From: Jannaschia seohaensis | GTDB taxonomy: Bacteria; Pseudomonadota; Alphaproteobacteria; Rhodobacterales; Rhodobacteraceae | Direction of reading: 5' to 3' | Assembly (NCBI RefSeq): GCF_900116765.1 | Contig: NZ_UETC01000016.1 | Coordinates: 1 to 64,000, forward strand | Length of the DNA stretch: 64,000 nucleotides | Part shown: piece after piece, positions 1-64,000 of the stretch | How positions within the stretch are numbered: the stretch's first letter is position 1 | How the letters are laid out: every line of letters begins with the position of its first letter | Position numbers and translations under genes: made by a program | The notes under the pieces: generated by a model | Told to the model about the DNA's origin: nothing | Seen by the model: only the letters and a program-made list of their open reading frames with translations | The model's database searches: none

Positions 1-1
1 C

Positions 2-85
2 ATTGCCACGCCTTACGACCGCCGCGCCGATGTCTTCCTCTCCGCCGTCGCACTGGCCGCAACCGTCAGCTACTGGTTATCAGGC
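2..85 (+). pseudogene. C-terminal fragment of an IS5-family transposase
   Basis: The frame beginning at base 2 reads IATPYDRRADVFLSAVALAA and then TVSYWL. This closely resembles the conserved end of IS5/IS427-type transposases (R-IATRYD...F-AAV-LAA...WL). The rest of the gene lies left of the window. The usual stop codon after WL is missing and the frame runs on into pheT to about base 385, so the element's end is probably eroded or truncated. No terminal inverted repeat can be recognised before pheT. It could be a decayed copy or the 3' end of an otherwise intact element; the window edge prevents a decision. Confidence 0.6.
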
Positions 86-117
86 CGGAGCCTAGGCGGG
101 GGAGGGACGGCGCGGGG

Positions 118-145
118 TTCCACCCCCCCGGCGTTGCCGCTAGAG
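118..145 (+). promoter_or_regulatory. Weak candidate promoter for pheT
   Basis: TTCCAC (118-123) and CTAGAG (140-145) are separated by 16 bases, the same spacing and CTA-type -10 seen before lysC, mltB, nuoA and nuoB in this window. The -35 is poor. pheT may instead be transcribed from further upstream. Confidence 0.25.
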
Positions 146-173
146 AGCGGCGACAAATTCCGAGGCCCGTCCC

Positions 174-2567
174 ATGAAGTTCACGCTCTCCTGGCTCCGC
201 CGCCATCTCGACACCTCCGCCACGGTGGTGGAGATCGCCGACACGCTCACCGATCTCGGTCTCGAGGTCGAGGGAATCGAGGACCGCGCCGCGCGGCTGG
301 CCGACTTCACGCTCGGCTATGTCGCCTCGGCGGAACAGCACCCCGATGCCGACCGCCTGCGCGTCTGCCAGGTGGAGACCGATGAGGGCACGAAGCAGAT
401 CATCTGCGGCGCGCCCAACGCGCGCGCGGGGATCACCGTGGTGGTGGCCAAGCCCGGCGTCTATGTGCCCGGCATCGACACCACCATCGGCGTGGGCAAG
501 ATCCGCGGCGTCGAGAGCCACGGCATGATGGCCTCGGAGCGGGAACTGGAGCTGTCGGACGAGCATGACGGCATCATCGAGCTGCCCTCCGGCGCGGTCG
601 GCCAGCGCTTCGTCGACTGGCTGGCCGAGAACGACCCGGCCAAGGTCGACCCGGTGATCGAGATCGCCATCACCCCCAACCGGCCCGACGCGCTGGGCGT
701 GCGTGGCATCGCCCGCGATCTGGCGGCGCGGGGTCTAGGCACGCTCAAGCCGCTGGAGCGCCCGGTGATCGAGGCTGGCTTCGACTGTCCCGTGGGCGTG
801 ACCATCGACGACGACACGCGCGACGGTTGCCCGGCCTTCGCGCTGCGCCTGATCCGAGGCGTGAAGAACGGGCCCAGCCCGGACTGGTTGCAGGATCAGC
901 TGCACGCCATCGGGCTGCGCCCGATCAGCTTCCTCGTCGATGTGACGAACTGGTTCACCTACGACTTGAACCGCCCGCTCCACGTGTTTGACGCGAATAT
1001 CGTCAAGGGCGGCCTGCGGGTGCACCGCGCCGCGGGTGGCGAGACGATCACGGCGCTCGACGACAAGGACTATACGCTGCCCCAGGGCGCGATGGTCATT
1101 TCCGATGATACCGGCCCCGAGAGCATCGCCGGCATCATGGGCGGCGCCCATTCCGGCGTCACCGAGGACACCGTCGATGTCCTGGTCGAGAGCGCCTATT
1201 GGGACCCGGTCCAGATCGCGATGACCGGCCGGGCGCTCAAGATCAACTCGGATGCCCGCTACCGCTTCGAGCGGGGGGTCGACCCGGCATTCACGCCCGA
1301 GGGGCTGGATCACGCCACGCGGATGATCCTGGACCATGCGGGGGGCGAGGCGTCGACGATGGTGATCGCGGGCGAACTGCCCGACACGTCGCGCGCCTAC
1401 CGGCTGGACACCGCCCGCGTCGAAAGCCTGGTCGGCATGTCCATCCCCGCCGAGACGCAGCGCGAGACGCTGACGGCGCTGGGCTTCTGCCTGGACGGCG
1501 ATATGGCGCATGTCCCATCCTGGCGGCCGGACGTGCAGGGCGAGGCCGATCTGGTCGAGGAGGTCGCGCGCATCGCCTCGCTCACCAAGCTGGAGGGCAA
1601 GCCGATGACGCGGCCCGCCCAGGTGCTGCGCCCGGTGCTCACGCCGATGCAGCAGCGGGAGCGGATGGCGCGGCGGACGGCGGCGGCGCTGGGCTATGAC
1701 GAATGCGTCACCTACAGCTTCATCGACGCGGAGGCGGCCGAGTTGTTCGGCGGCGGCACCGACGCGACCCGGCTGGAGAACCCGATCTCCAGCGACATGA
1801 GCCACATGCGCCCTGCGCTCTTGCCCGGTCTGCTGCGCGCGGCAGCGCGCAATCAGGCGCGGGGCTTCGCCGACATGGCCCTGTTCGAGATCGGCGCGAT
1901 CTTCGACGGTGGCGAGCCGGGAGAGCAGCGCCTGTCCCTCAGCGGCCTGCTCGTCGGCCAGACCGGACCGAAGGGCGTCCATGGCGACCGGCGGCCCGTC
2001 GACGTCTTCGACGCCCGCGCGGATGCGGAGGCGGTGCTTGCCTCGATCGGGGCACCGGCCAAGGCGCAGATCCTGCGCGGTGTGGACGAATGGTGGCATC
2101 CGGGCCGGTCGGGCAAGATCTGCCTCGGACCCAAGAAAGTGCTGGCCGTGTTTGGCGAGATCCACCCCAAGGTGCTGCGCGCCATGGATGTGAAGGGCCC
2201 CGCCATGGGCTTCACCATCTGGCCCGAGGAGGTGCCCTTCCCGAAGGCCGCCGGCACGTCCAAGGGCGCGCTGACCCTGTCGGACCTGCAAGCGGTGGAG
2301 CGGGACTTCGCCTTCGTGGTCGACGCCGAGGTCGATGCTCAGCGGCTGGTTCAGGCCGCGCAGGGCGCGGACAAGGCGCTGATTGCCGATGTGCGGGTTT
2401 TCGACGAGTTCATCGGCGGCAGCTTGGGCGAGGGGCGCAAGTCGCTCGCGCTGACCGTGCGGCTTCAGCCCTCCGACAAGACGCTGACCGACAAGGAAAT
2501 CGAGGCGGTCTCGGCCAAGGTCGTCGAAAAGGTCACGAAGGCCACGGGCGGCCAGTTGCGGGGCTGA
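174..2567 (+). CDS. pheT: Phenylalanine-tRNA ligase beta subunit
   Basis: This is the large subunit of the cytoplasmic alpha2-beta2 phenylalanyl-tRNA synthetase, which charges tRNA-Phe and hydrolyses mischarged Tyr-tRNA. The 797 residues match the bacterial family length. The protein starts MKFTLSWLRRHLDT, then carries the OB-fold tRNA-binding domain (about residues 40-150), the B3/B4 editing and B5 domains, the catalytic-like core and a C-terminal ferredoxin-fold anticodon-binding domain (about 700-797, ending in the EKVTKATGGQLRG stretch). ATG 174 is the first start giving the canonical N-terminus. pheS is not in the window; immediately upstream is a transposase tail, so pheST may have been separated here or pheS may lie just left. 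Confidence 0.97.
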   Translation: MKFTLSWLRRHLDTSATVVEIADTLTDLGLEVEGIEDRAARLADFTLGYVASAEQHPDADRLRVCQVETDEGTKQIICGAPNARAGITVVVAKPGVYVPGIDTTIGVGKIRGVESHGMMASERELELSDEHDGIIELPSGAVGQRFVDWLAENDPAKVDPVIEIAITPNRPDALGVRGIARDLAARGLGTLKPLERPVIEAGFDCPVGVTIDDDTRDGCPAFALRLIRGVKNGPSPDWLQDQLHAIGLRPISFLVDVTNWFTYDLNRPLHVFDANIVKGGLRVHRAAGGETITALDDKDYTLPQGAMVISDDTGPESIAGIMGGAHSGVTEDTVDVLVESAYWDPVQIAMTGRALKINSDARYRFERGVDPAFTPEGLDHATRMILDHAGGEASTMVIAGELPDTSRAYRLDTARVESLVGMSIPAETQRETLTALGFCLDGDMAHVPSWRPDVQGEADLVEEVARIASLTKLEGKPMTRPAQVLRPVLTPMQQRERMARRTAAALGYDECVTYSFIDAEAAELFGGGTDATRLENPISSDMSHMRPALLPGLLRAAARNQARGFADMALFEIGAIFDGGEPGEQRLSLSGLLVGQTGPKGVHGDRRPVDVFDARADAEAVLASIGAPAKAQILRGVDEWWHPGRSGKICLGPKKVLAVFGEIHPKVLRAMDVKGPAMGFTIWPEEVPFPKAAGTSKGALTLSDLQAVERDFAFVVDAEVDAQRLVQAAQGADKALIADVRVFDEFIGGSLGEGRKSLALTVRLQPSDKTLTDKEIEAVSAKVVEKVTKATGGQLRG

Positions 2568-2781
2568 GGCCGGCAGGACCGGTCCGAGGGCGCCGGTCGC
2601 TCAAGGCGGCTCCGGACGGGGCCGCCGCGCCGGGGCCGACGATCCGAGAGGGCACTGATGCGGTCTGTCCACGTGTGCCCTCGGTTTCCTACTGTGGTGC
2701 AGAAGGACCGCGAGACGCTTCCCGGACCCGACCGGGCGTGACATCTCGGTCAGGGGCCGTGGCCGTGATCCCGCGCCGGGA

Positions 2782-2916
2782 TCAGTCCGCCGTCTGGGCC
2801 TGAGGCAGGTCCAGATCGGCCACCATCGGCCGCTGCGAGTCGAGGCCGAGGCTGGCCAACGCCAAGGCCGCCAGCGCGACGATCCAGATCGGAGAGATTT
2901 GAGGAGCGGGTTTCAT
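2782..2916 (-). CDS. Small hydrophobic peptide, 44 residues
   Basis: On the minus strand an ATG at 2916 opens a 44-codon frame to TGA. It starts MKPAPQISPIWIVALAALAL and ends in a polar tail, PMVADLDLPQAQTAD. This is a short positive N-terminus, one hydrophobic helix of about 15-17 residues, then an acidic tail: the plan of a single-pass small membrane protein or an uncleaved signal anchor. A weak GGGGAC precedes the start. It lies between the convergent pheT and lysC, so antisense read-through does not explain it, but no homologue was recognised and it may be chance coding. Confidence 0.4.
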   Translation of the reverse strand: MKPAPQISPIWIVALAALALASLGLDSQRPMVADLDLPQAQTAD

Positions 2917-3049
2917 GTCCCCGCGATCCGCCACAATCCGCTCCCTACTGTGGAGGAATTGCGGCTATCTCACGGCAGACCGGCGCCCCTGCGGCAAAGA
3001 TACCACGGGAGCGCGGGCGATCGGTTGGCGGATCCGGGCGCGCCGAGGC

Positions 3050-4285
3050 TCAGGCGCGCTCCAGCCCGAAGGCGTCGTGCAGCGTCTGAACCGCCAGTTC
3101 CATGTATTTCCGGTCGATCAGCACGGAGATCTTGATCTCGGAGGTCGTGATGACCTTGATGTTGATCCCCTCGTCCGAGAGCGCCTTGAACATGCGCGCG
3201 GCGACGCCCGCATGGCTGCGCATCCCGATGCCGACCACCGAGACCTTGGAGACGCCCTCATCGGCGATCAGGTCGTGGAAGTTCACGCCGCCCGCGGCCT
3301 TGGCCTCCTCCATGGCCTTCTGGGCCCGCGCGACCTGATCGACCGGCAGGCTGAAGGTCATGTCGGTGCGCCCGTCCTCGGCGATGTTCTGGACGATCAT
3401 GTCCACGTTCACCCCGGCCTCTGACAGCGGACCGAAAATCGCCGCCGACACGCCCGGCCGGTCCGCGACAGAGACCAGCGTCATCTTCGCCTCGTCGCGC
3501 ACGAAAGCGACCCCCGCGACCACGTTCGATTCCATGATGTCCTCCTCGTCGCAGACCAGCGTTCCCGCGTCGTCCGACGGTTCCTCGAAACTGCTCAGCA
3601 CCCGCAGCTTGACCTTGTAGCGCATGGCCAGCTCGACCGAGCGCGTTTGCAGCACCTTGGCGCCCAGGCTCGCCAGTTCCAGCATCTCCTCGAAGGCGAT
3701 GCGGTCCAGCTTCCGCGCCTTGCGCACGATCCGCGGGTCGGTCGTGTAGACGCCGTCCACGTCGGTGTAGATGTCGCAGCGCTCCGCCTTGTGGGCCGCG
3801 GCGAAGGCCACCGCCGTCGTGTCCGAGCCGCCGCGCCCCAGCGTGGTGATCCGGCCCTCGGCGCTGACCCCCTGAAACCCCGCGACCACGGCCACCTTCA
3901 TGCCCTTGGCGAAGCGGTCGTCGAAATTCTCGGTCGGGATGTCCTCGATCCGGGCCGAGCCATGGGCCGAGGTGGTCTTCACCGGCACCTGCCAGCCCTG
4001 CCAGGAGCGCGCGTCGATCCCGTTTTCCTGGAGCACCAGCGCCAGCAGGCCTGCCGTCACGTTCTCGCCCGAGGACACGACCGCGTCATATTCCCGCGCG
4101 TCGTAGAAGGGGGAGGTCTCGTTCACCCAGCCCACCAGCTCGTTCGTCTTGCCCGACATGGCGGAGACGACGACGATCACCTCGTAGCCCTTGGCCACCT
4201 CCAGCCCGACGCGTTTGGCGACCCGGCGGATGCGGTCGAGGTTGGCGACGGAGGTTCCGCCGAATTTCATCACGAGTCGCGGCAT
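3050..4285 (-). CDS. lysC: Aspartate kinase
   Basis: The enzyme phosphorylates L-aspartate, the first step to lysine, threonine, methionine and diaminopimelate. The 411-residue product starts MPRLVMKFGGTSVANL, the K-FGGTSV signature of the amino acid kinase fold, followed by the catalytic domain (about 1-245). Two ACT domains follow (about 265-405), where lysine and/or threonine usually bind for feedback inhibition. The open frame extends 41 codons further upstream, but that part is proline-rich and unlike the family, so ATG 4285 is preferred. A promoter-like TTGCCC-N16-CTAACA lies 33-60 bases upstream. The gene is divergent from the AEC transporter and probably monocistronic. Confidence 0.96.
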   Translation of the reverse strand: MPRLVMKFGGTSVANLDRIRRVAKRVGLEVAKGYEVIVVVSAMSGKTNELVGWVNETSPFYDAREYDAVVSSGENVTAGLLALVLQENGIDARSWQGWQVPVKTTSAHGSARIEDIPTENFDDRFAKGMKVAVVAGFQGVSAEGRITTLGRGGSDTTAVAFAAAHKAERCDIYTDVDGVYTTDPRIVRKARKLDRIAFEEMLELASLGAKVLQTRSVELAMRYKVKLRVLSSFEEPSDDAGTLVCDEEDIMESNVVAGVAFVRDEAKMTLVSVADRPGVSAAIFGPLSEAGVNVDMIVQNIAEDGRTDMTFSLPVDQVARAQKAMEEAKAAGGVNFHDLIADEGVSKVSVVGIGMRSHAGVAARMFKALSDEGINIKVITTSEIKISVLIDRKYMELAVQTLHDAFGLERA

Positions 4286-4317
4286 CGCGGGCCCCCGGGG
4301 TCGATCGGTCGGGCGCC

Positions 4318-4345
4318 TGTTAGGGGAGGGGGGCGGCAGGGGCAA
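4318..4345 (-). promoter_or_regulatory. Candidate lysC promoter
   Basis: On the minus strand TTGCCC (4345-4340) and CTAACA (4323-4318) are separated by exactly 16 bases, placing a transcription start about 25 bases before the lysC ATG. The same spacing and CTA-type -10 recur before mltB, nuoA and nuoB. Confidence 0.4.
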
Positions 4346-4447
4346 GGGAGCGCGCGCCGCATCCTGTCCGGTCCCTGGCTGGCGTTGCCGCTCTGGCTGC
4401 GGCACCATCCCTGCGCTGGCGCATCGATCCCGGGAGCGAATCCGACC

Positions 4448-5353
4448 ATGCTGAGCGTCCTCGCCGACCCGATCCTGCCGGTTTTCGCGATTCTCGCGAT
4501 CGGCTTCGCCCTGGGCCGCTTCGGCTGGATGTCGGTCGAGGAGGCGCGGCTGGTCAATCGCCTAGCGATGACGGTCCTCATCCCGATCGTGCTGTTCGAC
4601 CTGCTGGCCAACGCACCCTATGCGACCTTCGCGCCGCGCGCGCTGCTCGTCTATGTCGGCGTCGAGGCCGCGGTCTTCGCGTCGACCGTGCTCGTCTGCC
4701 GGCGGCTGTTCGGCCTGCCCGCCGGCGAGGCCGTGATCCTCGGCTTTGCCAGCATCTTCACCAACAACGTCTTCTATGGGCTTCCGATCGCGGTGCTGCT
4801 CTACGGGGAAGACGGCGTCCTACCGATCATGACGATCATCATTCTCGATTCGACGGTCGCGATGGGCGGCACGATGATCGCGCTGCAAGCGATCCGGCAG
4901 GGCAGCGCTTCGCCTCTGGCCGTGCTCGGCATCTTCTGGCGGACGCCGGCTCTGCTCGCGATGCTGGCCGGGCTGGCCTATGGCGCGACCGGCTTGAGGA
5001 TGCCCGCGCCCGTCCTGACCTTCCTCGATTTCAACGGAGAGGCCGCTGCCCCGGTGGCGCTTTTCGCGCTCGGAGTGGTGCTCTCGTCAACGCGCTTCGG
5101 CTGGGACGGAGCGGTCGCGGCGACGGTCGGCATCAAGCTGCTGCTGTTTCCCGCGGCGATCGCGCTGGGTCTCGTCCTCTTCGCGGGCGGGGCGGGCGAG
5201 ACGGGACAGCGCTTCGTCTTCGGATCGGCCGGCCCGTCCGGCGCGACGGCCTTCAGTCTCGCGCTGCTTTACAACGTGCCGACCGAACGGATTGCCCAGG
5301 TCCTGGTTTGGACCAGCCTGCTATCCCTCCTCACGCTTGCCATCCTGGCCTGA
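4448..5353 (+). CDS. AEC-family permease (auxin efflux carrier type)
   Basis: A 301-residue integral inner-membrane protein with about ten hydrophobic segments. It opens MLSVLADPILPVFAILAIGF, typical of the bacterial AEC / malonate transporter-like family, whose members export or import small organic acids. The central ASIFTNNVFYGLPIAVLLYG region corresponds to the conserved first-repeat motif and GPSGATAFSLALLYNVP to the conserved motif near the end. ATG 4448 is chosen because the upstream part of the open frame is antisense to lysC and has no membrane character. The substrate cannot be told from sequence. The gene is divergent from lysC. Confidence 0.85.
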   Translation: MLSVLADPILPVFAILAIGFALGRFGWMSVEEARLVNRLAMTVLIPIVLFDLLANAPYATFAPRALLVYVGVEAAVFASTVLVCRRLFGLPAGEAVILGFASIFTNNVFYGLPIAVLLYGEDGVLPIMTIIILDSTVAMGGTMIALQAIRQGSASPLAVLGIFWRTPALLAMLAGLAYGATGLRMPAPVLTFLDFNGEAAAPVALFALGVVLSSTRFGWDGAVAATVGIKLLLFPAAIALGLVLFAGGAGETGQRFVFGSAGPSGATAFSLALLYNVPTERIAQVLVWTSLLSLLTLAILA

Positions 5354-5426
5354 CCCGCGCGATGGCGTGGACAGACGCCCCGGGCCTTGGCACTCTCAAT
5401 TTCGAGCGAGTGAGGAGGACACCGCG

Positions 5427-6200
5427 ATGGCCACTGCGATCCAACCCGAGACCGGCCCCACCGCCGGCGACCCTTCCCGTCTCACATTGCCCGATCTCGG
5501 GGCGGTGCTGGGGGCGGGGCTGAGCGACTTCCGCCGCGCGCCCCTGTTCGGGCTCTTCTTCGCCTCGGCCTATGTGCTGGGCGGCCTCATTCTGACCGGG
5601 CTCGGCGCGGGACCGCTGACCTGGACGCTGGCGATGTGCCTGGGCTTCCCGCTCGCCGCGCCGTTTCTGGCGGTCGGCCTCTACGAGGTGTCGCGCCGGT
5701 TGGAGGCCGGGGAGCCCCTGTCCTGGCCCGCGATCCTCGGCGTCGTCTGGGCCGAGCGCAACCGCCAGATGCCGTGGATCGGGGCGATGATCCTGATCTA
5801 CCTGCTGTTCTGGTCGTTCCTGTCGCACATGATCTTTGCCCTATTCATGGGGCCTACGGCGCTGCTCGGGCCCCCGACGGAGCTGGCCGCCTATACCAGC
5901 GGCGCGGGCCTCGCCATGGTGGCGACGCAGCTGGTCCTGGGCGGGGTGATCGCCTTCCTGCTCTTCGCGCTGACGGTGATCGGCCTGCCCATGCTGCTCG
6001 ACCGGGAGGTCGACTTCGTCACGGCCATGCTGCGCAGTCTCGCGCTTACCCGGGCGAATCTCGGCGTGATGCTGGTCTGGGCCGCGCTCATCGCGGTGGC
6101 GACCCTGGCGGGCATGCTTCCGGTGTTCCTGGGGCTCTTCGTGGTCATGCCCGTGCTGGGCCATGCCAGCTGGCATCTCTATCGCCGGGCCACCGCCTGA
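5427..6200 (+). CDS. DUF2189-type membrane protein
   Basis: A 257-residue predicted inner-membrane protein with about six transmembrane segments. It has the DUF2189 layout: an N-terminal DLGAVLGAGLSDFRRAPLFG stretch, a central WPAILGVVWAERNRQM segment and a C-terminal PVLGHASWHLYRRA. No biochemical function is established for the family. A strong AGGAGG (about 5413-5418) lies 8 bases before ATG 5427 and fixes the start. Its last 22 bases overlap the 3' end of the convergent AlkD-like gene. Confidence 0.8.
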   Translation: MATAIQPETGPTAGDPSRLTLPDLGAVLGAGLSDFRRAPLFGLFFASAYVLGGLILTGLGAGPLTWTLAMCLGFPLAAPFLAVGLYEVSRRLEAGEPLSWPAILGVVWAERNRQMPWIGAMILIYLLFWSFLSHMIFALFMGPTALLGPPTELAAYTSGAGLAMVATQLVLGGVIAFLLFALTVIGLPMLLDREVDFVTAMLRSLALTRANLGVMLVWAALIAVATLAGMLPVFLGLFVVMPVLGHASWHLYRRATA

Positions 6201-6957
6201 GCGGCCCGCTCCGGATCGTGCCGGGCCAGAGCGGTGCACCAGCTGTCGATGGCCTGGCGGATCACCGGCCGCGTCTCGCCTTCCATCGCCCGGGCGAGCG
6301 CGACGACCTTGTCCCGCGCCGCGATCTCCTCCGCCGACGGGTGCCGCCCCTTGGCGAAGCCCGCCGTCGCGCTGAAGACGCACCGCCGGGTCCAGACATT
6401 CGACGCCGCCGCCCAGTCGTCCAGCACGGCGAGGCGCGCGGGCTCCGCCGCCAACCGCCGCGCCAGCGCAGCCGCCCCCGCTTCGGCCACCGCCCGGCAG
6501 TCGAAGCGGTAGACCCAGCGCGACAAGAGATCCCAAGCCCCGTGATCAGGCCGCATCCGCGCCTGCGTCAGCAGCTTCAGCGCCAGCATCCGCGTCTCCA
6601 AAACCCCTTCGCGCCACAGCGCATCCGCCAGCAGGACGCGCCCATCCACACTGATTTCGGCCCGCAGGTCCTGGGCCATCTCGGACAGCAGGCCGCCCTC
6701 CACGCCCCAGGCCTCCCGCTCCGTCCGGTTGGCGGCCCGCAGCTTGGCGGCGCGCCCCGGAGAGCCCGCCGCGCGCAGACGGGCGAGGATCTCGATCTTC
6801 TTCTGGCTGGAAATACTCCGGGGGGGCGCCGCAGGCGCGGGGGGCTGGCCCCCCTCCGCCGTCTCCGGCCCCATGCCGCCGTCCGGGCGGGGCGCGGCCG
6901 CAGGTCCGGGCGCGGGGGGGCTCGATGCCCCGCCGCGGCCGTCTTCCCCGTCGCCGC

Positions 6958-6961
<4 letters not shown>
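6179..6961 (-). CDS. AlkD-like HEAT-repeat DNA alkylation repair family protein
   Basis: The 260-residue product has a helical HEAT-like body from about residue 52 onward. It includes LLSRWVYRFDCRAVAE and a typical DDWAAASNVWTRRCVFSAT segment, which resembles the DW...S...W..R motif of AlkD-type glycosylases that remove alkylated bases. Family membership is inferred from these motifs; activity is not shown. ATG 6961 overlaps the glmS stop by 4 bases (ATGA), giving a glmU-glmS-this gene operon. The first ~50 residues are proline/glycine-rich low complexity, and residues about 36-55 are encoded by a copy of a dispersed GC-rich hairpin repeat, so the N-terminus is probably a recent extension or the true start is further in. 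Confidence 0.7.
6797..6855 (-). repeat. Dispersed GC-rich hairpin repeat, copy 1 (inside a CDS)
   Basis: On the minus strand this reads a GGGGGGCCAGCCCCCC hairpin, a GC-rich arm, then CCGGAGTATTTCCAGCCAGA and AGAAG. Four similar copies lie at 10909, 17680, 23134 and 37043. Unlike the others, this copy lies within the reading frame of the AlkD-like gene. Confidence 0.8.
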
Positions 6962-8760
<1,799 letters not shown>

Positions 8761-10110
8761 CTAGTTCCGCCCCCGTGCCTTCGCGGCCTTGAGTTTCGCC
8801 ATTAGCCGGGCCGCCAGCCCGTCCTTGTTCACCTGCTTGGCCCGGCCCAGCGCCAGGTCCCCGTCCGGCACGTCCTGGGTGATGACCGAGCCCGAAGCGG
8901 TCATCGCCCCCGCACCGACGCGCACCGGCGCCACCAGCGCCGTGTTGGAGCCGATGAAGGCGTCCGCCCCGATCTCCGTGCGATGCTTGAAGACGCCGTC
9001 GTAATTGCAGGTGATCGTGCCCGCTCCGATATTCGCCCGCGCGCCCACCTCCGCGTCGCCGACATAGCTGAGATGGTTGATCTTGGCGCCCTCGTGCACC
9101 TGCGCGGCCTTGACCTCCACGAAATTGCCGACCTTGGCGGCGCGGTCCAGCTCCGCCCCCGGGCGCAGCCGCGCATAAGGCCCGACGACGCAGGCCTCGG
9201 AAATGTGGCAGCCCTCCAGATGGGTGAAGGCGCGAATTGTCGCGCCATTCTCGACGGTGACGCCGGGTCCGAAGACGACATTGGGTTCGACGATCACGTC
9301 GCGGCCGAGCACTGTGTCGTAGGCCAGATGCACCGTCTCGGGCGCGACCAGCGTCACGCCGCCCTCCATCGCCTCGGCCCGGGCCCGGGCCTGGAAGGCG
9401 GCTTCGGCGGCGGCGAGGTCGGCGCGGGTGTTGACGCCCAGCGTCTCCGCCTCGGGGCAGGTCACGACCCGCGCCGACATGCGCGCAGCGCGGGCGAGGC
9501 CGGGCACGTCGGTCAGGTAGTATTCGCCCGCTGCGTTGTCGTTGCCCACCTGGTCGAGCAGCGCGAAGAGTGTCTCGGCATCCGCCGCCAGCACCCCCGA
9601 ATTGCACAGCGTCACGGCCAGTTCCTCCGGCGTCGCGTCCTTGGCCTCGACGATCCGCTCCAGCCGGTCGCCCTGCGCGATCAGCCGGCCGTAGCGGCCT
9701 GGCGCGGCGGCCTCGAAGCCCAGCACGACCACGTCCGCGCCGTCGGCACGCGTGTCCAGCATCGCCTGCAAGGTCTCGGCCCGGATGAAGGGCGTGTCGC
9801 CATAAAGAACGATCACATCCCCCGAAAAGCCCGCCAGCGCGTCGCGCGCCTGGAGCACGGCATGGCCGGTGCCCAACTGCTCGGTCTGGCGGACGACCGT
9901 GACCGCATCGTCATGGGCCTGCGCCGCGGCCTCCACGGCATCCCCGCCATGCCCGGCGACGACCACGACTCGCTCCGGCGCGACGGCGGCCCCGGCGCGA
10001 AGCGCATGGACGAGTAGGGGGGCATGGGCGACCTCGTGCAGGACCTTGGGCCGGTCGGAACGCATCCGGCTTCCCTGGCCTGCGGCGAGGACGATAAGGG
10101 CTGTGGGCAT
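8761..10110 (-). CDS. glmU: Bifunctional UDP-GlcNAc pyrophosphorylase / GlcN-1-P acetyltransferase
   Basis: It carries out the last two steps to UDP-N-acetylglucosamine in the cytoplasm. The 449-residue protein has an N-terminal nucleotidyltransferase domain, beginning with the signature LAAGQGSRMRSDRPKVLHEV. A C-terminal left-handed beta-helix of hexapeptide repeats (about 250-435) holds the acetyltransferase site, including the KVGNFVEVK and NIGAGTITCNYDG motifs. It is the first gene of the glmU-glmS-AlkD-like operon and is divergent from the Gph-type phosphatase, with about 84 bases between the two starts. Confidence 0.97.
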   Translation of the reverse strand: MPTALIVLAAGQGSRMRSDRPKVLHEVAHAPLLVHALRAGAAVAPERVVVVAGHGGDAVEAAAQAHDDAVTVVRQTEQLGTGHAVLQARDALAGFSGDVIVLYGDTPFIRAETLQAMLDTRADGADVVVLGFEAAAPGRYGRLIAQGDRLERIVEAKDATPEELAVTLCNSGVLAADAETLFALLDQVGNDNAAGEYYLTDVPGLARAARMSARVVTCPEAETLGVNTRADLAAAEAAFQARARAEAMEGGVTLVAPETVHLAYDTVLGRDVIVEPNVVFGPGVTVENGATIRAFTHLEGCHISEACVVGPYARLRPGAELDRAAKVGNFVEVKAAQVHEGAKINHLSYVGDAEVGARANIGAGTITCNYDGVFKHRTEIGADAFIGSNTALVAPVRVGAGAMTASGSVITQDVPDGDLALGRAKQVNKDGLAARLMAKLKAAKARGRN

Positions 10111-10194
10111 GGTGGGCCTTTCGCTTTGGGCAGGGCCGTTCTACCTGCGGTTCAATCCGTCGCAACTGCGGCATCGGCGAAAGGACACCGAGCG

Positions 10195-10866
10195 ATGAAA
10201 CGTTGTGTCGTCTTCGACCTCGACGGGACGCTCTGCGACACGTCGGGTGACCTGCTGGCGGCGGCCAACGCGGCCTTGGCGGCGCTGGACCGGCCCGAAC
10301 GGCTGAACCATTCCGCGGTCGAGGACCGGGCCACGGCGCTCCGCGGCGGGCGCGCGATGCTGCGGCTGGCGCTCTCGCGGACGGGCCCGGTGGACGAGGC
10401 GCTGATCGATGCCGGCTACCAGCCGCTGCTCGACGCCTATCGCGCCGCGATCTGCGAACACACGACCTTCTATCCCGGCGCGCGCGAGGCGGTGGCGCGG
10501 TTGCGGGACCGGGGCGACGCGGTGGCGATCTGCACCAACAAGCCGGAGGGCCTCGCGCGGCTGCTGATGTCGGAACTAGGCGCCACCGACGCCTTCGACG
10601 CCCTGGTGGGTGCCGATACGCTGCCCGTGCGCAAACCGGACGCTGCCCCACTTATGGCTGCGATCGAGCGAGCGGGGGGCGCGGCCTCCCGCGCGGTGCT
10701 GGTGGGTGATACCGAGACCGACCGGAGGACCTCGACCGCGGCGGGGGTGCCGTCGATCCTGGTGACCTTCGCGCCGCTCGGCCCGGCGGTGGCGGATCTG
10801 CGGCCGGACGCGCTGTTGCACCATTTCGACCAATTGGAGGCGGCGCTGGCGGTGGTGGGACTGTAG
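10195..10866 (+). CDS. HAD-superfamily phosphatase, Gph-like
   Basis: A 223-residue HAD hydrolase probably acting as a phosphoglycolate phosphatase, clearing 2-phosphoglycolate. Motif I is VFDLDGTLCDT with the Asp nucleophile near residue 8, motif II ICTNKP, motif III the Lys in VRKPDAAP, and motif IV GDTETDRRT. A helical cap domain lies between motifs I and II. ATG 10195 gives the typical MKRCVVFDLDGT start. Close relatives act on other small phosphates, so the substrate is an inference. It is divergent from glmU and convergent with the MmgE/PrpD gene. Confidence 0.82.
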   Translation: MKRCVVFDLDGTLCDTSGDLLAAANAALAALDRPERLNHSAVEDRATALRGGRAMLRLALSRTGPVDEALIDAGYQPLLDAYRAAICEHTTFYPGAREAVARLRDRGDAVAICTNKPEGLARLLMSELGATDAFDALVGADTLPVRKPDAAPLMAAIERAGGAASRAVLVGDTETDRRTSTAAGVPSILVTFAPLGPAVADLRPDALLHHFDQLEAALAVVGL

Positions 10867-10908
10867 GGATCCGGGACCAGGCCGGAGGTCGCGGCCGAGA
10901 GGGCAGGG

Positions 10909-10955
10909 CCGGGGGCCAGCCCCCGGACCCCCGGAGTATTTGCGGCCAGAAGAAT
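10909..10955 (+). repeat. Dispersed GC-rich hairpin repeat, copy 2
   Basis: It reads CCGGGGGCCAGCCCCCGG then CCCCCGGAGTATTTGCGGCC and AGAAGAA. It lies in the 130-base gap between two convergent genes, where its hairpin could stop transcription from either side, although no T-run follows the stem. Confidence 0.8.
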
Positions 10956-10996
10956 GAGGCAGTCTCCGACGGGTGTGGCGTGTTTGGTGGACGGTC

Positions 10997-12253
10997 CTAG
11001 CAGCGCATGGCGCGCCGCAACGCGCCCACATGTGCGAAGCGTTCGACCGCCGCTCGGATCGAAGGGGCGGGTCGGGGGGCGCCCGCCGCCGTCTCGTCGA
11101 ACTTCGCCGCCAGCTCCGCATCGGTGGGGGGCGCCTCGGCGTCCCAGCGGGGACGGTGCCAGTCGCTGAGATGGGTCTGGCCCCCGGCGGTAATGCGCGC
11201 GCGCGCCTGGCGGATGGCGGGGAAGACGGCGTTGGCCTCGGCGCTTTCGCGGAAGTCGATGCGGTCGGCCAGGGCGAGGATCGCGGGATCGGTCAGCGCC
11301 GCCCCCGACACGTCGCTCGGCCCCACGCGGCCCCGGGCCAGCGCCACGGCGACGGGGAAAGCGGTGGAATACTGCGCCTCCTCGGTCGTCATGGGCCGGG
11401 CGACGGCGAGGCGGAGGCTCTCGTGGAAGGTTTCGATCACGACGCGCTCGATGGGGCCGCTGAGCGCCGGGCGGAGCGACAGCGCGGCCTCGACGCAGGG
11501 CTGGGCCCAGCGGCACACGGGGTAGGGCTTGAAATATTGCTCGTGGATCATCCAGCGCGTTCCGAGATCGTCCCAGCCGGCCCCCTGCGCCACCAGCGCC
11601 GGCGCGCCGGTGAAGCCTCGCGCCGCCAGCTGCGCGGCCTGCACGCCGATCATCGCGCCCTGGCCCGAGCCGTCCTTGAGCATCGTCGGATGGTCGATCA
11701 CCCGCATCATCTGGCTGCGCGGCCCGTGATACTCGGCGATGCCCAGCGCGTGGGCCATCGCGGCGCGGTCCAGCCCGAGCATCCGCCCGGCCAGCCCGGC
11801 CACCGCGACGGCCACCCAGGCGCCGGACGTGTGGTAATCGGGGCAGGTCGCGTGCTGCACGATGCCCGCGCGAATCGCGACCTCGTAGCCCCGCGCGAGC
11901 AGGTCCAGAAACGGCGCCGCCGGCATCTCGTCGGGGGCGACGGCGATCAGCCCGGCCAAGACGCCGCAGCCCGCATGGCCTTTCGTCAGGTTCGCGCCGT
12001 CATGCCCGTCCAGCGCGTCGATGGTCATGCCCGTCGCCAGCGCCACGCCCATCGATCCGGCCCGGCGCGTGTCGAAGGGTAGGGGGACGGCACCGCCCAG
12101 ATCCTCCGCCGCATGGTCGCGGGCAATGCGCGACAGCGGCAGCGCGGCGCCGCCCCAGCCCACGCCCACGAGGTCGAGCAGGCAGCGGCGGGCCTGGGCG
12201 ATCACCTGGTCGGGCAGGGGCGCATCGCTCAGGAGGAAGTCGACCGGGTCCAT
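10997..12253 (-). CDS. MmgE/PrpD-family protein
   Basis: A 418-residue protein of the family that contains 2-methylcitrate dehydratase (PrpD) and cis-aconitate decarboxylase. Recognisable segments are DALDGHDGANLTKGHAGCGV (the D-D--HD-----HP-----A family pattern in modified form), YHTSGAWVAVAVAGLAGRML, MLKDGSGQGAMIGVQAAQLA and KPYPVCRWAQPCVEAAL. ATG 12253 (MDPVDFLLSDAPLP) is preferred; a GTG 33 bases upstream is also open. No methylcitrate-cycle genes are nearby, so the substrate is unknown. It is divergent from the DegT-type gene. Confidence 0.78.
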   Translation of the reverse strand: MDPVDFLLSDAPLPDQVIAQARRCLLDLVGVGWGGAALPLSRIARDHAAEDLGGAVPLPFDTRRAGSMGVALATGMTIDALDGHDGANLTKGHAGCGVLAGLIAVAPDEMPAAPFLDLLARGYEVAIRAGIVQHATCPDYHTSGAWVAVAVAGLAGRMLGLDRAAMAHALGIAEYHGPRSQMMRVIDHPTMLKDGSGQGAMIGVQAAQLAARGFTGAPALVAQGAGWDDLGTRWMIHEQYFKPYPVCRWAQPCVEAALSLRPALSGPIERVVIETFHESLRLAVARPMTTEEAQYSTAFPVAVALARGRVGPSDVSGAALTDPAILALADRIDFRESAEANAVFPAIRQARARITAGGQTHLSDWHRPRWDAEAPPTDAELAAKFDETAAGAPRPAPSIRAAVERFAHVGALRRAMRC

Positions 12254-12340
12254 CCGCCCAGCCTGCGCCGGGCGGGACGCGCGCACTGCGCCGGAAGCGA
12301 CACGGATTGACGCGTCTCGACCTTAGCGACATTGAAAGGC

Positions 12341-13510
12341 ATGGAGACCTTCACGAAGCCATTCACCCGTCAGGAGCCGATCCCGGAAGAGGGGATCGCC
12401 GATGCCGTCGAGGTCATGCGCTCGGGGGCGCTGCACCGCTACGGTGCCCAGCCCAGCCGCGTCGCCGCGCTGGAGGAGGCCTTCGCCGCGCAGACCGGCG
12501 CGGCCCATGCGCTGGCCGTCGCCTCGGGCGGCTATGCGATGGGCTGCGCGCTCCGGGCGCTGGGGGTGGGGCCGGGCGACCCGGTTCTGACCAATGGCTG
12601 GACCCTGGCCCCCGTTCCGGGCGCCATCGCCGCCGTCGGCGCGCGTCCCATCCTGGTCGAGGTGACCGAGGATCTGGTGATCGACCTGGACGACCTCGCC
12701 GCCAAGGCGGACCGCGCCAAGGTTCTGATGCTCAGCCATATGCGCGGCCATATCGCCGACATGCCCGCCCTGATGGCGATCTGCGACGCCCATGGCATCG
12801 CCGTGATCGAGGATTGCGCTCACACGATGGGCGCCGCTTGGGAGGGGACGCCCTCGGGGCGCTGGGGCGCGGTGGGCTGCTATTCCTGCCAGACCTACAA
12901 GCATGTCAATTCCGGCGAGGGCGGGCTGATCGTCACCGACGACGCGGATCTCGCCGCGCGGATGATCCTGCTTTCCGGCAGCTACATGCTCTATGCCCGA
13001 AATGGCACCGCGCCCGGGGAGGAGGTCTTCGCCCGCCACAAGGGGATCATGCCCAACGTCTCGGGCCGGATGGACGAATTGCGCGCTGCGATCCTGGCGC
13101 CGCAGATCCGCGACTTGCCCCAGCAGGCGGAGCGCTGGAACGACCGCTACCGCGCGCTGGAGGCGGGCTTCCGCGACGCGCCGGGCCTCTCCGTGATCCC
13201 GCGCCCGCAGGCCGAAGCCTATGTCGGCTCCTCGATCCAGCTTCTGGCCGACGATCCCGCGCGCCTGCCGCCCTTCATTGAGGGCTGTCTCGCGCGGGGC
13301 GTCGAATGGAAGTGGTTCGGGGCCGACCAGGCGGTCGGCTTCACCTCCGCCCACCGCCATTGGGAATATGTCGAGGCGCAGTCGCTGCCGCGCACCGATG
13401 CCGTGCTCGCCCGGCTGATCGACCTGCGGGTGCCGCTGACCTTCGATCTGGAGGATTGCGCCGTGATCGCGCGGATCACCTCGGAAGAGGCGGCGCGGCA
13501 TCTGGTGTGA
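12341..13510 (+). CDS. DegT/DnrJ/EryC1/StrS-type PLP aminotransferase
   Basis: A 389-residue aminotransferase of the sugar/secondary-metabolite type. The family transfers an amino group to keto-sugars or related carbonyls using pyridoxal phosphate. The PLP-binding Lys is most likely in QTYKHVNSGEGG, with IEDCAHTMGA providing the conserved Asp that contacts the cofactor. The N-terminal half has the usual FAAQTGAAHALAVASGGYAM loop. ATG 12341 is chosen over a TTG three codons upstream. No nucleotide-sugar or capsule genes accompany it, so the substrate is open; it stands alone between the MmgE/PrpD gene and a pseudogene patch. Confidence 0.8.
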   Translation: METFTKPFTRQEPIPEEGIADAVEVMRSGALHRYGAQPSRVAALEEAFAAQTGAAHALAVASGGYAMGCALRALGVGPGDPVLTNGWTLAPVPGAIAAVGARPILVEVTEDLVIDLDDLAAKADRAKVLMLSHMRGHIADMPALMAICDAHGIAVIEDCAHTMGAAWEGTPSGRWGAVGCYSCQTYKHVNSGEGGLIVTDDADLAARMILLSGSYMLYARNGTAPGEEVFARHKGIMPNVSGRMDELRAAILAPQIRDLPQQAERWNDRYRALEAGFRDAPGLSVIPRPQAEAYVGSSIQLLADDPARLPPFIEGCLARGVEWKWFGADQAVGFTSAHRHWEYVEAQSLPRTDAVLARLIDLRVPLTFDLEDCAVIARITSEEAARHLV

Positions 13511-13519
13511 CCCGTCCGG

Positions 13520-13600
13520 TCACAGCGCCTTGACGAAGTAATGCAGGTGCGGGCGCAGCATCGGCTGATCCCGCCAGGTCCTCGTCTCGATGGGGGTTCC
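13520..13600 (-). pseudogene. C-terminal remnant of an acetyltransferase-like gene
   Basis: On the minus strand the frame ending at TGA (13522-13520) reads TRTWRDQPMLRPHLHYFVKA followed by L and the stop. This resembles the final residues of small alphaproteobacterial proteins, possibly GNAT enzymes. There is no room for a complete gene before the next remnant, so it is read as an orphan C-terminus. The assignment is tentative. Confidence 0.35.
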
Positions 13601-13602
13601 TG

Positions 13603-14043
13603 CTAGACGAATCCGAGCTTGGGATAGAGCGACCGCATTTCGGCATTGGGGGAGAGCGTATCGGCCACCAGCCGCGTGAGCCCCATTTCGCGGGCGGCCG
13701 CCTCGCGGGCTTCCACCAGGGCGCGGCCCGTGCGCGTGCCCCGCGGGCCTCGGAGACGAACATGCGCTGGAGTTCGCCCGTGCGCGGGTCGAGGCGCTTG
13801 AGCAGGGCGCATCCGACGTTCTCGCCGTCCGGTCGTCGCGCCAAGACCAGACAGCCCTCGGGCGGCAGGTCATCCCCCGCATGGCTCCAGAATTCGGCCA
13901 GCGCTTTGCGGGGCGGTCGGGTCGAGCGGGTGGCCGATCTCGCCCATCCGCCGGGCGATAGGGGCGTAATATTGGGACAAGATGCCGTCGAGCGCCTGCC
14001 TGTCGGGCAGCGTCTCACAGCGCTCCACCGCGATTCCGGTCAT
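13603..14043 (-). pseudogene. GNAT acetyltransferase broken by two frameshifts
   Basis: Three minus-strand frames join into one GNAT-like protein. ATG 14043 starts MTGIAVERCETLPDRQALDG; a shift near 13906-13912 leads into KALAEFWSHAGDDLPPEGCL and then MFVSEARG. A second shift, in a GGGG run near 13740, leads to GTGRAL-type acetyl-CoA loop sequence (GTRTGRALVEAREAAAREMG) and the end LYPKLGFV. The acetyl-CoA-binding R-G-GTGRAL motif and the C-terminal LYPKLGF are typical of the family. Each break is explained by a one-base indel. ATG 14043 overlaps the stop of the upstream remnant. Sequencing error is a possible alternative, but the neighbouring nonsense mutation argues for decay. Confidence 0.65.
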
Positions 14044-14414
14044 GTCGCGGCGCCGATCTCGTGCGGCGGGCGCCAGGTCTCGGTGTGGAACCACCCGTCC
14101 CGTGCTGTCTTGCGGAAATCGCAGAGCTGCGAGTCCACCATCTGCCATGGCTTCAAGGGCTGCCTCGGCTTCTCTTCGGCCTGGGCCCAGGGGGCCGTGT
14201 AGATGTCCTACGTGCTCTCCGCCCCGGCGATGTCCTCGACCCGCACGCCGCCAGCGCGCCCGGACGCGGAGGGGCAGGGCAGCATATCGCCTCGGCGCGG
14301 CGTCCGGTCCGTTAGGATCATCGCGCAAGGACCGAACGGAGAGCGGGTCGCCCAGCGCAGGATGCGGTCGGCCACGGCGCCATTGCCCCTGTGGAAAGCG
14401 ACAGAATGGCCCAT
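14040..14414 (-). pseudogene. Remnant of a papain-like or YiiX-type small hydrolase gene, interrupted by TAG
   Basis: From ATG 14414 the minus strand reads MGHSVAFHRGNGAVADRILR, then WATRSPFGPCAMIL. This pattern (FHRGNG..D..IR..TRSP.SH) is like small permuted NlpC/P60 or YiiX-type proteins. An in-frame TAG at 14210-14208 sits where relatives, from memory, have Trp before D-I-(V/Y), so TGG to TAG is likely. The same frame continues DIYTAPWAQAEEKPRQPLKP and then to TGA at 14042, overlapping the next remnant's ATG. The His after TRSPFS in relatives is lost here (GPC). Family assignment is from memory and moderate at best. Confidence 0.5.
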
Positions 14415-14491
14415 GGCGGCTCCTTTGCGATGAATGGCACCGACGACGCTGCGTCCAAGGCGACCCTGGGTCACGTCAGGGGTTTCCCGAC

Positions 14492-16264
14492 CTACGGCCC
14501 TGGCGCGTAGGCGGCGATCAGGCGCTCCAGCGCCCGCTCGGTGATCTGGGTGCTGCCGCTTGCGTCGAGGAGGACGGCCCCGTCCCGCTCTGGCCGCGTC
14601 ACGGCGACGGATCCGGTCCCGAGGATGTCGAGCCTGCCCTGCCCGCCCCGCAAGTCCGTCGCCAGGGCGGGCAGGCGCAACACCAGCAAACCAGACACCC
14701 GGACCTGCGTATTCTCCTCGAGATAGAGGCCGTAGGTTCCGGCCCGACCGATCGCGCGTCCGTCGAGCTCCAGTAGCCCCGCGACATCGACCGTGGCGCC
14801 GCCGAAGATACGCCGGGATTTCTCGTGGCCCTGGAAGAGGCGGATCAGCGCCTCCTCGTCGTCTTCTTCACCGACCTCCGAGCCGAGGGCGATGCGGTGT
14901 GCCCCGGTTACGGTCACGGTGCCACCCGACAGCCGCAGACCGCAGCATGCCTGTGTCGTGATCCGCCCCGTTCCGGTGAGTGACAGGGTTCCGGCGCGTA
15001 CGAAGATCGGCCTGCGCCGACAGGTGCCCGCGTAATCGGCCACCTGCACCATCGGGTAGTCGGCGCGCGTCGCCCCGTTGAGCCAATTGTCGCCATCCTC
15101 GCGACCGCCGCCCCAATCGGTGAAGACGAGGATGCCGCGCTCCGTCCCGTTCAGCACGAGGCCGCGTACCGCCGTCTCCCGCGCGCGGATGGAGACGGCT
15201 GGGCCGCCGCCTCCGGTCGCCGTGATCCGCTCGAAAGTGACGTGGCGCCCGTCGTGATGCGTGTCCCAGGGGGCGGACTCGTGCGGTCCAGCCTGGCCAT
15301 CGCGTACGAGGATCGCCTCGCTGCTGCCCATGCCGAGCAGGCGCGCCGTTCGCCGTTCGCCGCGCTCAGAGGGGCCGATGCTGGTGGTGAACAGACTGCG
15401 CGTGTCAGTGCCGCGCAGCCCCTGCACCAAAGTTCCGCGTCCGCCTCCGTCGGCCACGCCATAGCCGAAGCGCCCCTTGCCCGGATCGCTCGCCAGCATC
15501 TCTGCCCGGCAATCGACGATCCGAGCCCCCTGGGTGCCCGTCAGCCGAATCCCGGTATCATAGCCGCGGGCGATGTGGACCCGCTCGATCAGCGGGTCGA
15601 CATGGCCCAGAACCAAGAGGGTCGGCGCGTTCCAGGCGTCGCGATTCGGCGGATGCGCCCAGACGCCGCCCGCGATCGTCACCGGATGGGCGTGGGCCCA
15701 GACGACGCAGGGTCTATATCGGGTGTCCCAAGGCCAAACCGAGTCCTCGTCGCCGGGGACGGAGCGCGGGTCGATCCCGCGCCGTACCCGCAAGGGCCGC
15801 GCGAGGACCAGCTGCGAGCGGGTCGATCCCTCGCCGATCTCCGCCCACTCTGCGATCGCGTAGACTCGGTCGTCCGAGCCACGGTCCCGCTGCCACGGGG
15901 CCAGGGCGTCGGAGACGATCTTGATCCAGCTGCCGGGGGCGGGCAGCGGAGTGTCGTCGGGTAGGGCGACGCTAATCCGCGTGCCACCGTCCTGCGTCTC
16001 GCGTAGATCGAACGGCCCCTCCAGCCGCGCGGCCGCCTGAAGGCCGGCGTGTTCCGCGTCCAGGATCAACTCCGCATCGCCCAGATCGAGCCTGAGCGGG
16101 CCGGTCGATCGGATCCGTTCGGTCAGCCGGTAGACCGCGCCGGACGTGGCGCGGACCATGGCGCCGCCCTGCGCCGCGGACCACTCCACCGCGCGCTGGA
16201 AGGCCGCGGTGTCGTCGGTCCGCCCATCCCCACGGGCACCGAATCGGTCAAGCGTCTCGGTCAC
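14492..16264 (-). CDS. Pectate-lyase-superfamily right-handed beta-helix protein
   Basis: The 590-residue product begins with the pectate-lyase superfamily signature [20 protein letters not shown], typical of phage tail-spike and glycosyl hydrolase 28-like beta helices. A long series of short beta-strand repeats follows to the end. There is no signal peptide. An acidic [13 protein letters not shown] loop lies near residue 455. It starts with GTG 16264, preceded by GAGGGGAA at good spacing. Proteins of this fold cleave or bind polysaccharides; no catalytic set could be assigned. It is a single gene between a pseudogene patch and the leucine-degradation operon, so it may be an acquired accessory gene. 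Confidence 0.7.
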
Positions 16265-16332
16265 GGTGGTTCCCCTCTCTATCGTGCTCTCACGTCATCT
16301 AGCGCGCCGCGCGCGAGGGAAAGTCGCATCCT

Positions 16333-16361
16333 CTGGACGCGCGCGCCCGCAGTGGCTATTA
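16333..16361 (+). promoter_or_regulatory. Candidate promoter of the leucine-degradation operon
   Basis: CTGGAC (16333-16338) and CTATTA (16356-16361) are 17 bases apart, upstream of the isovaleryl-CoA dehydrogenase gene. The palindrome at 16361-16380 begins at the last base of the -10, a position where a bound repressor would block transcription. Confidence 0.4.
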
Positions 16362-16380
16362 ATTGAACCAATGTTCAATT
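16361..16380. promoter_or_regulatory. Palindromic operator before ivd
   Basis: AATTGAACCAATGTTCAATT has perfect 8-base inverted arms (AATTGAAC / GTTCAATT) around CAAT. It is AT-rich within very GC-rich DNA and lies 60 bases before the ivd ATG. Leucine/isovalerate clusters in other proteobacteria are known to be controlled by TetR-type (LiuQ) or MerR-type (LiuR) regulators; the regulator here is not in the window. Confidence 0.6.
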
Positions 16381-16439
16381 CCTGCCGCGGGCAGGAGAGA
16401 CGGGTTCCGCCCGCGGGCGGGCCGGATGGGAGGTCGCCG

Positions 16440-17603
16440 ATGTTCACCGCCAGCATGCGCTTCGACGAGGGAGAGGACGTCGCCGCCCTGCGCGAGATGG
16501 TTCATCGCTGGGCCCAGGAGCGGATCGCGCCGATGGCCGCCGAGATCGACCAGTCCAACACCTTCCCGTCCGAACTCTGGCGCGAGATGGGAGAGCTGGG
16601 CCTGCTCGGCATCACCGTGCCCGAGACCGATGGCGGGGCGGGCATGGGCTATCTCGCCCATACCATCGCCATCGAGGAGATCGCGCGCGCCTCCGCCTCG
16701 GTCAGCCTCAGCTACGGCGCGCATTCCAATCTCTGCGTCAACCAGATCGCGCTGAACGGCACGGCGGAGCAGAAGGCCAAGTATCTGCCGGGCCTGATCT
16801 CGGGCGAAAACGTGGGCGCGCTGGCCATGTCCGAGGCGGGCAGCGGCTCGGACGTGGTGTCGATGAAGCTGCGCGCCGAGAAGCGCAACGACCGCTACGT
16901 CCTGAACGGCACGAAATACTGGATCACCAACGGCCCCGACGCCGACACCCTCGTTGTTTACGCCAAGACCGACCCCGATGCCGGCTCCAAGGGCATCACC
17001 GCCTTCCTGATCGAAAAGTCCATGACCGGGTTCAGCACCTCGAAGCATTTCGACAAGCTGGGAATGCGGGGCTCGAACACGGCGGAGTTGATCTTCGAGG
17101 ATGTCGAAGTGCCCTACGAGAACGTCCTGGGCGAGGAAGGCGGCGGCGTCCGCGTCCTGATGTCCGGTCTGGACTATGAGCGCGTCGTGCTGTCGGGCAT
17201 CGGCACCGGCATCATGGCCGCCTGCCTCGATCACGTCATGCCCTACCTGGCCGAGCGCAAGCAGTTCGGCAAGCCGATCGGGAGCTTCCAGCTGATGCAG
17301 GGCAAGATCGCGGACATGTATACCGCGATGAACTCCGCCCGGGCCTATGTCTACGAGGTCGCCAAGGCCTGCGATCGGGGCGAGGTCACGCGCCAGGATG
17401 CGGCGGCCTGCGTGCTCTATGCCTCCGAGGAGGCGATGAAACAGGCGCATCAGGCGGTACAGGCGATGGGCGGCGCGGGCTTCATGAACGACAGCCCCGT
17501 CTCGCGCCTCTTCCGCGACGCCAAGCTGATGGAGATCGGCGCCGGCACCTCCGAGATCCGCCGTATGCTGGTCGGACGGGAGCTGATGGGAGCGATGGGG
17601 TGA
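16440..17603 (+). CDS. ivd: Isovaleryl-CoA dehydrogenase
   Basis: This FAD-dependent acyl-CoA dehydrogenase oxidises isovaleryl-CoA to 3-methylcrotonyl-CoA in leucine breakdown and passes electrons to ETF. The 387 residues show the family signature [16 protein letters not shown] and a second signature near the C-terminus ([20 protein letters not shown]). The catalytic base is probably the Glu in [12 protein letters not shown], the position used by isovaleryl-CoA dehydrogenases rather than by short-chain enzymes. ATG 16440 is preceded by GGGAGG. It is the first gene of the leucine cluster, with a hairpin repeat separating it from mccB. Confidence 0.93.
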
Positions 17604-17679
17604 GCGCCCCCTTCTCCCCCTCGGCGCATGTCGCCGCCTGCCCCTCCGGGCCCGTCCACCGGCCTCGCGCCGCATGCCC

Positions 17680-17727
17680 CCTTCTTCCCTGCACAAATAT
17701 CCCGGGGGTGCGGGGGCTGGCCCCCGC
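17680..17727 (-). repeat. Dispersed GC-rich hairpin repeat, copy 3
   Basis: On the minus strand it reads GCGGGGGCCAGCCCCCGC, then CACCCCCGGGATATTTGTGC and AGGGAAGAAGG. It lies between ivd and mccB, two genes of one pathway in the same orientation, so it does not simply mark an operon end. Confidence 0.8.
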
Positions 17728-17762
17728 TTCGTCCCGCCGGGTCGCGCGCGGAGCCTGAGGTC

Positions 17763-19361
17763 ATGAAGCTCATATCTTCTCTCATCCCCAGCTCGGACCA
17801 GGCCCGCGCCAATCGCGCCGCCCATCTCGCCGCGCTGGACGAGGTCGCGGCGGCAGCCGTCGCTGCCCAAGCCGGCGGTGGGAAAAAGGCCCGAGACCGG
17901 CATCTGAGCCGTGGCAAGATGCTGCCCCGCGACCGGGTGGCGGGGCTGCTGGACCCGGGTTCACCCTTCCTGGAGATCGGCGTCTTCGCCGGACACGGCA
18001 TGTATGACGGCGCGGCGCCCGGAGGCGGCGCCATCGCGGGCGTGGGGCGGGTCCACGGGCGCGATGTGATGGTCGTCTGCAACGACGCCACCGTGAAGGG
18101 CGGGACCTATTACCCGATCACCGTCAAGAAGCACCTGCGCGCCCAGGAGATCGCCGAGGAATGCCACCTGCCCTGCATCTATCTCGTCGATAGCGGGGGC
18201 GCGAACCTGCCCAATCAGGACGAGGTCTTTCCGGACCGCGACCATTTCGGGCGTATCTTCTACAACCAGGCGCGGATGTCGGCGAAGGGGATCGCTCAGA
18301 TCGCCGTGGTCATGGGTTCCTGCACGGCGGGGGGCGCCTATGTGCCCGCCATGTCCGACGTCTCGATCATCGTGCGCGAGCAGGGGACGATTTTTCTCGC
18401 GGGTCCACCGTTGGTGAAGGCGGCCACCGGAGAGGTGGTGAGCGCCGAGGATCTGGGCGGCGGCGACGTGCACACGCGGCTCTCCGGCGTGGCGGATTAT
18501 CTGGCGGAGGACGATGCCCACGCTCTGGCCCTGGCACGGGAGGCGGTGCGGTCGCTGGGGAGCGGCGGGGAGACCCCCGCCCTACGGGGCGAGGATCCGG
18601 CCTACGACCCGGATGAACTGCTCGACGTGGTGCCCGCCGATCTGCGTACACCCTACGACATCCGCGAGGTGATCGCCCGACTGGTCGACGGCTCCCGCTT
18701 CGACGAGTTCAAGGCGCGGTTCGGGGAGACGCTGGTGACGGGCTTCGCCGAGGTCTACGGCCAGCCGGTCGGGATCGTGGCCAATAACGGGGTGCTTTTC
18801 AGCGAGGCGGCGCAGAAGGGCGCGCATTTCGTGGAGCTGTGTTCGCAGCGGAGGACGCCGCTGGTATTCCTCCAGAACATCACCGGCTTCATGGTCGGTA
18901 AGAAATACGAGAACGAGGGGATCGCGCGGCACGGGGCCAAGTTGGTGACGGCGGTGGCGACGACGCGCGTCCCGAAGATCACGATGCTGGTGGGGGGCAG
19001 CTTCGGTGCCGGCAATTACGGGATGGCGGGGCGCGCCTATCAGCCGCGTTTCCTCTGGACCTGGCCCAACTCGCGGATCAGCGTGATGGGTGGGCCGCAA
19101 GCGGCGGGCGTGCTGGCCACGGTCAAGCGGGACGCGATGGAGCGGGCGGGGCAGACTTGGAGCGCCGAAGAAGAGGCCGCGTTCAAGCGCCCGACCGAGG
19201 AGATGTTCGCGCGGCAGTCGCACCCGCTTTATGCCTCGGCGCGGCTCTGGGACGACGGGATCATCGACCCGCGCAAGTCGCGGGAGGTGCTGGGGCTGTC
19301 GCTCAGGGCGGCGCTGAACGCGCCGGTGGAGGAGACGCGTTTTGGCGTTTTCCGGATGTGA
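17763..19361 (+). CDS. mccB: Methylcrotonoyl-CoA carboxylase, carboxyltransferase (beta) subunit
   Basis: It transfers CO2 from carboxybiotin to 3-methylcrotonyl-CoA in leucine degradation, working with the biotinylated alpha subunit encoded at 21134. The 532 residues comprise N- and C-terminal crotonase-fold carboxyltransferase domains. Visible motifs include [35 protein letters not shown] (first oxyanion region) and [20 protein letters not shown] (second). These match MCC beta rather than propionyl-CoA carboxylase. ATG 17763 gives the expected N-terminus. Confidence 0.94.
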
Positions 19362-19529
19362 CGCGCGGTCGGGGCCGGCCGGATCGAAGGCCTCGTCGGG
19401 CCTTCGACGCCAGGAGTTGCGGGCTGGGGGAGGCAGGCGGTCGCGCGTGGGCTGTGCTCCGCTTCCAGCGGGGAGCGGGCCGAGAGGGCGGGAATTGAGT
19501 ATTTGTGAACCCGTGATGAGGGGGGCTGC

Positions 19530-19920
19530 ATGACCGCTCTGGAGGCTGTCATGGGCCGATATCCCGGCGCGCAGGCCTTTCGTTTCAGCGATGGGTCAGG
19601 CTTCTGTGCCGAGCTGACGCGGCTTGTGATCGGCGGTCTTACGATTGCGATCAGCGACGTCACTCCTGGGGACCGGCCCAAGTCCGGCTGCCGCGACATC
19701 GCCTGCCTCTGGGAGTTGACCCCGGCCGTTGTGATCGAGGCCGTGGACGTGGTCGAACGGCCCTTCCAGCAGGGTCCCGACGCCTTCGCCATTGCCGAAG
19801 AAGAGGGCGACGTTCGGGCCTGGTGGGACTGCCATGTCCGAGATTGCGAGGCCAATGGCGGCTGGTCCCTCGGACCTGACGCTGCTTTGCGAACGATTTC
19901 GGTTGGGGGCGGTGCTGTGA
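19530..19920 (+). pseudogene. Frameshifted ASCH-domain gene
   Basis: From ATG 19530 the frame reads MTALEAVMGRYPGAQAFRFS, then a domain resembling bacterial ASCH proteins (CRDIACLWELTPAVVIEAVD, VVERPF, DAFAIAEEEGD). At a CCC run (19867-19869) one extra base shifts the frame. In the corrected frame the protein ends SDLTLLCERFRLGAVL and stops at 19918-19920, the expected C-terminus. Without correction the frame runs meaninglessly to 21134. The basic-rich loop usually seen after the first helix has decayed to GGLTIAISDV. ASCH proteins bind RNA or modified nucleosides; this one is probably non-functional. Confidence 0.65.
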
Positions 19921-19962
19921 CCCTGCCATCGGACTGCCGCGATCTCATGCCAGGGAGGCGCC

Positions 19963-20253
19963 ATGTTCGGTCGCTATCCCAACCGGCGCCTCACGCTTCG
20001 GGACGTCCTGCGAGTCCGGTTGCAGCGTGCCCTGCTGCTGATCCCCGTCTACGCGGCCCTGGAAGTCGGAGGCGTCCTGCCGGACCTGCGCGACTTCCTT
20101 CGCACGCACGGCCCGGAGCTTGCGGCGCAGTTGAGCGCGCGATCTGCGGTGTCCGATCCCTCCGCGCGGCCGGAGCTTCTGGAGGGGCGTCGCGGGTGCA
20201 TCCGGCCGGTCGAGGGTACGGCGATCCGCTTTCAACGTCCCGGCGACTGCTGA
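19963..20253 (+). CDS. Hypothetical protein, 96 residues
   Basis: ATG 19963 is preceded by AGGGAGG. The product begins MFGRYPNRRLTLRDVLRVRL, has one weakly hydrophobic stretch (ALLLIPVYAALEVGGVL) and a basic, proline-containing tail. No family was recognised. It lies in the segment that splits mccB from mccA, where a neighbouring gene is already broken, so it may be a fragment or spurious. Confidence 0.35.
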   Translation: MFGRYPNRRLTLRDVLRVRLQRALLLIPVYAALEVGGVLPDLRDFLRTHGPELAAQLSARSAVSDPSARPELLEGRRGCIRPVEGTAIRFQRPGDC

Positions 20254-20316
20254 ATTGGCCGCAATCCTGCCTCAATTCGCCGAAAATTCGCCTCGATCTG
20301 GAACTAGCCCGGAAGG

Positions 20317-20832
20317 ATGACGGCGTGGGAACAGGACAGGCGGCGCAGCGGCGGGGCGGGGTGGGTCCTCGACGAGAGCGGCGAGTGGATGCCCTCATTG
20401 GACTCCGAAGCAACGCCGCAGCCTTCCGTGTCCGAGGCACCCCCCATTCTGCCGGTCGCATCCTCCGAGCCGAGGCCGGAGCCGCGCCGCTCGGTCATGC
20501 GGACCGTGATGATGATCCTGGTCATTCCGGCCCTTGCGGCGGCGGGCATTCTCTTCGTCTGGAAGGGACCGGGCGCCGAGATCGTACTGTCCCGGCTCGA
20601 GCCGCTGATGGCCGATATCCAGGCGCCGGACCCCGCAGGGCGGGTGCCCGCGAGGGCGGCGGGTGCGCACCCGGCCTATCCCGTGAACTCCACCGCGCAG
20701 ACGCGTCCTGCGCCATCACCGGTGCCAGTCTCCCGCGGCCTGCCGGGAGGGAGCGACTGCGCCAGCGTTCGGCGCGGCATGGGCAATGGCATCGTCTTCC
20801 ACCGCGCGGGGGCCTGTCCGGACGGATCCTGA
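20317..20832 (+). CDS. Hypothetical single-pass membrane protein, 171 residues
   Basis: The product has a polar, proline-rich N-terminus containing GWVLDESGEWMPSLDSEA. One transmembrane helix follows (about residues 61-80, RTVMMILVIPALAAAGILFV), then a proline/alanine-rich C-terminal part with two Cys (DCASVRRGMGN and HRAGACPDG). The layout suggests a small cytoplasmic part and an outer domain. No family was recognised. GGAAGG directly abuts the ATG. It lies between mccB and mccA with no known link to that pathway. Confidence 0.45.
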   Translation: MTAWEQDRRRSGGAGWVLDESGEWMPSLDSEATPQPSVSEAPPILPVASSEPRPEPRRSVMRTVMMILVIPALAAAGILFVWKGPGAEIVLSRLEPLMADIQAPDPAGRVPARAAGAHPAYPVNSTAQTRPAPSPVPVSRGLPGGSDCASVRRGMGNGIVFHRAGACPDGS

Positions 20833-21133
20833 CTGTCGAGGACGGGGGGGCGTTGATCCGGCGGTGCCTTCGCCGCGCCATCCGTCCGTCAGGGATCGCG
20901 CGGCCGCATTTCGCGTTTTTGCGGGAATCGGGCCGAGCCGTCGGCATCAGTTCTTGGCAGATCCGTTGCGCGGCCTGCCGTGATGCGTCCGAGCACCAGA
21001 GCTTTGCGCGGAAGGGACGGGAGGCGGTCGCACCGGTCAGAGCCGAGATCGTCCCGCAGACGAACCTGTCCCGCTACGCCTCAGGGGAGAGGTGCGGCGG
21101 GCGCATGAACTTCGACATCGGAGGGACGGAGTG
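20833..21133 (+). other. Non-coding gap before mccA
   Basis: About 300 bases with no gene that I can support. The open frame passing through is only the run-on of the frameshifted ASCH gene and lacks domain-like sequence. GGAGGGACGGA immediately before 21134 is the mccA ribosome binding region. No convincing terminator or promoter was seen. Confidence 0.5.
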
Positions 21134-23086
21134 ATGTTCCGTAAGATCCTGATCGCCAACCGGGGCGAGATCGCCTGCCGGGTGATCGACACGTGCCGTC
21201 GCATGGGCGTGGCCACCGTTGCGGTCCATTCGGACGTGGATGCGGGCGCGCGCCATGTCGAGATGGCCGACCAGGCGGTCTCGCTGGGCGGGGCCGCCCC
21301 GGCCGAAAGCTACCTGCGAGGCGACACGATCATCGCCGCGGCCCAGGAGACGGGCGCGGACGCGATCCATCCGGGCTATGGTTTCCTCTCGGAGAATCCG
21401 GATTTCGTGGAAGCGGTGGAGGCGGCGGGCCTGACCTTCATCGGGCCCTCGGCCAAAGCGATCCGGGCGATGGGGCTGAAGGACGCGGCCAAGGCCTTGA
21501 TGGAAGACGCGGGCGTGCCCGTGGTCCCCGGTTATCGCGGCGAGGATCAAAGCGTCGCGCGCCTGACCGCCGAGGCGGAAGCGATCGGCTATCCGGTCCT
21601 GATCAAGGCCGTCGCGGGGGGCGGCGGCAAGGGGATGCGCCGGGTGGAGGGCCCCGCCGCATTCGCCGACGCGCTGGAGGCGGCCAAGTCGGAGGCGGCC
21701 AAGGCGTTCGGCAACGACCGTGTACTGATCGAGAAATACGTTGCGACGCCCCGGCATATCGAGGTGCAGGTCTTTGGCGACGGCACGCGGGCCGTGCATC
21801 TCTTCGAGCGCGACTGCTCGCTCCAGCGCCGCCATCAGAAGGTGATCGAGGAGGCGCCCGCGCCCGGCATGACCCCCGAGATGCGCGAGGCGATGGGCGC
21901 GGCGGCGGTGCGCGCGGCGGAGGCGATCGGCTATTCGGGCGCGGGGACGGTCGAGTTCATCGTCGATGCCTCCGACGGGCTGCGCCCCGACCGGTTCTAT
22001 TTCATGGAGATGAACACGCGGCTTCAGGTCGAGCATCCGGTGACCGAGGCGATCACCGGGGTCGATCTGGTCGAATGGATGCTGCGCGTGGCGGCGGGCG
22101 AGCCGCTCTGGGTTGCGCAGGGGGACCTGTCGATCACGGGGCATGCCTTCGAGGCGCGGCTCTATGCGGAGGATGCGGCAGCGGGCTTTCTGCCGGCCAC
22201 CGGGACGCTGACGCACCTGACGTTCCCCGCAGGCGCGCGGGCCGATACAGGCGTGCGACCCGGCGACACGATCAGCCCGTGGTACGATCCGATGATCGCC
22301 AAGCTGACGGTGCACGGGCCGACCCGCGCTGTGGCGCTGCGCCAGTTGGAGCGGGCGCTGGCCGAGACGCGGGTCGCGGGCACGGTGACGAATCTTTCCT
22401 TCCTGCGCCGCCTCGCTGCGCAGGCGGATTTCGCGGCCGGAGAGGTCGATACCGGCCTGATCGACCGCCATGCCGATGCGCTCGTCGCGCCGCCGGTGCC
22501 GTGCAGCCGCGCCAGGGCCCTGGCCGCTCTGGGGGCGCTCGGGCTGGACCGGGAGACGGCATTCGAAGGGATGCATCTCTGGGCGCCGCTGCGGTGGCGG
22601 CAGATGCTTGCCTGGGGCGCGGAGGAGATCGCAGCCGAGGTCGAGGCGCTGGGCCGAGGGCGATTCCGGGTGACGGTCGGCGATGCGGTTCACGAGGTCG
22701 CGCGCGGCGCGGGCTGGACCGTCGACGGCGCCCGCGTGCCCGCCGAGATCGGCCATGCCGAGGGAGCCGTGCATCTCTTCTGGGGCAATGTCTATTCCTT
22801 CGCCGTCCCCGACCCGCTGGCTGTCGCAGGCGCGGCGCGCGCGGCCTCGGGCTTGGTCGAGGCGCCGATGCCGGGGCTGGTTAAGGCGGTCTTCGTTGCG
22901 GCTGGTTCCACGGTGGTTCTGGGCGACCGGCTGGCTGTGCTGGAGGCTATGAAGATGGAGCACACGCTGGTCGCTCCAAGCGACGGGGTCGTGGCCGAGG
23001 TGCTGGCCGCCGAAGGCGTCCAGGTCGAGGCGGGCGCGGCGCTTGTGCGGATGGAAGAGGGGACCGCAGACGATGATCCGCGCTAG
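21134..23086 (+). CDS. mccA: Methylcrotonoyl-CoA carboxylase, biotin carboxylase/carrier (alpha) subunit
   Basis: The 650-residue subunit carboxylates its own biotin using ATP and bicarbonate. It opens MFRKILIANRGEIACRVIDT, the biotin carboxylase N-terminus. The ATP-grasp domain contains KAVAGGGGKGMRRV and MEMNTRLQVEHPVTEAITG, followed by the carboxylase C-terminal domain and a C-terminal biotinyl domain with the LEAMKMEH target Lys near residue 605. It partners with mccB, from which it is separated by a 1.8 kb insertion-like segment. BirA, which would biotinylate it, is encoded at 48156. Confidence 0.94.
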   Translation: MFRKILIANRGEIACRVIDTCRRMGVATVAVHSDVDAGARHVEMADQAVSLGGAAPAESYLRGDTIIAAAQETGADAIHPGYGFLSENPDFVEAVEAAGLTFIGPSAKAIRAMGLKDAAKALMEDAGVPVVPGYRGEDQSVARLTAEAEAIGYPVLIKAVAGGGGKGMRRVEGPAAFADALEAAKSEAAKAFGNDRVLIEKYVATPRHIEVQVFGDGTRAVHLFERDCSLQRRHQKVIEEAPAPGMTPEMREAMGAAAVRAAEAIGYSGAGTVEFIVDASDGLRPDRFYFMEMNTRLQVEHPVTEAITGVDLVEWMLRVAAGEPLWVAQGDLSITGHAFEARLYAEDAAAGFLPATGTLTHLTFPAGARADTGVRPGDTISPWYDPMIAKLTVHGPTRAVALRQLERALAETRVAGTVTNLSFLRRLAAQADFAAGEVDTGLIDRHADALVAPPVPCSRARALAALGALGLDRETAFEGMHLWAPLRWRQMLAWGAEEIAAEVEALGRGRFRVTVGDAVHEVARGAGWTVDGARVPAEIGHAEGAVHLFWGNVYSFAVPDPLAVAGAARAASGLVEAPMPGLVKAVFVAAGSTVVLGDRLAVLEAMKMEHTLVAPSDGVVAEVLAAEGVQVEAGAALVRMEEGTADDDPR

Positions 23087-23133
23087 GCGCGCCGGATGGC
23101 AGGCCCTCGGGGCTGCGGGAGCGCGTGCTGCAA

Positions 23134-23198
23134 GCGGGGAGGGGGGCTCTGCCCCCCGCGCTTCGCGCCCCCCCGGGATATTTGTGCAGGGAAGAAGG
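23134..23198 (+). repeat. Dispersed GC-rich hairpin repeat, copy 4
   Basis: It reads GGGGGGCTCTGCCCCCC, a GCGCTTCGCGC mini-hairpin, then CCCCCCCGGGATATTTGTGC and AGGGAAGAAGG. Its last bases merge with the AGGAGGGG ribosome binding site of the downstream GST gene. Confidence 0.82.
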
Positions 23199-23209
23199 AG
23201 GGGCGGAGC

Positions 23210-23869
23210 TTGAGCCGGATTATCTTGCACCATGTGCCGATGTCGCGGTCTTTCCGGGTGCTCTGGATGCTGGAGGAGTTGGGTCTGGAGGCGGAGATCG
23301 TGCCGCACACGATCACTGGCGGCAGCCTGCGCACGCCGGAGGTGCTGGCGGTGACGCCCGCCGGGCGGGTGCCGGCGCTGGAGATCGACGGGATCTCCAT
23401 CTTCGAGAGCGGGGCGATCCTGCAATATCTGGCGGAGCGCCATCCCGAGGCGGGGCTGGGGGGCGGTCCGGGCGAGCGGGTGGCTTTCCTCCAGGCGATG
23501 CATTTCGCCGAGACGATGGGCTCGCTGATCGAGACCCTGAACCTCAACCATGTCTTCCTGCGCCCACCCGCGCGGCCCTCCCCGGTGGTCGTCAAGATCG
23601 TGACCGCGCGGCTGCGGGATACGCTGCGCGCGCTGGAGGGGATGCTGCGGGAGGATGGGTATCTGCTGCCGGGCGGGTTCTCGGCGGCGGACGCGATGTT
23701 GGGTTTCAATCTGTGGGCGGCGCCGCATTTCGTCCGGCTGGATCCTTTCTCGAAGCTCGTGGCTTACAAGGCGCGGATCGAGGCGCGGCCGGCCTTCGCC
23801 GCGGCGAAGGCCAAGGACGGCACGCAGCAATTCTACGACCGCGACTTCTATGAGGTGCCAGATGGCTGA
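23210..23869 (+). CDS. Glutathione S-transferase family protein
   Basis: A 219-residue GST-fold protein. An N-terminal thioredoxin-like domain contains HHVPMSRSFRVLWMLEELGL (Ser/Arg glutathione-site loop) and FESGAILQYLAER (conserved E-S glutathione contact). An all-helical C-terminal domain includes GGFSAADAMLGFNLW, with the N-capping box Asp. TTG 23210 is taken as start because AGGAGGGG ends about 9 bases upstream and the earlier open frame translates the hairpin repeat. The stop overlaps the HMG-CoA lyase ATG by 8 bases, so it is transcribed with the leucine genes, although no role there is established. Confidence 0.82.
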   Translation: MSRIILHHVPMSRSFRVLWMLEELGLEAEIVPHTITGGSLRTPEVLAVTPAGRVPALEIDGISIFESGAILQYLAERHPEAGLGGGPGERVAFLQAMHFAETMGSLIETLNLNHVFLRPPARPSPVVVKIVTARLRDTLRALEGMLREDGYLLPGGFSAADAMLGFNLWAAPHFVRLDPFSKLVAYKARIEARPAFAAAKAKDGTQQFYDRDFYEVPDG

Positions 23870-24716
23870 TCCTGTCGAGATCTTTGAGGTCGGCCCGCGG
23901 GACGGGCTCCAGAATGAGAAGCGGGCCATCCCGACCGCCGAGAAGGTGGCGCTGGTGGACCTGCTGTCGCGGGCCGGGTTTCGGCGGATCGAGGTGGCGA
24001 GTTTCGTGTCGCCGAAATGGGTGCCGCAGATGGCCGATGGCGCGGAGGTGCTGGCGGGGATCACCCGGGCGGCGGGCGTCCGCTATGCCGCGCTGACGCC
24101 GAACCTGCGCGGCTACGAGGGCGCGCGGGCGGCGCGGGCCGACGAGGTTGCGATCTTCGCGAGCGCCTCCGAGGGCTTCTCGAAGGCCAACCTGAACGCC
24201 ACCATCGCCCAGAGCGTGGAGCGGTTCGTGCCCGTGGTCGAGGCCGCGCGCGCCGACGGGATCCCGGTGCGGGGCTATGTCTCCTGCGTGACCGATTGCC
24301 CGTTCGACGGCGCGGTGGCGCCGGGCGACGTGGCGCGGGTCGTGGCCATCTTGCGCGACTTCGGCTGTTATGAGGTGTCCTTGGGCGACACGATCGGGCA
24401 GGGCACGCCCGAGGCGGTGGACGCGATGCTGGCCGCCGTGACCTGCGAGATGCCTGCGGCGGACCTGGCCGGGCATTTTCACGACACGGCCGGGCGGGCC
24501 TTGGCGAATGTGGATGTGGCGCTGGCCCATGGCCTGCGGGTGTTCGACGCGGCGGTGGGCGGCCTGGGCGGCTGCCCCTATGCGCCGGGCGCCGCGGGGA
24601 ACGTGGCCACGGAGGCGCTGATGGCGCATCTGGAGGCGGCGGGCCATCCCACGGGGCTGGACGCAGGGATTGTCGCCGAGGCGGGGCGTATGGCGCGGAA
24701 GATGAGGACAGGATGA
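23862..24716 (+). CDS. mvaB: Hydroxymethylglutaryl-CoA lyase
   Basis: It cleaves HMG-CoA to acetoacetate and acetyl-CoA, the last step of leucine degradation. The 284-residue TIM-barrel protein starts with EIFEVGPRDGLQNEKR (metal and substrate site of the DRE-TIM family). It contains FVSPKWVPQMADGAEV, SLGDTIGQGTP, the metal-binding HFHDT and the active-site loop GGLGGCPYAPGAAGN with the catalytic Cys. It overlaps the GST gene by 8 bases and the hydratase gene by 4, so translation is coupled. It is also called liuE in other species. Confidence 0.94.
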   Translation: MADPVEIFEVGPRDGLQNEKRAIPTAEKVALVDLLSRAGFRRIEVASFVSPKWVPQMADGAEVLAGITRAAGVRYAALTPNLRGYEGARAARADEVAIFASASEGFSKANLNATIAQSVERFVPVVEAARADGIPVRGYVSCVTDCPFDGAVAPGDVARVVAILRDFGCYEVSLGDTIGQGTPEAVDAMLAAVTCEMPAADLAGHFHDTAGRALANVDVALAHGLRVFDAAVGGLGGCPYAPGAAGNVATEALMAHLEAAGHPTGLDAGIVAEAGRMARKMRTG

Positions 24717-25495
24717 GCGACGAGACGTTGGAGATCGCGCGGGACGGGCGCGGTGTGGTGACCGTGACGCTGAACCGTCCGGATGTGCATAACGCGCTGA
24801 ATGCGCGGATGATGGACGAATTGACCGACTTCGCCGGCAGCGTCGTCGTGGGCGAGACCCGGGCCGTGGTCCTGACCGGTGCCGGGCGCAGCTTTTGCGC
24901 GGGCGGCGATCTGGGGTGGATGCGGGCGCAGTTCGATGCCGCCCCAGAGGCGCGGGCGGCCGAGGGGCGGCGTCTGGCGGAGATGTTGCAGGCGCTCAAC
25001 ACGATGCCGGTCCCGCTGATCGGACGGGTGCAGGGGGCGGCTTTCGGCGGCGGGGTCGGCATGGCCTGCGTCTGCGACGTGGCGGTGGCCGCCGACACGG
25101 CGAAGTTCGGTCTGACCGAGACCCGGCTGGGGCTGATCCCGGCGACCATCGGGCCTTACGTGATCGCGCGGATGGGCGAGGGGCGCGCGCGGCGCGTGTT
25201 CATGTCGTCGCGCCGCTTCGATGCCGCCGAAGCCGAGGCGCTGGGCGTGATCGCCGGCGCCGTGCCGCCCGAGGCGCTGGACGCGGCGGTCGAGGCGGAG
25301 GTCGCGCCCTATCTGGCCTGCGCCCCCGGCGCGGTGGCCGAGGCCAAGGCCTTGGCCCGCAGCCTGGGGCCTGTGATCGACCGGGACACCATCGCGGCCA
25401 GCATCGACGCCCTGACCCGCCGTTGGGCGGGGGATGAGGCCGCCGAGGGGGTCGGCGCCTTCTTCGAAAAGCGCGCGCCGCGCTGGGCGGAGTGA
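24713..25495 (+). CDS. Enoyl-CoA hydratase family, probable methylglutaconyl-CoA hydratase
   Basis: A 260-residue crotonase-fold enzyme. The first oxyanion-hole segment is GRSFCAGGDLGWMR and the second region VQGAAFGGGVGMACVCDVAV. The DLGWM motif and the position between HMG-CoA lyase and the end of the cluster fit 3-methylglutaconyl-CoA hydratase (liuC type). The catalytic Glu is likely in the TETRLGLIPATI segment. ATG overlaps the HMG-CoA lyase stop (ATGA). It is the last gene of the operon. Confidence 0.86.
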   Translation: MSDETLEIARDGRGVVTVTLNRPDVHNALNARMMDELTDFAGSVVVGETRAVVLTGAGRSFCAGGDLGWMRAQFDAAPEARAAEGRRLAEMLQALNTMPVPLIGRVQGAAFGGGVGMACVCDVAVAADTAKFGLTETRLGLIPATIGPYVIARMGEGRARRVFMSSRRFDAAEAEALGVIAGAVPPEALDAAVEAEVAPYLACAPGAVAEAKALARSLGPVIDRDTIAASIDALTRRWAGDEAAEGVGAFFEKRAPRWAE

Positions 25496-25580
25496 GCGCG
25501 GGGCGCGGAACAAGGGCCGCCCTCTGATGCGGGATAGCATGCCGTTGGGGGCGGATCGCTGAGCGGGGAACACCGCGCGC

Positions 25581-25608
25581 TTGGCGGCGAGTCGCCAATG
25601 GCCTAGCG
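25581..25608 (+). promoter_or_regulatory. Candidate mltB promoter
   Basis: TTGGCG (25581-25586) and CTAGCG (25603-25608) are separated by 16 bases, 36 bases upstream of the transglycosylase ATG and downstream of the leucine operon stop. Confidence 0.4.
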
Positions 25609-25643
25609 TGACGGCAACCCCTCGTCAGAAGGAGTACAGGCCC

Positions 25644-26771
25644 ATGTATACCCGTCGTGCATTCGTGATGTCCCTCGCCGCTACCCCGATTGCCGGGTGT
25701 GTCGGTGCGCAGCCCTTGACGTCGGTGCGGCCCGCCGCGCGCGACTCCGACCCGGATCTCGTGCCCCGCACGACGCCCGGCTGGACCGCCTGGGTCGAGG
25801 CCTTCAAGCGCCGCGCCGCCGGGGAGGGCATCCGCGCCGATCTCCTCGACACGGCCTTTCGTGGGCAGGGTTTCGTGCCCGGGGTCGTCGCGCGGGACCG
25901 CAACCAGACCGAGTTCCGGCGCAGCTTCGAGGACTATCTCGCCATCATCGCCGGCGAGGCCCGGGTGCAGGAGGGGCGCGCGGCCTTCGCCGCGCAGCGG
26001 GCGCGGCTGGATGCCATCGAGGCGCGCTATGGCGTGCCCGCCGAGGTCGTCGCGGCGATCTGGGGCGTCGAAAGCCGCTATGGCCAGCGGCGCGGTACGA
26101 TCCCGGTGATCTCCGCCACTTCAACGCTGGCCTATGACGGCCGCCGGGGCCGCTTCTTCGAACAGCAGCTCGTCGCCGCCCTGCGCATCCTGCAAACGGG
26201 CGACACCACGCCGCAGCGCCTTGTGGGCAGCTGGGCCGGCGCGATGGGGCATACGCAGTTCATCCCGACCTCCTACCAGGCTTTCGCCGTCGATTTTACC
26301 GGAGACGGGCGGCGTGACATCTGGGCTGAGGATCCTTCGGACGCGCTGGCCTCGACCGCCGCCTATCTGGCGCGCAACGGCTGGCAGAGGGGTGCCCTGG
26401 CGGCGGTGGAGGACTCGGGCGGCGACCTGCGCCCGGATGCGGGCGGGCCGATCTTCCGGACGGGGCCGAATTTCCGCGCGATCAAGCGCTACAACAATTC
26501 GGACAATTACGCGCTGGGTGTGGCCTATCTGGCGGGGCGCATCGCCGGGGGTGGGCCGCTGACGCAGAAATTCGGGCCGGACGAGTTCGGGCTCGATATC
26601 GACGACCGCAAGGAATTGCAGCGCAGGCTGACGGCGGCGGGCTACGACACGCAGGGTGACGATGGCGTGATCGGGCCGAACAGCCGCGCGGCGATCGAGG
26701 CCTATCAGCGCGCCAACGGGCTGGCGGTGACGGGCGATCCCTCGCAGGGGCTGCTGCGGGCGCTGCGCTGA
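25644..26771 (+). CDS. Lytic murein transglycosylase, MltB type, with peptidoglycan-binding domain
   Basis: A 375-residue envelope enzyme that cleaves peptidoglycan glycan strands to 1,6-anhydro-muropeptides. The N-terminus is a Tat/Sec-like signal (MYTRRAFVMSLAATPIAGC) with a lipobox-like PIAGC, so it is probably a lipoprotein. The GH103 domain spans about residues 45-300, with the catalytic Glu in AAIWGVESRYGQRRG and the substrate groove GAMGHTQFIPTSYQAF. A C-terminal peptidoglycan-binding domain follows (about 315-375; GDDGVIGPNSRAAIEAYQ). AAGGAG lies upstream of ATG 25644. It is probably co-transcribed with the SH3b gene. Confidence 0.9.
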   Translation: MYTRRAFVMSLAATPIAGCVGAQPLTSVRPAARDSDPDLVPRTTPGWTAWVEAFKRRAAGEGIRADLLDTAFRGQGFVPGVVARDRNQTEFRRSFEDYLAIIAGEARVQEGRAAFAAQRARLDAIEARYGVPAEVVAAIWGVESRYGQRRGTIPVISATSTLAYDGRRGRFFEQQLVAALRILQTGDTTPQRLVGSWAGAMGHTQFIPTSYQAFAVDFTGDGRRDIWAEDPSDALASTAAYLARNGWQRGALAAVEDSGGDLRPDAGGPIFRTGPNFRAIKRYNNSDNYALGVAYLAGRIAGGGPLTQKFGPDEFGLDIDDRKELQRRLTAAGYDTQGDDGVIGPNSRAAIEAYQRANGLAVTGDPSQGLLRALR

Positions 26772-26812
26772 TCGCGTTGTCGCCGCGTGCGGCCGGTGCG
26801 ACGGTGGGGCCG

Positions 26813-27433
26813 ATGCTTCGTCTGCTGCTTTGCTTGTTCTTCTTCGCGCTTCCGGTCGCCGCTCAGCCGGTCTGGAACCTCGGGCGTGTGGTTGCGCCGC
26901 TGCGGAGCGGGCCGAACGATCTGGCCCCGGTGGTCGGGTCGCTGGCACCGGGCGCGGTGGCGCAGATCACCCGCTGCGACGTGACGGGGCGCTGGTGCCT
27001 CGTCTCGACTGACCGGGAGGTCGGCTGGATCGACCGGGACGCCGCCGCCCTGCACGACGGATCGCCCGCCGCCGCCGTTCCACCGCCGCCATCCATCTCC
27101 GTCACACCGTTGTCGGAGGTCCCGCCACCCTTGCCGTCCGCGATCCTCGATGCCGTTCCCGAGGCGGAGCTGGAGCAGGTGCCAGGCGCCCGCCTGCCGC
27201 CGATCCTGTCGCTGACGGCACCGATGCGGAACGTCACCGAGGGCGTGGTCAATCTGCGCGCGGGACCGGGCACCGACCGGCCTATCATCGGCCGGTTGCA
27301 GCCGGGGGAGGGAGGGCCGATCGAGACCTGCAACCCGACCGGACAGTGGTGCCTGCTGCGCACGCCGGTGGGCCGGGGCTGGGTCGAGATGACTCTGGTC
27401 GGGGCCAGGCGTCATGTCATCGAGCCGCGTTGA
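26813..27433 (+). CDS. Secreted SH3b-domain protein
   Basis: A 206-residue product with a Sec signal peptide (MLRLLLCLFFFALPVAAQP) and two bacterial SH3 domains (about residues 20-75 and 135-200) joined by a proline-rich linker. Each carries the R-GP-----V-G-L-PG pattern (PLRSGPNDLAPVVGSLAPG and NLRAGPGTDRPIIGRLQPG) and a C-x(5)-WC element (CDVTGRWCL, CNPTGQWCLL). SH3b domains often bind cell wall or protein partners in the periplasm. ATG 26813 is preferred over an earlier in-frame ATG because it starts the signal peptide. It follows mltB by 41 bases, suggesting a shared envelope role. Confidence 0.8.
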   Translation: MLRLLLCLFFFALPVAAQPVWNLGRVVAPLRSGPNDLAPVVGSLAPGAVAQITRCDVTGRWCLVSTDREVGWIDRDAAALHDGSPAAAVPPPPSISVTPLSEVPPPLPSAILDAVPEAELEQVPGARLPPILSLTAPMRNVTEGVVNLRAGPGTDRPIIGRLQPGEGGPIETCNPTGQWCLLRTPVGRGWVEMTLVGARRHVIEPR

Positions 27434-27457
27434 CGCCCGCGCTGCCGCGGCCTAGAC
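27430..27457 (+). promoter_or_regulatory. Candidate nuoA promoter
   Basis: TTGACG (27430-27435) and CTAGAC (27452-27457) are separated by 16 bases, and the -10 lies 25 bases before the nuoA ATG. The -35 overlaps the stop codon of the SH3b gene. This would be the main promoter of the complex I operon. Confidence 0.45.
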
Positions 27458-27482
27458 CGGGGCAAACGCGCGGAGGCCCCTC

Positions 27483-27848
27483 ATGTCGACCATGCTCATG
27501 GAATACCTGCCCATCCTGATCTTCCTGGGGGTGGCCATCGGCCTGGGCCTGGTGCTGATCCTGGCCGCGGCCATCATCGCCGTCCGCGCCCCGGACCCCG
27601 AGAAGGTCTCGGCCTATGAGTGCGGCTTCAACGCCTTCGACGATGCGCGGATGAAGTTTGACGTGCGCTTCTACCTCGTCGCCATCCTGTTCATCATCTT
27701 CGACCTCGAGATCGCGTTCCTCTTCCCCTGGGCCGTCAGCTTCGCGGGCCTGTCGGAGGCGGCGTTCTGGTCGATGATGGCGTTCCTGGCCGTCCTGACC
27801 GTCGGATTCGCCTACGAATGGAAGAAGGGCGCCCTCGACTGGGAGTGA
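27483..27848 (+). CDS. nuoA: NADH-quinone oxidoreductase subunit A
   Basis: A 121-residue inner-membrane subunit of complex I with three transmembrane helices. It contains the conserved [20 protein letters not shown] loop, whose Cys lies near the quinone entrance, and the acidic helix [13 protein letters not shown]. It begins the nuo operon and is followed by an unusually long 487-base gap before nuoB. Confidence 0.97.
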
Positions 27849-28869
<1,021 letters not shown>

Positions 28870-28879
28870 GGAGAGGGTC

Positions 28880-29485
28880 ATGGAAGAGCAACTGAAGGAA
28901 CTTCTCGACCACCTGGAGCTGCGCCAGCCCGATCTGGTCGAATCGACCGCGATCACGCTGGGCGAGCTGACCGTCGAGGCGCAGCCGGCCGACATCCCGG
29001 CCCTGGTGGACTTCCTCAAGACCGACGAGCAGTGCCGCTTCGCCACGCTCGTCGACATCACCGCGATCGACTATCCCGGCGATCAAAAGCGGTTCTGCGT
29101 CGTCTATCACTTCCTGTCGATGTACCGGAATCAGCGGATTCGCGTGAAAACCTATGTCCGCGAGGAGGAGATCGTCCCCTCCATTACCGACATATACCCC
29201 GCCGCCAACTGGTTCGAGCGGGAGGTGTTCGACATGTTCGGCATCCTGTTCTCGGGCCACCCGGACCTGCGCCGCATCCTGACCGATTACGGCTTCCGCG
29301 GGTATCCTCTGCGCAAGGACTTCCCGACCACGGGCTATACCGAGGTCCGCTACGACGAAGTGCAGAAGCGCGTCGTCTATGAGCCGGTCTCGCTGACGCA
29401 GGAATACCGGCAGTTCGACTTCATGTCCCCTTGGGAGGGCGCGGAATACGTGCTGCCCGGCGACGAGAAGGGGGGCTCCAAATGA
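28880..29485 (+). CDS. nuoC: NADH-quinone oxidoreductase subunit C
   Basis: The 201-residue 30-kDa-type subunit of the hydrophilic arm. It carries the signature [20 protein letters not shown] and [20 protein letters not shown] that defines the family. It is separate from NuoD, unlike the fused NuoCD of enterics. Its TGA overlaps the ATG of the next small gene. Confidence 0.97.
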
Positions 29486-29874
29486 AGGATGGAGCCACTG
29501 CGGGCGAGGCCGCCATCCGGGACCTGGCCCAGCAATATTGCGAAGGCGTCTACAAGGCGCGCCCCGAGATCTTCGAGGCGATCTGCCACGACCGCTTTCA
29601 GATGACCGAGATCACCGCCGAGGGCGGTGCGAATTTCTGGGACAAGGCGTCCTATCTCGACCGCGTGCGCGGGCGCGACGCCTTTCCCGGGGATGTCTCG
29701 GCGGAGATCCTAAGCATCGACGTCGCCGGCGAGGAGATCGCGCGCGTGCATCTCTGGGTCGACGTGCCCCCGCGCCGTTACGAGGATCACCTGGGCTTCG
29801 TGCGTGTCGACGGAAACTGGAAACTTTTGACCAAGGTGTTCCGCACGATGGGCGCCTCGGATCTGGACGGGTGA
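29482..29874 (+). CDS. NTF2-like / lumazine-binding-like small protein in the nuo operon
   Basis: A 130-residue soluble protein with a cone-shaped NTF2/SnoaL-like pattern. It has an N-terminal helix pair ([20 protein letters not shown]), a phenylalanine-rich middle ([27 protein letters not shown]) and C-terminal beta strands ending in [11 protein letters not shown], typical of the DUF4440 / lumazine-binding-2 groups. The start overlaps the nuoC stop by 4 bases, so it is translationally coupled. No core complex I role is known for it; it may be an assembly or stress accessory. Confidence 0.75.
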
Positions 29875-29884
29875 GGAGACGGAT

Positions 29885-31117
29885 ATGATGGACGGCGACC
29901 TGAACCCGCGCGGCTACGAAGACGCCCTCACCGGCGAGCAGAAGATCCGCAACTTCAACATCAACTTCGGCCCCCAGCACCCGGCGGCGCATGGCGTGCT
30001 GCGCCTCGTGCTGGAACTCGACGGCGAGATCGTGGAGCGCTGCGACCCGCATATCGGCCTGCTCCACCGCGGCACTGAGAAGTTGATGGAGAGCCGGACC
30101 TACCTGCAAAACCTGCCCTATCTCGACCGGCTCGACTACGTTGCGCCGATGAACCAGGAACATGCCTGGTGCCTCGCCATCGAGCGGCTGACCGGCACCG
30201 AGGTGCCGCGCCGCGCCCAGCTGATTCGCGTACTCTTCTGCGAGATCGGGCGCATCCTGTCGCATCTGCTGAACGTGACCACGCAGGCCATGGATGTGGG
30301 CGCGCTGACCCCGCCGCTCTGGGGCTTCGAGGAGCGCGAGAAGCTTATGGTCTTCTACGAGCGGGCCTGCGGCGCGCGGCTCCACGCCGCCTATTTCCGG
30401 CCCGGCGGCGTACATCAGGACCTGACGCCCGAGTTGCTCGACGACATCGAGGCCTGGTGCCACAGTTTTCCGGCTGTGATGCAGGATATCGACGAACTCC
30501 TGACCGAGAATCGGATCTTCAAGCAGCGCAATGTCGATATCGCCATCGTCTCCGAGGAGGAGGTGATGGATTGGGGCTTCTCCGGCGTGATGGCCCGCGG
30601 CTCCGGCCTCGCCTGGGACCTGCGCCGCGCTCAGCCCTACGAGTGCTACGACGAGTTCGACTTCAAGATCCCGACGGGCAAGAACGGCGACTGCTACGAC
30701 CGCTATCTCGTCCGCATGGAGGAGATGCGGCAGTCGGTGTCGATCATGCTCCAGGCCATCGAGAAGCTGCGCGCGCCGGAGGGGCAGGGCGACGTCCTGG
30801 CCCGGGGCAAGATGACCCCGCCCAAGCGCGGCGAGATGAAGACCTCGATGGAGAGTCTGATCCATCACTTCAAGCTTTATACCGAGGGCTTCCACGTGCC
30901 CCCCGGCGAGGTCTATGCCGCCGTCGAGGCACCCAAGGGCGAGTTCGGCGTCTACATGGTCTCGGACGGAACCAACAAACCCTACCGGGCCAAGCTGCGC
31001 GCGCCGGGCTATCTGCACTTGCAGGCGATGGACCACGTCGCCAAGGGCCACCAGCTGGCCGACGTGGCGGCGATCATCGGCACGCTCGACGTGGTGTTTG
31101 GCGAGATCGATCGCTGA
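29885..31117 (+). CDS. nuoD: NADH-quinone oxidoreductase subunit D
   Basis: The 410-residue 49-kDa-type subunit, related to the large subunit of NiFe hydrogenases, forms much of the quinone site with NuoB. It contains [40 protein letters not shown] and near the end KAPGY-type sequence ([20 protein letters not shown]). Two adjacent ATGs (29885 and 29888) are possible; the first is used. GAGGAGACGG precedes it. Confidence 0.97.
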
Positions 31118-31141
31118 CCTGGACGGGACGGGGCGCGCGAC

Positions 31142-31354
31142 ATGGCGTCCGATCCCGCTTCGGCGGCCTCGGTGCTCGCATGGGCCCTCTACCTGATAAC
31201 GCCGCTAGCGGCAGTCTTGGCCCTGACCGTGTTCCTCGTCTCCATGGGGCGGGGCTCGCATAGCGGGCGCTTCGTGCGCTTTTGCGACCGGGCGCAGGTG
31301 CCCGCCTTCGGCTTGGTGATCGTCTGCGTCCTGCTCACCCTCCGATACTTCTAG
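31142..31354 (+). CDS. Small two-helix membrane protein in the nuo operon
   Basis: A 70-residue protein with two hydrophobic helices (about 13-33 and 51-68) joined by a basic loop, SMGRGSHSGRFVRFCDRAQV, which predicts both ends outside and the loop in the cytoplasm. It lies between nuoD and nuoE. No family was recognised. Its position within the operon suggests a membrane accessory of complex I, which is inference only. Confidence 0.6.
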   Translation: MASDPASAASVLAWALYLITPLAAVLALTVFLVSMGRGSHSGRFVRFCDRAQVPAFGLVIVCVLLTLRYF

Positions 31355-31427
31355 TCGCAGCCGCCGTGCCCTTTCGCGCGCGGTCCTTGCGCGTTAAGAC
31401 GCAATCCAGACCATTCGCGAGGACCCC

Positions 31428-32648
31428 ATGCTCCGCCGCCTCCACAAAGATCAGCCCGAGACCTTTGCCTTCACCCCGGCCAACCAGAAATGGGCCGAGG
31501 CGCAGATCACCAAATATCCCGAAGGCCGTCAGGCCAGCGCCGTGATCCCTTTGCTCTGGCGCGCGCAGGAGCAGGAGGGCTGGCTGACCCGCCCCGCGAT
31601 GGAGCATGTCGCGGAGATGCTGGGCATGGCCTATATCCGCGTGCTGGAGGTCGCGACCTTCTACTTCATGTTCCAGCTTCAGCCGGTGGGCTCTGTTGCC
31701 CATATCCAGATCTGCGGAACCACCTCCTGCATGATCTGCGGCGCAGAGGATCTGGTCGCCGTCTGCAAGGAAAAGATCGCCAAGCGTCCGCATGAGATTT
31801 CCGAGGACGGCAAGCTGAGCTGGGAAGAGGTCGAGTGCCTCGGCGCCTGCTCCAACGCGCCGATGGCGCAAATCGGCAAGGACTATTACGAGGACCTGAC
31901 GCCGCAGCGGTTCTCCGAGATGCTGGATCAGTTCCGCGCGGGCGAAGTGCCGGTGCCGGGGCCGCAGAACGGGCGCTTCACCTCCGAGCCTCTGGGAGGC
32001 GCGACCTCGCTGACGGCCTATGCGGAGAACCGCGACCACGACCAGAACGCGTCGGTCGCGCTGGCCACCGAAATCGGCGACACGGTCAAGCGTATCGACG
32101 GGACCGAGGTGCCTTTCAAGGCGCCGTGGCAGGGGGCCGCTGAGGCCGATCCCGATCCGGTCACGGCCTCGCGGAGCACGCTTCTGGGCCCCGACGGACC
32201 CGACGGCCCGCAGGGCGGCCGCACCCCCGGTCAGGAGCCGGCCCCGCGTGACCGCGGCGATGCGAGCGACGGCGCTGCCAATGTCCGAGGCTCCGACGCC
32301 ATGCCGAAGGGCAAGCCCGAGCAAGGTGCCGTTGCCGATGCGCCGACCGGCGACACGGCCCCGGTCAAGCCCGAGACCCTGAGCGCCCCGCGCGAGAGCG
32401 GCGCCGACGATCTGACGCGGATCAGCGGGATCGGACCCAAGCTGGCGGCGCTATGCAACCGCCTCGGTTTCTACCATTTCGACCAGATCGCGGCCTGGTC
32501 GGCGGAGGAAGTCGCCTGGGTCGATCAGAACCTTGAAGGATTCAAAGGACGCGTGACTCGTGACGAATGGGTGAAACAGGCTAAGATCCTTGCCGAGGGC
32601 GGAGAAACGGAGTTCTCCGCGCGCCACGATCGGGGAGAGGTCGACTGA
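31428..32648 (+). CDS. nuoE: NADH-quinone oxidoreductase subunit E with C-terminal HhH-like extension
   Basis: The first ~175 residues are the 24-kDa-type thioredoxin-fold subunit holding the [2Fe-2S] cluster N1a. Its ligands are Cys96 and Cys101 ([11 protein letters not shown]) and Cys137 and Cys141 ([10 protein letters not shown]). At 406 residues the protein is more than twice the usual length. After a proline/glycine/alanine-rich linker (about 240-335) comes a ~65-residue domain, [20 protein letters not shown] onward, resembling helix-hairpin-helix modules. The same domain ends the next gene. Extended NuoE proteins occur in Rhodobacteraceae; the role of the extension is unknown. Confidence 0.94.
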
Positions 32649-32683
32649 CCGCCCGCTCCCCGTGACATATGGGGAGCATTGAT

Positions 32684-33670
32684 ATGCAACAACAAATCCG
32701 TCCGATCCCGGCTATGGAAGCGGCAGCCACCACCTGGGGTGTGGCTGCTCTCGCGGGCGTGGCGACCTTTGGCGCACTGCTCGTTTTGGGCGGCTGGACC
32801 TTTATCCAGGGCGCTTTTGCCGGGATTGTGGTCCTGGGCGTCCTCGGCACGGTGCTCGCGCTGACCGTCGGCAAGACCGGCCCGAGCGATGCTCTCCCCC
32901 ACGAGTCGACGACGCGGGCGATGGGCACGGCGGGGGGCGGGCTCGCCATTGACCTGTCCGCGATGCGTCCGCGCGATCTCAATAAGCCGTCGCCCCACAA
33001 GGCGGCGGTCGACGTGTCGATGATCTCGGACACCGATTCGGGCCGGGGGTTCAACGGGCCGTCGCACCGTCAGCCGATCACGGGGACGATCGAGGCCGAG
33101 CCCGCGACCATCGTGCCGTCGCCCGCGCCGATCAATGCCGGCGATCCGGCCGTCGCGCGGCCCATCGGCGTCACGGCCGATCCGAAAACGATGCTTCATC
33201 CGACCCCGCTCAACGGCCAGATCGTCTCGCCCGAGCCGCCGCAGCCCTTCGAGGGCGAGGCCCCCGGCCGGATCTCGCTGAACGAGGCGGCACTGGCCGG
33301 AGGCGCCCCGGTGACCGTGGGCACGGCGCCGGCCCCTGCGGCTGAGAGCGGCAGCGCAGCTGCGGACGTCTCCCCCACCGTCTCCTCCACCGTCGCCGCC
33401 AGCGCCCCGGCCGCGCCCGAAGAGGCCGGCAAGCCCATGACCCTGGACGCCGCACCCGAGGGCGGCGGCGACGATCTCAAGAAGATCAAGGGCGTGGGGC
33501 CCAAGCTGGAAGGCGTGCTGAACTCCATGGGGTTCTGGACCTTCGATCAGATCGCCGCCTGGACCGACAAGGAAGTCGCCTGGGTCGATGAGAACCTGGA
33601 AGGCTTCCGGGGCCGGGTGAGCCGTGACGATTGGGTGTCGCAGGCCAAGGAGCTTGCGGGCGGCAAGTAA
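32684..33670 (+). CDS. Membrane-anchored protein with a NuoE-type C-terminal HhH-like domain
   Basis: The 328-residue protein has two hydrophobic segments near the N-terminus (about residues 13-60; TWGVAALAGVATFGALLVLG and FAGIVVLGVLGTVLALTV). A long Pro/Ala-rich linker follows, then a C-terminal ~62-residue domain, DDLKKIKGVGPKLEGVLNSM onward, nearly superimposable on the end of NuoE (shared DQIAAW, EVAWVD-NLEGF-GRV-RD-W--QAK). ATG 32684 is preferred over 32669 because GGGGAG lies 7 bases before it. The shared domain suggests the two proteins bind the same partner or each other. It lies between nuoE and nuoF. Confidence 0.75.
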   Translation: MQQQIRPIPAMEAAATTWGVAALAGVATFGALLVLGGWTFIQGAFAGIVVLGVLGTVLALTVGKTGPSDALPHESTTRAMGTAGGGLAIDLSAMRPRDLNKPSPHKAAVDVSMISDTDSGRGFNGPSHRQPITGTIEAEPATIVPSPAPINAGDPAVARPIGVTADPKTMLHPTPLNGQIVSPEPPQPFEGEAPGRISLNEAALAGGAPVTVGTAPAPAAESGSAAADVSPTVSSTVAASAPAAPEEAGKPMTLDAAPEGGGDDLKKIKGVGPKLEGVLNSMGFWTFDQIAAWTDKEVAWVDENLEGFRGRVSRDDWVSQAKELAGGK

Positions 33671-33675
33671 GACCA

Positions 33676-33706
33676 GCGCCGCGCGCGCGGCGACGCCGCG
33701 CGGCGC
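33676..33706. other. Perfect GC hairpin between nuo accessory genes
   Basis: GCGCCGCGCG (33676-33685) is repeated inverted as CGCGCGGCGC (33697-33706) around an 11-base loop, just after the stop of the HhH-domain gene. No T-run follows, so it is more likely an mRNA processing or stability element than a terminator. Confidence 0.4.
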
Positions 33707-33755
33707 CCCGTCGCGCTTGACGCCGCCGGGCGCGACCTGTTGAAGAGGGGTCGAA

Positions 33756-33983
33756 ATGACCGGCCCCTCGGACCTCCAAAAGCGCATTGCCACGGCGCAG
33801 CGTAACGTCGCACTGACGATCCTCGGAACGTTCGCGATCTGGCTTCCGCTTCAGTGGGCGGGGGCCGCGTTCGGCATTCCTGCGCGGTGGCTGGCTCTGG
33901 CCGATCTCGTCGCATTGGCCGCCCTGGCCTGGGCGCTTATCATGTTGCTGCGCGTGCGCCGGATGCGCCGCGAAGAGGAGTAG
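33756..33983 (+). CDS. DUF5337-like small membrane protein
   Basis: A 75-residue protein with a polar N-terminus ([20 protein letters not shown]), two hydrophobic helices and a very basic tail, [13 protein letters not shown]. It resembles the DUF5337 proteins often found within Rhodobacteraceae nuo operons. It ends 4 bases before nuoF. Function is unknown. Confidence 0.65.
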
Positions 33984-33987
33984 ACGC

Positions 33988-35280
33988 ATGCTGAAGGATC
34001 AGGACCGGATCTTCACCAATATCTACGGGATGCACGATCGCTCGCTGAGGGGCGCGCAGGCCCGGGGGCATTGGGACGGGACCAAGGATCTGATCGCGCT
34101 GGGGCGCGACAAGATCGTCGAGATCATGAAGGCGAGCGGCCTGCGCGGGCGCGGCGGTGCCGGGTTCCCGACCGGTCTGAAGTGGTCCTTCATGCCCAAG
34201 GAGAGCGACGGGCGTCCGGCCTATCTGGTCATCAACGCCGACGAATCCGAGCCCGGGACCTGCAAGGACCGGGAGATCATGCGCCACGATCCCCACACGC
34301 TGGTCGAGGGGGCGCTGATCGCCTCCTTCGCGATGGGGGCGCATGCCTGCTACATTTACATCCGCGGCGAATATATCCGCGAGAAGGAAGCGCTGCAGAA
34401 CGCCATCGACGAGGCCTATGAGGCCGGGCTGATCGGCAAGAACGCCTGCAAGTCGGGCTGGGATTTCGACCTCTACCTGCATCACGGGGCGGGCGCCTAT
34501 ATCTGCGGCGAAGAAACGGCCCTGATCGAGAGCCTGGAGGGCAAGAAGGGCATGCCGCGCATGAAGCCGCCCTTCCCGGCGGGCGCGGGGCTCTATGGCT
34601 GCCCGACCACCGTCAACAACGTCGAATCGATCGCCGTTGTGCCGACCATCCTGCGCCGAGGCGCGGAATGGTTCGCGAGCTTCGGGCGGCCGAACAACGC
34701 GGGCACCAAGCTGTTCGCGATCTCGGGCCATGTGAACAAGCCCTGCGTCGTCGAAGAGGCGATGTCGATCAGCTTCGAGGAGCTGATCGAGACCCATTGC
34801 GGCGGCATTCGCGGCGGGTGGGACAACCTCAAGGCGGTGATCCCCGGCGGGTCTTCGGTTCCGATGATCCCGGGCAAGGACATGCGCGACGCCATCATGG
34901 ATTTCGACTACCTGCGCGAGCAGCGGTCGGGCCTTGGCACGGCGGCGGTGATCGTGATGGATAACTCGACCGACATCATCAAGGCGATCTGGCGGCTGAG
35001 CAAGTTCTACAAGCACGAATCCTGCGGCCAGTGCACGCCCTGCCGCGAGGGCACGGGTTGGATGATGCGGGTCATGGACCGCCTGGTGCGCGGCGAAGCG
35101 GAGGTCGAGGAGATCGACATGCTGCTCGACGTGACCAAGCAGGTCGAGGGCCACACGATCTGCGCCCTGGGCGATGCGGCGGCCTGGCCGATCCAGGGGC
35201 TGATCCGCCACTTCCGCGACGAGATCGAGGACCGGATCAAGCACAAGCGGACCTCCCGCCCGGCAGTGGCTGCCCAGTGA
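33988..35280 (+). CDS. nuoF: NADH-quinone oxidoreductase subunit F
   Basis: The 430-residue 51-kDa-type subunit binds NADH, FMN and the [4Fe-4S] cluster N3. It has the NADH-binding [18 protein letters not shown] glycine-rich loop, the FMN region ([39 protein letters not shown]) and the cluster motif [15 protein letters not shown] with a distal Cys in [13 protein letters not shown]. The stop overlaps the GTG start of the MAPEG gene. Confidence 0.98.
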
Positions 35281-35783
35281 CCCACGCCGCGCGACGGCTC
35301 ATCCGGCCTTGCGCGGCCGTCTTCGCCATGGCCGTGCCCGCCGCTGCTCAACCGGCGGGGGGAGCGTCGTTCGGCGCGGTCTTCGAACCCTATTCGCACG
35401 CGCTTGTGGCGCTGGCGCTCTGGGCGGTGCTGATGGTGGGCCTGTCGATGCTGTCCGTCTCGGGCGCGCCCAAGGCCAAGACCGAGAGCGGCCACCCGGT
35501 GCGAGACTATTCCGATCCCGCCTATCGCCGGCACCGGGCCTTTCAGAACGCCATCGAGACCTCCGGCCCTTTCGTCGCGGCGCTCCTCGCCGCCATCCTC
35601 ACCGGGGCGTCAGCCTTTTGGGTCAATCTCTTCGCGTCGCTGTTCCTTGTCGCGCGGATCGCGATGGTGGCCGTCCATGTCGGTACCGAGAATCAGCCGA
35701 TGCGCTCCACCTTCTGGCTGGCCGGCACCGTCTGCGTCTTGGCAATGGCCGCGTTGGCCGTGATCGCGGGCGTTGTCTCATGA
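35277..35783 (+). CDS. MAPEG-family membrane protein
   Basis: The 168-residue product has an N-terminal hydrophobic signal-like segment ([14 protein letters not shown]). A four-helix MAPEG-like domain follows, with [20 protein letters not shown], the typical R-HxNxxE region, and [20 protein letters not shown] near the end. MAPEG proteins include glutathione-dependent membrane enzymes; a catalytic role here is not shown. GTG 35277 overlaps the nuoF stop (GTGA), which decides the start. It lies inside the nuo operon. Confidence 0.75.
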
Positions 35784-36175
35784 GGCTCGCCGTCGCCGCT
35801 ACGCTTGCCCTGGCCCTCCCGGCCGCCGCGGAGGATCTTCGGTCCGCGCCAGACTACTTCGTCGAGTCGGTGATGCGGACGAGTACCGCCAATATCCTGG
35901 CCGTCAACTGCGCTGGCCTATCGGTGGATCTGGGCGCTATCTCCCAGTTGTCGGCCGAGATCCTAGACCGTTTGACCGAGGATGGCTTCACCCCGCGGAT
36001 CCTGGCCGAGGAGATGGCGGATCCATCGGAGGCCATCGCGGTGTTGCAGGACGCGTTCCTAGCGAAACATGGACTGGCCACCGGCGCCTCCGAAGCGGCC
36101 GTCTGTGCTGCGGGGCGGGCTGAGATCGCCGAGGGGAGCGAGATCGGGGCGCTGCTATTGGAGGTCGACGGATGA
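35780..36175 (+). CDS. DUF5333-like exported protein, first copy
   Basis: A 131-residue protein with a signal peptide ([20 protein letters not shown]) and a helical mature part containing NILAVNCAGLSVD and, near the end, AAVCAAGRAEIAEGSEIGAL. This Cys pair plus C-AGRAEIA-GS-IG ending is the DUF5333 pattern found in Rhodobacteraceae nuo operons. A second, diverged copy lies at 36640. It overlaps its neighbours on both sides by 4 bases. A periplasmic role near complex I is inference. Confidence 0.65.
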   Translation: MRLAVAATLALALPAAAEDLRSAPDYFVESVMRTSTANILAVNCAGLSVDLGAISQLSAEILDRLTEDGFTPRILAEEMADPSEAIAVLQDAFLAKHGLATGASEAAVCAAGRAEIAEGSEIGALLLEVDG

Positions 36176-36543
36176 GGGTGACGGGATCGGTGCTGGCCGC
36201 GGCCATGGCGCTGACCGGCTGCGGCGGGATCGGGTCGGGCGATAGCGGTCTGTTCGGCGGTCGCAGCTTGCGCGGATCGGCGGAGGAGGTGCAGGGCATC
36301 CGGTTCCGCTCGCGCGTGACCTCGCCGGGCGAGGACGCGCGGCGGTTCATGGTCGCGACCCGCGGTGCGGACCGAGCTCCGCCCCAAGCCGTGGAAGCGG
36401 CGCGGATCGAGGCGGTCCGCTACTGTCTGACACGCTATGGCGGCTCCAACATCGAATGGACCGAAGGGCCGGACCGCCCGGTCGAGGAGATCCCGCTCGA
36501 AGACGGTGTGCTCGTGCTGAGCGGGCGTTGCCTGGCCCGATAG
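36172..36543 (+). CDS. Small lipoprotein in the nuo operon
   Basis: A 123-residue protein with a lipoprotein signal, SVLAAAMALTGCGGIGSG, with Cys at residue 18. The mature domain includes GIRFRSRVTSPGEDARRFMV and two further Cys (RYCLTRYGG and LSGRCLAR) that could form a disulfide. The start overlaps the first DUF5333-like gene by 4 bases. Similar lipoproteins are seen elsewhere in this family but no function is known to me. Confidence 0.65.
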   Translation: MRVTGSVLAAAMALTGCGGIGSGDSGLFGGRSLRGSAEEVQGIRFRSRVTSPGEDARRFMVATRGADRAPPQAVEAARIEAVRYCLTRYGGSNIEWTEGPDRPVEEIPLEDGVLVLSGRCLAR

Positions 36544-36639
36544 CGGATCGCTCGGCCGTGCGCCGGTGGCGGCGCCCGGGCTATTGAATGACAGCCGGCT
36601 GCGCCCGATCTGGTGGCGGGACAGCACCGGAGACCCGAC

Positions 36640-37026
36640 ATGCCGCGCCTGGCCCTCGCCTTCGCCGTTCTCTTCGCCCAGCCCGCCGTTGCGGAGTTGG
36701 AGCAGGAACCGCGCATCACCGAAGGGCTGATCACGGTCGGCATCGCCTACGAGATCAGCGAGCTGTGCCCCTCTCTCGACGCGCGAACGATTCGCGGCCT
36801 GCGCTATCTGCTGGCGCTCAAGGCCGCCGCGCGGGATCTGGGCTATAGCGATGCGGAGATCGACGCCTTCATCGATGACGATGCAGCCAAGGACCGCCTG
36901 GAGGCGGTCGCGCGCGCGCGGCTGGCAGCCAAGGGAGCGCGGCGCGGGGATGTCGCGGCCCATTGCCGCGTCGGCGAGGCGGAGCTTGCGGCCGACAGCC
37001 AGATCGGGCGGCTTCTGTCCAAGTGA
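36640..37026 (+). CDS. DUF5333-like exported protein, second copy
   Basis: A 128-residue protein with signal peptide MPRLALAFAVLFAQPAVAEL and a mature domain with the DUF5333 features: ITVGIAYEISELCPSLDART, ARDLGYSDAEIDAFIDD and the ending AAHCRVGEAELAADSQIGRL. It is much closer to the family pattern than the copy at 35780. ATG 36640 is preferred over 36613 because it starts the signal peptide. It is followed by a hairpin repeat and nuoG. Confidence 0.7.
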   Translation: MPRLALAFAVLFAQPAVAELEQEPRITEGLITVGIAYEISELCPSLDARTIRGLRYLLALKAAARDLGYSDAEIDAFIDDDAAKDRLEAVARARLAAKGARRGDVAAHCRVGEAELAADSQIGRLLSK

Positions 37027-37042
37027 CAGCGCCCGTGGCGGG

Positions 37043-37102
37043 CGGGGAGGGGGCTCTGCCCCCCGGCCTGCGGCCTCCCCCCGAGGTATTTCCGGCAAGA
37101 TG
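37043..37102 (+). repeat. Dispersed GC-rich hairpin repeat, copy 5
   Basis: It reads GGGGGCTCTGCCCCC, a CCGGCCTGCGGCC arm, then CTCCCCCCGAGGTATTTCCG and GCAAGATG. It sits inside the nuo operon between the second DUF5333-like gene and nuoG, so transcription must pass through it unless nuoG has its own promoter. Confidence 0.8.
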
Positions 37103-37166
37103 AGGCGGGCGGGGGCGCGCGATTCCCGCGTCCTGCGGCGAACCCCCTCCTGGTCATGGGCGTTGA

Positions 37167-37184
37167 GGGAGGGTAGAACCTCCC
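37167..37184 (+). other. Small hairpin in the nuoG leader
   Basis: GGGAGG and CCTCCC flank the six-base loop GTAGAA, 25 bases before the nuoG ATG. It could affect ribosome access or mark mRNA processing after the repeat; no more can be said from sequence. Confidence 0.3.
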
Positions 37185-37209
37185 CCGAACGCCGAGACCG
37201 GAGCTTCCC

Positions 37210-39228
37210 ATGAGCGACCTCAAGAAAATCGTGATCGACGGCAACGAGATCGAGGTGCCCGCCGCGATGACGCTGATCCAGGCCTGCGAGGAGGCCGGGA
37301 TCGAGATCCCCCGCTTCTGCTATCACGAGCGCCTGTCGATCGCCGGCAATTGCCGGATGTGCCTGGTCGAAGTGGTGGGCGGCCCGCCGAAGCCCGCCGC
37401 CTCTTGCGCGATGCAGGTCAAGGATCTGCGTCCCGGGCCCGAGGGGCAGCCGCCGGTGGTCAAGACGAACTCGCCCATGGTCAAGAAGGCCCGCGAGGGG
37501 GTGATGGAATTCCTGCTCATCAACCATCCGCTCGACTGTCCGATCTGCGACCAGGGCGGGGAATGCGATCTGCAGGATCAGGCGATGGCCTATGGCGTGG
37601 ATTTCTCCCGCTACCGCGAGCCCAAGCGTGCGGCCGTCGACCTGGACCTGGGCCCGCTGGTCGAGACGCATATGACGCGCTGCATCTCCTGCACCCGCTG
37701 CGTTCGCTTCACGACCGAGGTGGCCGGGATCACCCAGATGGGCCAGACAGGCCGGGGCGAGGATAGCGAGATTACCAGCTATCTGGGAGAGACGCTCAAG
37801 TCGAACATGCAGGGCAACATCATCGACCTTTGCCCGGTGGGTGCGCTGGTCTCCAAGCCGTACGCCTTTACTGCGCGTCCCTGGGAGCTGACCAAGACCG
37901 AGACGGTCGATGTGATGGACGCGCTGGGCTCGTCGATCCGGGTCGATACCAAAGGGCGCGAGGTGATGCGCATCCTGCCGCGCAACCATGACGGCACCAA
38001 CGAAGAGTGGATCAGCGACAAGACCCGCTTCGTCTGGGACGGCCTGCGCCGGCAGCGTCTGGACCGGCCCTATCTGCGCGAGAACGGCAGGTTGCGGCCG
38101 GCGACGTGGCCCGAGGCGCTTTCGGCCGCGGCGGAGGCGATGAAGGGCAAGAAAGTCGCCGGTCTGGTCGGCGATCTGGCCTCGACCGAGGCGGCTTATG
38201 CGCTGAAATCGCTGATGGATTCTCTAGGCGGTGTGACGGAGTGCCGGACCGATGGGGCGAAGCTGCCCGCCGGCGATCGCGCGGGCTATGTCGGGACCGC
38301 GGCGGTCGAGGATATCGACGATGCGGAGACGATCCTCCTGATCGGGACCGATCCTTCGGTCGAGGCGCCGGTGCTGAATGCGCGCATCCGCAAGGCGTGG
38401 CTGCGCGGCGCCAAGGTCGCGCGGATCGGTGCTCCGGCGGAGCTCTCCTATGAACCGGTGGATCTCGGCACCGGGCGCGAGGCGCTGTCCAAGCTGGCCG
38501 CGCAGGACCATTCCGGTCAGCGCGAGACCAAAGGAATCGTCATCGTCGGACAAGGCGCTCTGACGGGCGAGGACGGGGCCGATGTGCTCGCCGTCATCCG
38601 GGCGATGGCGGCGGATGCGGGCGCATCGGTGCTGGTGCTGCACACGGCTGCCGGTCGCGTTGGAGCGATGGATGTGGGCGCGACCTGCGATGGCGGCATC
38701 GCCGAGGCGCTGGCCGCTGACGTTATCTACAACTTGGGAGCCGATGAGGTGGACGTGCTCGAGGGCGCCTTCGTCATCTACCAGGGCTCGCATGGGGACC
38801 GGGGCGCGCATCGCGCCGATGTGATCCTGCCGGGCGCGGCCTGGACGGAAGAGCAGGGGCTGTTCGTCAATACCGAAGGGCGTCCGCAACTGGCCCTGCG
38901 CGCGGGCTTCGCCCCCGGCGACGCCAAGGAGAACTGGGCGATCCTCCGGGCGCTTTCGGCCGAGTTGGGACATCAATTGCCGTTCGACAGCCTGGCGCAG
39001 CTGCGCCGCGCGATGATCGAGACGGCGCCGCAGCTGGGCGAGATCGACCAGGTGCCCGTGAACGAGGCGGGCGCCTTGGGCGCGGCGCCGGAGTTGGGCG
39101 CGGGCGACTTCACGACGGCCGTGGACGAGTTCTACCTTACCAACCCGATCGCGCGCGCCTCCAAGCTGATGGGCGAGTTGGCCGCCCTGGCGAAGGGGCG
39201 CGATGCCCAGCCCATCGCCGCGGAGTGA
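37210..39228 (+). CDS. nuoG: NADH-quinone oxidoreductase subunit G
   Basis: The 672-residue 75-kDa-type subunit carries the main electron wire of the NADH arm. N-terminal [2Fe-2S] ligands lie in [20 protein letters not shown] and PAASCAMQ. The histidine/cysteine [4Fe-4S] site is in [19 protein letters not shown], and the second cluster in [13 protein letters not shown] with CPVGAL. A molybdopterin oxidoreductase-like domain without cofactor motifs fills about residues 220-600. Its TGA overlaps the ATG of the next lipoprotein gene by one base. Confidence 0.97.
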
Positions 39229-39617
39229 TGCGGGCTGCGCCGCTTTGCGCGGCGCTCCTGGCCTGTGCCGCGTGCGAGATGGAGGAGTTGCCGGAAATCA
39301 ACGTCTTCCGCCCCGACTACCAAGGTGTGGAGACGCGCCTTCTGGCGGAAAATCTGGTCAACCTGATCGTCCGCATGGAAGGCGCGCGCGACGGCGAGGA
39401 CGTCAGCGACTACGCTCGCTGCGCGGCGGCGCAATACGCGCTGATCCGGGGCTTCGGATTCGCGCGTCATGTGCGCACATCCGTCGAGGAACGGGCTGGC
39501 CTTTGGAGCGGAGATGCGGTTTACACCGTGTCGCCGGACCTCCCACGGGGGGTGAGAACGATCGATGCGGAAGTGGTGGTCGACGATTGCCAAGCCCGCG
39601 GCATCCCCACGATCTGA
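39228..39617 (+). CDS. Small lipoprotein after nuoG
   Basis: A 129-residue protein with a lipoprotein-type signal, [20 protein letters not shown]. Cys16 is the likely lipidation site, followed by acidic residues. The mature part includes NVFRPDYQGVETRLLAENLV and a late Cys (VVDDCQARG). No family was recognised. ATG 39228 shares one base with the nuoG stop and fits better than the GTG one codon earlier. It is another exported accessory in the nuo operon. Confidence 0.65.
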   Translation: MRAAPLCAALLACAACEMEELPEINVFRPDYQGVETRLLAENLVNLIVRMEGARDGEDVSDYARCAAAQYALIRGFGFARHVRTSVEERAGLWSGDAVYTVSPDLPRGVRTIDAEVVVDDCQARGIPTI

Positions 39618-39647
39618 GTGGGGGGGCAAGACCCATGAGGGACCGAC

Positions 39648-40697
39648 ATGGCTGACTTTCTTGCGACACCGGCGGGACTGGCCCTGCTGATCCTCGCTCA
39701 GGTGCTGAGCGTCGTGACCTTCGTCATGGTCTCGCTGCTGTTCCTCGTCTACGGCGATAGGAAGATCTGGGCCGCCGTCCAGATGCGCAGGGGCCCCAAC
39801 GTGGTGGGCGTCTTCGGCCTGCTTCAGACGGTGGCCGACGCGCTGAAATACGTCGTCAAGGAGATCGTGATCCCGGCGGGCGCGGATCGCACCGTGTTCA
39901 TGCTGGCGCCGCTGATCTCCTTCGTGCTGGCGCTCATCGCCTGGGCGGTGATTCCGTTCAGCGACACCTGGGTGCTGTCCGACATCAACGTCGCCATCCT
40001 TTACGTCTTCGCGATCTCCTCGCTGGAGGTCTACGGCGTCATCATGGGCGGCTGGGCGTCGAACTCGAAATACCCGTTCCTCGGGTCGCTGCGGTCCGCT
40101 GCACAGATGATCTCCTATGAGGTCTCGATCGGTCTGATCATCATCGGGGTGATCCTGTCGACGGGTTCGCTGAATTTCGGCGATATCGTGCGGGCGCAGG
40201 ACACGGCCTATGGCTTCTTCGGCTGGTATTGGCTCCCGCACCTGCCGATGGTGTTCCTGTTCTTCATCTCGGCACTGGCCGAGACCAACCGCCCGCCCTT
40301 CGACCTGCCCGAGGCCGAGTCGGAGCTGGTCGCGGGCTACCAGGTCGAATACTCCTCCACGCCCTTCCTGCTGTTCATGGCGGGGGAGTACATCGCGATC
40401 TTCCTGATGTGCGCGCTGATTACGCTGCTGTTCTTCGGCGGCTGGCTGTCGCCGATCCCGTTCCTGCCCGACGGGCCGGTCTGGATGGTGGCGAAGATGG
40501 CGTTCTTCTTCTTCCTCTTCGCGATGGTGAAGGCCATCGTGCCCCGCTACCGCTATGATCAGCTGATGCGTCTGGGCTGGAAGGTGTTCCTGCCGTTCTC
40601 GCTGGGCTGGGTCGTTCTGGTCGCGTTTCTCGCCAAGTTCGAGATCCTGGGCGGGTTCTGGGCGCGTTGGCCCGAAGTCGCGGCGATGGTGAACTGA
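39648..40697 (+). CDS. nuoH: NADH-quinone oxidoreductase subunit H
   Basis: The 349-residue membrane subunit has eight or nine helices joining the hydrophilic arm to the proton-pumping arm. Conserved loops are [20 protein letters not shown] and [20 protein letters not shown], followed by [20 protein letters not shown] precedes ATG 39648. nuoI follows after 44 bases. Confidence 0.98.
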
Positions 40698-40741
40698 TGG
40701 CCCGGGCCGCACGCAACTTTCCGATGATCGGAGGCTGACCA

Positions 40742-41248
40742 ATGACCACCACCGACACGCAGATCGACTGGAAACGCAGCGCCAAGTATTTTCTTTTGGC
40801 GGACATGTGGACCGGGATGAAGCTGGGGCTGAAGTATTTCTTCGCGCCTAAGGCGACGCTGAACTATCCGCACGAAAAGGGCCCGCTGAGCCCGCGCTTC
40901 CGGGGGGAGCACGCCCTGCGCCGCTATCCCAACGGCGAGGAACGGTGCATCGCCTGCAAGCTCTGCGAGGCGATCTGCCCCGCGCAGGCCATCACCATCG
41001 ACGCCGAGCCGCGGGACGACGGCTCCCGCCGGACGACGCGCTACGACATTGACATGACGAAGTGCATCTATTGCGGCTTCTGTCAGGAGGCCTGCCCGGT
41101 GGATGCCATCGTCGAGGGCCCGAATTTCGAGTTCGCCACCGAGACCCGGGAAGAACTGTTCTACGACAAGGAGAAGCTGCTCGCGAACGGGGAGCGGTGG
41201 GAAGCGCTGATCGCCAAGAACCTTGAGCTGGACGCGCCGTACAGATGA
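40742..41248 (+). CDS. nuoI: NADH-quinone oxidoreductase subunit I
   Basis: A 168-residue subunit with two [4Fe-4S] clusters (N6a and N6b). The ligands are in [17 protein letters not shown] and [17 protein letters not shown]. The N-terminal [20 protein letters not shown] segment is typical. Its stop overlaps the next ATG (ATGA). Confidence 0.98.
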
Positions 41249-41637
41249 CCGACAACCCCTTCGCCGCCTGGACCAAGCAGATGCAGGACATGGCCAAGGC
41301 CATGAACCCTGCGCTGGAGAGCTTCACCCCCAAGGGCTTCGAGAAGCTCTGGCCGACGATGCCCGGCGACATGGTCGAGCAGTTCGCCGGCAAGGGGATG
41401 AACCCCGAGGGGCTGGACGCCAAGACCAAGATGCTGCTGACGCTGGGCGGGCTGACCATCCTGGGGGCGCAGGCCGAGGCGCAGATTCGGATGACCGTGC
41501 GCCAAGCCGTGGCGCAGGGCGCCACCAAGCAGGAGATCGCCGAGGCAATCGGCCTGATGGGCCTGTTCGGCGGCCTGCCCGCGATGAACAAGGCGATGAG
41601 CCTCGCCAATGAAGTGCTGGAGGAGACGCCGGAATGA
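41245..41637 (+). CDS. Carboxymuconolactone decarboxylase-like protein in the nuo operon
   Basis: A 130-residue helical protein whose second half ([60 protein letters not shown]) follows the CMD/AhpD-like pattern. The CxxC redox motif of AhpD is absent: there is no Cys at all, so a peroxidase-type role is unlikely. It is coupled to nuoI and nuoJ by 4-base overlaps on both sides. Similar genes occur at this place in other Rhodobacteraceae nuo operons. Confidence 0.75.
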
Positions 41638-42248
41638 CTGTCCTGACCTTCGCGTTCTACCTGTTCGCGATCCTCACGATCACCGGCGGCCTGATGACGG
41701 TGCTCAGCCGGAACCCGGTCCATTCGGTGCTTTGGCTGATCCTGACATTCCTTTCGACGGCCGGCCTTTTCGTGCTGATCGGGGCGGAGTTCGTGGCGAT
41801 GCTGCTGATCATCGTCTATGTCGGCGCGGTCGCGGTGCTGTTCCTGTTCGTGGTGATGATGCTCGACATCGATTTCGCCGCGCTCAAGGCGGAGATGGCG
41901 AAATACGTGCCGCTCGCCGGGTTGATCGGGATCGTGCTGCTGATGCAGCTGGTCATCGCCTATGGCGTCTGGGACGTGGCCGAGGGGGTCGTGGTTGCCG
42001 ATGGGCTGTCCAATATCCCGCCGCCCGAGACGCTGAACACCTCGGCTTTGGGCCTTGTCCTCTATGACGAGTATTTCCTGCAATTCCAGCTCTCCGGCCT
42101 GATCCTGCTGGTCGCGATGATCGGGGCCATCGCGCTGACCCTGCGCCACCGCAAGGACGTCAAGCGCCAGAACGTGCTGCATCAGATGTGGCGCGACCCG
42201 GCCAAGGCGATGGAGGTGCATGACGTCAAGCCGGGGCAGGGGCTCTGA
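41634..42248 (+). CDS. nuoJ: NADH-quinone oxidoreductase subunit J
   Basis: A 204-residue membrane subunit with five helices. It has the conserved [20 protein letters not shown] and [20 protein letters not shown] (the pi-bulge helix 3 region). The C-terminal hydrophilic tail is slightly longer than in enteric bacteria. It starts in overlap with the preceding gene and ends two bases before the next one. Confidence 0.97.
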
Positions 42249-42249
42249 G

Positions 42250-42705
42250 GTGCGCCTGGTCGCCCTCTTCCTGCTGGCGCTGACGGGCCCGGGCCTCGCG
42301 CTCGACCTGTCCCAATGCCGCCGCATCACGACCCCGTCCTATGGGGGCGAGGCGCGGCATCAGGCGATGGCGGGGGATTGGGCGTCCTGGATCGAGTGGT
42401 GGAGCCAGGAGGGCGTCTATACCGACCTCAAGGTCGCCGATTGCGGCGACCACCGGCTGATGACCGCGCGGTTGCGGGAAGAGAACATCAAGGACCGCCG
42501 ATTCGACCGCCGCCGCGCGGGGATGGAGGCGTTCGAGACCTATGCGGGCCGCGCCGCGGCCTTTTACGACCTGGACGACCTGAGCGCCGCAATGGATCGC
42601 GTCGCCGAGGATAGCCGGGTGGAGCCCATGCTGCGGGAGGCTTGCGCCTGCGCGGCGCTGCACCCGGATTTGCGCGGGGGGCTGGACGCCTTCGCGCTGG
42701 AATGA
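42250..42705 (+). CDS. Exported protein of unknown function between nuoJ and nuoK
   Basis: A 151-residue product starting at GTG 42250, with an N-terminal signal ([20 protein letters not shown]). The mature part has Cys in [14 protein letters not shown] and [11 protein letters not shown], plus paired aromatic residues ([13 protein letters not shown]). The Cys count suits a periplasmic, disulfide-bonded protein. No family was recognised. It splits nuoJ and nuoK, which are adjacent in most bacteria. Confidence 0.6.
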
Positions 42706-42766
42706 CAGACGGCGGGGCGGACGGCCCCGCGACCAAGACGGGGCAATGGCCCGAGGGGACGACCGG

Positions 42767-43072
42767 ATGATCGGACTGGAACACTACCTCACCGTGGCGG
42801 CGGCACTGTTCGTCATCGGGATCTTCGGCATCTTCCTGAACCGGAAGAACGTCATCATCATCCTGATGTCGATCGAATTGATGCTGCTGGCGGTGAACAT
42901 CAACTTCGTCGCCTTCTCAGGCTTCTTGGGCGATCTGACGGGGCAGGTCTTCACCCTCTTCGTGCTGACCGTCGCCGCGGCCGAGGCGGCCATCGGCCTC
43001 GCCATCCTGGTCTGCTTCTTCCGCAACAAGGGCACGATCGACGTCGAAGACGTCAACGTGATGAAGGGGTAA
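42767..43072 (+). CDS. nuoK: NADH-quinone oxidoreductase subunit K
   Basis: A 101-residue membrane subunit with three helices and the two conserved buried glutamates, in [16 protein letters not shown] and [23 protein letters not shown] 42767 gives the standard [10 protein letters not shown] start. Confidence 0.97.
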
Positions 43073-43078
43073 CGAAAG

Positions 43079-45157
43079 ATGGAAACCATCCTCCTCCTCG
43101 CGCCCCTGGTCGGCTCGATCATCTGCGGCTTCGGCTGGAAGTTCATCGGCGAGCAGGCCGCCATGGTCACGGCTACGGGCCTACTGATTCTGTCGGCGCT
43201 GCTCAGCTGGATCGTGTTCCTCTCCCATGATGGTGTCACCGAGACGATCCCGCTGCTGACCTGGATCGAGTCGGGCAGCCTGTTCACCGAATGGGCCATC
43301 CGTATGGACCGGCTGACGGCGACCATGCTGATCGTGATCACCACGGTCTCGGCGCTCGTCCATGTCTACAGCTTCGGCTACATGGATCACGATCCGCAGT
43401 GGAAGGAGGGCGAGGTCTACAAGCCGCGCTTCTTCGCCTATCTGTCCTTCTTCACCTTCGCGATGCTGATGCTGGTGACGGCGGACAACCTGTTGCAGCT
43501 GTTCTTCGGCTGGGAGGGCGTAGGCGTTGCTTCCTACCTGCTGATCGGGTTTTACTGGCGCAAACCCTCGGCCGGTGCCGCCGCGATGAAGGCGTTCATC
43601 GCCAACCGGGTCGGAGATTTCGGCTTCCTGCTGGGCATTTTCGCCATCTTCTACGTGACCGACACGATCCAGTTGCAGACCATCTTCGAGATGGCGCCGG
43701 AGATCGCGGAGACCGAGCTGAGCTTCCTCTGGACCACGTGGAACGCGGCGGAGCTCATCGCCTTCCTGCTGTTCATCGGCGCCATGGGCAAATCGGCGCA
43801 GTTGGGCCTGCATGTCTGGCTGCCCGACGCGATGGAGGGCCCGACCCCGGTGTCGGCCCTGATCCACGCGGCGACCATGGTCACTGCGGGCGTCTTCCTG
43901 GTCTGCCGCATGTCGCCGATCATGGAGTTCGCGCCCTCCGCCATGGGCTTCGTCGTCGTGATCGGCGCGGCCTCGGCCTTCGTCGCGGCGACGATCGGCC
44001 TGGTGCAGAACGACATTAAGCGCGTGATCGCCTACTCCACCATGTCCCAGCTGGGCTACATGTTCGTGGCCGCCGGTCTTGGAGCCTACTCGGTCGCCAT
44101 GTTCCACCTGCTGACCCACGCCTTCTTCAAGGCGCAGCTGTTCCTCGGCGCGGGCTCCGTCATCCATGCCATGCATCACGAGCAGGACATGCGGAACTAT
44201 GGCGGTCTGAAGGACAAGATCCCCTACACCTTCTGGGCGATGATGATCGGAACGCTGGCGATCACCGGCGTGGGTATCCCGCTTCTCTATATCGGCTTCC
44301 CGGTGGGCTTTGCCGGGTTCATCTCCAAGGATGCGATCATCGAGGTGGCCTATGTCGGCAATACCGGCGCCTTCTGGATCCTGGTCGTGGCCGCCGCGAT
44401 GACCAGCTTCTATTCCTGGCGGCTGATGTTCCTGACCTTCTACGGCAAGCCGCGGGGCGACAAGCACACCCATGAGCACGCCCATGAGAGCCCGATGAAC
44501 ATGGTCGCGCCGCTCGGCGTGCTGGCCGTGGGCTCGGTGCTGGCGGGGATGGTGTTCTACGGACCCTATTTCGGAAGCCAGGAGAAGGTCGACAAGTTCT
44601 TCGGGATCTCGGAGGCGGAATATGCCGTCAACGATCTCGTCCCGCTCGGCGCGGCCCATGCCGCGGGAGAGGGAGCCGAGGAGGCGCACCCGCGCCATCA
44701 GGAGCCGGGGCAGGGCGCGATCTTCGTCGGTCCTGAGAACCACGTGATCCACGAGGCGCATCTGGTTCCGAAATGGGTCAAGGTCTCGCCCTTCCTGGCG
44801 ATGCTCTTGGGCCTGGGCACCGCCTACATGTTCTACATCCGCAAGCCGGAACTGCCGGGGATCTGGGCGCGCAATGCCGGGGCGGCCTATCAGTTCATCT
44901 TCAACAAGTGGTATTTCGACGAGATCTACGACTACGTCTTCGTCCGCTCCGCCAAGTGGTTGGGCCGCTTCCTCTGGAAACGGGGAGACGGGACGGTCAT
45001 CGACGGCTCGATCAACGGGCTGGCGATGGGGATCGTGCCGTTCTTCACCAAGGCGCTCAGCAAGGCGCAGTCGGGATACATCTTCACCTATGCCTTCGCG
45101 ATGGTCATCGGGATCGTGATCCTGATCACCTGGACGACCATCGGTGCGGGGAACTAA
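43079..45157 (+). CDS. nuoL: NADH-quinone oxidoreductase subunit L
   Basis: A 692-residue antiporter-like subunit at the distal end of the membrane arm. It has about 16 helices, including the proton-channel segment [20 protein letters not shown] and [20 protein letters not shown] with [19 protein letters not shown] His/Glu-rich loop (HTHEHAHES and [15 protein letters not shown]) lies at about residues 462-540, followed by the long lateral helix. It is six bases after nuoK and three before nuoM. Confidence 0.98.
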
Positions 45158-45160
45158 GCC

Positions 45161-46708
45161 ATGGCCAACCTCCTCTCCATCGTCACTTTTACGCCGCTGA
45201 TCGCCGCGCTGATCCTCGCGCTCTTCCTGCGCGGCGAGGACGAGGCGGCGCAGCGCAACGCCAAATGGCTCGCGCTCGGCGCTACCAGCTTCACGTTCCT
45301 CGTGTCGCTCTTCGTGCTGTTCGGCTTCGACCCGCAGGACACGGGCTTCCAGTTCGTGGAGGAGCGGAAATGGCTGCTCGGCCTCAACTACAAGATGGGC
45401 GTCGACGGCATCTCGATCACCTTTGTGTTGCTGACGACCTTCCTGATGCCGCTGGTGATCGCCTCGGCCTGGGACGTCACCCACAAGGTCAAGGAGTATA
45501 TGGTCGCCTTCCTGGTGCTTGAGACGCTGATGATCGGCGTGTTCTGTGCGCTCGACCTGATCCTGTTCTACCTCTTCTTCGAAGCCGGCCTGATCCCGAT
45601 GTTTCTGATTATCGGCATCTGGGGCGGGAAGGATCGCATCTACGCCTCCTTCAAGTTCTTCCTCTACACGCTGCTCGGCTCGGTGCTGATGTTGATCGCG
45701 ATGATCGCGATGTATGTCGATGCCGGCACCACCGACATCCCGACGCTGCTGGCCCATGATTTCAGCTATGCGCCGCTGAACGTGCTGGGCCTGAACATCG
45801 TCGGCGGCGCGCAGACGCTGATGTGGCTGGCCTTCTTCGCGAGCTTCGCCGTCAAGATGCCGATGTGGCCGGTCCATACCTGGCTGCCGGACGCGCACGT
45901 CCAGGCGCCCACCGCGGGCTCGGTCGTGCTGGCCGCGATCCTGCTGAAGATGGGCGGCTATGGCTTCCTGCGGTTCTCCCTGCCGATGTTCCCGGTCGGG
46001 TCCGAGGTGATGGGGCCGCTGGTGCTGTGGCTCTCGGCCATCGCCATCGTCTACGCATCGCTCGTCGCGCTGATGCAGGAGGACATGAAGAAGCTGATCG
46101 CCTATTCTTCGGTCGCCCATATGGGTTTCGTGACAATGGGCATCTTCGCGGCCAACCAGCAGGGGGTGGATGGGGCGATCTTCCAGATGATCTCCCACGG
46201 CTTCATTTCGGGCGCGCTCTTCCTGATCGTCGGCGTAATCTATGACCGGATGCACACCCGCGAGATCGACGCCTATGGCGGTCTGGTGAACCGGATGCCC
46301 GCCTATGCGCTGGTCTTCATGCTGTTCACCATGGCCAATGTCGGCCTGCCGGGCACCTCGGGCTTCGTCGGAGAATTCCTGACCCTGATCGGCGTGTTCC
46401 AGGTCAACACCTGGGTCGCTCTGGTCGCCTGTACCGGCGTGATCCTGTCGGCGGGCTATGCGCTGTGGCTCTATCGCCGGGTGGTCTTCGGGGACCTCAT
46501 CAAGGAGAGCCTTCGCTCGATCACCGACATGACGTCCCGCGAAAAGGCGATCTTCGCGCCACTCGTTTTCTTCACCATCCTGCTTGGCGTCTACCCGTCG
46601 CTTCTGACCGACATTATCGGCCCCTCCGTGGCCGAGTTGGTCGCCGACTACCAGATCGCCACCGCCGACCTGATCCTCGACCACGCGGTCGCGGATGCGG
46701 ACCACTGA
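45161..46708 (+). CDS. nuoM: NADH-quinone oxidoreductase subunit M
   Basis: A 515-residue antiporter-like proton-pumping subunit. The conserved lysine/histidine channel region is [20 protein letters not shown] followed by [40 protein letters not shown] and the catalytic Glu in [16 protein letters not shown] are present. Length and gene order are standard. Confidence 0.98.
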
Positions 46709-46718
46709 GGGCCGAGAC

Positions 46719-48155
46719 ATGACCGCTACCGACCTCGAACTCATCCTCCCCGAGATCCTGCTGGCCGTCTACGCGATGGTGGCGCTGATCGGGGCCGTCT
46801 ACACGACGAAGGACGCGCTGGCGCGGCCCTTGGTCTGGGTGACGGCAGCCGTGCTGGTGCTGATGGCGGCGCTTGTCGGGCTCTCGGACGACCTGGGCGC
46901 GGGCTTCTCCGGCATGATCGTCAAGGACAGCTTCGCCCGTTTCGCGCAGGTGACCATCCTGCTCTCCGCCGCGATCGTCCTCGTCCTGAGCGCCGACTAC
47001 ATGGAGCGCGCGGGGCTGATGAAGTTCGAGTATCCGATCCTCATCACGCTGTCGGTCATCGGCATGATGGTGATGGTGTCCTCCGGTAACCTTCTGACCC
47101 TCTATATGGGCCTGGAGCTTCAGTCGCTGTCGCTCTACGTCGCCGCGTCCATGCGGCGCGACCACGTCAAGTCGACCGAGGCGGGTCTGAAATACTTCGT
47201 GCTCGGCGCGCTGTCCTCGGGCCTGCTGCTCTACGGTATCTCGCTGACCTACGGCTATACGGGCACAACCGACTTCGCCGGCGTGATCGCCGCCGCAACC
47301 GATGGCGACATCCCGCTGGGCCTGCTGTTCGGCCTAGTGTTCATGATCTCCGGCATGGCGTTCAAAGTGTCGGCGGCCCCGTTCCACATGTGGACGCCGG
47401 ACGTCTACGAGGGTTCGCCCACGCCGGTGACCACCTTCTTCGCCACCGCGCCGAAGGTCGCCGCCATGGGGATGTTCGCCCGTGTCGTGCATGATGCCTT
47501 CGGCGGTGTGGTCGGCGACTGGCAGCAGATCGTGGCGCTGCTCGCGGTGCTCTCGATGTTCGTCGGCGCCATCGCCGCTATCGGGCAGCGCGATATCAAG
47601 CGGCTGATGGCCTACTCGTCGATCGCCCATATGGGCTATGCGCTGATGGGGCTGGCCGCCGGCACGGCGGGTGGCGTCCAGGCGATGCTGCTCTACATGG
47701 CGATCTACGTGGTGATGAATATCGGCACCTTCGCCTTCATCCTGTGCATGACCCGCGACGGAATGGAGACCACCGATATCCGGTCCCTGAATCAGCTCTC
47801 GGACAAGCATCCGGGCAAGGCGCTGGCGCTGCTCGTCCTGATGTTCTCGCTGGCGGGCATTCCGCCGATGCTAGGCTTCTTCGCCAAGCTGGCGGTGCTT
47901 CAGGCGGCGGTCGAGGCGGGGCTGGTCTGGCTGGCCGTTCTGGGCGTGATCGCCTCGGTGATCGGGGCGTTCTACTACCTCCGCATCGTGTTCTACATGT
48001 ATTTCGGCAAGACCGAGAGCCCGGTCGATGGGGATATGCCGCTGGTGCAGATGGTCGCTCTGGTCGCCTCCGCCGCGATCATGCTGGTGGGCATCATCAA
48101 CATGTTCGGGCTGGAAGGTGCCGCCCTGGCCGCTGCCACCACGCTGGTGAACTGA
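46719..48155 (+). CDS. nuoN: NADH-quinone oxidoreductase subunit N
   Basis: A 478-residue antiporter-like subunit completing the 14-subunit complex. Landmarks are [40 protein letters not shown] and [23 protein letters not shown] 46719 is chosen over an earlier in-frame ATG that precedes the typical [12 protein letters not shown] start. Its stop directly abuts the birA start, so the nuo transcript continues. Confidence 0.97.
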
Positions 48156-48920
48156 GTGGCGGCGTGGCCCGCTGACGTCGATCGGGTCGTCCTGGAGAGC
48201 ACCGACAGCACCTCCGCCGAGGCCGCGCGCCGGGCGCCTCCGGGTCCGACCTGGATCCTGGCCCGCCGCCAGACCGCCGCGCGCGGGCGTCGCGGGCGGG
48301 CCTGGTCGATGCCGGAGGGCAATTTCGCCGCCTCTCTGACCTGGCGCCCCGGTGGCGCCCCGGCCATGCACGCGCTGCGCAGCTTCACCGCTTCGCTGGC
48401 CCTCCATGACGCGCTGAGCGGGATGGGCGTGGCGGGACTGACGCTGAAATGGCCGAACGACGTGTTGCTGGAGGGCGGAAAGCTGGCCGGCATCCTGCTG
48501 GAGGGATCCGGAGACCGGCTGATCCTGGGCATCGGCATCAATCTGGTCGCCGCCCCGGGTGCGGCCGAGGTGGAGCCCGGGGCGGTGCGTCCCGTCTCCC
48601 TGCTGGAAGCCACGGGTCTGCGCGTCACGCCCGAAGCGATGCTCGACGCGCTGGCACCCGCCTTCGCCGCCCGCGAGGCGGAGCTCGTCACCTGGGGCTT
48701 CGCGCCGATCCGTAGGGCGTGGTTACACCGCGCCGCCCGGCTGGGGGAGGGCGTCACGGCGCGGACCATGCGCGAGACGCTCCAAGGCACGTTCGAGGAC
48801 GTGGACGAGGACGGGCAGCTCGTGCTCCGCACTGCGGAGGGGCCGCGACGCATCCCGGCGGCGGATATCTTCTTCGGACCGGTCCCGGGCGAAGAGACGG
48901 AGGCCGCGCTATGCTCCTGA
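48156..48920 (+). CDS. birA: Biotin-[acetyl-CoA-carboxylase] ligase
   Basis: A 254-residue enzyme that attaches biotin to carrier Lys residues, here including MccA. The biotin/AMP-binding loop is ARGRRGRAWSMPEGNFAAS and the second motif LKWPNDVLLEGGKLAGILLE. There is no N-terminal DNA-binding domain, so it is a monofunctional ligase rather than a repressor. GTG 48156 follows the nuoN stop immediately. Its own stop overlaps the coaX start by 10 bases. Confidence 0.95.
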   Translation: MAAWPADVDRVVLESTDSTSAEAARRAPPGPTWILARRQTAARGRRGRAWSMPEGNFAASLTWRPGGAPAMHALRSFTASLALHDALSGMGVAGLTLKWPNDVLLEGGKLAGILLEGSGDRLILGIGINLVAAPGAAEVEPGAVRPVSLLEATGLRVTPEAMLDALAPAFAAREAELVTWGFAPIRRAWLHRAARLGEGVTARTMRETLQGTFEDVDEDGQLVLRTAEGPRRIPAADIFFGPVPGEETEAALCS

Positions 48921-49681
48921 CCATCGATTGTGGCAACACCAACACCGTTTTCGGCATCTGGGACGGCACCGCCTTCGTCGCCTCCTGGCGGCGGGCGACC
49001 AATCACCAGAGCACGGCGGACGAGTATTACACTTGGCTGCGTACCTCGATGATGCTGCGCGGAATCGACGTGACCATCACCGAGTGCATCATCTCCAGCA
49101 CCGTGCCCCGGGTGGTGTTCAACCTGCGCGTCCTCTGCGACCGCTATTTCGACACGCGTCCACTGGTCGTGGGCAAGCCCGACTGCGCGCTACCGGTCCC
49201 GCCCCGGGTCGATGCCGGCACCACAGTCGGGCCCGACCGCCTGGTCAACAGCGCGGGCGCCCATGACCGGCATGGCGGCGACCTGATCGTGGTGGATTTC
49301 GGCACCGCCACCACCTTCGACGTGGTCGACCATGACGGCGCCTATGTCGGCGGGGTGATCGCGCCGGGCGTCAATCTCAGCCTGGAGGCGCTCCACATGG
49401 CCGCCGCCGCGCTGCCCCATGTCGACATCACGCAGCCCACGCGGGTCGTGGGCACCAACACGGTCGCCTGCATGCAGTCCGGGATCTTCTGGGGCTATGT
49501 CGGCCTCATCAAGGAGATCTCCGCCCGCATCCGGGCGGAACGGGACCGCCCGATGCGCACCGTCGCCACGGGCGGGCTGGCCCCTTTGTTCCAGCAGGGC
49601 GACACCCTATTTGATGTCTTCGAAGAAGACTTGACGATGCACGGCCTCACCGTGATCCACCGATACAACAAGGAAATTTAG
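48911..49681 (+). CDS. coaX: Type III pantothenate kinase
   Basis: It phosphorylates pantothenate in the first step of CoA synthesis; the type III enzyme is not feedback-inhibited by CoA. The 256-residue ASKHA-fold protein starts MLLTIDCGNTNTVFGIWDG (phosphate-binding loop). It has VNSAGAHDRHGGDLIVVDFG, with the adenine-side GTATTFDVV, and GGVIAPGVNLSLEAL. It overlaps birA and precedes rnj by one base. The birA-coaX pair is common in alphaproteobacteria after nuoN. Confidence 0.95.
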   Translation: MLLTIDCGNTNTVFGIWDGTAFVASWRRATNHQSTADEYYTWLRTSMMLRGIDVTITECIISSTVPRVVFNLRVLCDRYFDTRPLVVGKPDCALPVPPRVDAGTTVGPDRLVNSAGAHDRHGGDLIVVDFGTATTFDVVDHDGAYVGGVIAPGVNLSLEALHMAAAALPHVDITQPTRVVGTNTVACMQSGIFWGYVGLIKEISARIRAERDRPMRTVATGGLAPLFQQGDTLFDVFEEDLTMHGLTVIHRYNKEI

Positions 49682-49682
49682 G

Positions 49683-51353
49683 ATGGCACGCGACAGGCTC
49701 ATCTACCTCCCCCTCGGCGGGGCGGGCGAGATCGGCATGAATGCCTATGTCTACGGCTACGGGCCGGAAGGGGCGGAGCGGCTGATCCTCGTCGATCTGG
49801 GCATCGCCTTTCCGGACATGGACAGCACCCCCGGCGTGGATGTGATCCTGCCGGATATCTCCTGGCTGACCGACAAGCTGGACCGGCTGGAGGCCGTTTT
49901 CATCACCCACGCCCACGAGGATCACGTCGGCGGTGTCGGGCATCTCAGCCCGCATCTCAAGACCCCCATCCACGCCCGCAAGTTCACCGCCAACCTCGCC
50001 CGCCGCAAGCTGGCCGAGAAGGGCCAGGATGTCGGTCTGGTCAAGACCGCGCATCCCTGGCCCGCGCAGATCGAGGCCGGGCCGTTCAAGGTGGGCTTCC
50101 TGCCCGTCTCGCATTCCATCCCCGAGAGCGCTGCGCTGGTCATCGACACGCCCGCGGGCCGCATCATCCATTCCGGCGACTTCAAGATCGACCGTACCCC
50201 CGTCGTGGGCGAGCCCTTCGATGACGCGCTTTGGGCCGAGGTCGCGCGGGGCGGGGTGCGGGCGCTGGTCTGCGACTCGACCAATGTGTTCAGCAAGCAT
50301 CCCGGCCGCTCCGAGGCGGAGGTGAAGCCGAACCTGGAACCCCTGGTTAAATCGGCCAAGGGCATGTTCGTGGCGACCACCTTCGCCTCGAACGTGGCGC
50401 GGCTGCAATCGCTAGCCAAAGCCGGAGAGGCGGCGGGCCGCTCCATCTGTCTGATGGGCCGCGCCATGCGCCGCATGACCGAAGCCGCTGTGGAGGAGGG
50501 GATCCTGACGGATTTCCCCAAGACGATTTCGCCCGAGGATGCCGCTTCGGTTCCGCGCGAGAACCTGATGCTGATCGTCACCGGCTCCCAGGGGGAGCGG
50601 CGGGCGGCCTCGGCGCAGCTGAGCCGCGGCAAGTATTTCGGAATGGAGTTGAAGGACGGCGACACGTTCCTCTTTTCCTCCAAGACCATCCCGGGGAACG
50701 AGCGGGACGTGGCGATCATCATGAACAACCTCTCCGAACTGGGGGTGGATGTGGTGACCGAGGCGGATGGGCTCTACCACGTCTCGGGCCATGCCAACCG
50801 CCCGGACCTGGAGACCGTGCATCAGCTCGTCGATCCGCAGATCGTCATTCCCATGCATGGCGAGCATCGACATCTTCGTGAACACGCCAAGCTGGCCGAT
50901 CGGCTGGGCCGGGTGGGCGTGCTGGCGCCGAACGGCACGATGGTGGACCTGGCGGGCAATCAGCCCGAAGTGGTCGATCACGTTGAGACGGGGCGGACCT
51001 ATCTCGACGGCTCGGAGCTGGTGGGGCAGTTCGACGGCGTCGTTCGGGATCGTCTCCGCATGGCGCTGAACGGCCATGCCGTGGTCGCGGTCATGGTCGA
51101 CGATGACGACGAGGTTCTAGAAGACACCTGGGTCGATCTGCGCGGCCTGCCGGAGATGGACAAGGGCGGACCTTTGGCGGACCGGATGGAGGACTACCTC
51201 GCCCGGCAACTGGCCCGGATCGACACGCGCACGGCGGGCGATGACGAAAAGCTCGAAGATCTGATCATCAAGGGCGTGCGTAAGGTCGCCCAGGACGAGG
51301 TCGGAAAACGGCCTGAAGTGACGGTCCTGATCACGCGGCTGGCCGCGGAATAA
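49683..51353 (+). CDS. rnj: Ribonuclease J
   Basis: A 556-residue metallo-beta-lactamase/beta-CASP nuclease with endo- and 5'-3' exoribonuclease activity in mRNA decay and rRNA maturation. The zinc motif is FITHAHEDHVGGVGHL; further metal ligands are in PVSHSIPESAALVI and SGDFKID. The beta-CASP part includes VTGSQGERRAASAQLSRG and HVSGHANRPDLETVH, with a late IPMHGEHRHL. It begins one base after coaX and is the last gene before a terminator-like hairpin. Confidence 0.95.
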   Translation: MARDRLIYLPLGGAGEIGMNAYVYGYGPEGAERLILVDLGIAFPDMDSTPGVDVILPDISWLTDKLDRLEAVFITHAHEDHVGGVGHLSPHLKTPIHARKFTANLARRKLAEKGQDVGLVKTAHPWPAQIEAGPFKVGFLPVSHSIPESAALVIDTPAGRIIHSGDFKIDRTPVVGEPFDDALWAEVARGGVRALVCDSTNVFSKHPGRSEAEVKPNLEPLVKSAKGMFVATTFASNVARLQSLAKAGEAAGRSICLMGRAMRRMTEAAVEEGILTDFPKTISPEDAASVPRENLMLIVTGSQGERRAASAQLSRGKYFGMELKDGDTFLFSSKTIPGNERDVAIIMNNLSELGVDVVTEADGLYHVSGHANRPDLETVHQLVDPQIVIPMHGEHRHLREHAKLADRLGRVGVLAPNGTMVDLAGNQPEVVDHVETGRTYLDGSELVGQFDGVVRDRLRMALNGHAVVAVMVDDDDEVLEDTWVDLRGLPEMDKGGPLADRMEDYLARQLARIDTRTAGDDEKLEDLIIKGVRKVAQDEVGKRPEVTVLITRLAAE

Positions 51354-51376
51354 GACTGCCTTGTGTGGCTCTTAAA

Positions 51377-51389
51377 TGACGTTGCGTCA
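51377..51389. other. Short palindrome after rnj
   Basis: TGACGTTGCGTCA is a perfect 5-base inverted repeat around TTG in the gap after rnj. It may be a regulator site or chance. Confidence 0.2.
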
Positions 51390-51513
51390 GTGGTATCCGG
51401 TTTACCTCGATCTGCAATAGGTCAACCGGGTTCGATGCACTATGTCAGGAGACGGTGCGGCGGCATTATGGTCTCCGACCGATGTGCCGTCTTTTCTCGA
51501 GTGTGTTGTGGGA

Positions 51514-51550
51514 GGGGGAGGCGATGGGTCTCCCCCTTTCTCGCTTTATT
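51514..51550 (+). terminator. Rho-independent-like terminator of the nuo-birA-coaX-rnj transcript
   Basis: GGGGGAG (51514-51520) pairs with CTCCCCC (51530-51536) around a nine-base loop and is followed by TTTCTCGCTTTATT. The T-rich tail points to termination of plus-strand transcripts. It overlaps the end of the convergent formate dehydrogenase gene by a few bases. Confidence 0.6.
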
Positions 51551-54323
51551 CGGCCGCGATCGGCTCGGCTGCTTCGACCTTGACCGCCGAGAACTTGAAT
51601 TCGGGGATCTTGCCGAACGGGTCCAGAGCCGGGTTCGTCAGGAGGTTCGCCGCGGCTTCCACATAGGCGAAGGGCAGGAAGACCATGTCCGGCGCCACCG
51701 CGCGGTCCATCCGTGCCAGCAGCGTTACCGAGCCGCGCCGCGTCGTCAGCCGAACCGTGCCGCCCGGTGCCACGCCCAGCTTGCGCAGGGTCGAGGGGTG
51801 GAGCGAGCAGTTCGCCTCGGGCTCAACGGCGTCGAGCACGGTGGCGCGTCGGGTCATGGAGCCGGTATGCCAATGCTCCAGCTGCCGTCCCGTGGTCAGG
51901 ATCATCGGATACTCGGCGTCCGGGGTCTCGTCGGGTGGAATCACGTCGGCGGGGGTGAAGCGCGCTCGGCCTCCGGCCCTCGGGAAGCCGTCGGCGAAGA
52001 CGATGGGCTGGCCAGGATCTTCGGGCGATAGCGACGGATAGGTGACCGCGCCCTCGTCCTCCAGCCGCGCCCAGGTGATGTTGTCGAGGGACGGCATCAC
52101 CTGCTTCATCTCGGCGAAGACGTCGCGCGGATGGGTGTAGCGCCAGTCGAGACCGCAACGCTTCGCCAGCTCGGTGACGATCCACCAGTCTTGGCGCGCC
52201 TCGCCCGGGGGCGGCACGGCGGGGCGGCCCATCTGGACTTGCCGGTTGGTATTGGTGACGGTCCCCGCCTTTTCCGCGAAGGCCGAGGCGGGCAGGATGA
52301 CATCGGCATAATTGGCCGTCTCGGTCAGGAAGATGTCCTGCACCACCAGATGGTCCAACTTGGCGAGGGCAGCGCGGGCATGGTCCAGGTCGGGGTCCGA
52401 CATGGCCGGGTTCTCGCCCAGGATGTACATCGCCTTGATCCGGTCGTCATGGACCGCGCCCAGGATCTCGGTGACGGTCAGGCCCTTTTCCGCGACGATC
52501 TCGCCGCCATGGCCGCCTTCATCGCCCCAGAGGCCCGCGTATTTCTCCCGCACCTCCTCCGATAGCACCGAGGCGTAGTCCGGCAGGAACATCGGAATCA
52601 GCCCCGCATCGGAGGCGCCCTGCACGTTGTTCTGTCCCCTGAGCGGGTGCAGCCCCGCGCCGGGCCGCCCGACCTGACCCGTCATCAGCGCGAGCGAGAT
52701 CAGGCAGCGGGAGTTGTCGGTGCCGTGGATATGCTGCGACACGCCCATGCCCCAGAAGATCATCGCGGCCTTTGCGCCCGCGAAGGTCCGCGCCACGGCG
52801 CGCACGGTGTCGGCGTCGATCCCGGTCAGGCCGGTCATCTTCTCGGGGGCGAAGCCCTCCAGATGGGCCTTCTGCGCCTCCCAGTTCTCGGTCATCGCCT
52901 CGATATACTGGCGGTCCGTCAGCCCCTCATCGGCGATCACGTGCATGATCGAGTTCAGCAGCGCCACATCCGCGCCGGGGCGGAACTGCACCATATGCGC
53001 CGCGTGGCGCTTGAGCGCCTGACCCCGCGGATCCATCACGATCAGCTTACCGCCGCGCTTGGCGAATTGCTTGAAATAGGTGGCGGCGACGGGGTGGTTC
53101 TCTACCGGGTTGGCGCCGATGACGATGGCGACATCGGCGTTCTCGATCTCGTTGAAGGTCGCTGTCACGGCGCCGGAGCCGACATTCTCCAGCAGCGCCG
53201 CGACCGAGGAGGCGTGGCAGAGCCGGGTGCAGTGGTCGACATTGTTGTGGCCGAAGCCCTGGCGGATGAACTTCTGAAAGAGATACGCCTCTTCGTTGGA
53301 GCATTTGGCCGAGCCGAAGCCCGCCACCTCGCGCCCCCGGCCACGCAGCCCCGCTGCGGCGGCCTCCAGCGCCTCTTCCCAGGTCGCTTTGCGGAAATGG
53401 GTGGACAGATTGCCCGGATCGACGTTCAGGCCCTTGGCCGGCGCGTCGTCGCGGCGGATCAGCGGCACCGTCAGGCGGTGGGGGTGGTGGATGTAGTCGA
53501 AGCCGAAGCGGCCCTTGACGCAAAGCCGACCTTCATTGGCGGGCCCGTCGATGCCATCGACCTTGACGATCCGGTCCCCCTTGGACTTGAGCGAGACTTG
53601 GCAGCCGACGCCGCAGAACGGGCAGATCGACTTGGTCTCCCGGTCCCAATCGGCCGAATCGCCGATTTGCCGGGCGTCGACTATTGACGCCTCCATCAGC
53701 GCGCCGGTCGGGCAGGCCTGGACACATTCGCCGCAGGCGACGCAGGTGCTTTCGCCCATCGGGTCGTCGAAATCGAAGACCGGATAGGCGTCATGCCCGC
53801 GCCCGGCCATGCCGATCACGTCATTGACCTGCACTTCGCGGCAGGCGCGCACGCAGAGGCCGCATTGAATGCAGGCATCGAGATTGACGCGCATCGCGAC
53901 ATGGCTGTCGTCGAGCAGGGGGATGCGCTCCGCTTCCAGGGTGGGCAGGCGGCTTTCGGCGATGCCATTGGCCTCGGCCATGTCCCATAGATGCGACGAG
54001 CGGTCATGCGCCGCGTCCCGCTCGGGCTGGTCGGCGAGCAGCATCTCGATCACCATCTTGCGGGCACTCTTGGCGCGGGCGCTATGGGTGGTGACGACCA
54101 TGCCATCGGTCGGCTCCCGGATGCAGGAGGCGGCGAGCGTCCGCTCCCCCTCGATCTCGACCATGCAGGCGCGGCAATTCCCGTCGGGGCGATAGCCCGG
54201 CGCGGGTTTATGGCAAAGATGTGGGATCACGAGGCCCCGGCCGTTCGCGACCTCCCAGATGGTCTCGCCGGGGCGGGCCTGGACGGTCTCGCCATCCAGG
54301 GTGAATGTGATCGTGTCGGGCAT
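51546..54323 (-). CDS. Formate dehydrogenase catalytic (alpha) subunit, Cys type
   Basis: A 925-residue cytoplasmic molybdenum/tungsten bis-MGD enzyme oxidising formate to CO2. An N-terminal [2Fe-2S] domain (Cys37, 50, 53, 67) precedes two [4Fe-4S] ferredoxin clusters (Cys151-161 and Cys194-204). A further [4Fe-4S] site (Cys234, 237, 241, 268) leads into the molybdopterin domains. The active-site ligand is Cys369 followed by His370 (CTRLCHASS), so no selenocysteine is used. The architecture is that of NAD-linked FdsA/FdhA-type enzymes, but the FMN/NADH subunits (FdsB, FdsG) and FdhD are not nearby. It is monocistronic here and convergent with rnj. Confidence 0.9.
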   Translation of the reverse strand: MPDTITFTLDGETVQARPGETIWEVANGRGLVIPHLCHKPAPGYRPDGNCRACMVEIEGERTLAASCIREPTDGMVVTTHSARAKSARKMVIEMLLADQPERDAAHDRSSHLWDMAEANGIAESRLPTLEAERIPLLDDSHVAMRVNLDACIQCGLCVRACREVQVNDVIGMAGRGHDAYPVFDFDDPMGESTCVACGECVQACPTGALMEASIVDARQIGDSADWDRETKSICPFCGVGCQVSLKSKGDRIVKVDGIDGPANEGRLCVKGRFGFDYIHHPHRLTVPLIRRDDAPAKGLNVDPGNLSTHFRKATWEEALEAAAAGLRGRGREVAGFGSAKCSNEEAYLFQKFIRQGFGHNNVDHCTRLCHASSVAALLENVGSGAVTATFNEIENADVAIVIGANPVENHPVAATYFKQFAKRGGKLIVMDPRGQALKRHAAHMVQFRPGADVALLNSIMHVIADEGLTDRQYIEAMTENWEAQKAHLEGFAPEKMTGLTGIDADTVRAVARTFAGAKAAMIFWGMGVSQHIHGTDNSRCLISLALMTGQVGRPGAGLHPLRGQNNVQGASDAGLIPMFLPDYASVLSEEVREKYAGLWGDEGGHGGEIVAEKGLTVTEILGAVHDDRIKAMYILGENPAMSDPDLDHARAALAKLDHLVVQDIFLTETANYADVILPASAFAEKAGTVTNTNRQVQMGRPAVPPPGEARQDWWIVTELAKRCGLDWRYTHPRDVFAEMKQVMPSLDNITWARLEDEGAVTYPSLSPEDPGQPIVFADGFPRAGGRARFTPADVIPPDETPDAEYPMILTTGRQLEHWHTGSMTRRATVLDAVEPEANCSLHPSTLRKLGVAPGGTVRLTTRRGSVTLLARMDRAVAPDMVFLPFAYVEAAANLLTNPALDPFGKIPEFKFSAVKVEAAEPIAAE

Positions 54324-54550
54324 GGTCGCTCCGCTGGCCTGTTGGCGTCAGGGTAGGCGGCAAAAGGTCAGACAGAAAGGCACTTCGCGACGAAGCAGAC
54401 CCGCAAAACGACGCCTGGGCAGGGGCGCCGTCCGCTCTCCGCACCGCGGAAACGGGCAGAATTAACCCTAACGACGCCACGTTTTAACCAAACTGCATTG
54501 TCAATTCTGGGTCAACAAAAGCCGTCGGGCGAGGCGGCCAAGGACCGAGG
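54324..54550. promoter_or_regulatory. Divergent control region between formate dehydrogenase and the kinase cluster
   Basis: A 227-base region shared by two divergent transcripts. It contains an AT-rich patch (about 54460-54530) with two TTAACC hexamers (54462-54467 and 54484-54489) exactly 22 bases apart, two helical turns. TTAA-type half sites are used by the alphaproteobacterial regulator CtrA, but the classical TTAA-N7-TTAA spacing is not met. No convincing -35/-10 pair with the CTA-type -10 was found for the kinase gene. Confidence 0.35.
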
Positions 54551-56746
54551 ATGGTAGCTATGGTTAGCGCTGAGATGGGTGATCAGACCTTTGCGGAGGG
54601 GACGGCGGACGAACTCCCCGCCGGCACGGAACTGCTGCACGGCCAGTATAAGATCGTCAGTTTCCTGAACGCTGGCGGCTTCGGCATCACCTATCGCGCG
54701 GTCGACAGCCTCGACCGTCCCGTCGTCATCAAAGAGTGCTTCCCGGGCGCCTTCTGCCGCCGCTCGCGCGCGATCGTGCAGCCCAGATCTCGCGCCCATA
54801 CCAATGAGTTCGACGGAATTGTCCGCCTCTTCGTGGAAGAAGCGCGCAGCCTCTCCAAGCTCCAGCACCCCAATATCGTCGGCGTGCATCAGGTCTTCGA
54901 GGAGAACGACACGGCCTATATGGCGCTCGATTTCGTTGAGGGCCGCGACCTGCTCGACATCCTGGAGGATCCGAGCACGGATCTGCCGCCTGACCAGATC
55001 GTCTCGATCCTGGACGACATGCTGGACGCGGTGCGATTCGTGCATGGGCAGGGGATGCTTCATCGCGACATCTCGCCGGATAACATCCTGATCGACGGCT
55101 CGGGCAAGCCCGTGCTGATCGATTTCGGCGCCGCGCGTCAGCAGGCGCAAAAGCAGAGCCGCGTTCTCTCGGCGATGCGCGTCGTCAAGGACGGCTACTC
55201 GCCGCAGGAATTCTACATCACCGGGTCGGAGCAGGGGCCGTTCAGCGACCTCTACGCGCTGGGCGCCTCGTTCTACCATCTGATCTCGCGCGAGATCCCG
55301 CCGGACAGCCAGCGCCGCCTGACCGCCATCGCTACGGGGGATCCGGACCCCTATGTGCCGCTGGCGGGGCGCTTCCCGGAATATGACGAGAATATGCTGA
55401 AGGCGATCGACAAGGCTTTGTCGATCTTGCCGCGTGACCGGATGCAGTCCGCCGCTGAATGGCTGGCCTTCATGAGCGGCCAGCCGATGCAGCCGGCCCC
55501 GACCCCGGCCCGGCCCAAGGCCGCGCCCGCCAACGCGCCCACCGCGCCGAAGGCCGGCAAGGGCAAGCTCGTGGCGGGCGTGGCCGTGCTCGCTGTCGCC
55601 GCGGGGCTCGGCTTCGTCTTCACCCAGGGCGGGGGTGAGGCCCTCGCCCCCGAGGCGCCCAGCCTTGCTTCGGTCGCGCCGGCCGCCACAAGCTCTCCGT
55701 TCCAGAGCGCACCGGAGGGCATCGACGAGACCTCCTTCGCGGTCTCGTCGAACGACACGCCCGCCGCCTCCGTCGAGACGCCGCACGCCCAGGCCGAGGC
55801 CCTCGTCGCACCCAGCCTCCCCGAACCGGAGATCGCCGCGCCCGCCGCGCCCGAGGCCGAGACCGAGCTCCCCTCCGCCGAGCCCCGCCGCGTCGCGCCG
55901 ATCCCGGAGGGACCGTCCGAGACCGACGTTGCCGCGGCGCTGCCGGTGCGCGCGCCCTCCTTTTCGGCGCGCCCGGCACTGCGCCCCGCGGGTCTGGCCA
56001 GTGCTTTCCTGCCGGAGCCGCAGCGCACCCCGGACGCCGCGGCCGAGCCGTCTGGCGCGACGATCCTGTCCGCGCCGCGCCGCGCGACGCCCGCCGACGA
56101 GGTCGTCACCGCCGAGTTGCCGCAGGATCCTGGCGTGGAGGCGGGCGACTGGTCCGATCTGCGTCCTGTCTCGGCCGAGTTGCCCGGCGCCGAGATCCTG
56201 CCCGAGCCCCCGGCCGCGGAGACCGAATTGCTCAGCACCGGCTGGACGCTGGCGCTGCCCTTCCCGGATCTGCGCGTCGACGCGCAGGGCCGCTCCTGGG
56301 TGCTGAGCGCCAATGGCACGCCGGTCGCCGACCGGGCGGCCTTCGACGCGCTCATCGCCCGCGCGACCGATCTCTCCGCCGTTGAAGAGGTCGATGTGAC
56401 CATGGGCATCGGGCCGCAGGGCGGCTCCGCCAGCCTGCAACAAACGACGACGCTGGCCACGGTCTACGAGACCCATCTCGAGGACGGCCCGACCTTCCGC
56501 TCGGAGCGCGATGGGGACGGCTGGACCACCCGCGTCCTTCGGATCGCGGCCGGGGGCGGCAGCGACCTTCAGGTCGGCGATGTGGTTATCGGCGCGATGG
56601 ACACGGGCCAGACCTTCGAGGGCCCGACCGGCCTGGCCGAGAAGATCGCGGAGGGCCTCGCCAACGATCTCGACATTCTCAACTTCGCTGTCACCCGGGA
56701 TGGCAGCACCTGGGTCGCCTCCCTGGCCCTGCCCTCGCGCGACTGA
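54551..56746 (+). CDS. Transmembrane Ser/Thr protein kinase with PDZ-like C-terminal domain
   Basis: The first gene of the signalling/dynamin cluster; 731 residues. The Hanks-type kinase domain spans about 30-305, with Gly loop LNAGGFGITYRAVD, catalytic Lys61 in VVIKECFPG, HRDISPDN (Asp173) and DFG 191-193, so it should be active. The GFGITY plus IKE-FP combination marks a bacterial subgroup. One transmembrane helix (about 340-358) is followed by a 200-residue Pro/Ala/Glu-rich segment. The C-terminal domain (about 560-731) has two repeats of a strand pattern, ending in a PDZ-like GGGSDLQVGDVVIGAMDTG loop, probably periplasmic. ATG 54551 is used; a second ATG lies three codons in. Confidence 0.85.
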   Translation: MVAMVSAEMGDQTFAEGTADELPAGTELLHGQYKIVSFLNAGGFGITYRAVDSLDRPVVIKECFPGAFCRRSRAIVQPRSRAHTNEFDGIVRLFVEEARSLSKLQHPNIVGVHQVFEENDTAYMALDFVEGRDLLDILEDPSTDLPPDQIVSILDDMLDAVRFVHGQGMLHRDISPDNILIDGSGKPVLIDFGAARQQAQKQSRVLSAMRVVKDGYSPQEFYITGSEQGPFSDLYALGASFYHLISREIPPDSQRRLTAIATGDPDPYVPLAGRFPEYDENMLKAIDKALSILPRDRMQSAAEWLAFMSGQPMQPAPTPARPKAAPANAPTAPKAGKGKLVAGVAVLAVAAGLGFVFTQGGGEALAPEAPSLASVAPAATSSPFQSAPEGIDETSFAVSSNDTPAASVETPHAQAEALVAPSLPEPEIAAPAAPEAETELPSAEPRRVAPIPEGPSETDVAAALPVRAPSFSARPALRPAGLASAFLPEPQRTPDAAAEPSGATILSAPRRATPADEVVTAELPQDPGVEAGDWSDLRPVSAELPGAEILPEPPAAETELLSTGWTLALPFPDLRVDAQGRSWVLSANGTPVADRAAFDALIARATDLSAVEEVDVTMGIGPQGGSASLQQTTTLATVYETHLEDGPTFRSERDGDGWTTRVLRIAAGGGSDLQVGDVVIGAMDTGQTFEGPTGLAEKIAEGLANDLDILNFAVTRDGSTWVASLALPSRD

Positions 56747-56780
56747 GCGTTGAGGCGTGTGTGAAGAAAGGACGTGAAAG

Positions 56781-57662
56781 ATGAAGTTTCTCCGTAACCT
56801 CTTCGGCAAGAAGTCGGCCCAGCCGTCGCATCCGAACCCCGCGGCGCAACAGCCGGTCCAGCGCCGTGCCGGCGCGTCTGAGCGCGCGCTCTCGGCGGCC
56901 GAGATCGCCGCGGCGCGCGCCGCCGTCCCGCCCACGCCCAAACAGGGCGCTGAAGCTCCGCTGGCGACGACGCAGATCCTCCAGAACCTCGCCGAGCGTC
57001 TCAAGGAGCCGTCGGCGACCGGCATCTGGGACATCGAGGAGGATGCGCCCGCGCCGAAAGCCGCCGCCCCGGCCGCCCCGGCGATGGCGAAGGCTCCGTC
57101 GAACCCGACCAGCCCCCTGGCGGAGATGGCGGCCCGGGCCCCGGCGCGCAGCGCCCGCCGCAACAAGACGCGCCTGATCGGCTTCGACACCTCGGAAGGC
57201 AGCGTCGTCGACCTCTTCGACGAGGACGAGACCGCCACGTCGCTAGCCGGTGCCAATGCCGCCCCGGCGGCGTCCGCCGTCACTTTCCCGGTGGGCTGGG
57301 TTCTGATCGTGCAGGGGCCTGGTCGCGGCCATGCCTTCCCGCTGAGCGCTGGCATGTCCTCTATCGGACGCGGCGAGGATCAGACGGTGCGCCTGGACTT
57401 CGGCGATGCCGCGATCTCCCGCTCGGGCCATGCCGCCATCGTCTACGATCCCGACGAGCGCAGCTTCCTGCTGGGGCAGGGCGGCAAGTCGAACATCGTT
57501 CGTCTGAACGGAAAGCCCGTCATCGCCAGTACCGAGATGAACGATGGCGACGAGATCAAGATCGGCGAGACCATCCTGCAACTGAAGGCGCTGTGCGGGC
57601 CCGATTTCGATTGGAGCGACACCGACGGGGAGGAGGACGACGAAGATGTGGCGATCGCCTGA
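56781..57662 (+). CDS. FHA-domain protein
   Basis: A 293-residue phosphothreonine-binding adaptor. The N-terminus is short and basic (MKFLRNLFGKKSA), perhaps touching the membrane, followed by an Ala/Pro-rich disordered region. A conspicuous NKTRLIGFDTSEGS motif at about 128-141 could be a kinase target, since Thr-Arg motifs of this sort are phosphorylated in other FHA partners. The FHA domain (about 170-270) has the conserved SSIGRGEDQTVRLDF, AISRSGHAAIVYD and later NGKPV turns; Arg197 and Ser213/Arg214 would grip the phosphothreonine. The tail is very acidic. It overlaps the phosphatase gene by 17 bases. Confidence 0.85.
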   Translation: MKFLRNLFGKKSAQPSHPNPAAQQPVQRRAGASERALSAAEIAAARAAVPPTPKQGAEAPLATTQILQNLAERLKEPSATGIWDIEEDAPAPKAAAPAAPAMAKAPSNPTSPLAEMAARAPARSARRNKTRLIGFDTSEGSVVDLFDEDETATSLAGANAAPAASAVTFPVGWVLIVQGPGRGHAFPLSAGMSSIGRGEDQTVRLDFGDAAISRSGHAAIVYDPDERSFLLGQGGKSNIVRLNGKPVIASTEMNDGDEIKIGETILQLKALCGPDFDWSDTDGEEDDEDVAIA

Positions 57663-58833
57663 GCCGCGCTACGACGTCGCTTCTGCGATCGCTCAAGGCG
57701 GGCGTGACTATCAGGAGGATGCGATCACGACCGACTTTCCCTTCGGCATGGACAGCGGTGTCGCCGTTCTGGCCGACGGGATGGGCGGCCATGCCGCAGG
57801 CGATGTCGCCTCCAAGATCGTCGTCACCGAAGTCTATAGCGAGTTGAAATTCCAGTCGGCCAATTTCGCCGACTTCGAGCGGGACATCCCCGCTTTCATG
57901 CGGAAAGCCGCCAAGGGCGCCAATAGCTGCGTCCGGGATCACGTCCGCGCCAATCCCGGGTGCCAAGGCATGGGGGCGACGCTGGTCAGCGTCGTGCTGG
58001 TGGAAAACCGGATGTATTGGATGTCCATCGGCGACAGCCCGCTCTACCTGCTGCGCGACGGAAAACTGTGCCAGCTCAACGAGGATCATTCGCTGGCCCC
58101 TCAGATCGACTTCATGGTCGAGCAGGGTCTGATCAGCGCCGAGGCGGCCAAGAACCATCCCGACCGCAACTGCCTGACCTCGGTCATCCTGGGCGGCAAG
58201 GTGGCGCGTGCCGACTGCCCGATGGAGCCGTTCGAGCTGAAGCTGGGCGATGTGGTCGTGGTGTCGTCCGACGGGCTGCAATATCTCGAAGAGCCCAAGA
58301 TCCGGAAGATCCTTCACAAATATCGGCGCCGCAAGGCCGCCGAGATCGCGGGATACCTGCTGGAGGCGCTGGATGAACTGGCCGATCCAGACCAGGACAA
58401 TATCAGCTTTTCGGTCATCAAGCTGAACCACATGAAGCCGGTCGTCCGGAAGATCGTGGCCAAGCCGGTGGGCCTGATCGAGACCTACAGCGCCCCTGCG
58501 ACCCGCGTCGCGGCGCTCCCGGATGTCGGCGGGGTCGCGATCGACGACGATACGGACCCCGCCGGGTCCGAGCCCATGGCCGATCCCGACGAAGAGGAAG
58601 CGGCGCGCGCCAGGGCCGAGATCCGGGCGCGGATGGAAGCCGAGATCCGGGCCGAGCTCGAAGCGGAAGCGGCCGCCCGGGCCGCTGCGGTGATCTCGGT
58701 TGAGCCCGGGCCCGACCCCGAAGTCGAACCGGCGGAGCCGGCGGCGGATGCCGACACCCGGTCCGAGCCTGAACCGGATCCCGAAGAAGACGAGGTGCTG
58801 CCCCTGGCGGCCAGTGGAGGAGCGAGATCATGA
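57646..58833 (+). CDS. PP2C-type protein phosphatase
   Basis: A 395-residue metal-dependent Ser/Thr phosphatase, probably reversing the kinase at 54551. The PPM motifs are complete: GGRDYQEDA, VLADGMGGHAAGD (metal Asp44), GCQGMGATLVSVVLVENRMY, SIGDSPLYLLRDG, VVVSSDGLQ and ADPDQDNISFSV. The catalytic domain covers about 8-262. The C-terminal 130 residues are unusual for the family: a coiled-coil-like run of Glu/Ala/Arg (about 314-348) and an acidic Pro-rich tail. It overlaps the FHA gene by 17 bases and the next gene by 4. Confidence 0.88.
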   Translation: MWRSPEPRYDVASAIAQGGRDYQEDAITTDFPFGMDSGVAVLADGMGGHAAGDVASKIVVTEVYSELKFQSANFADFERDIPAFMRKAAKGANSCVRDHVRANPGCQGMGATLVSVVLVENRMYWMSIGDSPLYLLRDGKLCQLNEDHSLAPQIDFMVEQGLISAEAAKNHPDRNCLTSVILGGKVARADCPMEPFELKLGDVVVVSSDGLQYLEEPKIRKILHKYRRRKAAEIAGYLLEALDELADPDQDNISFSVIKLNHMKPVVRKIVAKPVGLIETYSAPATRVAALPDVGGVAIDDDTDPAGSEPMADPDEEEAARARAEIRARMEAEIRAELEAEAAARAAAVISVEPGPDPEVEPAEPAADADTRSEPEPDPEEDEVLPLAASGGARS

Positions 58834-60146
58834 ATGCCGCCGTCACCGAAACGCTGACCGGTCTGGACCGGGCCCTGGCCTCCGGGCTTCTGCCGTCCAA
58901 GGCGTCGGACCTGGCCCGCTCCCTGCGCGCCAGGCTGGCCGCGCCGATCCGCGTCACGGTGATGGGTCTGCCCGATACGGGCAAGTCGCGGGTCATCGAT
59001 CTGCTGGCCGGCGACTCGATCGTGCCCGAGGGGGTCCGCCTGCCCGCGCTGCGCCTGAAATATGGCGAATTCGCGATGACGCGTATCACCCGCCCTGACG
59101 GCTCCACCGAAGAGCAGGCGGGTCTGGATGGGGCCTGGGCCGCCGGGCGGCGGGCCGTGATGGTCGACATGGAAGCTCCGCTGCCCGCGCTCAAGCGGAT
59201 CACTCTGATGGAGATCGGCATCGGCCTGGGCCGGATCGAACAGGCTCGGGCCTGCGCCTGGGCGGCCAAGCAGAGCGAGTTGATCATCTGGTGCACCCGC
59301 GATTTCGGGGCGCCGGAACAGGCCGCCTGGGCGACGATGCCCGACGCGATCCGCGATCAGGCCATTCTCCTGCGTCCGAAGATCGATCTCTCGCCCAATC
59401 CGGCCGCGGCGCTGGACCGGGCGCACCGGCTGGCGCAGGACGATTTCGAGCGGGTGCTGGCCATCGACACGCCCCGGGCCCTGGCCGCGCGGCAGGGCGC
59501 CGAGGTCGACCGGGCCGAGTTCAAGGCGTCCGGAGGACAGTCTCTGATCGCCGCGGTCCTCAAGGTGATGGACCGGACGCGTCAGGGCTATCTCGACCGC
59601 GCCGACCTGCTGCTGGCCCGCCATCCCGAGGCCATCGAGGCCGTGGCCCCCATCGCCCGCGCGACGCCGGTTGTTCTTGTGGCCCGGGTCGCCCCCGCGA
59701 CGCCGGCGCCCGCCCCGGCCGCCGCCCGCTCCTCGTCCGATGCGGTCGCCAAGCTGCTCAACTCCGTCGTCTCGCAAGGGGGCGATGCGGCCAAGGCGCC
59801 GGCCCCGGCGCTCTCCGAGGCGTCGCTGGATCTGCTGCGCGACGCGGTGACCCGCCTCCGCTCCGTCGGTACGGAGCTCTCGCAGACCGAAGGCAAGTTC
59901 CGCCGTACGGCCATGCTCGACCGCTCTGTGGAGGAGATCGTCGAACTGGAAGAGAGGATTGCCGACGCGCAGGAGGACGATCCGGCCCTGAGCCGCGCCC
60001 ATGAGGACGTTCAGGCTGCGCTCGACCTGATCCAACTGATCCAGATCGAGAACGCTCCGCAGGCCGCTGACGATGCCGTCGTGCTGATGTTGCAGCTGCG
60101 CCGCCGCTTCGACCGCTGGCTCGACCGCACCCCCGTCGCGGCGTGA
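58830..60146 (+). CDS. P-loop NTPase-like protein with degenerate GTPase motifs
   Basis: A 438-residue protein of unknown function. A Walker A-like GLPDTGKSRVIDLLAGDSIV lies at residues 46-65, the spacing used by dynamin-like GTPases. A clear DxxG and N/TKxD are not visible; SELIIWCTRDFGAPEQ stands where a G3/G4 region would be. From about 300 the sequence is helical (LDLLRDAVTRLRSVGTELSQ, IVELEERIADAQEDD), probably a coiled coil. It may be a nucleotide-binding partner that has lost GTP hydrolysis. The ATG overlaps the phosphatase stop, so synthesis is coupled to signalling genes. Confidence 0.6.
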   Translation: MNAAVTETLTGLDRALASGLLPSKASDLARSLRARLAAPIRVTVMGLPDTGKSRVIDLLAGDSIVPEGVRLPALRLKYGEFAMTRITRPDGSTEEQAGLDGAWAAGRRAVMVDMEAPLPALKRITLMEIGIGLGRIEQARACAWAAKQSELIIWCTRDFGAPEQAAWATMPDAIRDQAILLRPKIDLSPNPAAALDRAHRLAQDDFERVLAIDTPRALAARQGAEVDRAEFKASGGQSLIAAVLKVMDRTRQGYLDRADLLLARHPEAIEAVAPIARATPVVLVARVAPATPAPAPAAARSSSDAVAKLLNSVVSQGGDAAKAPAPALSEASLDLLRDAVTRLRSVGTELSQTEGKFRRTAMLDRSVEEIVELEERIADAQEDDPALSRAHEDVQAALDLIQLIQIENAPQAADDAVVLMLQLRRRFDRWLDRTPVAA

Positions 60147-60164
60147 CGCTGCGCCGGGGACACG

Positions 60165-60263
60165 ATGAACCCGCAATTCACCAATTATCGGTCATTCTTT
60201 CGACAATCGGTGAGGGTCAGATTGGTTTCAAGGGTCGTGGCAAGGCGACCCAGTAGTAAGTGA
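60165..60263 (+). other. Possible leader peptide and hairpin before the dynamin gene
   Basis: The 127-base gap before the dynamin-like gene holds a 32-codon frame starting at ATG 60165 (MNPQFTNYRSFFRQSVRVRL onward). It overlaps an imperfect inverted repeat, CACCAATTATCG (60179-60190) against CGACAATCGGTG (60201-60212), with 10 of 12 bases pairing. It might be a translated leader controlling the gene downstream, or just a structured 5' region. No T-run follows the stem. Confidence 0.25.
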
Positions 60264-60273
60264 GGATCACATC

Positions 60274-62382
60274 ATGGAGATGTCGCAAATCGACCAGACC
60301 GGGGCAAGCGCCGCCACCCGGCCGGATGTCGCGGCCTCGGTGCTGTCGAAGGGGCAGGAGGCGCTGCGCGGGTTGGCCGAAGATATCGCCGGCCTGCGGG
60401 AGATCCTGTGCGACGTCGAGGCGATCGGCGGCCCCGACATGGCCAAGAAACTGCGCGGGCTGATGCACGATCTCGACACGTTCGAGCCCGCGGTCACGAT
60501 GATCGGTCAGATCAAGTCGGGCAAGACGACCCTGGTCAACGCCATGGCGGGCCATCCGGACCTACTGCCCTCGGATGTGAACCCGTGGACGTCCGTGGTG
60601 ACGTCGCTGCACCTCAACGTGCCCCGCGCCTCCGACGATCCGCGCGCCAGCTTCCGTCTGTTCGACGCCGACGAGTGGGACAATCTCGTCCGCAATGGCG
60701 GCCGCATCGGCGAGCTTTCGGCCCGCGCCGGCGCCGACAAGGAGGTCGAGAAGCTGCGCAAGCAGATCGCGCGCATGCACGAGAAGACGCGCGAGCGGCT
60801 GGGCCGGAAGTTCGAGATGATGCTCGGCCAGCAGCACGATTACGGCAGCTTCGACGATTCTCTCATCCAGCGCTATGTCTGCATGGGCGACGATTTCGAC
60901 CCGGACCAGAAGGCGGACGGGCAGGGCCAGTTCGCCGACATCACCCGCTCCGCCGATCTGTGGCTCGACGCGGCGGGCCTGCCGATGCCGCTGTGCATCC
61001 GCGATACGCCGGGCGTCAACGACACCTTCATGATGCGCGAGCAGATCACGATCCGCGCCCTGCGCGACTCCAAGACCTGCGTTGTCGTCCTCTCGGCCCA
61101 TCAGGCGCTGTCGGCCACCGACATGGGCCTGATCCGTCTGATCTCGAACATGAAGTCGCGCCAGGTCGTGGTCTTCGTCAACCGTATCGACGAGTTGTCG
61201 GACCCCGCCGCTCAGGTGCCGGAGATCCGCGCCTCGCTGATCGACACCCTGTCGCAGGGCGGGATGCAGGTGCCCGATATCGTGTTCGGATCGGCCTATT
61301 GGGCCACCGCCGTTCTCAAGAACGAGATCGACGGGATGATCGCCGCCTCCGCCGAGGCGCTGCGCGGCTATGCCGTCGAGGCGCTGGGCCCTGAGGCCGC
61401 TGGCATGTCCGTGGCCGAGATGGTCTGGTCGCTCTCGGGGATGCCCGCCCTCTACGAGGCGATCGGCGTGCGCATCGCCGACGGCGTCGGCCTTCAGACG
61501 ATCATCGCCGCCCGCCGCCGCGCGGCAAACTATGTGGCCGCCTTGCGCGCGTCCTCGCAGATGGTCTCGCTCAAGGGCGGGAGCGGCCCGGTCCAGAAGA
61601 TGCCCGCCGCCGAGGTCGAGGGTATGCTTCAGGACATCCATGACGAGATGATCGTGGATCTGAACGCCCGGCTGGACGAGGCGTTCAAGCGGTTCGGCGC
61701 AAGGGTCGACCAGGTGCATATCCGCTTCGTCGACCGGGCGCTGGAAAGCCTGATCCACCATCTGGAGACCAAAGGCGAGAAGGAGGTCTGGAACTATTCG
61801 CCCGACGGCCTGCGCATGCTGATGCGGTCTTCCTATCAGGTGCTGCGCAAGAACGTCATGTCGGCCTGCGACAGTGTCTACAAGCGCGCGGGCGACGAGT
61901 TGACCGATGCCTATGCCCGCATCTTCGACGTCGAGGCGGAGAATTTCCGCGTCGAGCCGCCGGTCGTGCCCGAGACGCCGCAGCCGATGGCGCTGGCGCG
62001 GACCATCGCGCTGGATCTCAAGACCTCCTGGTGGAAAAGCTGGTGGGGTAAGCGCCGCGGCTACCGCGCCTTCTCCGACGGCTTCCGGGAACTGATCGCC
62101 GCCGAGACGCAGCCCATCGTGGCCGAACTGACCGCGCATCAGACCGAGGAAATCCGCGCCGTGGCCATGGGCCGCCTGGAGACCTTCCTTCGGGAGCAGC
62201 GCGACGTGCTGGCCGACATGTCGGCCAAGTCGCAGGTCTCCATCGAGGAGCTCAACGGTCTGTTTGGTGTCAGCCAGCAAAAAGAGCGGGAGATGCTGTT
62301 CGAGATGCTCTTCGAGGAGCTTGAGATCGACGATCCGATGCCCGGAGACGGGCGACCGGGCGAAGAAGGAGACGCGGCATGA
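60274..62382 (+). CDS. Dynamin-like GTPase
   Basis: A 702-residue large GTPase of the bacterial dynamin-like type, a family that remodels or fuses membranes. The GTPase core has G1 GQIKSGKTT (78-86), a likely switch Thr in NPWTSVVTSLHLN, G3 DTPGVND (244-250) and G4 NRID (303-306). A helical segment, about residues 140-190, is inserted between G1 and G3. The C-terminal half is helical with coiled-coil character. A Trp/Lys-rich patch, KTSWWKSWWGKRRGYRAF (about 589-606), could insert into lipid. It starts 127 bases after the previous gene and overlaps the next by 4. Confidence 0.85.
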   Translation: MEMSQIDQTGASAATRPDVAASVLSKGQEALRGLAEDIAGLREILCDVEAIGGPDMAKKLRGLMHDLDTFEPAVTMIGQIKSGKTTLVNAMAGHPDLLPSDVNPWTSVVTSLHLNVPRASDDPRASFRLFDADEWDNLVRNGGRIGELSARAGADKEVEKLRKQIARMHEKTRERLGRKFEMMLGQQHDYGSFDDSLIQRYVCMGDDFDPDQKADGQGQFADITRSADLWLDAAGLPMPLCIRDTPGVNDTFMMREQITIRALRDSKTCVVVLSAHQALSATDMGLIRLISNMKSRQVVVFVNRIDELSDPAAQVPEIRASLIDTLSQGGMQVPDIVFGSAYWATAVLKNEIDGMIAASAEALRGYAVEALGPEAAGMSVAEMVWSLSGMPALYEAIGVRIADGVGLQTIIAARRRAANYVAALRASSQMVSLKGGSGPVQKMPAAEVEGMLQDIHDEMIVDLNARLDEAFKRFGARVDQVHIRFVDRALESLIHHLETKGEKEVWNYSPDGLRMLMRSSYQVLRKNVMSACDSVYKRAGDELTDAYARIFDVEAENFRVEPPVVPETPQPMALARTIALDLKTSWWKSWWGKRRGYRAFSDGFRELIAAETQPIVAELTAHQTEEIRAVAMGRLETFLREQRDVLADMSAKSQVSIEELNGLFGVSQQKEREMLFEMLFEELEIDDPMPGDGRPGEEGDAA

Positions 62383-63254
62383 GCGACATGTCCCAAACCC
62401 CCGTCGAGCTCGGCGCCGCCGCCGTGGGCCCGACCGAAGCCCCCCGCAAGCCGCGCATGGCGATCATGGGCGAGTTCTCGGCTGGTAAGTCCACGCTGTC
62501 CAATCTGCTGCTCGGCGCCAAGCCTCTGCCGGAAAAGGTGACCGCGACCCGGCTCTCGCCGGTCTGGCTGACCAAGGGCAACGCGCCGCCGGTCGCTCAT
62601 TTCGTCGATGCGGAGCGCGCGCCGGAGCCTGTGACCGGCTTCGACGGCCTGGATGTGGACGCGGTGCGCTACGTGTCGATGTCGATCGACAGCACGATCC
62701 TCGAATATTGCGACCTGATCGACTTTCCGGGCATCTCGGACCCCAACATGGACAGCGACGTGTGGGAGCGGATGCTGCCCGAGATCGATCTGATCCTGTG
62801 GCTCACCCACGCGACCCAGGCTTGGCGCCAGTCCGAGGCCGCGGCCTGGGATCTCGTGCCCGAAGAGGTCCAGGCGCGCTCCATGCTGCTGGTGACGCGG
62901 TTCGACAAGCTGACCACCGAGCGCGACCAGAAGCGGGTTCTGGCCCGTCTGCATGCCGAGACGGAGGATCTGTTCGCGGGCATCTACCCGTTGTCGCTCC
63001 TCGATGCGCTGAACGCGGCGAAAGCCGGGGATGCCGATGCCTGGGACGCCAGTGGGGCGCGCCGCTTCACGCAGGATCTGCATATCGCGCTGGCCCGGCT
63101 GGACAGTTCGATCCCGGAGCCCGGGGCGGAGGCTGCCCCCGCGCCCGCGCCGGAGGCCGAGCCACAGACCGCGCGCCGGCCCTCCCGCCGGATCGTGCCG
63201 CGGCGGATTCGCGCGGCTCTGGGCGGCGGTCGCCGCTCGCGCCCCCAGGACTGA
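62379..63254 (+). CDS. Second dynamin-family-like small GTPase
   Basis: A 291-residue GTPase with complete motifs: G1 GEFSAGKST (31-39), switch-type TATRLS (55-60), G3 DFPGIS (115-120) and G4 TRFDKL (173-178). The GEFSAGKST-type G1 and DFPG are typical of dynamin-like and related septum/membrane GTPases. There is no long helical stalk. The C-terminus is a Pro/Ala linker followed by a strongly basic tail (RRPSRRIVPRRIRAALGGGR), probably binding acidic membrane or RNA. It is coupled to the large dynamin gene by a 4-base overlap, suggesting a heteromeric pair. Confidence 0.82.
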   Translation: MSDMSQTPVELGAAAVGPTEAPRKPRMAIMGEFSAGKSTLSNLLLGAKPLPEKVTATRLSPVWLTKGNAPPVAHFVDAERAPEPVTGFDGLDVDAVRYVSMSIDSTILEYCDLIDFPGISDPNMDSDVWERMLPEIDLILWLTHATQAWRQSEAAAWDLVPEEVQARSMLLVTRFDKLTTERDQKRVLARLHAETEDLFAGIYPLSLLDALNAAKAGDADAWDASGARRFTQDLHIALARLDSSIPEPGAEAAPAPAPEAEPQTARRPSRRIVPRRIRAALGGGRRSRPQD

Positions 63255-63335
63255 GACCCGACCCCGCATCTTTCCCTCTTGGGCGGCATGGGCTAGACCC
63301 GTGCCGTCAAAGCTTTGTATGAGGCAGGGACTTAC

Positions 63336-63704
63336 ATGAGCGCGGATGCCCTGAAGGCGTTGACCGAGGCCCATGCGGCCTGCCGCACCGTGGTCTTCGC
63401 CGACATGACGACGCGAATGGTCCTGCTCTCCGAGAGCCGGACGGTGCTGCATCGTGAGGCCCAGCAGGCCTTGGCTTTGCGCGGCGGTCGCCTGCTGTCG
63501 GCGATGGACGGGGACGCGCCCGATCCGGAGACCGCTTGGGATATCGCCTATTCGATCGGTCCCGATGAGATCGCCGTATTCCTGCGCGTCCCGGATGCGC
63601 CTTCGGATGCGCTGTGCTGCCTCTGCGCGCCGGATATCGACCTCGATGCTTTCGCCACGGACGCGCGCAGCTGCCTCAACCGTCTCGCTGGGGTAGAGGG
63701 ATGA
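63336..63704 (+). CDS. Small roadblock/LC7-like protein
   Basis: A 122-residue protein with alternating helix and strand: an N-terminal helix, ALKALTEAHAACRTVVFADM, then strands (TRMVLLSES), a second helix with LHREAQQALALRGGRLL, and late strands (DEIAVFLRVPD). The pattern recalls roadblock/LC7 proteins such as MglB, which regulate small GTPases, but the match is by eye and weak. ATG 63336 follows a CTAGAC (63293-63298) that could be a -10 with a poor TTTCCC -35 16 bases upstream. The stop overlaps the next ATG. Confidence 0.5.
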   Translation: MSADALKALTEAHAACRTVVFADMTTRMVLLSESRTVLHREAQQALALRGGRLLSAMDGDAPDPETAWDIAYSIGPDEIAVFLRVPDAPSDALCCLCAPDIDLDAFATDARSCLNRLAGVEG

Positions 63705-64000
63705 GCGATCCCGACCGGTTCGACGACCGCCTTGCGCAGCTTGCCGGCTCTGACGAGACGGTCGGCGCGGCGCGGGTGATCGCGCGGGCCGGAGGCGGGG
63801 GCAGGGCGGTCGCTCTGGCCGTGTTGAACGCCATCGACGAGTCGATCCTGCCCGCCGAGCTGGTCGTCGCCTCCGAGGCCGGAGAAACGATGACGCTTTC
63901 GGTGGCGGCGCGGCGCCTGCGGCTTGTGGTTGCGGCATCCGAGGATCTGGCCGCGGATACCGTTATCGGGCAGGAGTTGGACCCCGAGGGTACCGAGGAG
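63701..64000 (+). CDS. Partial gene of unknown function, cut by the right edge
   Basis: ATG 63701 overlaps the preceding stop (ATGA) and opens exactly 100 codons to the edge without a stop. The visible part begins MSDPDRFDDRLAQLAGSDET and alternates hydrophobic strands (RAVALAVLNAIDESILPAEL, RRLRLVVAASEDL) with acidic turns. No family was recognised. Coupling to the roadblock-like gene puts it in the same system; the rest must lie to the right. Confidence 0.6.
   Translation, partial: MSDPDRFDDRLAQLAGSDETVGAARVIARAGGGGRAVALAVLNAIDESILPAELVVASEAGETMTLSVAARRLRLVVAASEDLAADTVIGQELDPEGTEE

Follow-up and report, generated by a model that had tools for sequence, protein, structure and literature searches.

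The eight-gene operon identified here in Jannaschia seohaensis places a dynamin and a GTPase/roadblock pair beside a kinase, an FHA protein and a PP2C phosphatase, an arrangement which suggests that envelope signals may control membrane remodelling. With a probability of about 0.5, we read it as a dynamin-type machine for membrane remodelling that has a roadblock regulator of its own and is gated by a Ser/Thr phosphorylation module which senses the envelope. Searches of an open-access library turned up no description of such an operon, and it seems to be undescribed so far. It lies at the right end of the window, the 64,000-nucleotide stretch of DNA that was analysed, and its genes are lettered K (kinase), F (FHA), P (PP2C), L (P-loop protein), D1 (dynamin), D2 (GTPase), R (roadblock-like) and G8 (unknown):

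54551..56746, plus strand: K, transmembrane Ser/Thr kinase, 731 aa (Pfam Pkinase, 1.9e-30)
55568..55624, plus strand: K transmembrane helix, residues 340-358 (hydropathy 2.37)
56174..56743, plus strand: K periplasmic C-terminal PDZ-like region (homologues' PDZ_6 matches; DegP profile match)
56781..57662, plus strand: F, FHA adaptor, 293 aa, FHA domain 194-262 (Pfam FHA, 2.7e-7)
57646..58833, plus strand: P, PP2C phosphatase, 395 aa (Pfam PP2C_2, 4.6e-11)
58830..60146, plus strand: L, degenerate GTPase, relative of D2, with the P-loop kept and no DxxG (hhalign; alignment of 23)
60274..62382, plus strand: D1, large dynamin-like GTPase of the BDLP class, 702 aa (Dynamin_N, 7.1e-11; model; Foldseek)
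62029..62061, plus strand: D1 Trp/Arg-rich tip, residues 586-596, putative membrane-contact paddle (conservation and model)
62379..63254, plus strand: D2, small dynamin-related GTPase, G domain plus tail, 291 aa (Dynamin_N, 6.9e-12)
63336..63704, plus strand: R, predicted Roadblock/LC7-fold protein (AF2 model, pLDDT 89.7; Foldseek; VIA Z)
63701..64000 and running on, plus strand: G8, conserved protein, start only in the window (78 ORFs matched in 76 loci)

The ORF list of the window holds these genes as one plus-strand run in the order K, F, P, L, D1, D2, R, G8, each where an earlier note on this DNA had placed it. The overlaps of 4-17 bases which that note reported at four junctions measure 17 bases at F/P and 4 bases at P/L, D1/D2 and R/G8; gaps of 34, 127 and 60-81 bases separate K from F, L from D1 and D2 from R, the last range depending on the start chosen for R (ATG at 63336 or in-frame TTG at 63315). 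The run had been taken to end at the window edge, which we correct: G8 ends at C27:64513 (continuation read in L008/L110), and further genes lie to its right. A second complete copy of the operon, diverged in sequence, is found elsewhere in the same genome, on contig C22, the window copy being on C27.

Across 81 loci (the 80 nearest named ones plus the second J. seohaensis copy), the complete eight-gene set occurs in order in 47, uninterrupted on the same strand in 44 of those, so homologues are not scattered without synteny. The identities of F, P, L, D1, D2, R and G8 correlate across 23 dereplicated loci (Spearman 0.65-0.91), and kinase-domain divergence follows that of D1 (rho 0.84). Gene content, order and co-inheritance of the kinase-FHA-phosphatase-dynamin unit are thereby established. 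In a family sample of 345 genomes, D1 is present in 90, R in 80 and both in 79, and a class-wide sample yielded 2 of 337 genomes, both Rhodobacteraceae; the operon is restricted to this family in the samples searched. Copies are carried on plasmids in Leisingera, Ruegeria and Rhodobacter. Within the genus, D1 is patchy (5/20 genomes), which makes a core role in cell division unlikely. A Rhodobacter/Tabrizicola clade comprises 15 loci: 8 include over 5.3 kb of sequence upstream of F yet contain no kinase, and at the remaining 7 no F was called, so that the upstream part is cut or unread.

The kinase, FHA and PP2C identities are secured by Pfam matches together with conserved active-site residues. 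K carries the catalytic lysine (K61), HRD (171-173) and DFG (191-193) of Hanks-type Ser/Thr kinases, in columns at least 95% conserved across 55 sequences. Its transmembrane character, assigned by hydropathy, is shared by 55 of 59 K kinases (a count of kinases of at least 400 aa, shorter rows excluded), and 4 of the 59, including the second J. seohaensis copy, form a soluble-kinase subtype. Among 21 homologous C-terminal regions, 10 matched PDZ_6 at E values up to 0.1 (best 8.8e-6), and the K C-terminal profile matched DegP (E 1e-4); the window's own region gave no Pfam PDZ match. In F, residues R197, S213, H217 and N238, which we take to be those that bind phosphothreonine in FHA readers, are at least 95% conserved in 67 sequences, as are T130, R131, G134 and F135 of a T130-R-x-x-G-F motif N-terminal to the FHA domain. 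In P, the same holds across 69 sequences for G45 and for D25, D44, D209 and D251, presumably the metal-binding aspartates of PP2C enzymes; P also matches Stp1_PP2C_phos at 4.2e-44, under the model cut-off.

Structure prediction bears out the class of the large dynamin-like GTPase. The D1 model (mean pLDDT 80.3) has 2j69 as its best Foldseek match (1.5e-15), with BDLP, SynDLP, IniA and Cj-DLP1 as top matches and VIA Z up to 22.4; against BDLP 2j69, 545 residues align at Z 19.4 and rmsd 6.2, and a fold of the BDLP/IniA/Cj-DLP1 type is predicted. Invariant in 40 sequences are G78, Q79, K81, G83, K84, T106 and DTPG 244-247, as well as N303, R304, D306 and E307, residues which we take to represent the G1-G4 motifs, and helices between 390 and 653 plus N-terminal helices build a neck and trunk in the model. 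At the trunk end, between two long helices, the model places a tip of pattern WWxxWWxxxxG (pLDDT blocks 54 and 63 around it), whose W586, W587, W590, W591 and G596 are at least 90% conserved in 40 sequences and which may contact the membrane. Nostoc BDLP and mycobacterial IniA have operon partners that differ from those of D1. Their structures (2j69 and 6j72) resemble the D1 model in overall fold, with neck, G domain and long helical trunk, but differ in sequence, with 13% identity in the Foldseek alignment and another tip.

The second GTPase is indeed one, with a Dynamin_N domain, but must be redescribed as a G-domain protein that lacks the D1 trunk. Its best profile match is Cj-DLP2 (5owv_C, 3.5e-16), with D2 positions 15-230 aligned to chain residues 64-280 of 614. 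That D2 is itself a complete DLP including a trunk was rejected, given the length of 291 aa and a match confined to those positions. As D1 best matches DLP1 and D2 DLP2, the gene order is that of the Campylobacter jejuni pair Cj-DLP1/Cj-DLP2, adjacent dynamin genes of related fold in the sections of PMC6104087 used here; the operon differs in that D2 is a G domain only and in adding kinase, FHA, PP2C, roadblock and degenerate GTPase. L, previously described as a degenerate P-loop protein, proves to be a degenerate relative of D2 (hhalign 99.8%, E 1.4e-27), and its Pfam search returned no family.

R was called roadblock-like, which is upheld by its predicted fold and not by its sequence. The AF2 model has the alpha-2beta-alpha-3beta-alpha fold, and Foldseek retrieves 3kye (1.4e-5) and MglB 1j3w (1.7e-5) with VIA Z of 17.2 and 16.2 (15-17 for the top 21 structures); there are 64 matches at E<=0.001, and of the 50 listed almost every one is a roadblock, MglB or Ragulator/LAMTOR chain. 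A Pfam search of R returned no family, none of 29 R members gave a roadblock sequence match, a PF03259 search of the organism's own genome was empty, and hhalign against 14 roadblock sequences gave 3.9%, a level at which homology is undetectable by sequence. For G8, Pfam gave no consistent match in 45 members.

Three periplasmic sensor-like genes come next to the right of the window edge. The neighbours that recur in the most dynamin clades are PstS-OmpA, in which an OmpA domain is joined to a PstS-like binding domain (16 loci), and PilJ (12 loci); both occur in the large clade and in two single-locus clades. In the large clade, 8 named loci have SBP_bac_3 proteins; on one Ruegeria and one Leisingera plasmid such genes follow or flank the signalling genes. 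At 7 loci of the Rhodobacter/Tabrizicola clade, G8 is followed by a gene of one cluster, and Pfam classed the single member tested as MotB-like. Five other neighbour clusters, apparently unrelated, also stand at two groups in the same count. A hairpin of 11 pairs with a T-rich tail lies 28 bases past the second PilJ gene; terminator-like sites over the region are at chance level (7 found vs 6.5 expected). Envelope sensing is no rule for all loci, because periplasmic partners were absent from the available flanks of 31 of 55 transmembrane-kinase loci and because of the soluble-kinase subtype.

The earlier interpretation, a putative phosphorylation-gated membrane-remodelling machine, is supported in part: its conserved unit, the lack of secretion genes among the ten ORFs scanned to the right and the predicted D1 and R folds stand, while a core cell-division role is unlikely. 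In the mechanism that we envisage, PstS-OmpA, PilJ-domain proteins and/or the PDZ-like domains of K would detect the state of the envelope, perhaps by way of a captured ligand or the ends of misfolded proteins. The conserved active sites suggest that K would then phosphorylate F, possibly at the T130 motif, and/or the GTPases, that FHA-phosphothreonine binding would assemble the complex, and that PP2C would reset it. From its fold, D1 may dock with L, as a degenerate GTPase scaffold, and with D2, as a stalkless, DLP2-like GTPase, its Trp/Arg-rich tip tethering, bending or patching the inner membrane; fold and adjacency suggest that the MglB-like R could act as GAP or scaffold for D2. More tentatively, a transmembrane, PDZ-bearing receptor kinase could read envelope damage and, via FHA/PP2C, license a complex of dynamin, degenerate GTPase, small GTPase and roadblock protein for repair or budding of the inner membrane.

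A role in anti-phage or anti-plasmid defence, with the dynamin pair acting on infected membranes and kinase, FHA and PP2C as infection sensor, seems unlikely to us. It would suit the plasmid copies and the patchy spread in genus and family, and K finds its best PADLOC matches in the defence kinases mad6 (1.2e-42) and PD-T4-6 (1.4e-42), with the NCBIfam MADS6 model at 5.7e-35; however, such kinase-domain matches are shared by many unrelated kinases, and the last falls far under the curated cut-off (120.9 vs 460 bits). Action on infected membranes has been discussed for LeoABC/Eleos-type and DynA proteins, and LeoA weakly matches D1 (4.1e-5) and D2 (2.2e-4), as does LeoBC D2 (0.0065). LeoABC/Eleos, in the portion of PMC4159319 drawn on, likewise has several dynamin genes together but no signalling genes named, and is distant in sequence; the effect of DynA on phage resistance in B. 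subtilis, taken from an excerpt of PMC8844932, also counts for defence. A PADLOC scan at 1e-8 of 106 of 155 flanking ORFs matched four models, mad3 in 6, mad8 in 5, AriA in 2 and mad2 in 1. Against defence, there is no phage record with D1, and the recurrent periplasmic binding-protein partners would be odd for such a system.

We give little credence to a conservon- or MglAB-like polarity or signalling switch, in which D2 and R would position pili, flagella or another machine with D1 as effector. In the parts of PMC13343842 and PMC4316618 that treat conservons and MglA/MglB, a conservon is one operon that unites a sensor kinase with a roadblock protein, a small GTPase and an unknown, much as here, and the predicted MglB fold of R, the PilJ-domain partners and the MotB-like cluster point the same way; but the flagellar neighbours are in one clade only and may be chance, the profile of D2 places it with dynamin/Era-type GTPases, and a true dynamin is the well conserved large component (D1 median identity 0.56, 23 loci). 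Those parts give conservons a histidine-kinase-like rather than a Ser/Thr kinase and four core proteins without dynamin, FHA or PP2C. Conservon identity was rejected, K being Pkinase and D2 Dynamin_N/Era-like, whereas CvnA is histidine-kinase-like and CvnD Ras-like.

PppA is the phosphatase of the type VI control trio. The operon has the same kinds of signalling protein as PpkA/Fha control, as covered in the passages of PMC3953482 used, but has no adjoining secretion genes, and its apparent outputs are GTPases. The claim that no secretion partner is present holds at the locus, where ten ORFs in the 10.5 kb right of the operon include no secretion gene and form no type VI locus; it is qualified by a VipA gene on contig C11 and by a weak genome-level association. 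With relatedness ignored throughout, VipA is found in 29/90 D1 genomes vs 56/255 others of the family sample (p 0.064), in 27/80 R genomes (p 0.038) and, among nearer relatives, in 7/10 vs 12/50 (p 0.008). That the operon is a type VI control module lying alongside T6SS core genes was rejected, none being among the ten ORFs to the right and VipA being on another contig. A detached PpkA-Fha-PppA-like module acting in trans on the genome's type VI system is highly improbable: VipA is missing from 61/90 D1 and 53/80 R genomes, both operon copies lie on contigs other than that of VipA, and we know of no requirement of the T6SS for dynamin.

Bacterial dynamins are known, and to our knowledge how cells direct their timing and place is largely open; the operon offers a defined system, present in named cultured species, in which dynamin control can be studied directly. 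It joins three signalling logics usually found apart, Hanks kinase/FHA, roadblock/GTPase and dynamin. If the proposed mechanism is true, D1 would be the first bacterial dynamin for which switching by Ser/Thr phosphorylation is known, within a receptor-to-dynamin pathway, seen in these samples in Rhodobacteraceae only, whose logic would be analogous to eukaryotic membrane-trafficking control.

The operon lies on C27, a 92,662-base contig in a genome of 4.84 Mb, and the sequence to the right of the window (L008 and L110) completes it. The run and the features that follow it are:

C27:54551 onwards, plus strand: eight-gene run K-F-P-L-D1-D2-R-G8 by ORF reading (kinase, FHA adaptor, PP2C phosphatase, D2-related L, large and small dynamin-like GTPases, Roadblock-like R, conserved eighth protein)
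C27:64513, plus strand: end of G8
L008:716-2308, strand of the operon: PstS-like (PBP_like_2) domain fused to an OmpA domain, after G8
L008:2400-3389, strand of the operon: first PilJ-domain protein, after the PstS-OmpA gene
L008:3588-4472, strand of the operon: second PilJ-domain protein
L110:14500-14524: hairpin of 11 pairs with a T-rich tail, beginning 28 bases past the second PilJ gene

Pfam matched the kinase, FHA and PP2C proteins and two Dynamin_N proteins among the window's operon genes. To the left stand a minus-strand molybdopterin oxidoreductase gene, which we read as formate-dehydrogenase-like, and an RNase J gene, and past the second PilJ gene follow a minus-strand short-chain dehydrogenase and then an MFS transporter. 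Hairpin/T-tail sites occur over the whole region at chance level (7 found against 6.5 expected). Further right of the operon, an ECF sigma factor (L008:9160-9792) is followed by a ChrR-like cupin protein (9789-10475).

The order of these genes is widely conserved. A profile scan of named species genomes for D1 confirmed at least 543 relatives, the best 80 of which were kept (most of them named as Rhodobacteraceae or as genera placed there), and with a second copy from the same genome (L009) these make up 81 loci. The nearest named relative of D1, at 93% identity, is that of Jannaschia formosa. All eight genes stand in order in 47 of the 81 loci, some of the incomplete cassettes being cut by contig ends, and in 44 of those 47 no further plus-strand gene was called within the run. 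Because only the best 80 of at least 543 were kept and 58 of the 81 loci fall in one D1 clade (clades being groups at ≥62% D1 identity), these counts lean towards Yoonia, Loktanella and Jannaschia. Usual junctions are -4 for D1-D2, -4 to +3 for P-L and mostly overlapping for F-P; scripted ORF starts are the first possible start codon, and the overlaps are therefore upper bounds. In the 23 full loci left after dereplication, F, P, L, D1, D2, R and G8 show correlated divergence (0.65-0.91 between their pairwise identities); whole K correlates with the other proteins at just 0.33-0.46. The kinase domain of K alone reaches 0.84 with D1, and it is probably the linkers and periplasmic parts that diverge faster.

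The second copy, on the minus strand of contig C22, is diverged and complete (kinase, FHA, PP2C, L, D1, D2, R and G8); its R was missed at the locus-scan threshold and found by a separate search. Its D1 is 43% identical to that of the window, and its kinase lacks a transmembrane segment. Both copies nearly match their surroundings in GC content, at 0.682 for the window copy against 0.681 for the window and 0.687 for the second copy against 0.685.

Ten of 60 relatives carry D1, among them 5 of the 20 that belong to the genus, as do 90 of 345 family genomes. Restriction to the family was sampled in 337 genomes across the class, where the two carrying D1 both belong to the family of the host, as well as in plasmids and phages. 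Phage records yielded no D1; the 18 plasmid records with D1 all come from Leisingera, Ruegeria or Rhodobacter, and three annotated examples hold the same gene set in varied order. One of the plasmids, from Ruegeria sp. AD91A (L130:13558-29494), carries two tandem dynamin pairs with two hypothetical genes between them, followed by kinase, FHA, PP2C and two substrate-binding proteins, beside which no permease is annotated. R occurs in 80 of the 345 family genomes, 79 of them also with D1. Two of the 11 D1-positive genomes that lack R were inspected (L108, L109); in both, D1 adjoins a single D2/L-like partner and the remaining operon families are absent. L105 and L106 show the same reduced form, in genomes that hold a nearer D1 elsewhere; in L105, a PcfJ-like protein (13485-14591) adjoins the two-gene dynamin pair, which has no signalling genes.

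The AlphaFold2 model of D1 (702 residues, mean pLDDT 80.3) comprises N-terminal helices, a G domain and long trunk helices, between which lies a conserved Trp/Arg stretch (W586, W587, W590, W591, G596). Its top Foldseek matches are BDLP (1.5e-15), SynDLP, IniA and Cj-DLP1 of the Campylobacter jejuni dynamin pair, with VIA Z scores of 18-22 against these chains, and the D1 sequence profile matches Cj-DLP1 (E 3.2e-14). The best PDB profile match of D2 is the other member of that pair, Cj-DLP2, and is confined to the G domain (E 3.5e-16). L shares homology with D2 (E 1.4e-27), keeping the P-loop and lacking DxxG, and from its alignment it is best described as a degenerate GTPase. After iteration the L and D2 profiles match each other's proteins, so the two were separated by position relative to D1.

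R found nothing by sequence in Pfam or the PDB profile search, and hhalign to roadblock gave 3.9%. Its model (pLDDT 89.7) has the helix/strand order of roadblock and matches a Streptomyces roadblock protein (Foldseek 1.4e-5; VIA Z 17.2, rmsd 2.4, 118 aligned) and Thermus MglB (1.7e-5; Z 16.2). G8 gave no consistent Pfam match across 45 members, and its best PDB profile match, at E 0.069, is unconvincing.

Catalytic and binding residues are at least 95% conserved in K (55 sequences), F (67) and P (69). Ahead of its FHA domain, F carries a conserved R127-xx-T130-R-xx-G-F motif, which we propose as a candidate phosphoacceptor. The periplasmic region of K resembles PDZ domains: PDZ_6 is matched by 10 of 21 regions from homologues (best 8.8e-6) and not by that of the window K, and the profile of the region matches DegP (E 1e-4). 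Among the 59 kinases with 400 aa or more, 55 have a transmembrane segment. PstS-OmpA, PilJ or SBP genes accompany 24 of the 55 transmembrane kinases against none of the four soluble ones (p 0.14), and the pairing of transmembrane kinase with periplasmic partner was dropped as a proven rule. In PADLOC, K matches the defence kinases mad6 (1.2e-42) and PD-T4-6 (1.4e-42), as its kinase domain would lead it to do; its score with the NCBIfam MADS6 model, 120.9, stays below the cut-off of 460.

No neighbour spans more D1 clades than PstS-OmpA, with 16 loci, and PilJ, with 12; both occur in the large clade and in two clades of one locus apiece. Six neighbour clusters reach two groups; among them is SBP_bac_3, with eight named loci of one clade and, as its second group, solely two plasmid loci added by hand. 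Its members in L068 and L070 also carry LysM. PstS-OmpA and LysM-SBP each join a ligand-binding domain to a wall-binding one. Confined to one clade each, the Yoonia abhydrolase, RTX/cadherin-like and Peripla_BP_5 neighbours and the Tabrizicola flagellar neighbours were rejected as parts of the system. Seven loci of the Rhodobacter/Tabrizicola clade (L083, L086, L089, L090, L091, L096, L098) carry, after G8, genes that fall in one and the same neighbour cluster; the one in L083 is MotB-like, with FlgE- and FlgK-like genes next, and L there has 837 aa against 438 in the window.

The earlier note had seen no secretion gene beside the operon, and none was found among the ten ORFs scanned against families in the first 10.5 kb right of the window, which led us to reject an adjoining type VI locus. 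The type VI gene VipA does occur in the host genome, on contig C11, and in 85 of 345 family genomes. With shared ancestry ignored, it is present in 29 of 90 D1 genomes and in 56 of the 255 without D1 (p 0.064), in 27 of the 80 R genomes (p 0.038) and, among the 60 relatives, in 7 of the 10 carriers and 12 of the other 50 (p 0.008), which we read as weak association rather than dependence. An apparent type VI cluster in one genome (L132, G024:C10:74000-92000) contains a 1358-aa ORF (12516-16592) that has TssB (VipA) at its N-terminus, VipA again in a second stretch and a TssC (VipB) domain near its C-terminal end; an Ion_trans channel-like gene (11674-12519) adjoins it and a separate VipA gene lies ~10 kb away. 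Other genomes of the family also hold long frames that match VipA.

We tentatively propose the following mechanism, each step of which, from signal to output, we infer. K and its periplasmic partners would read the state of the envelope and pass the signal via phosphorylation to F, possibly also to the GTPases. D1, with L and D2, would then act on the inner membrane, while R may regulate D2 and the PP2C phosphatase may reset the system. The matches listed from a search of the open-access literature include no paper on these genes as a set; PMC7016017 matched dynamin and FHA, and its matching passages concern other systems. The parts of the operon are of known kinds, and their combination appears to be new.
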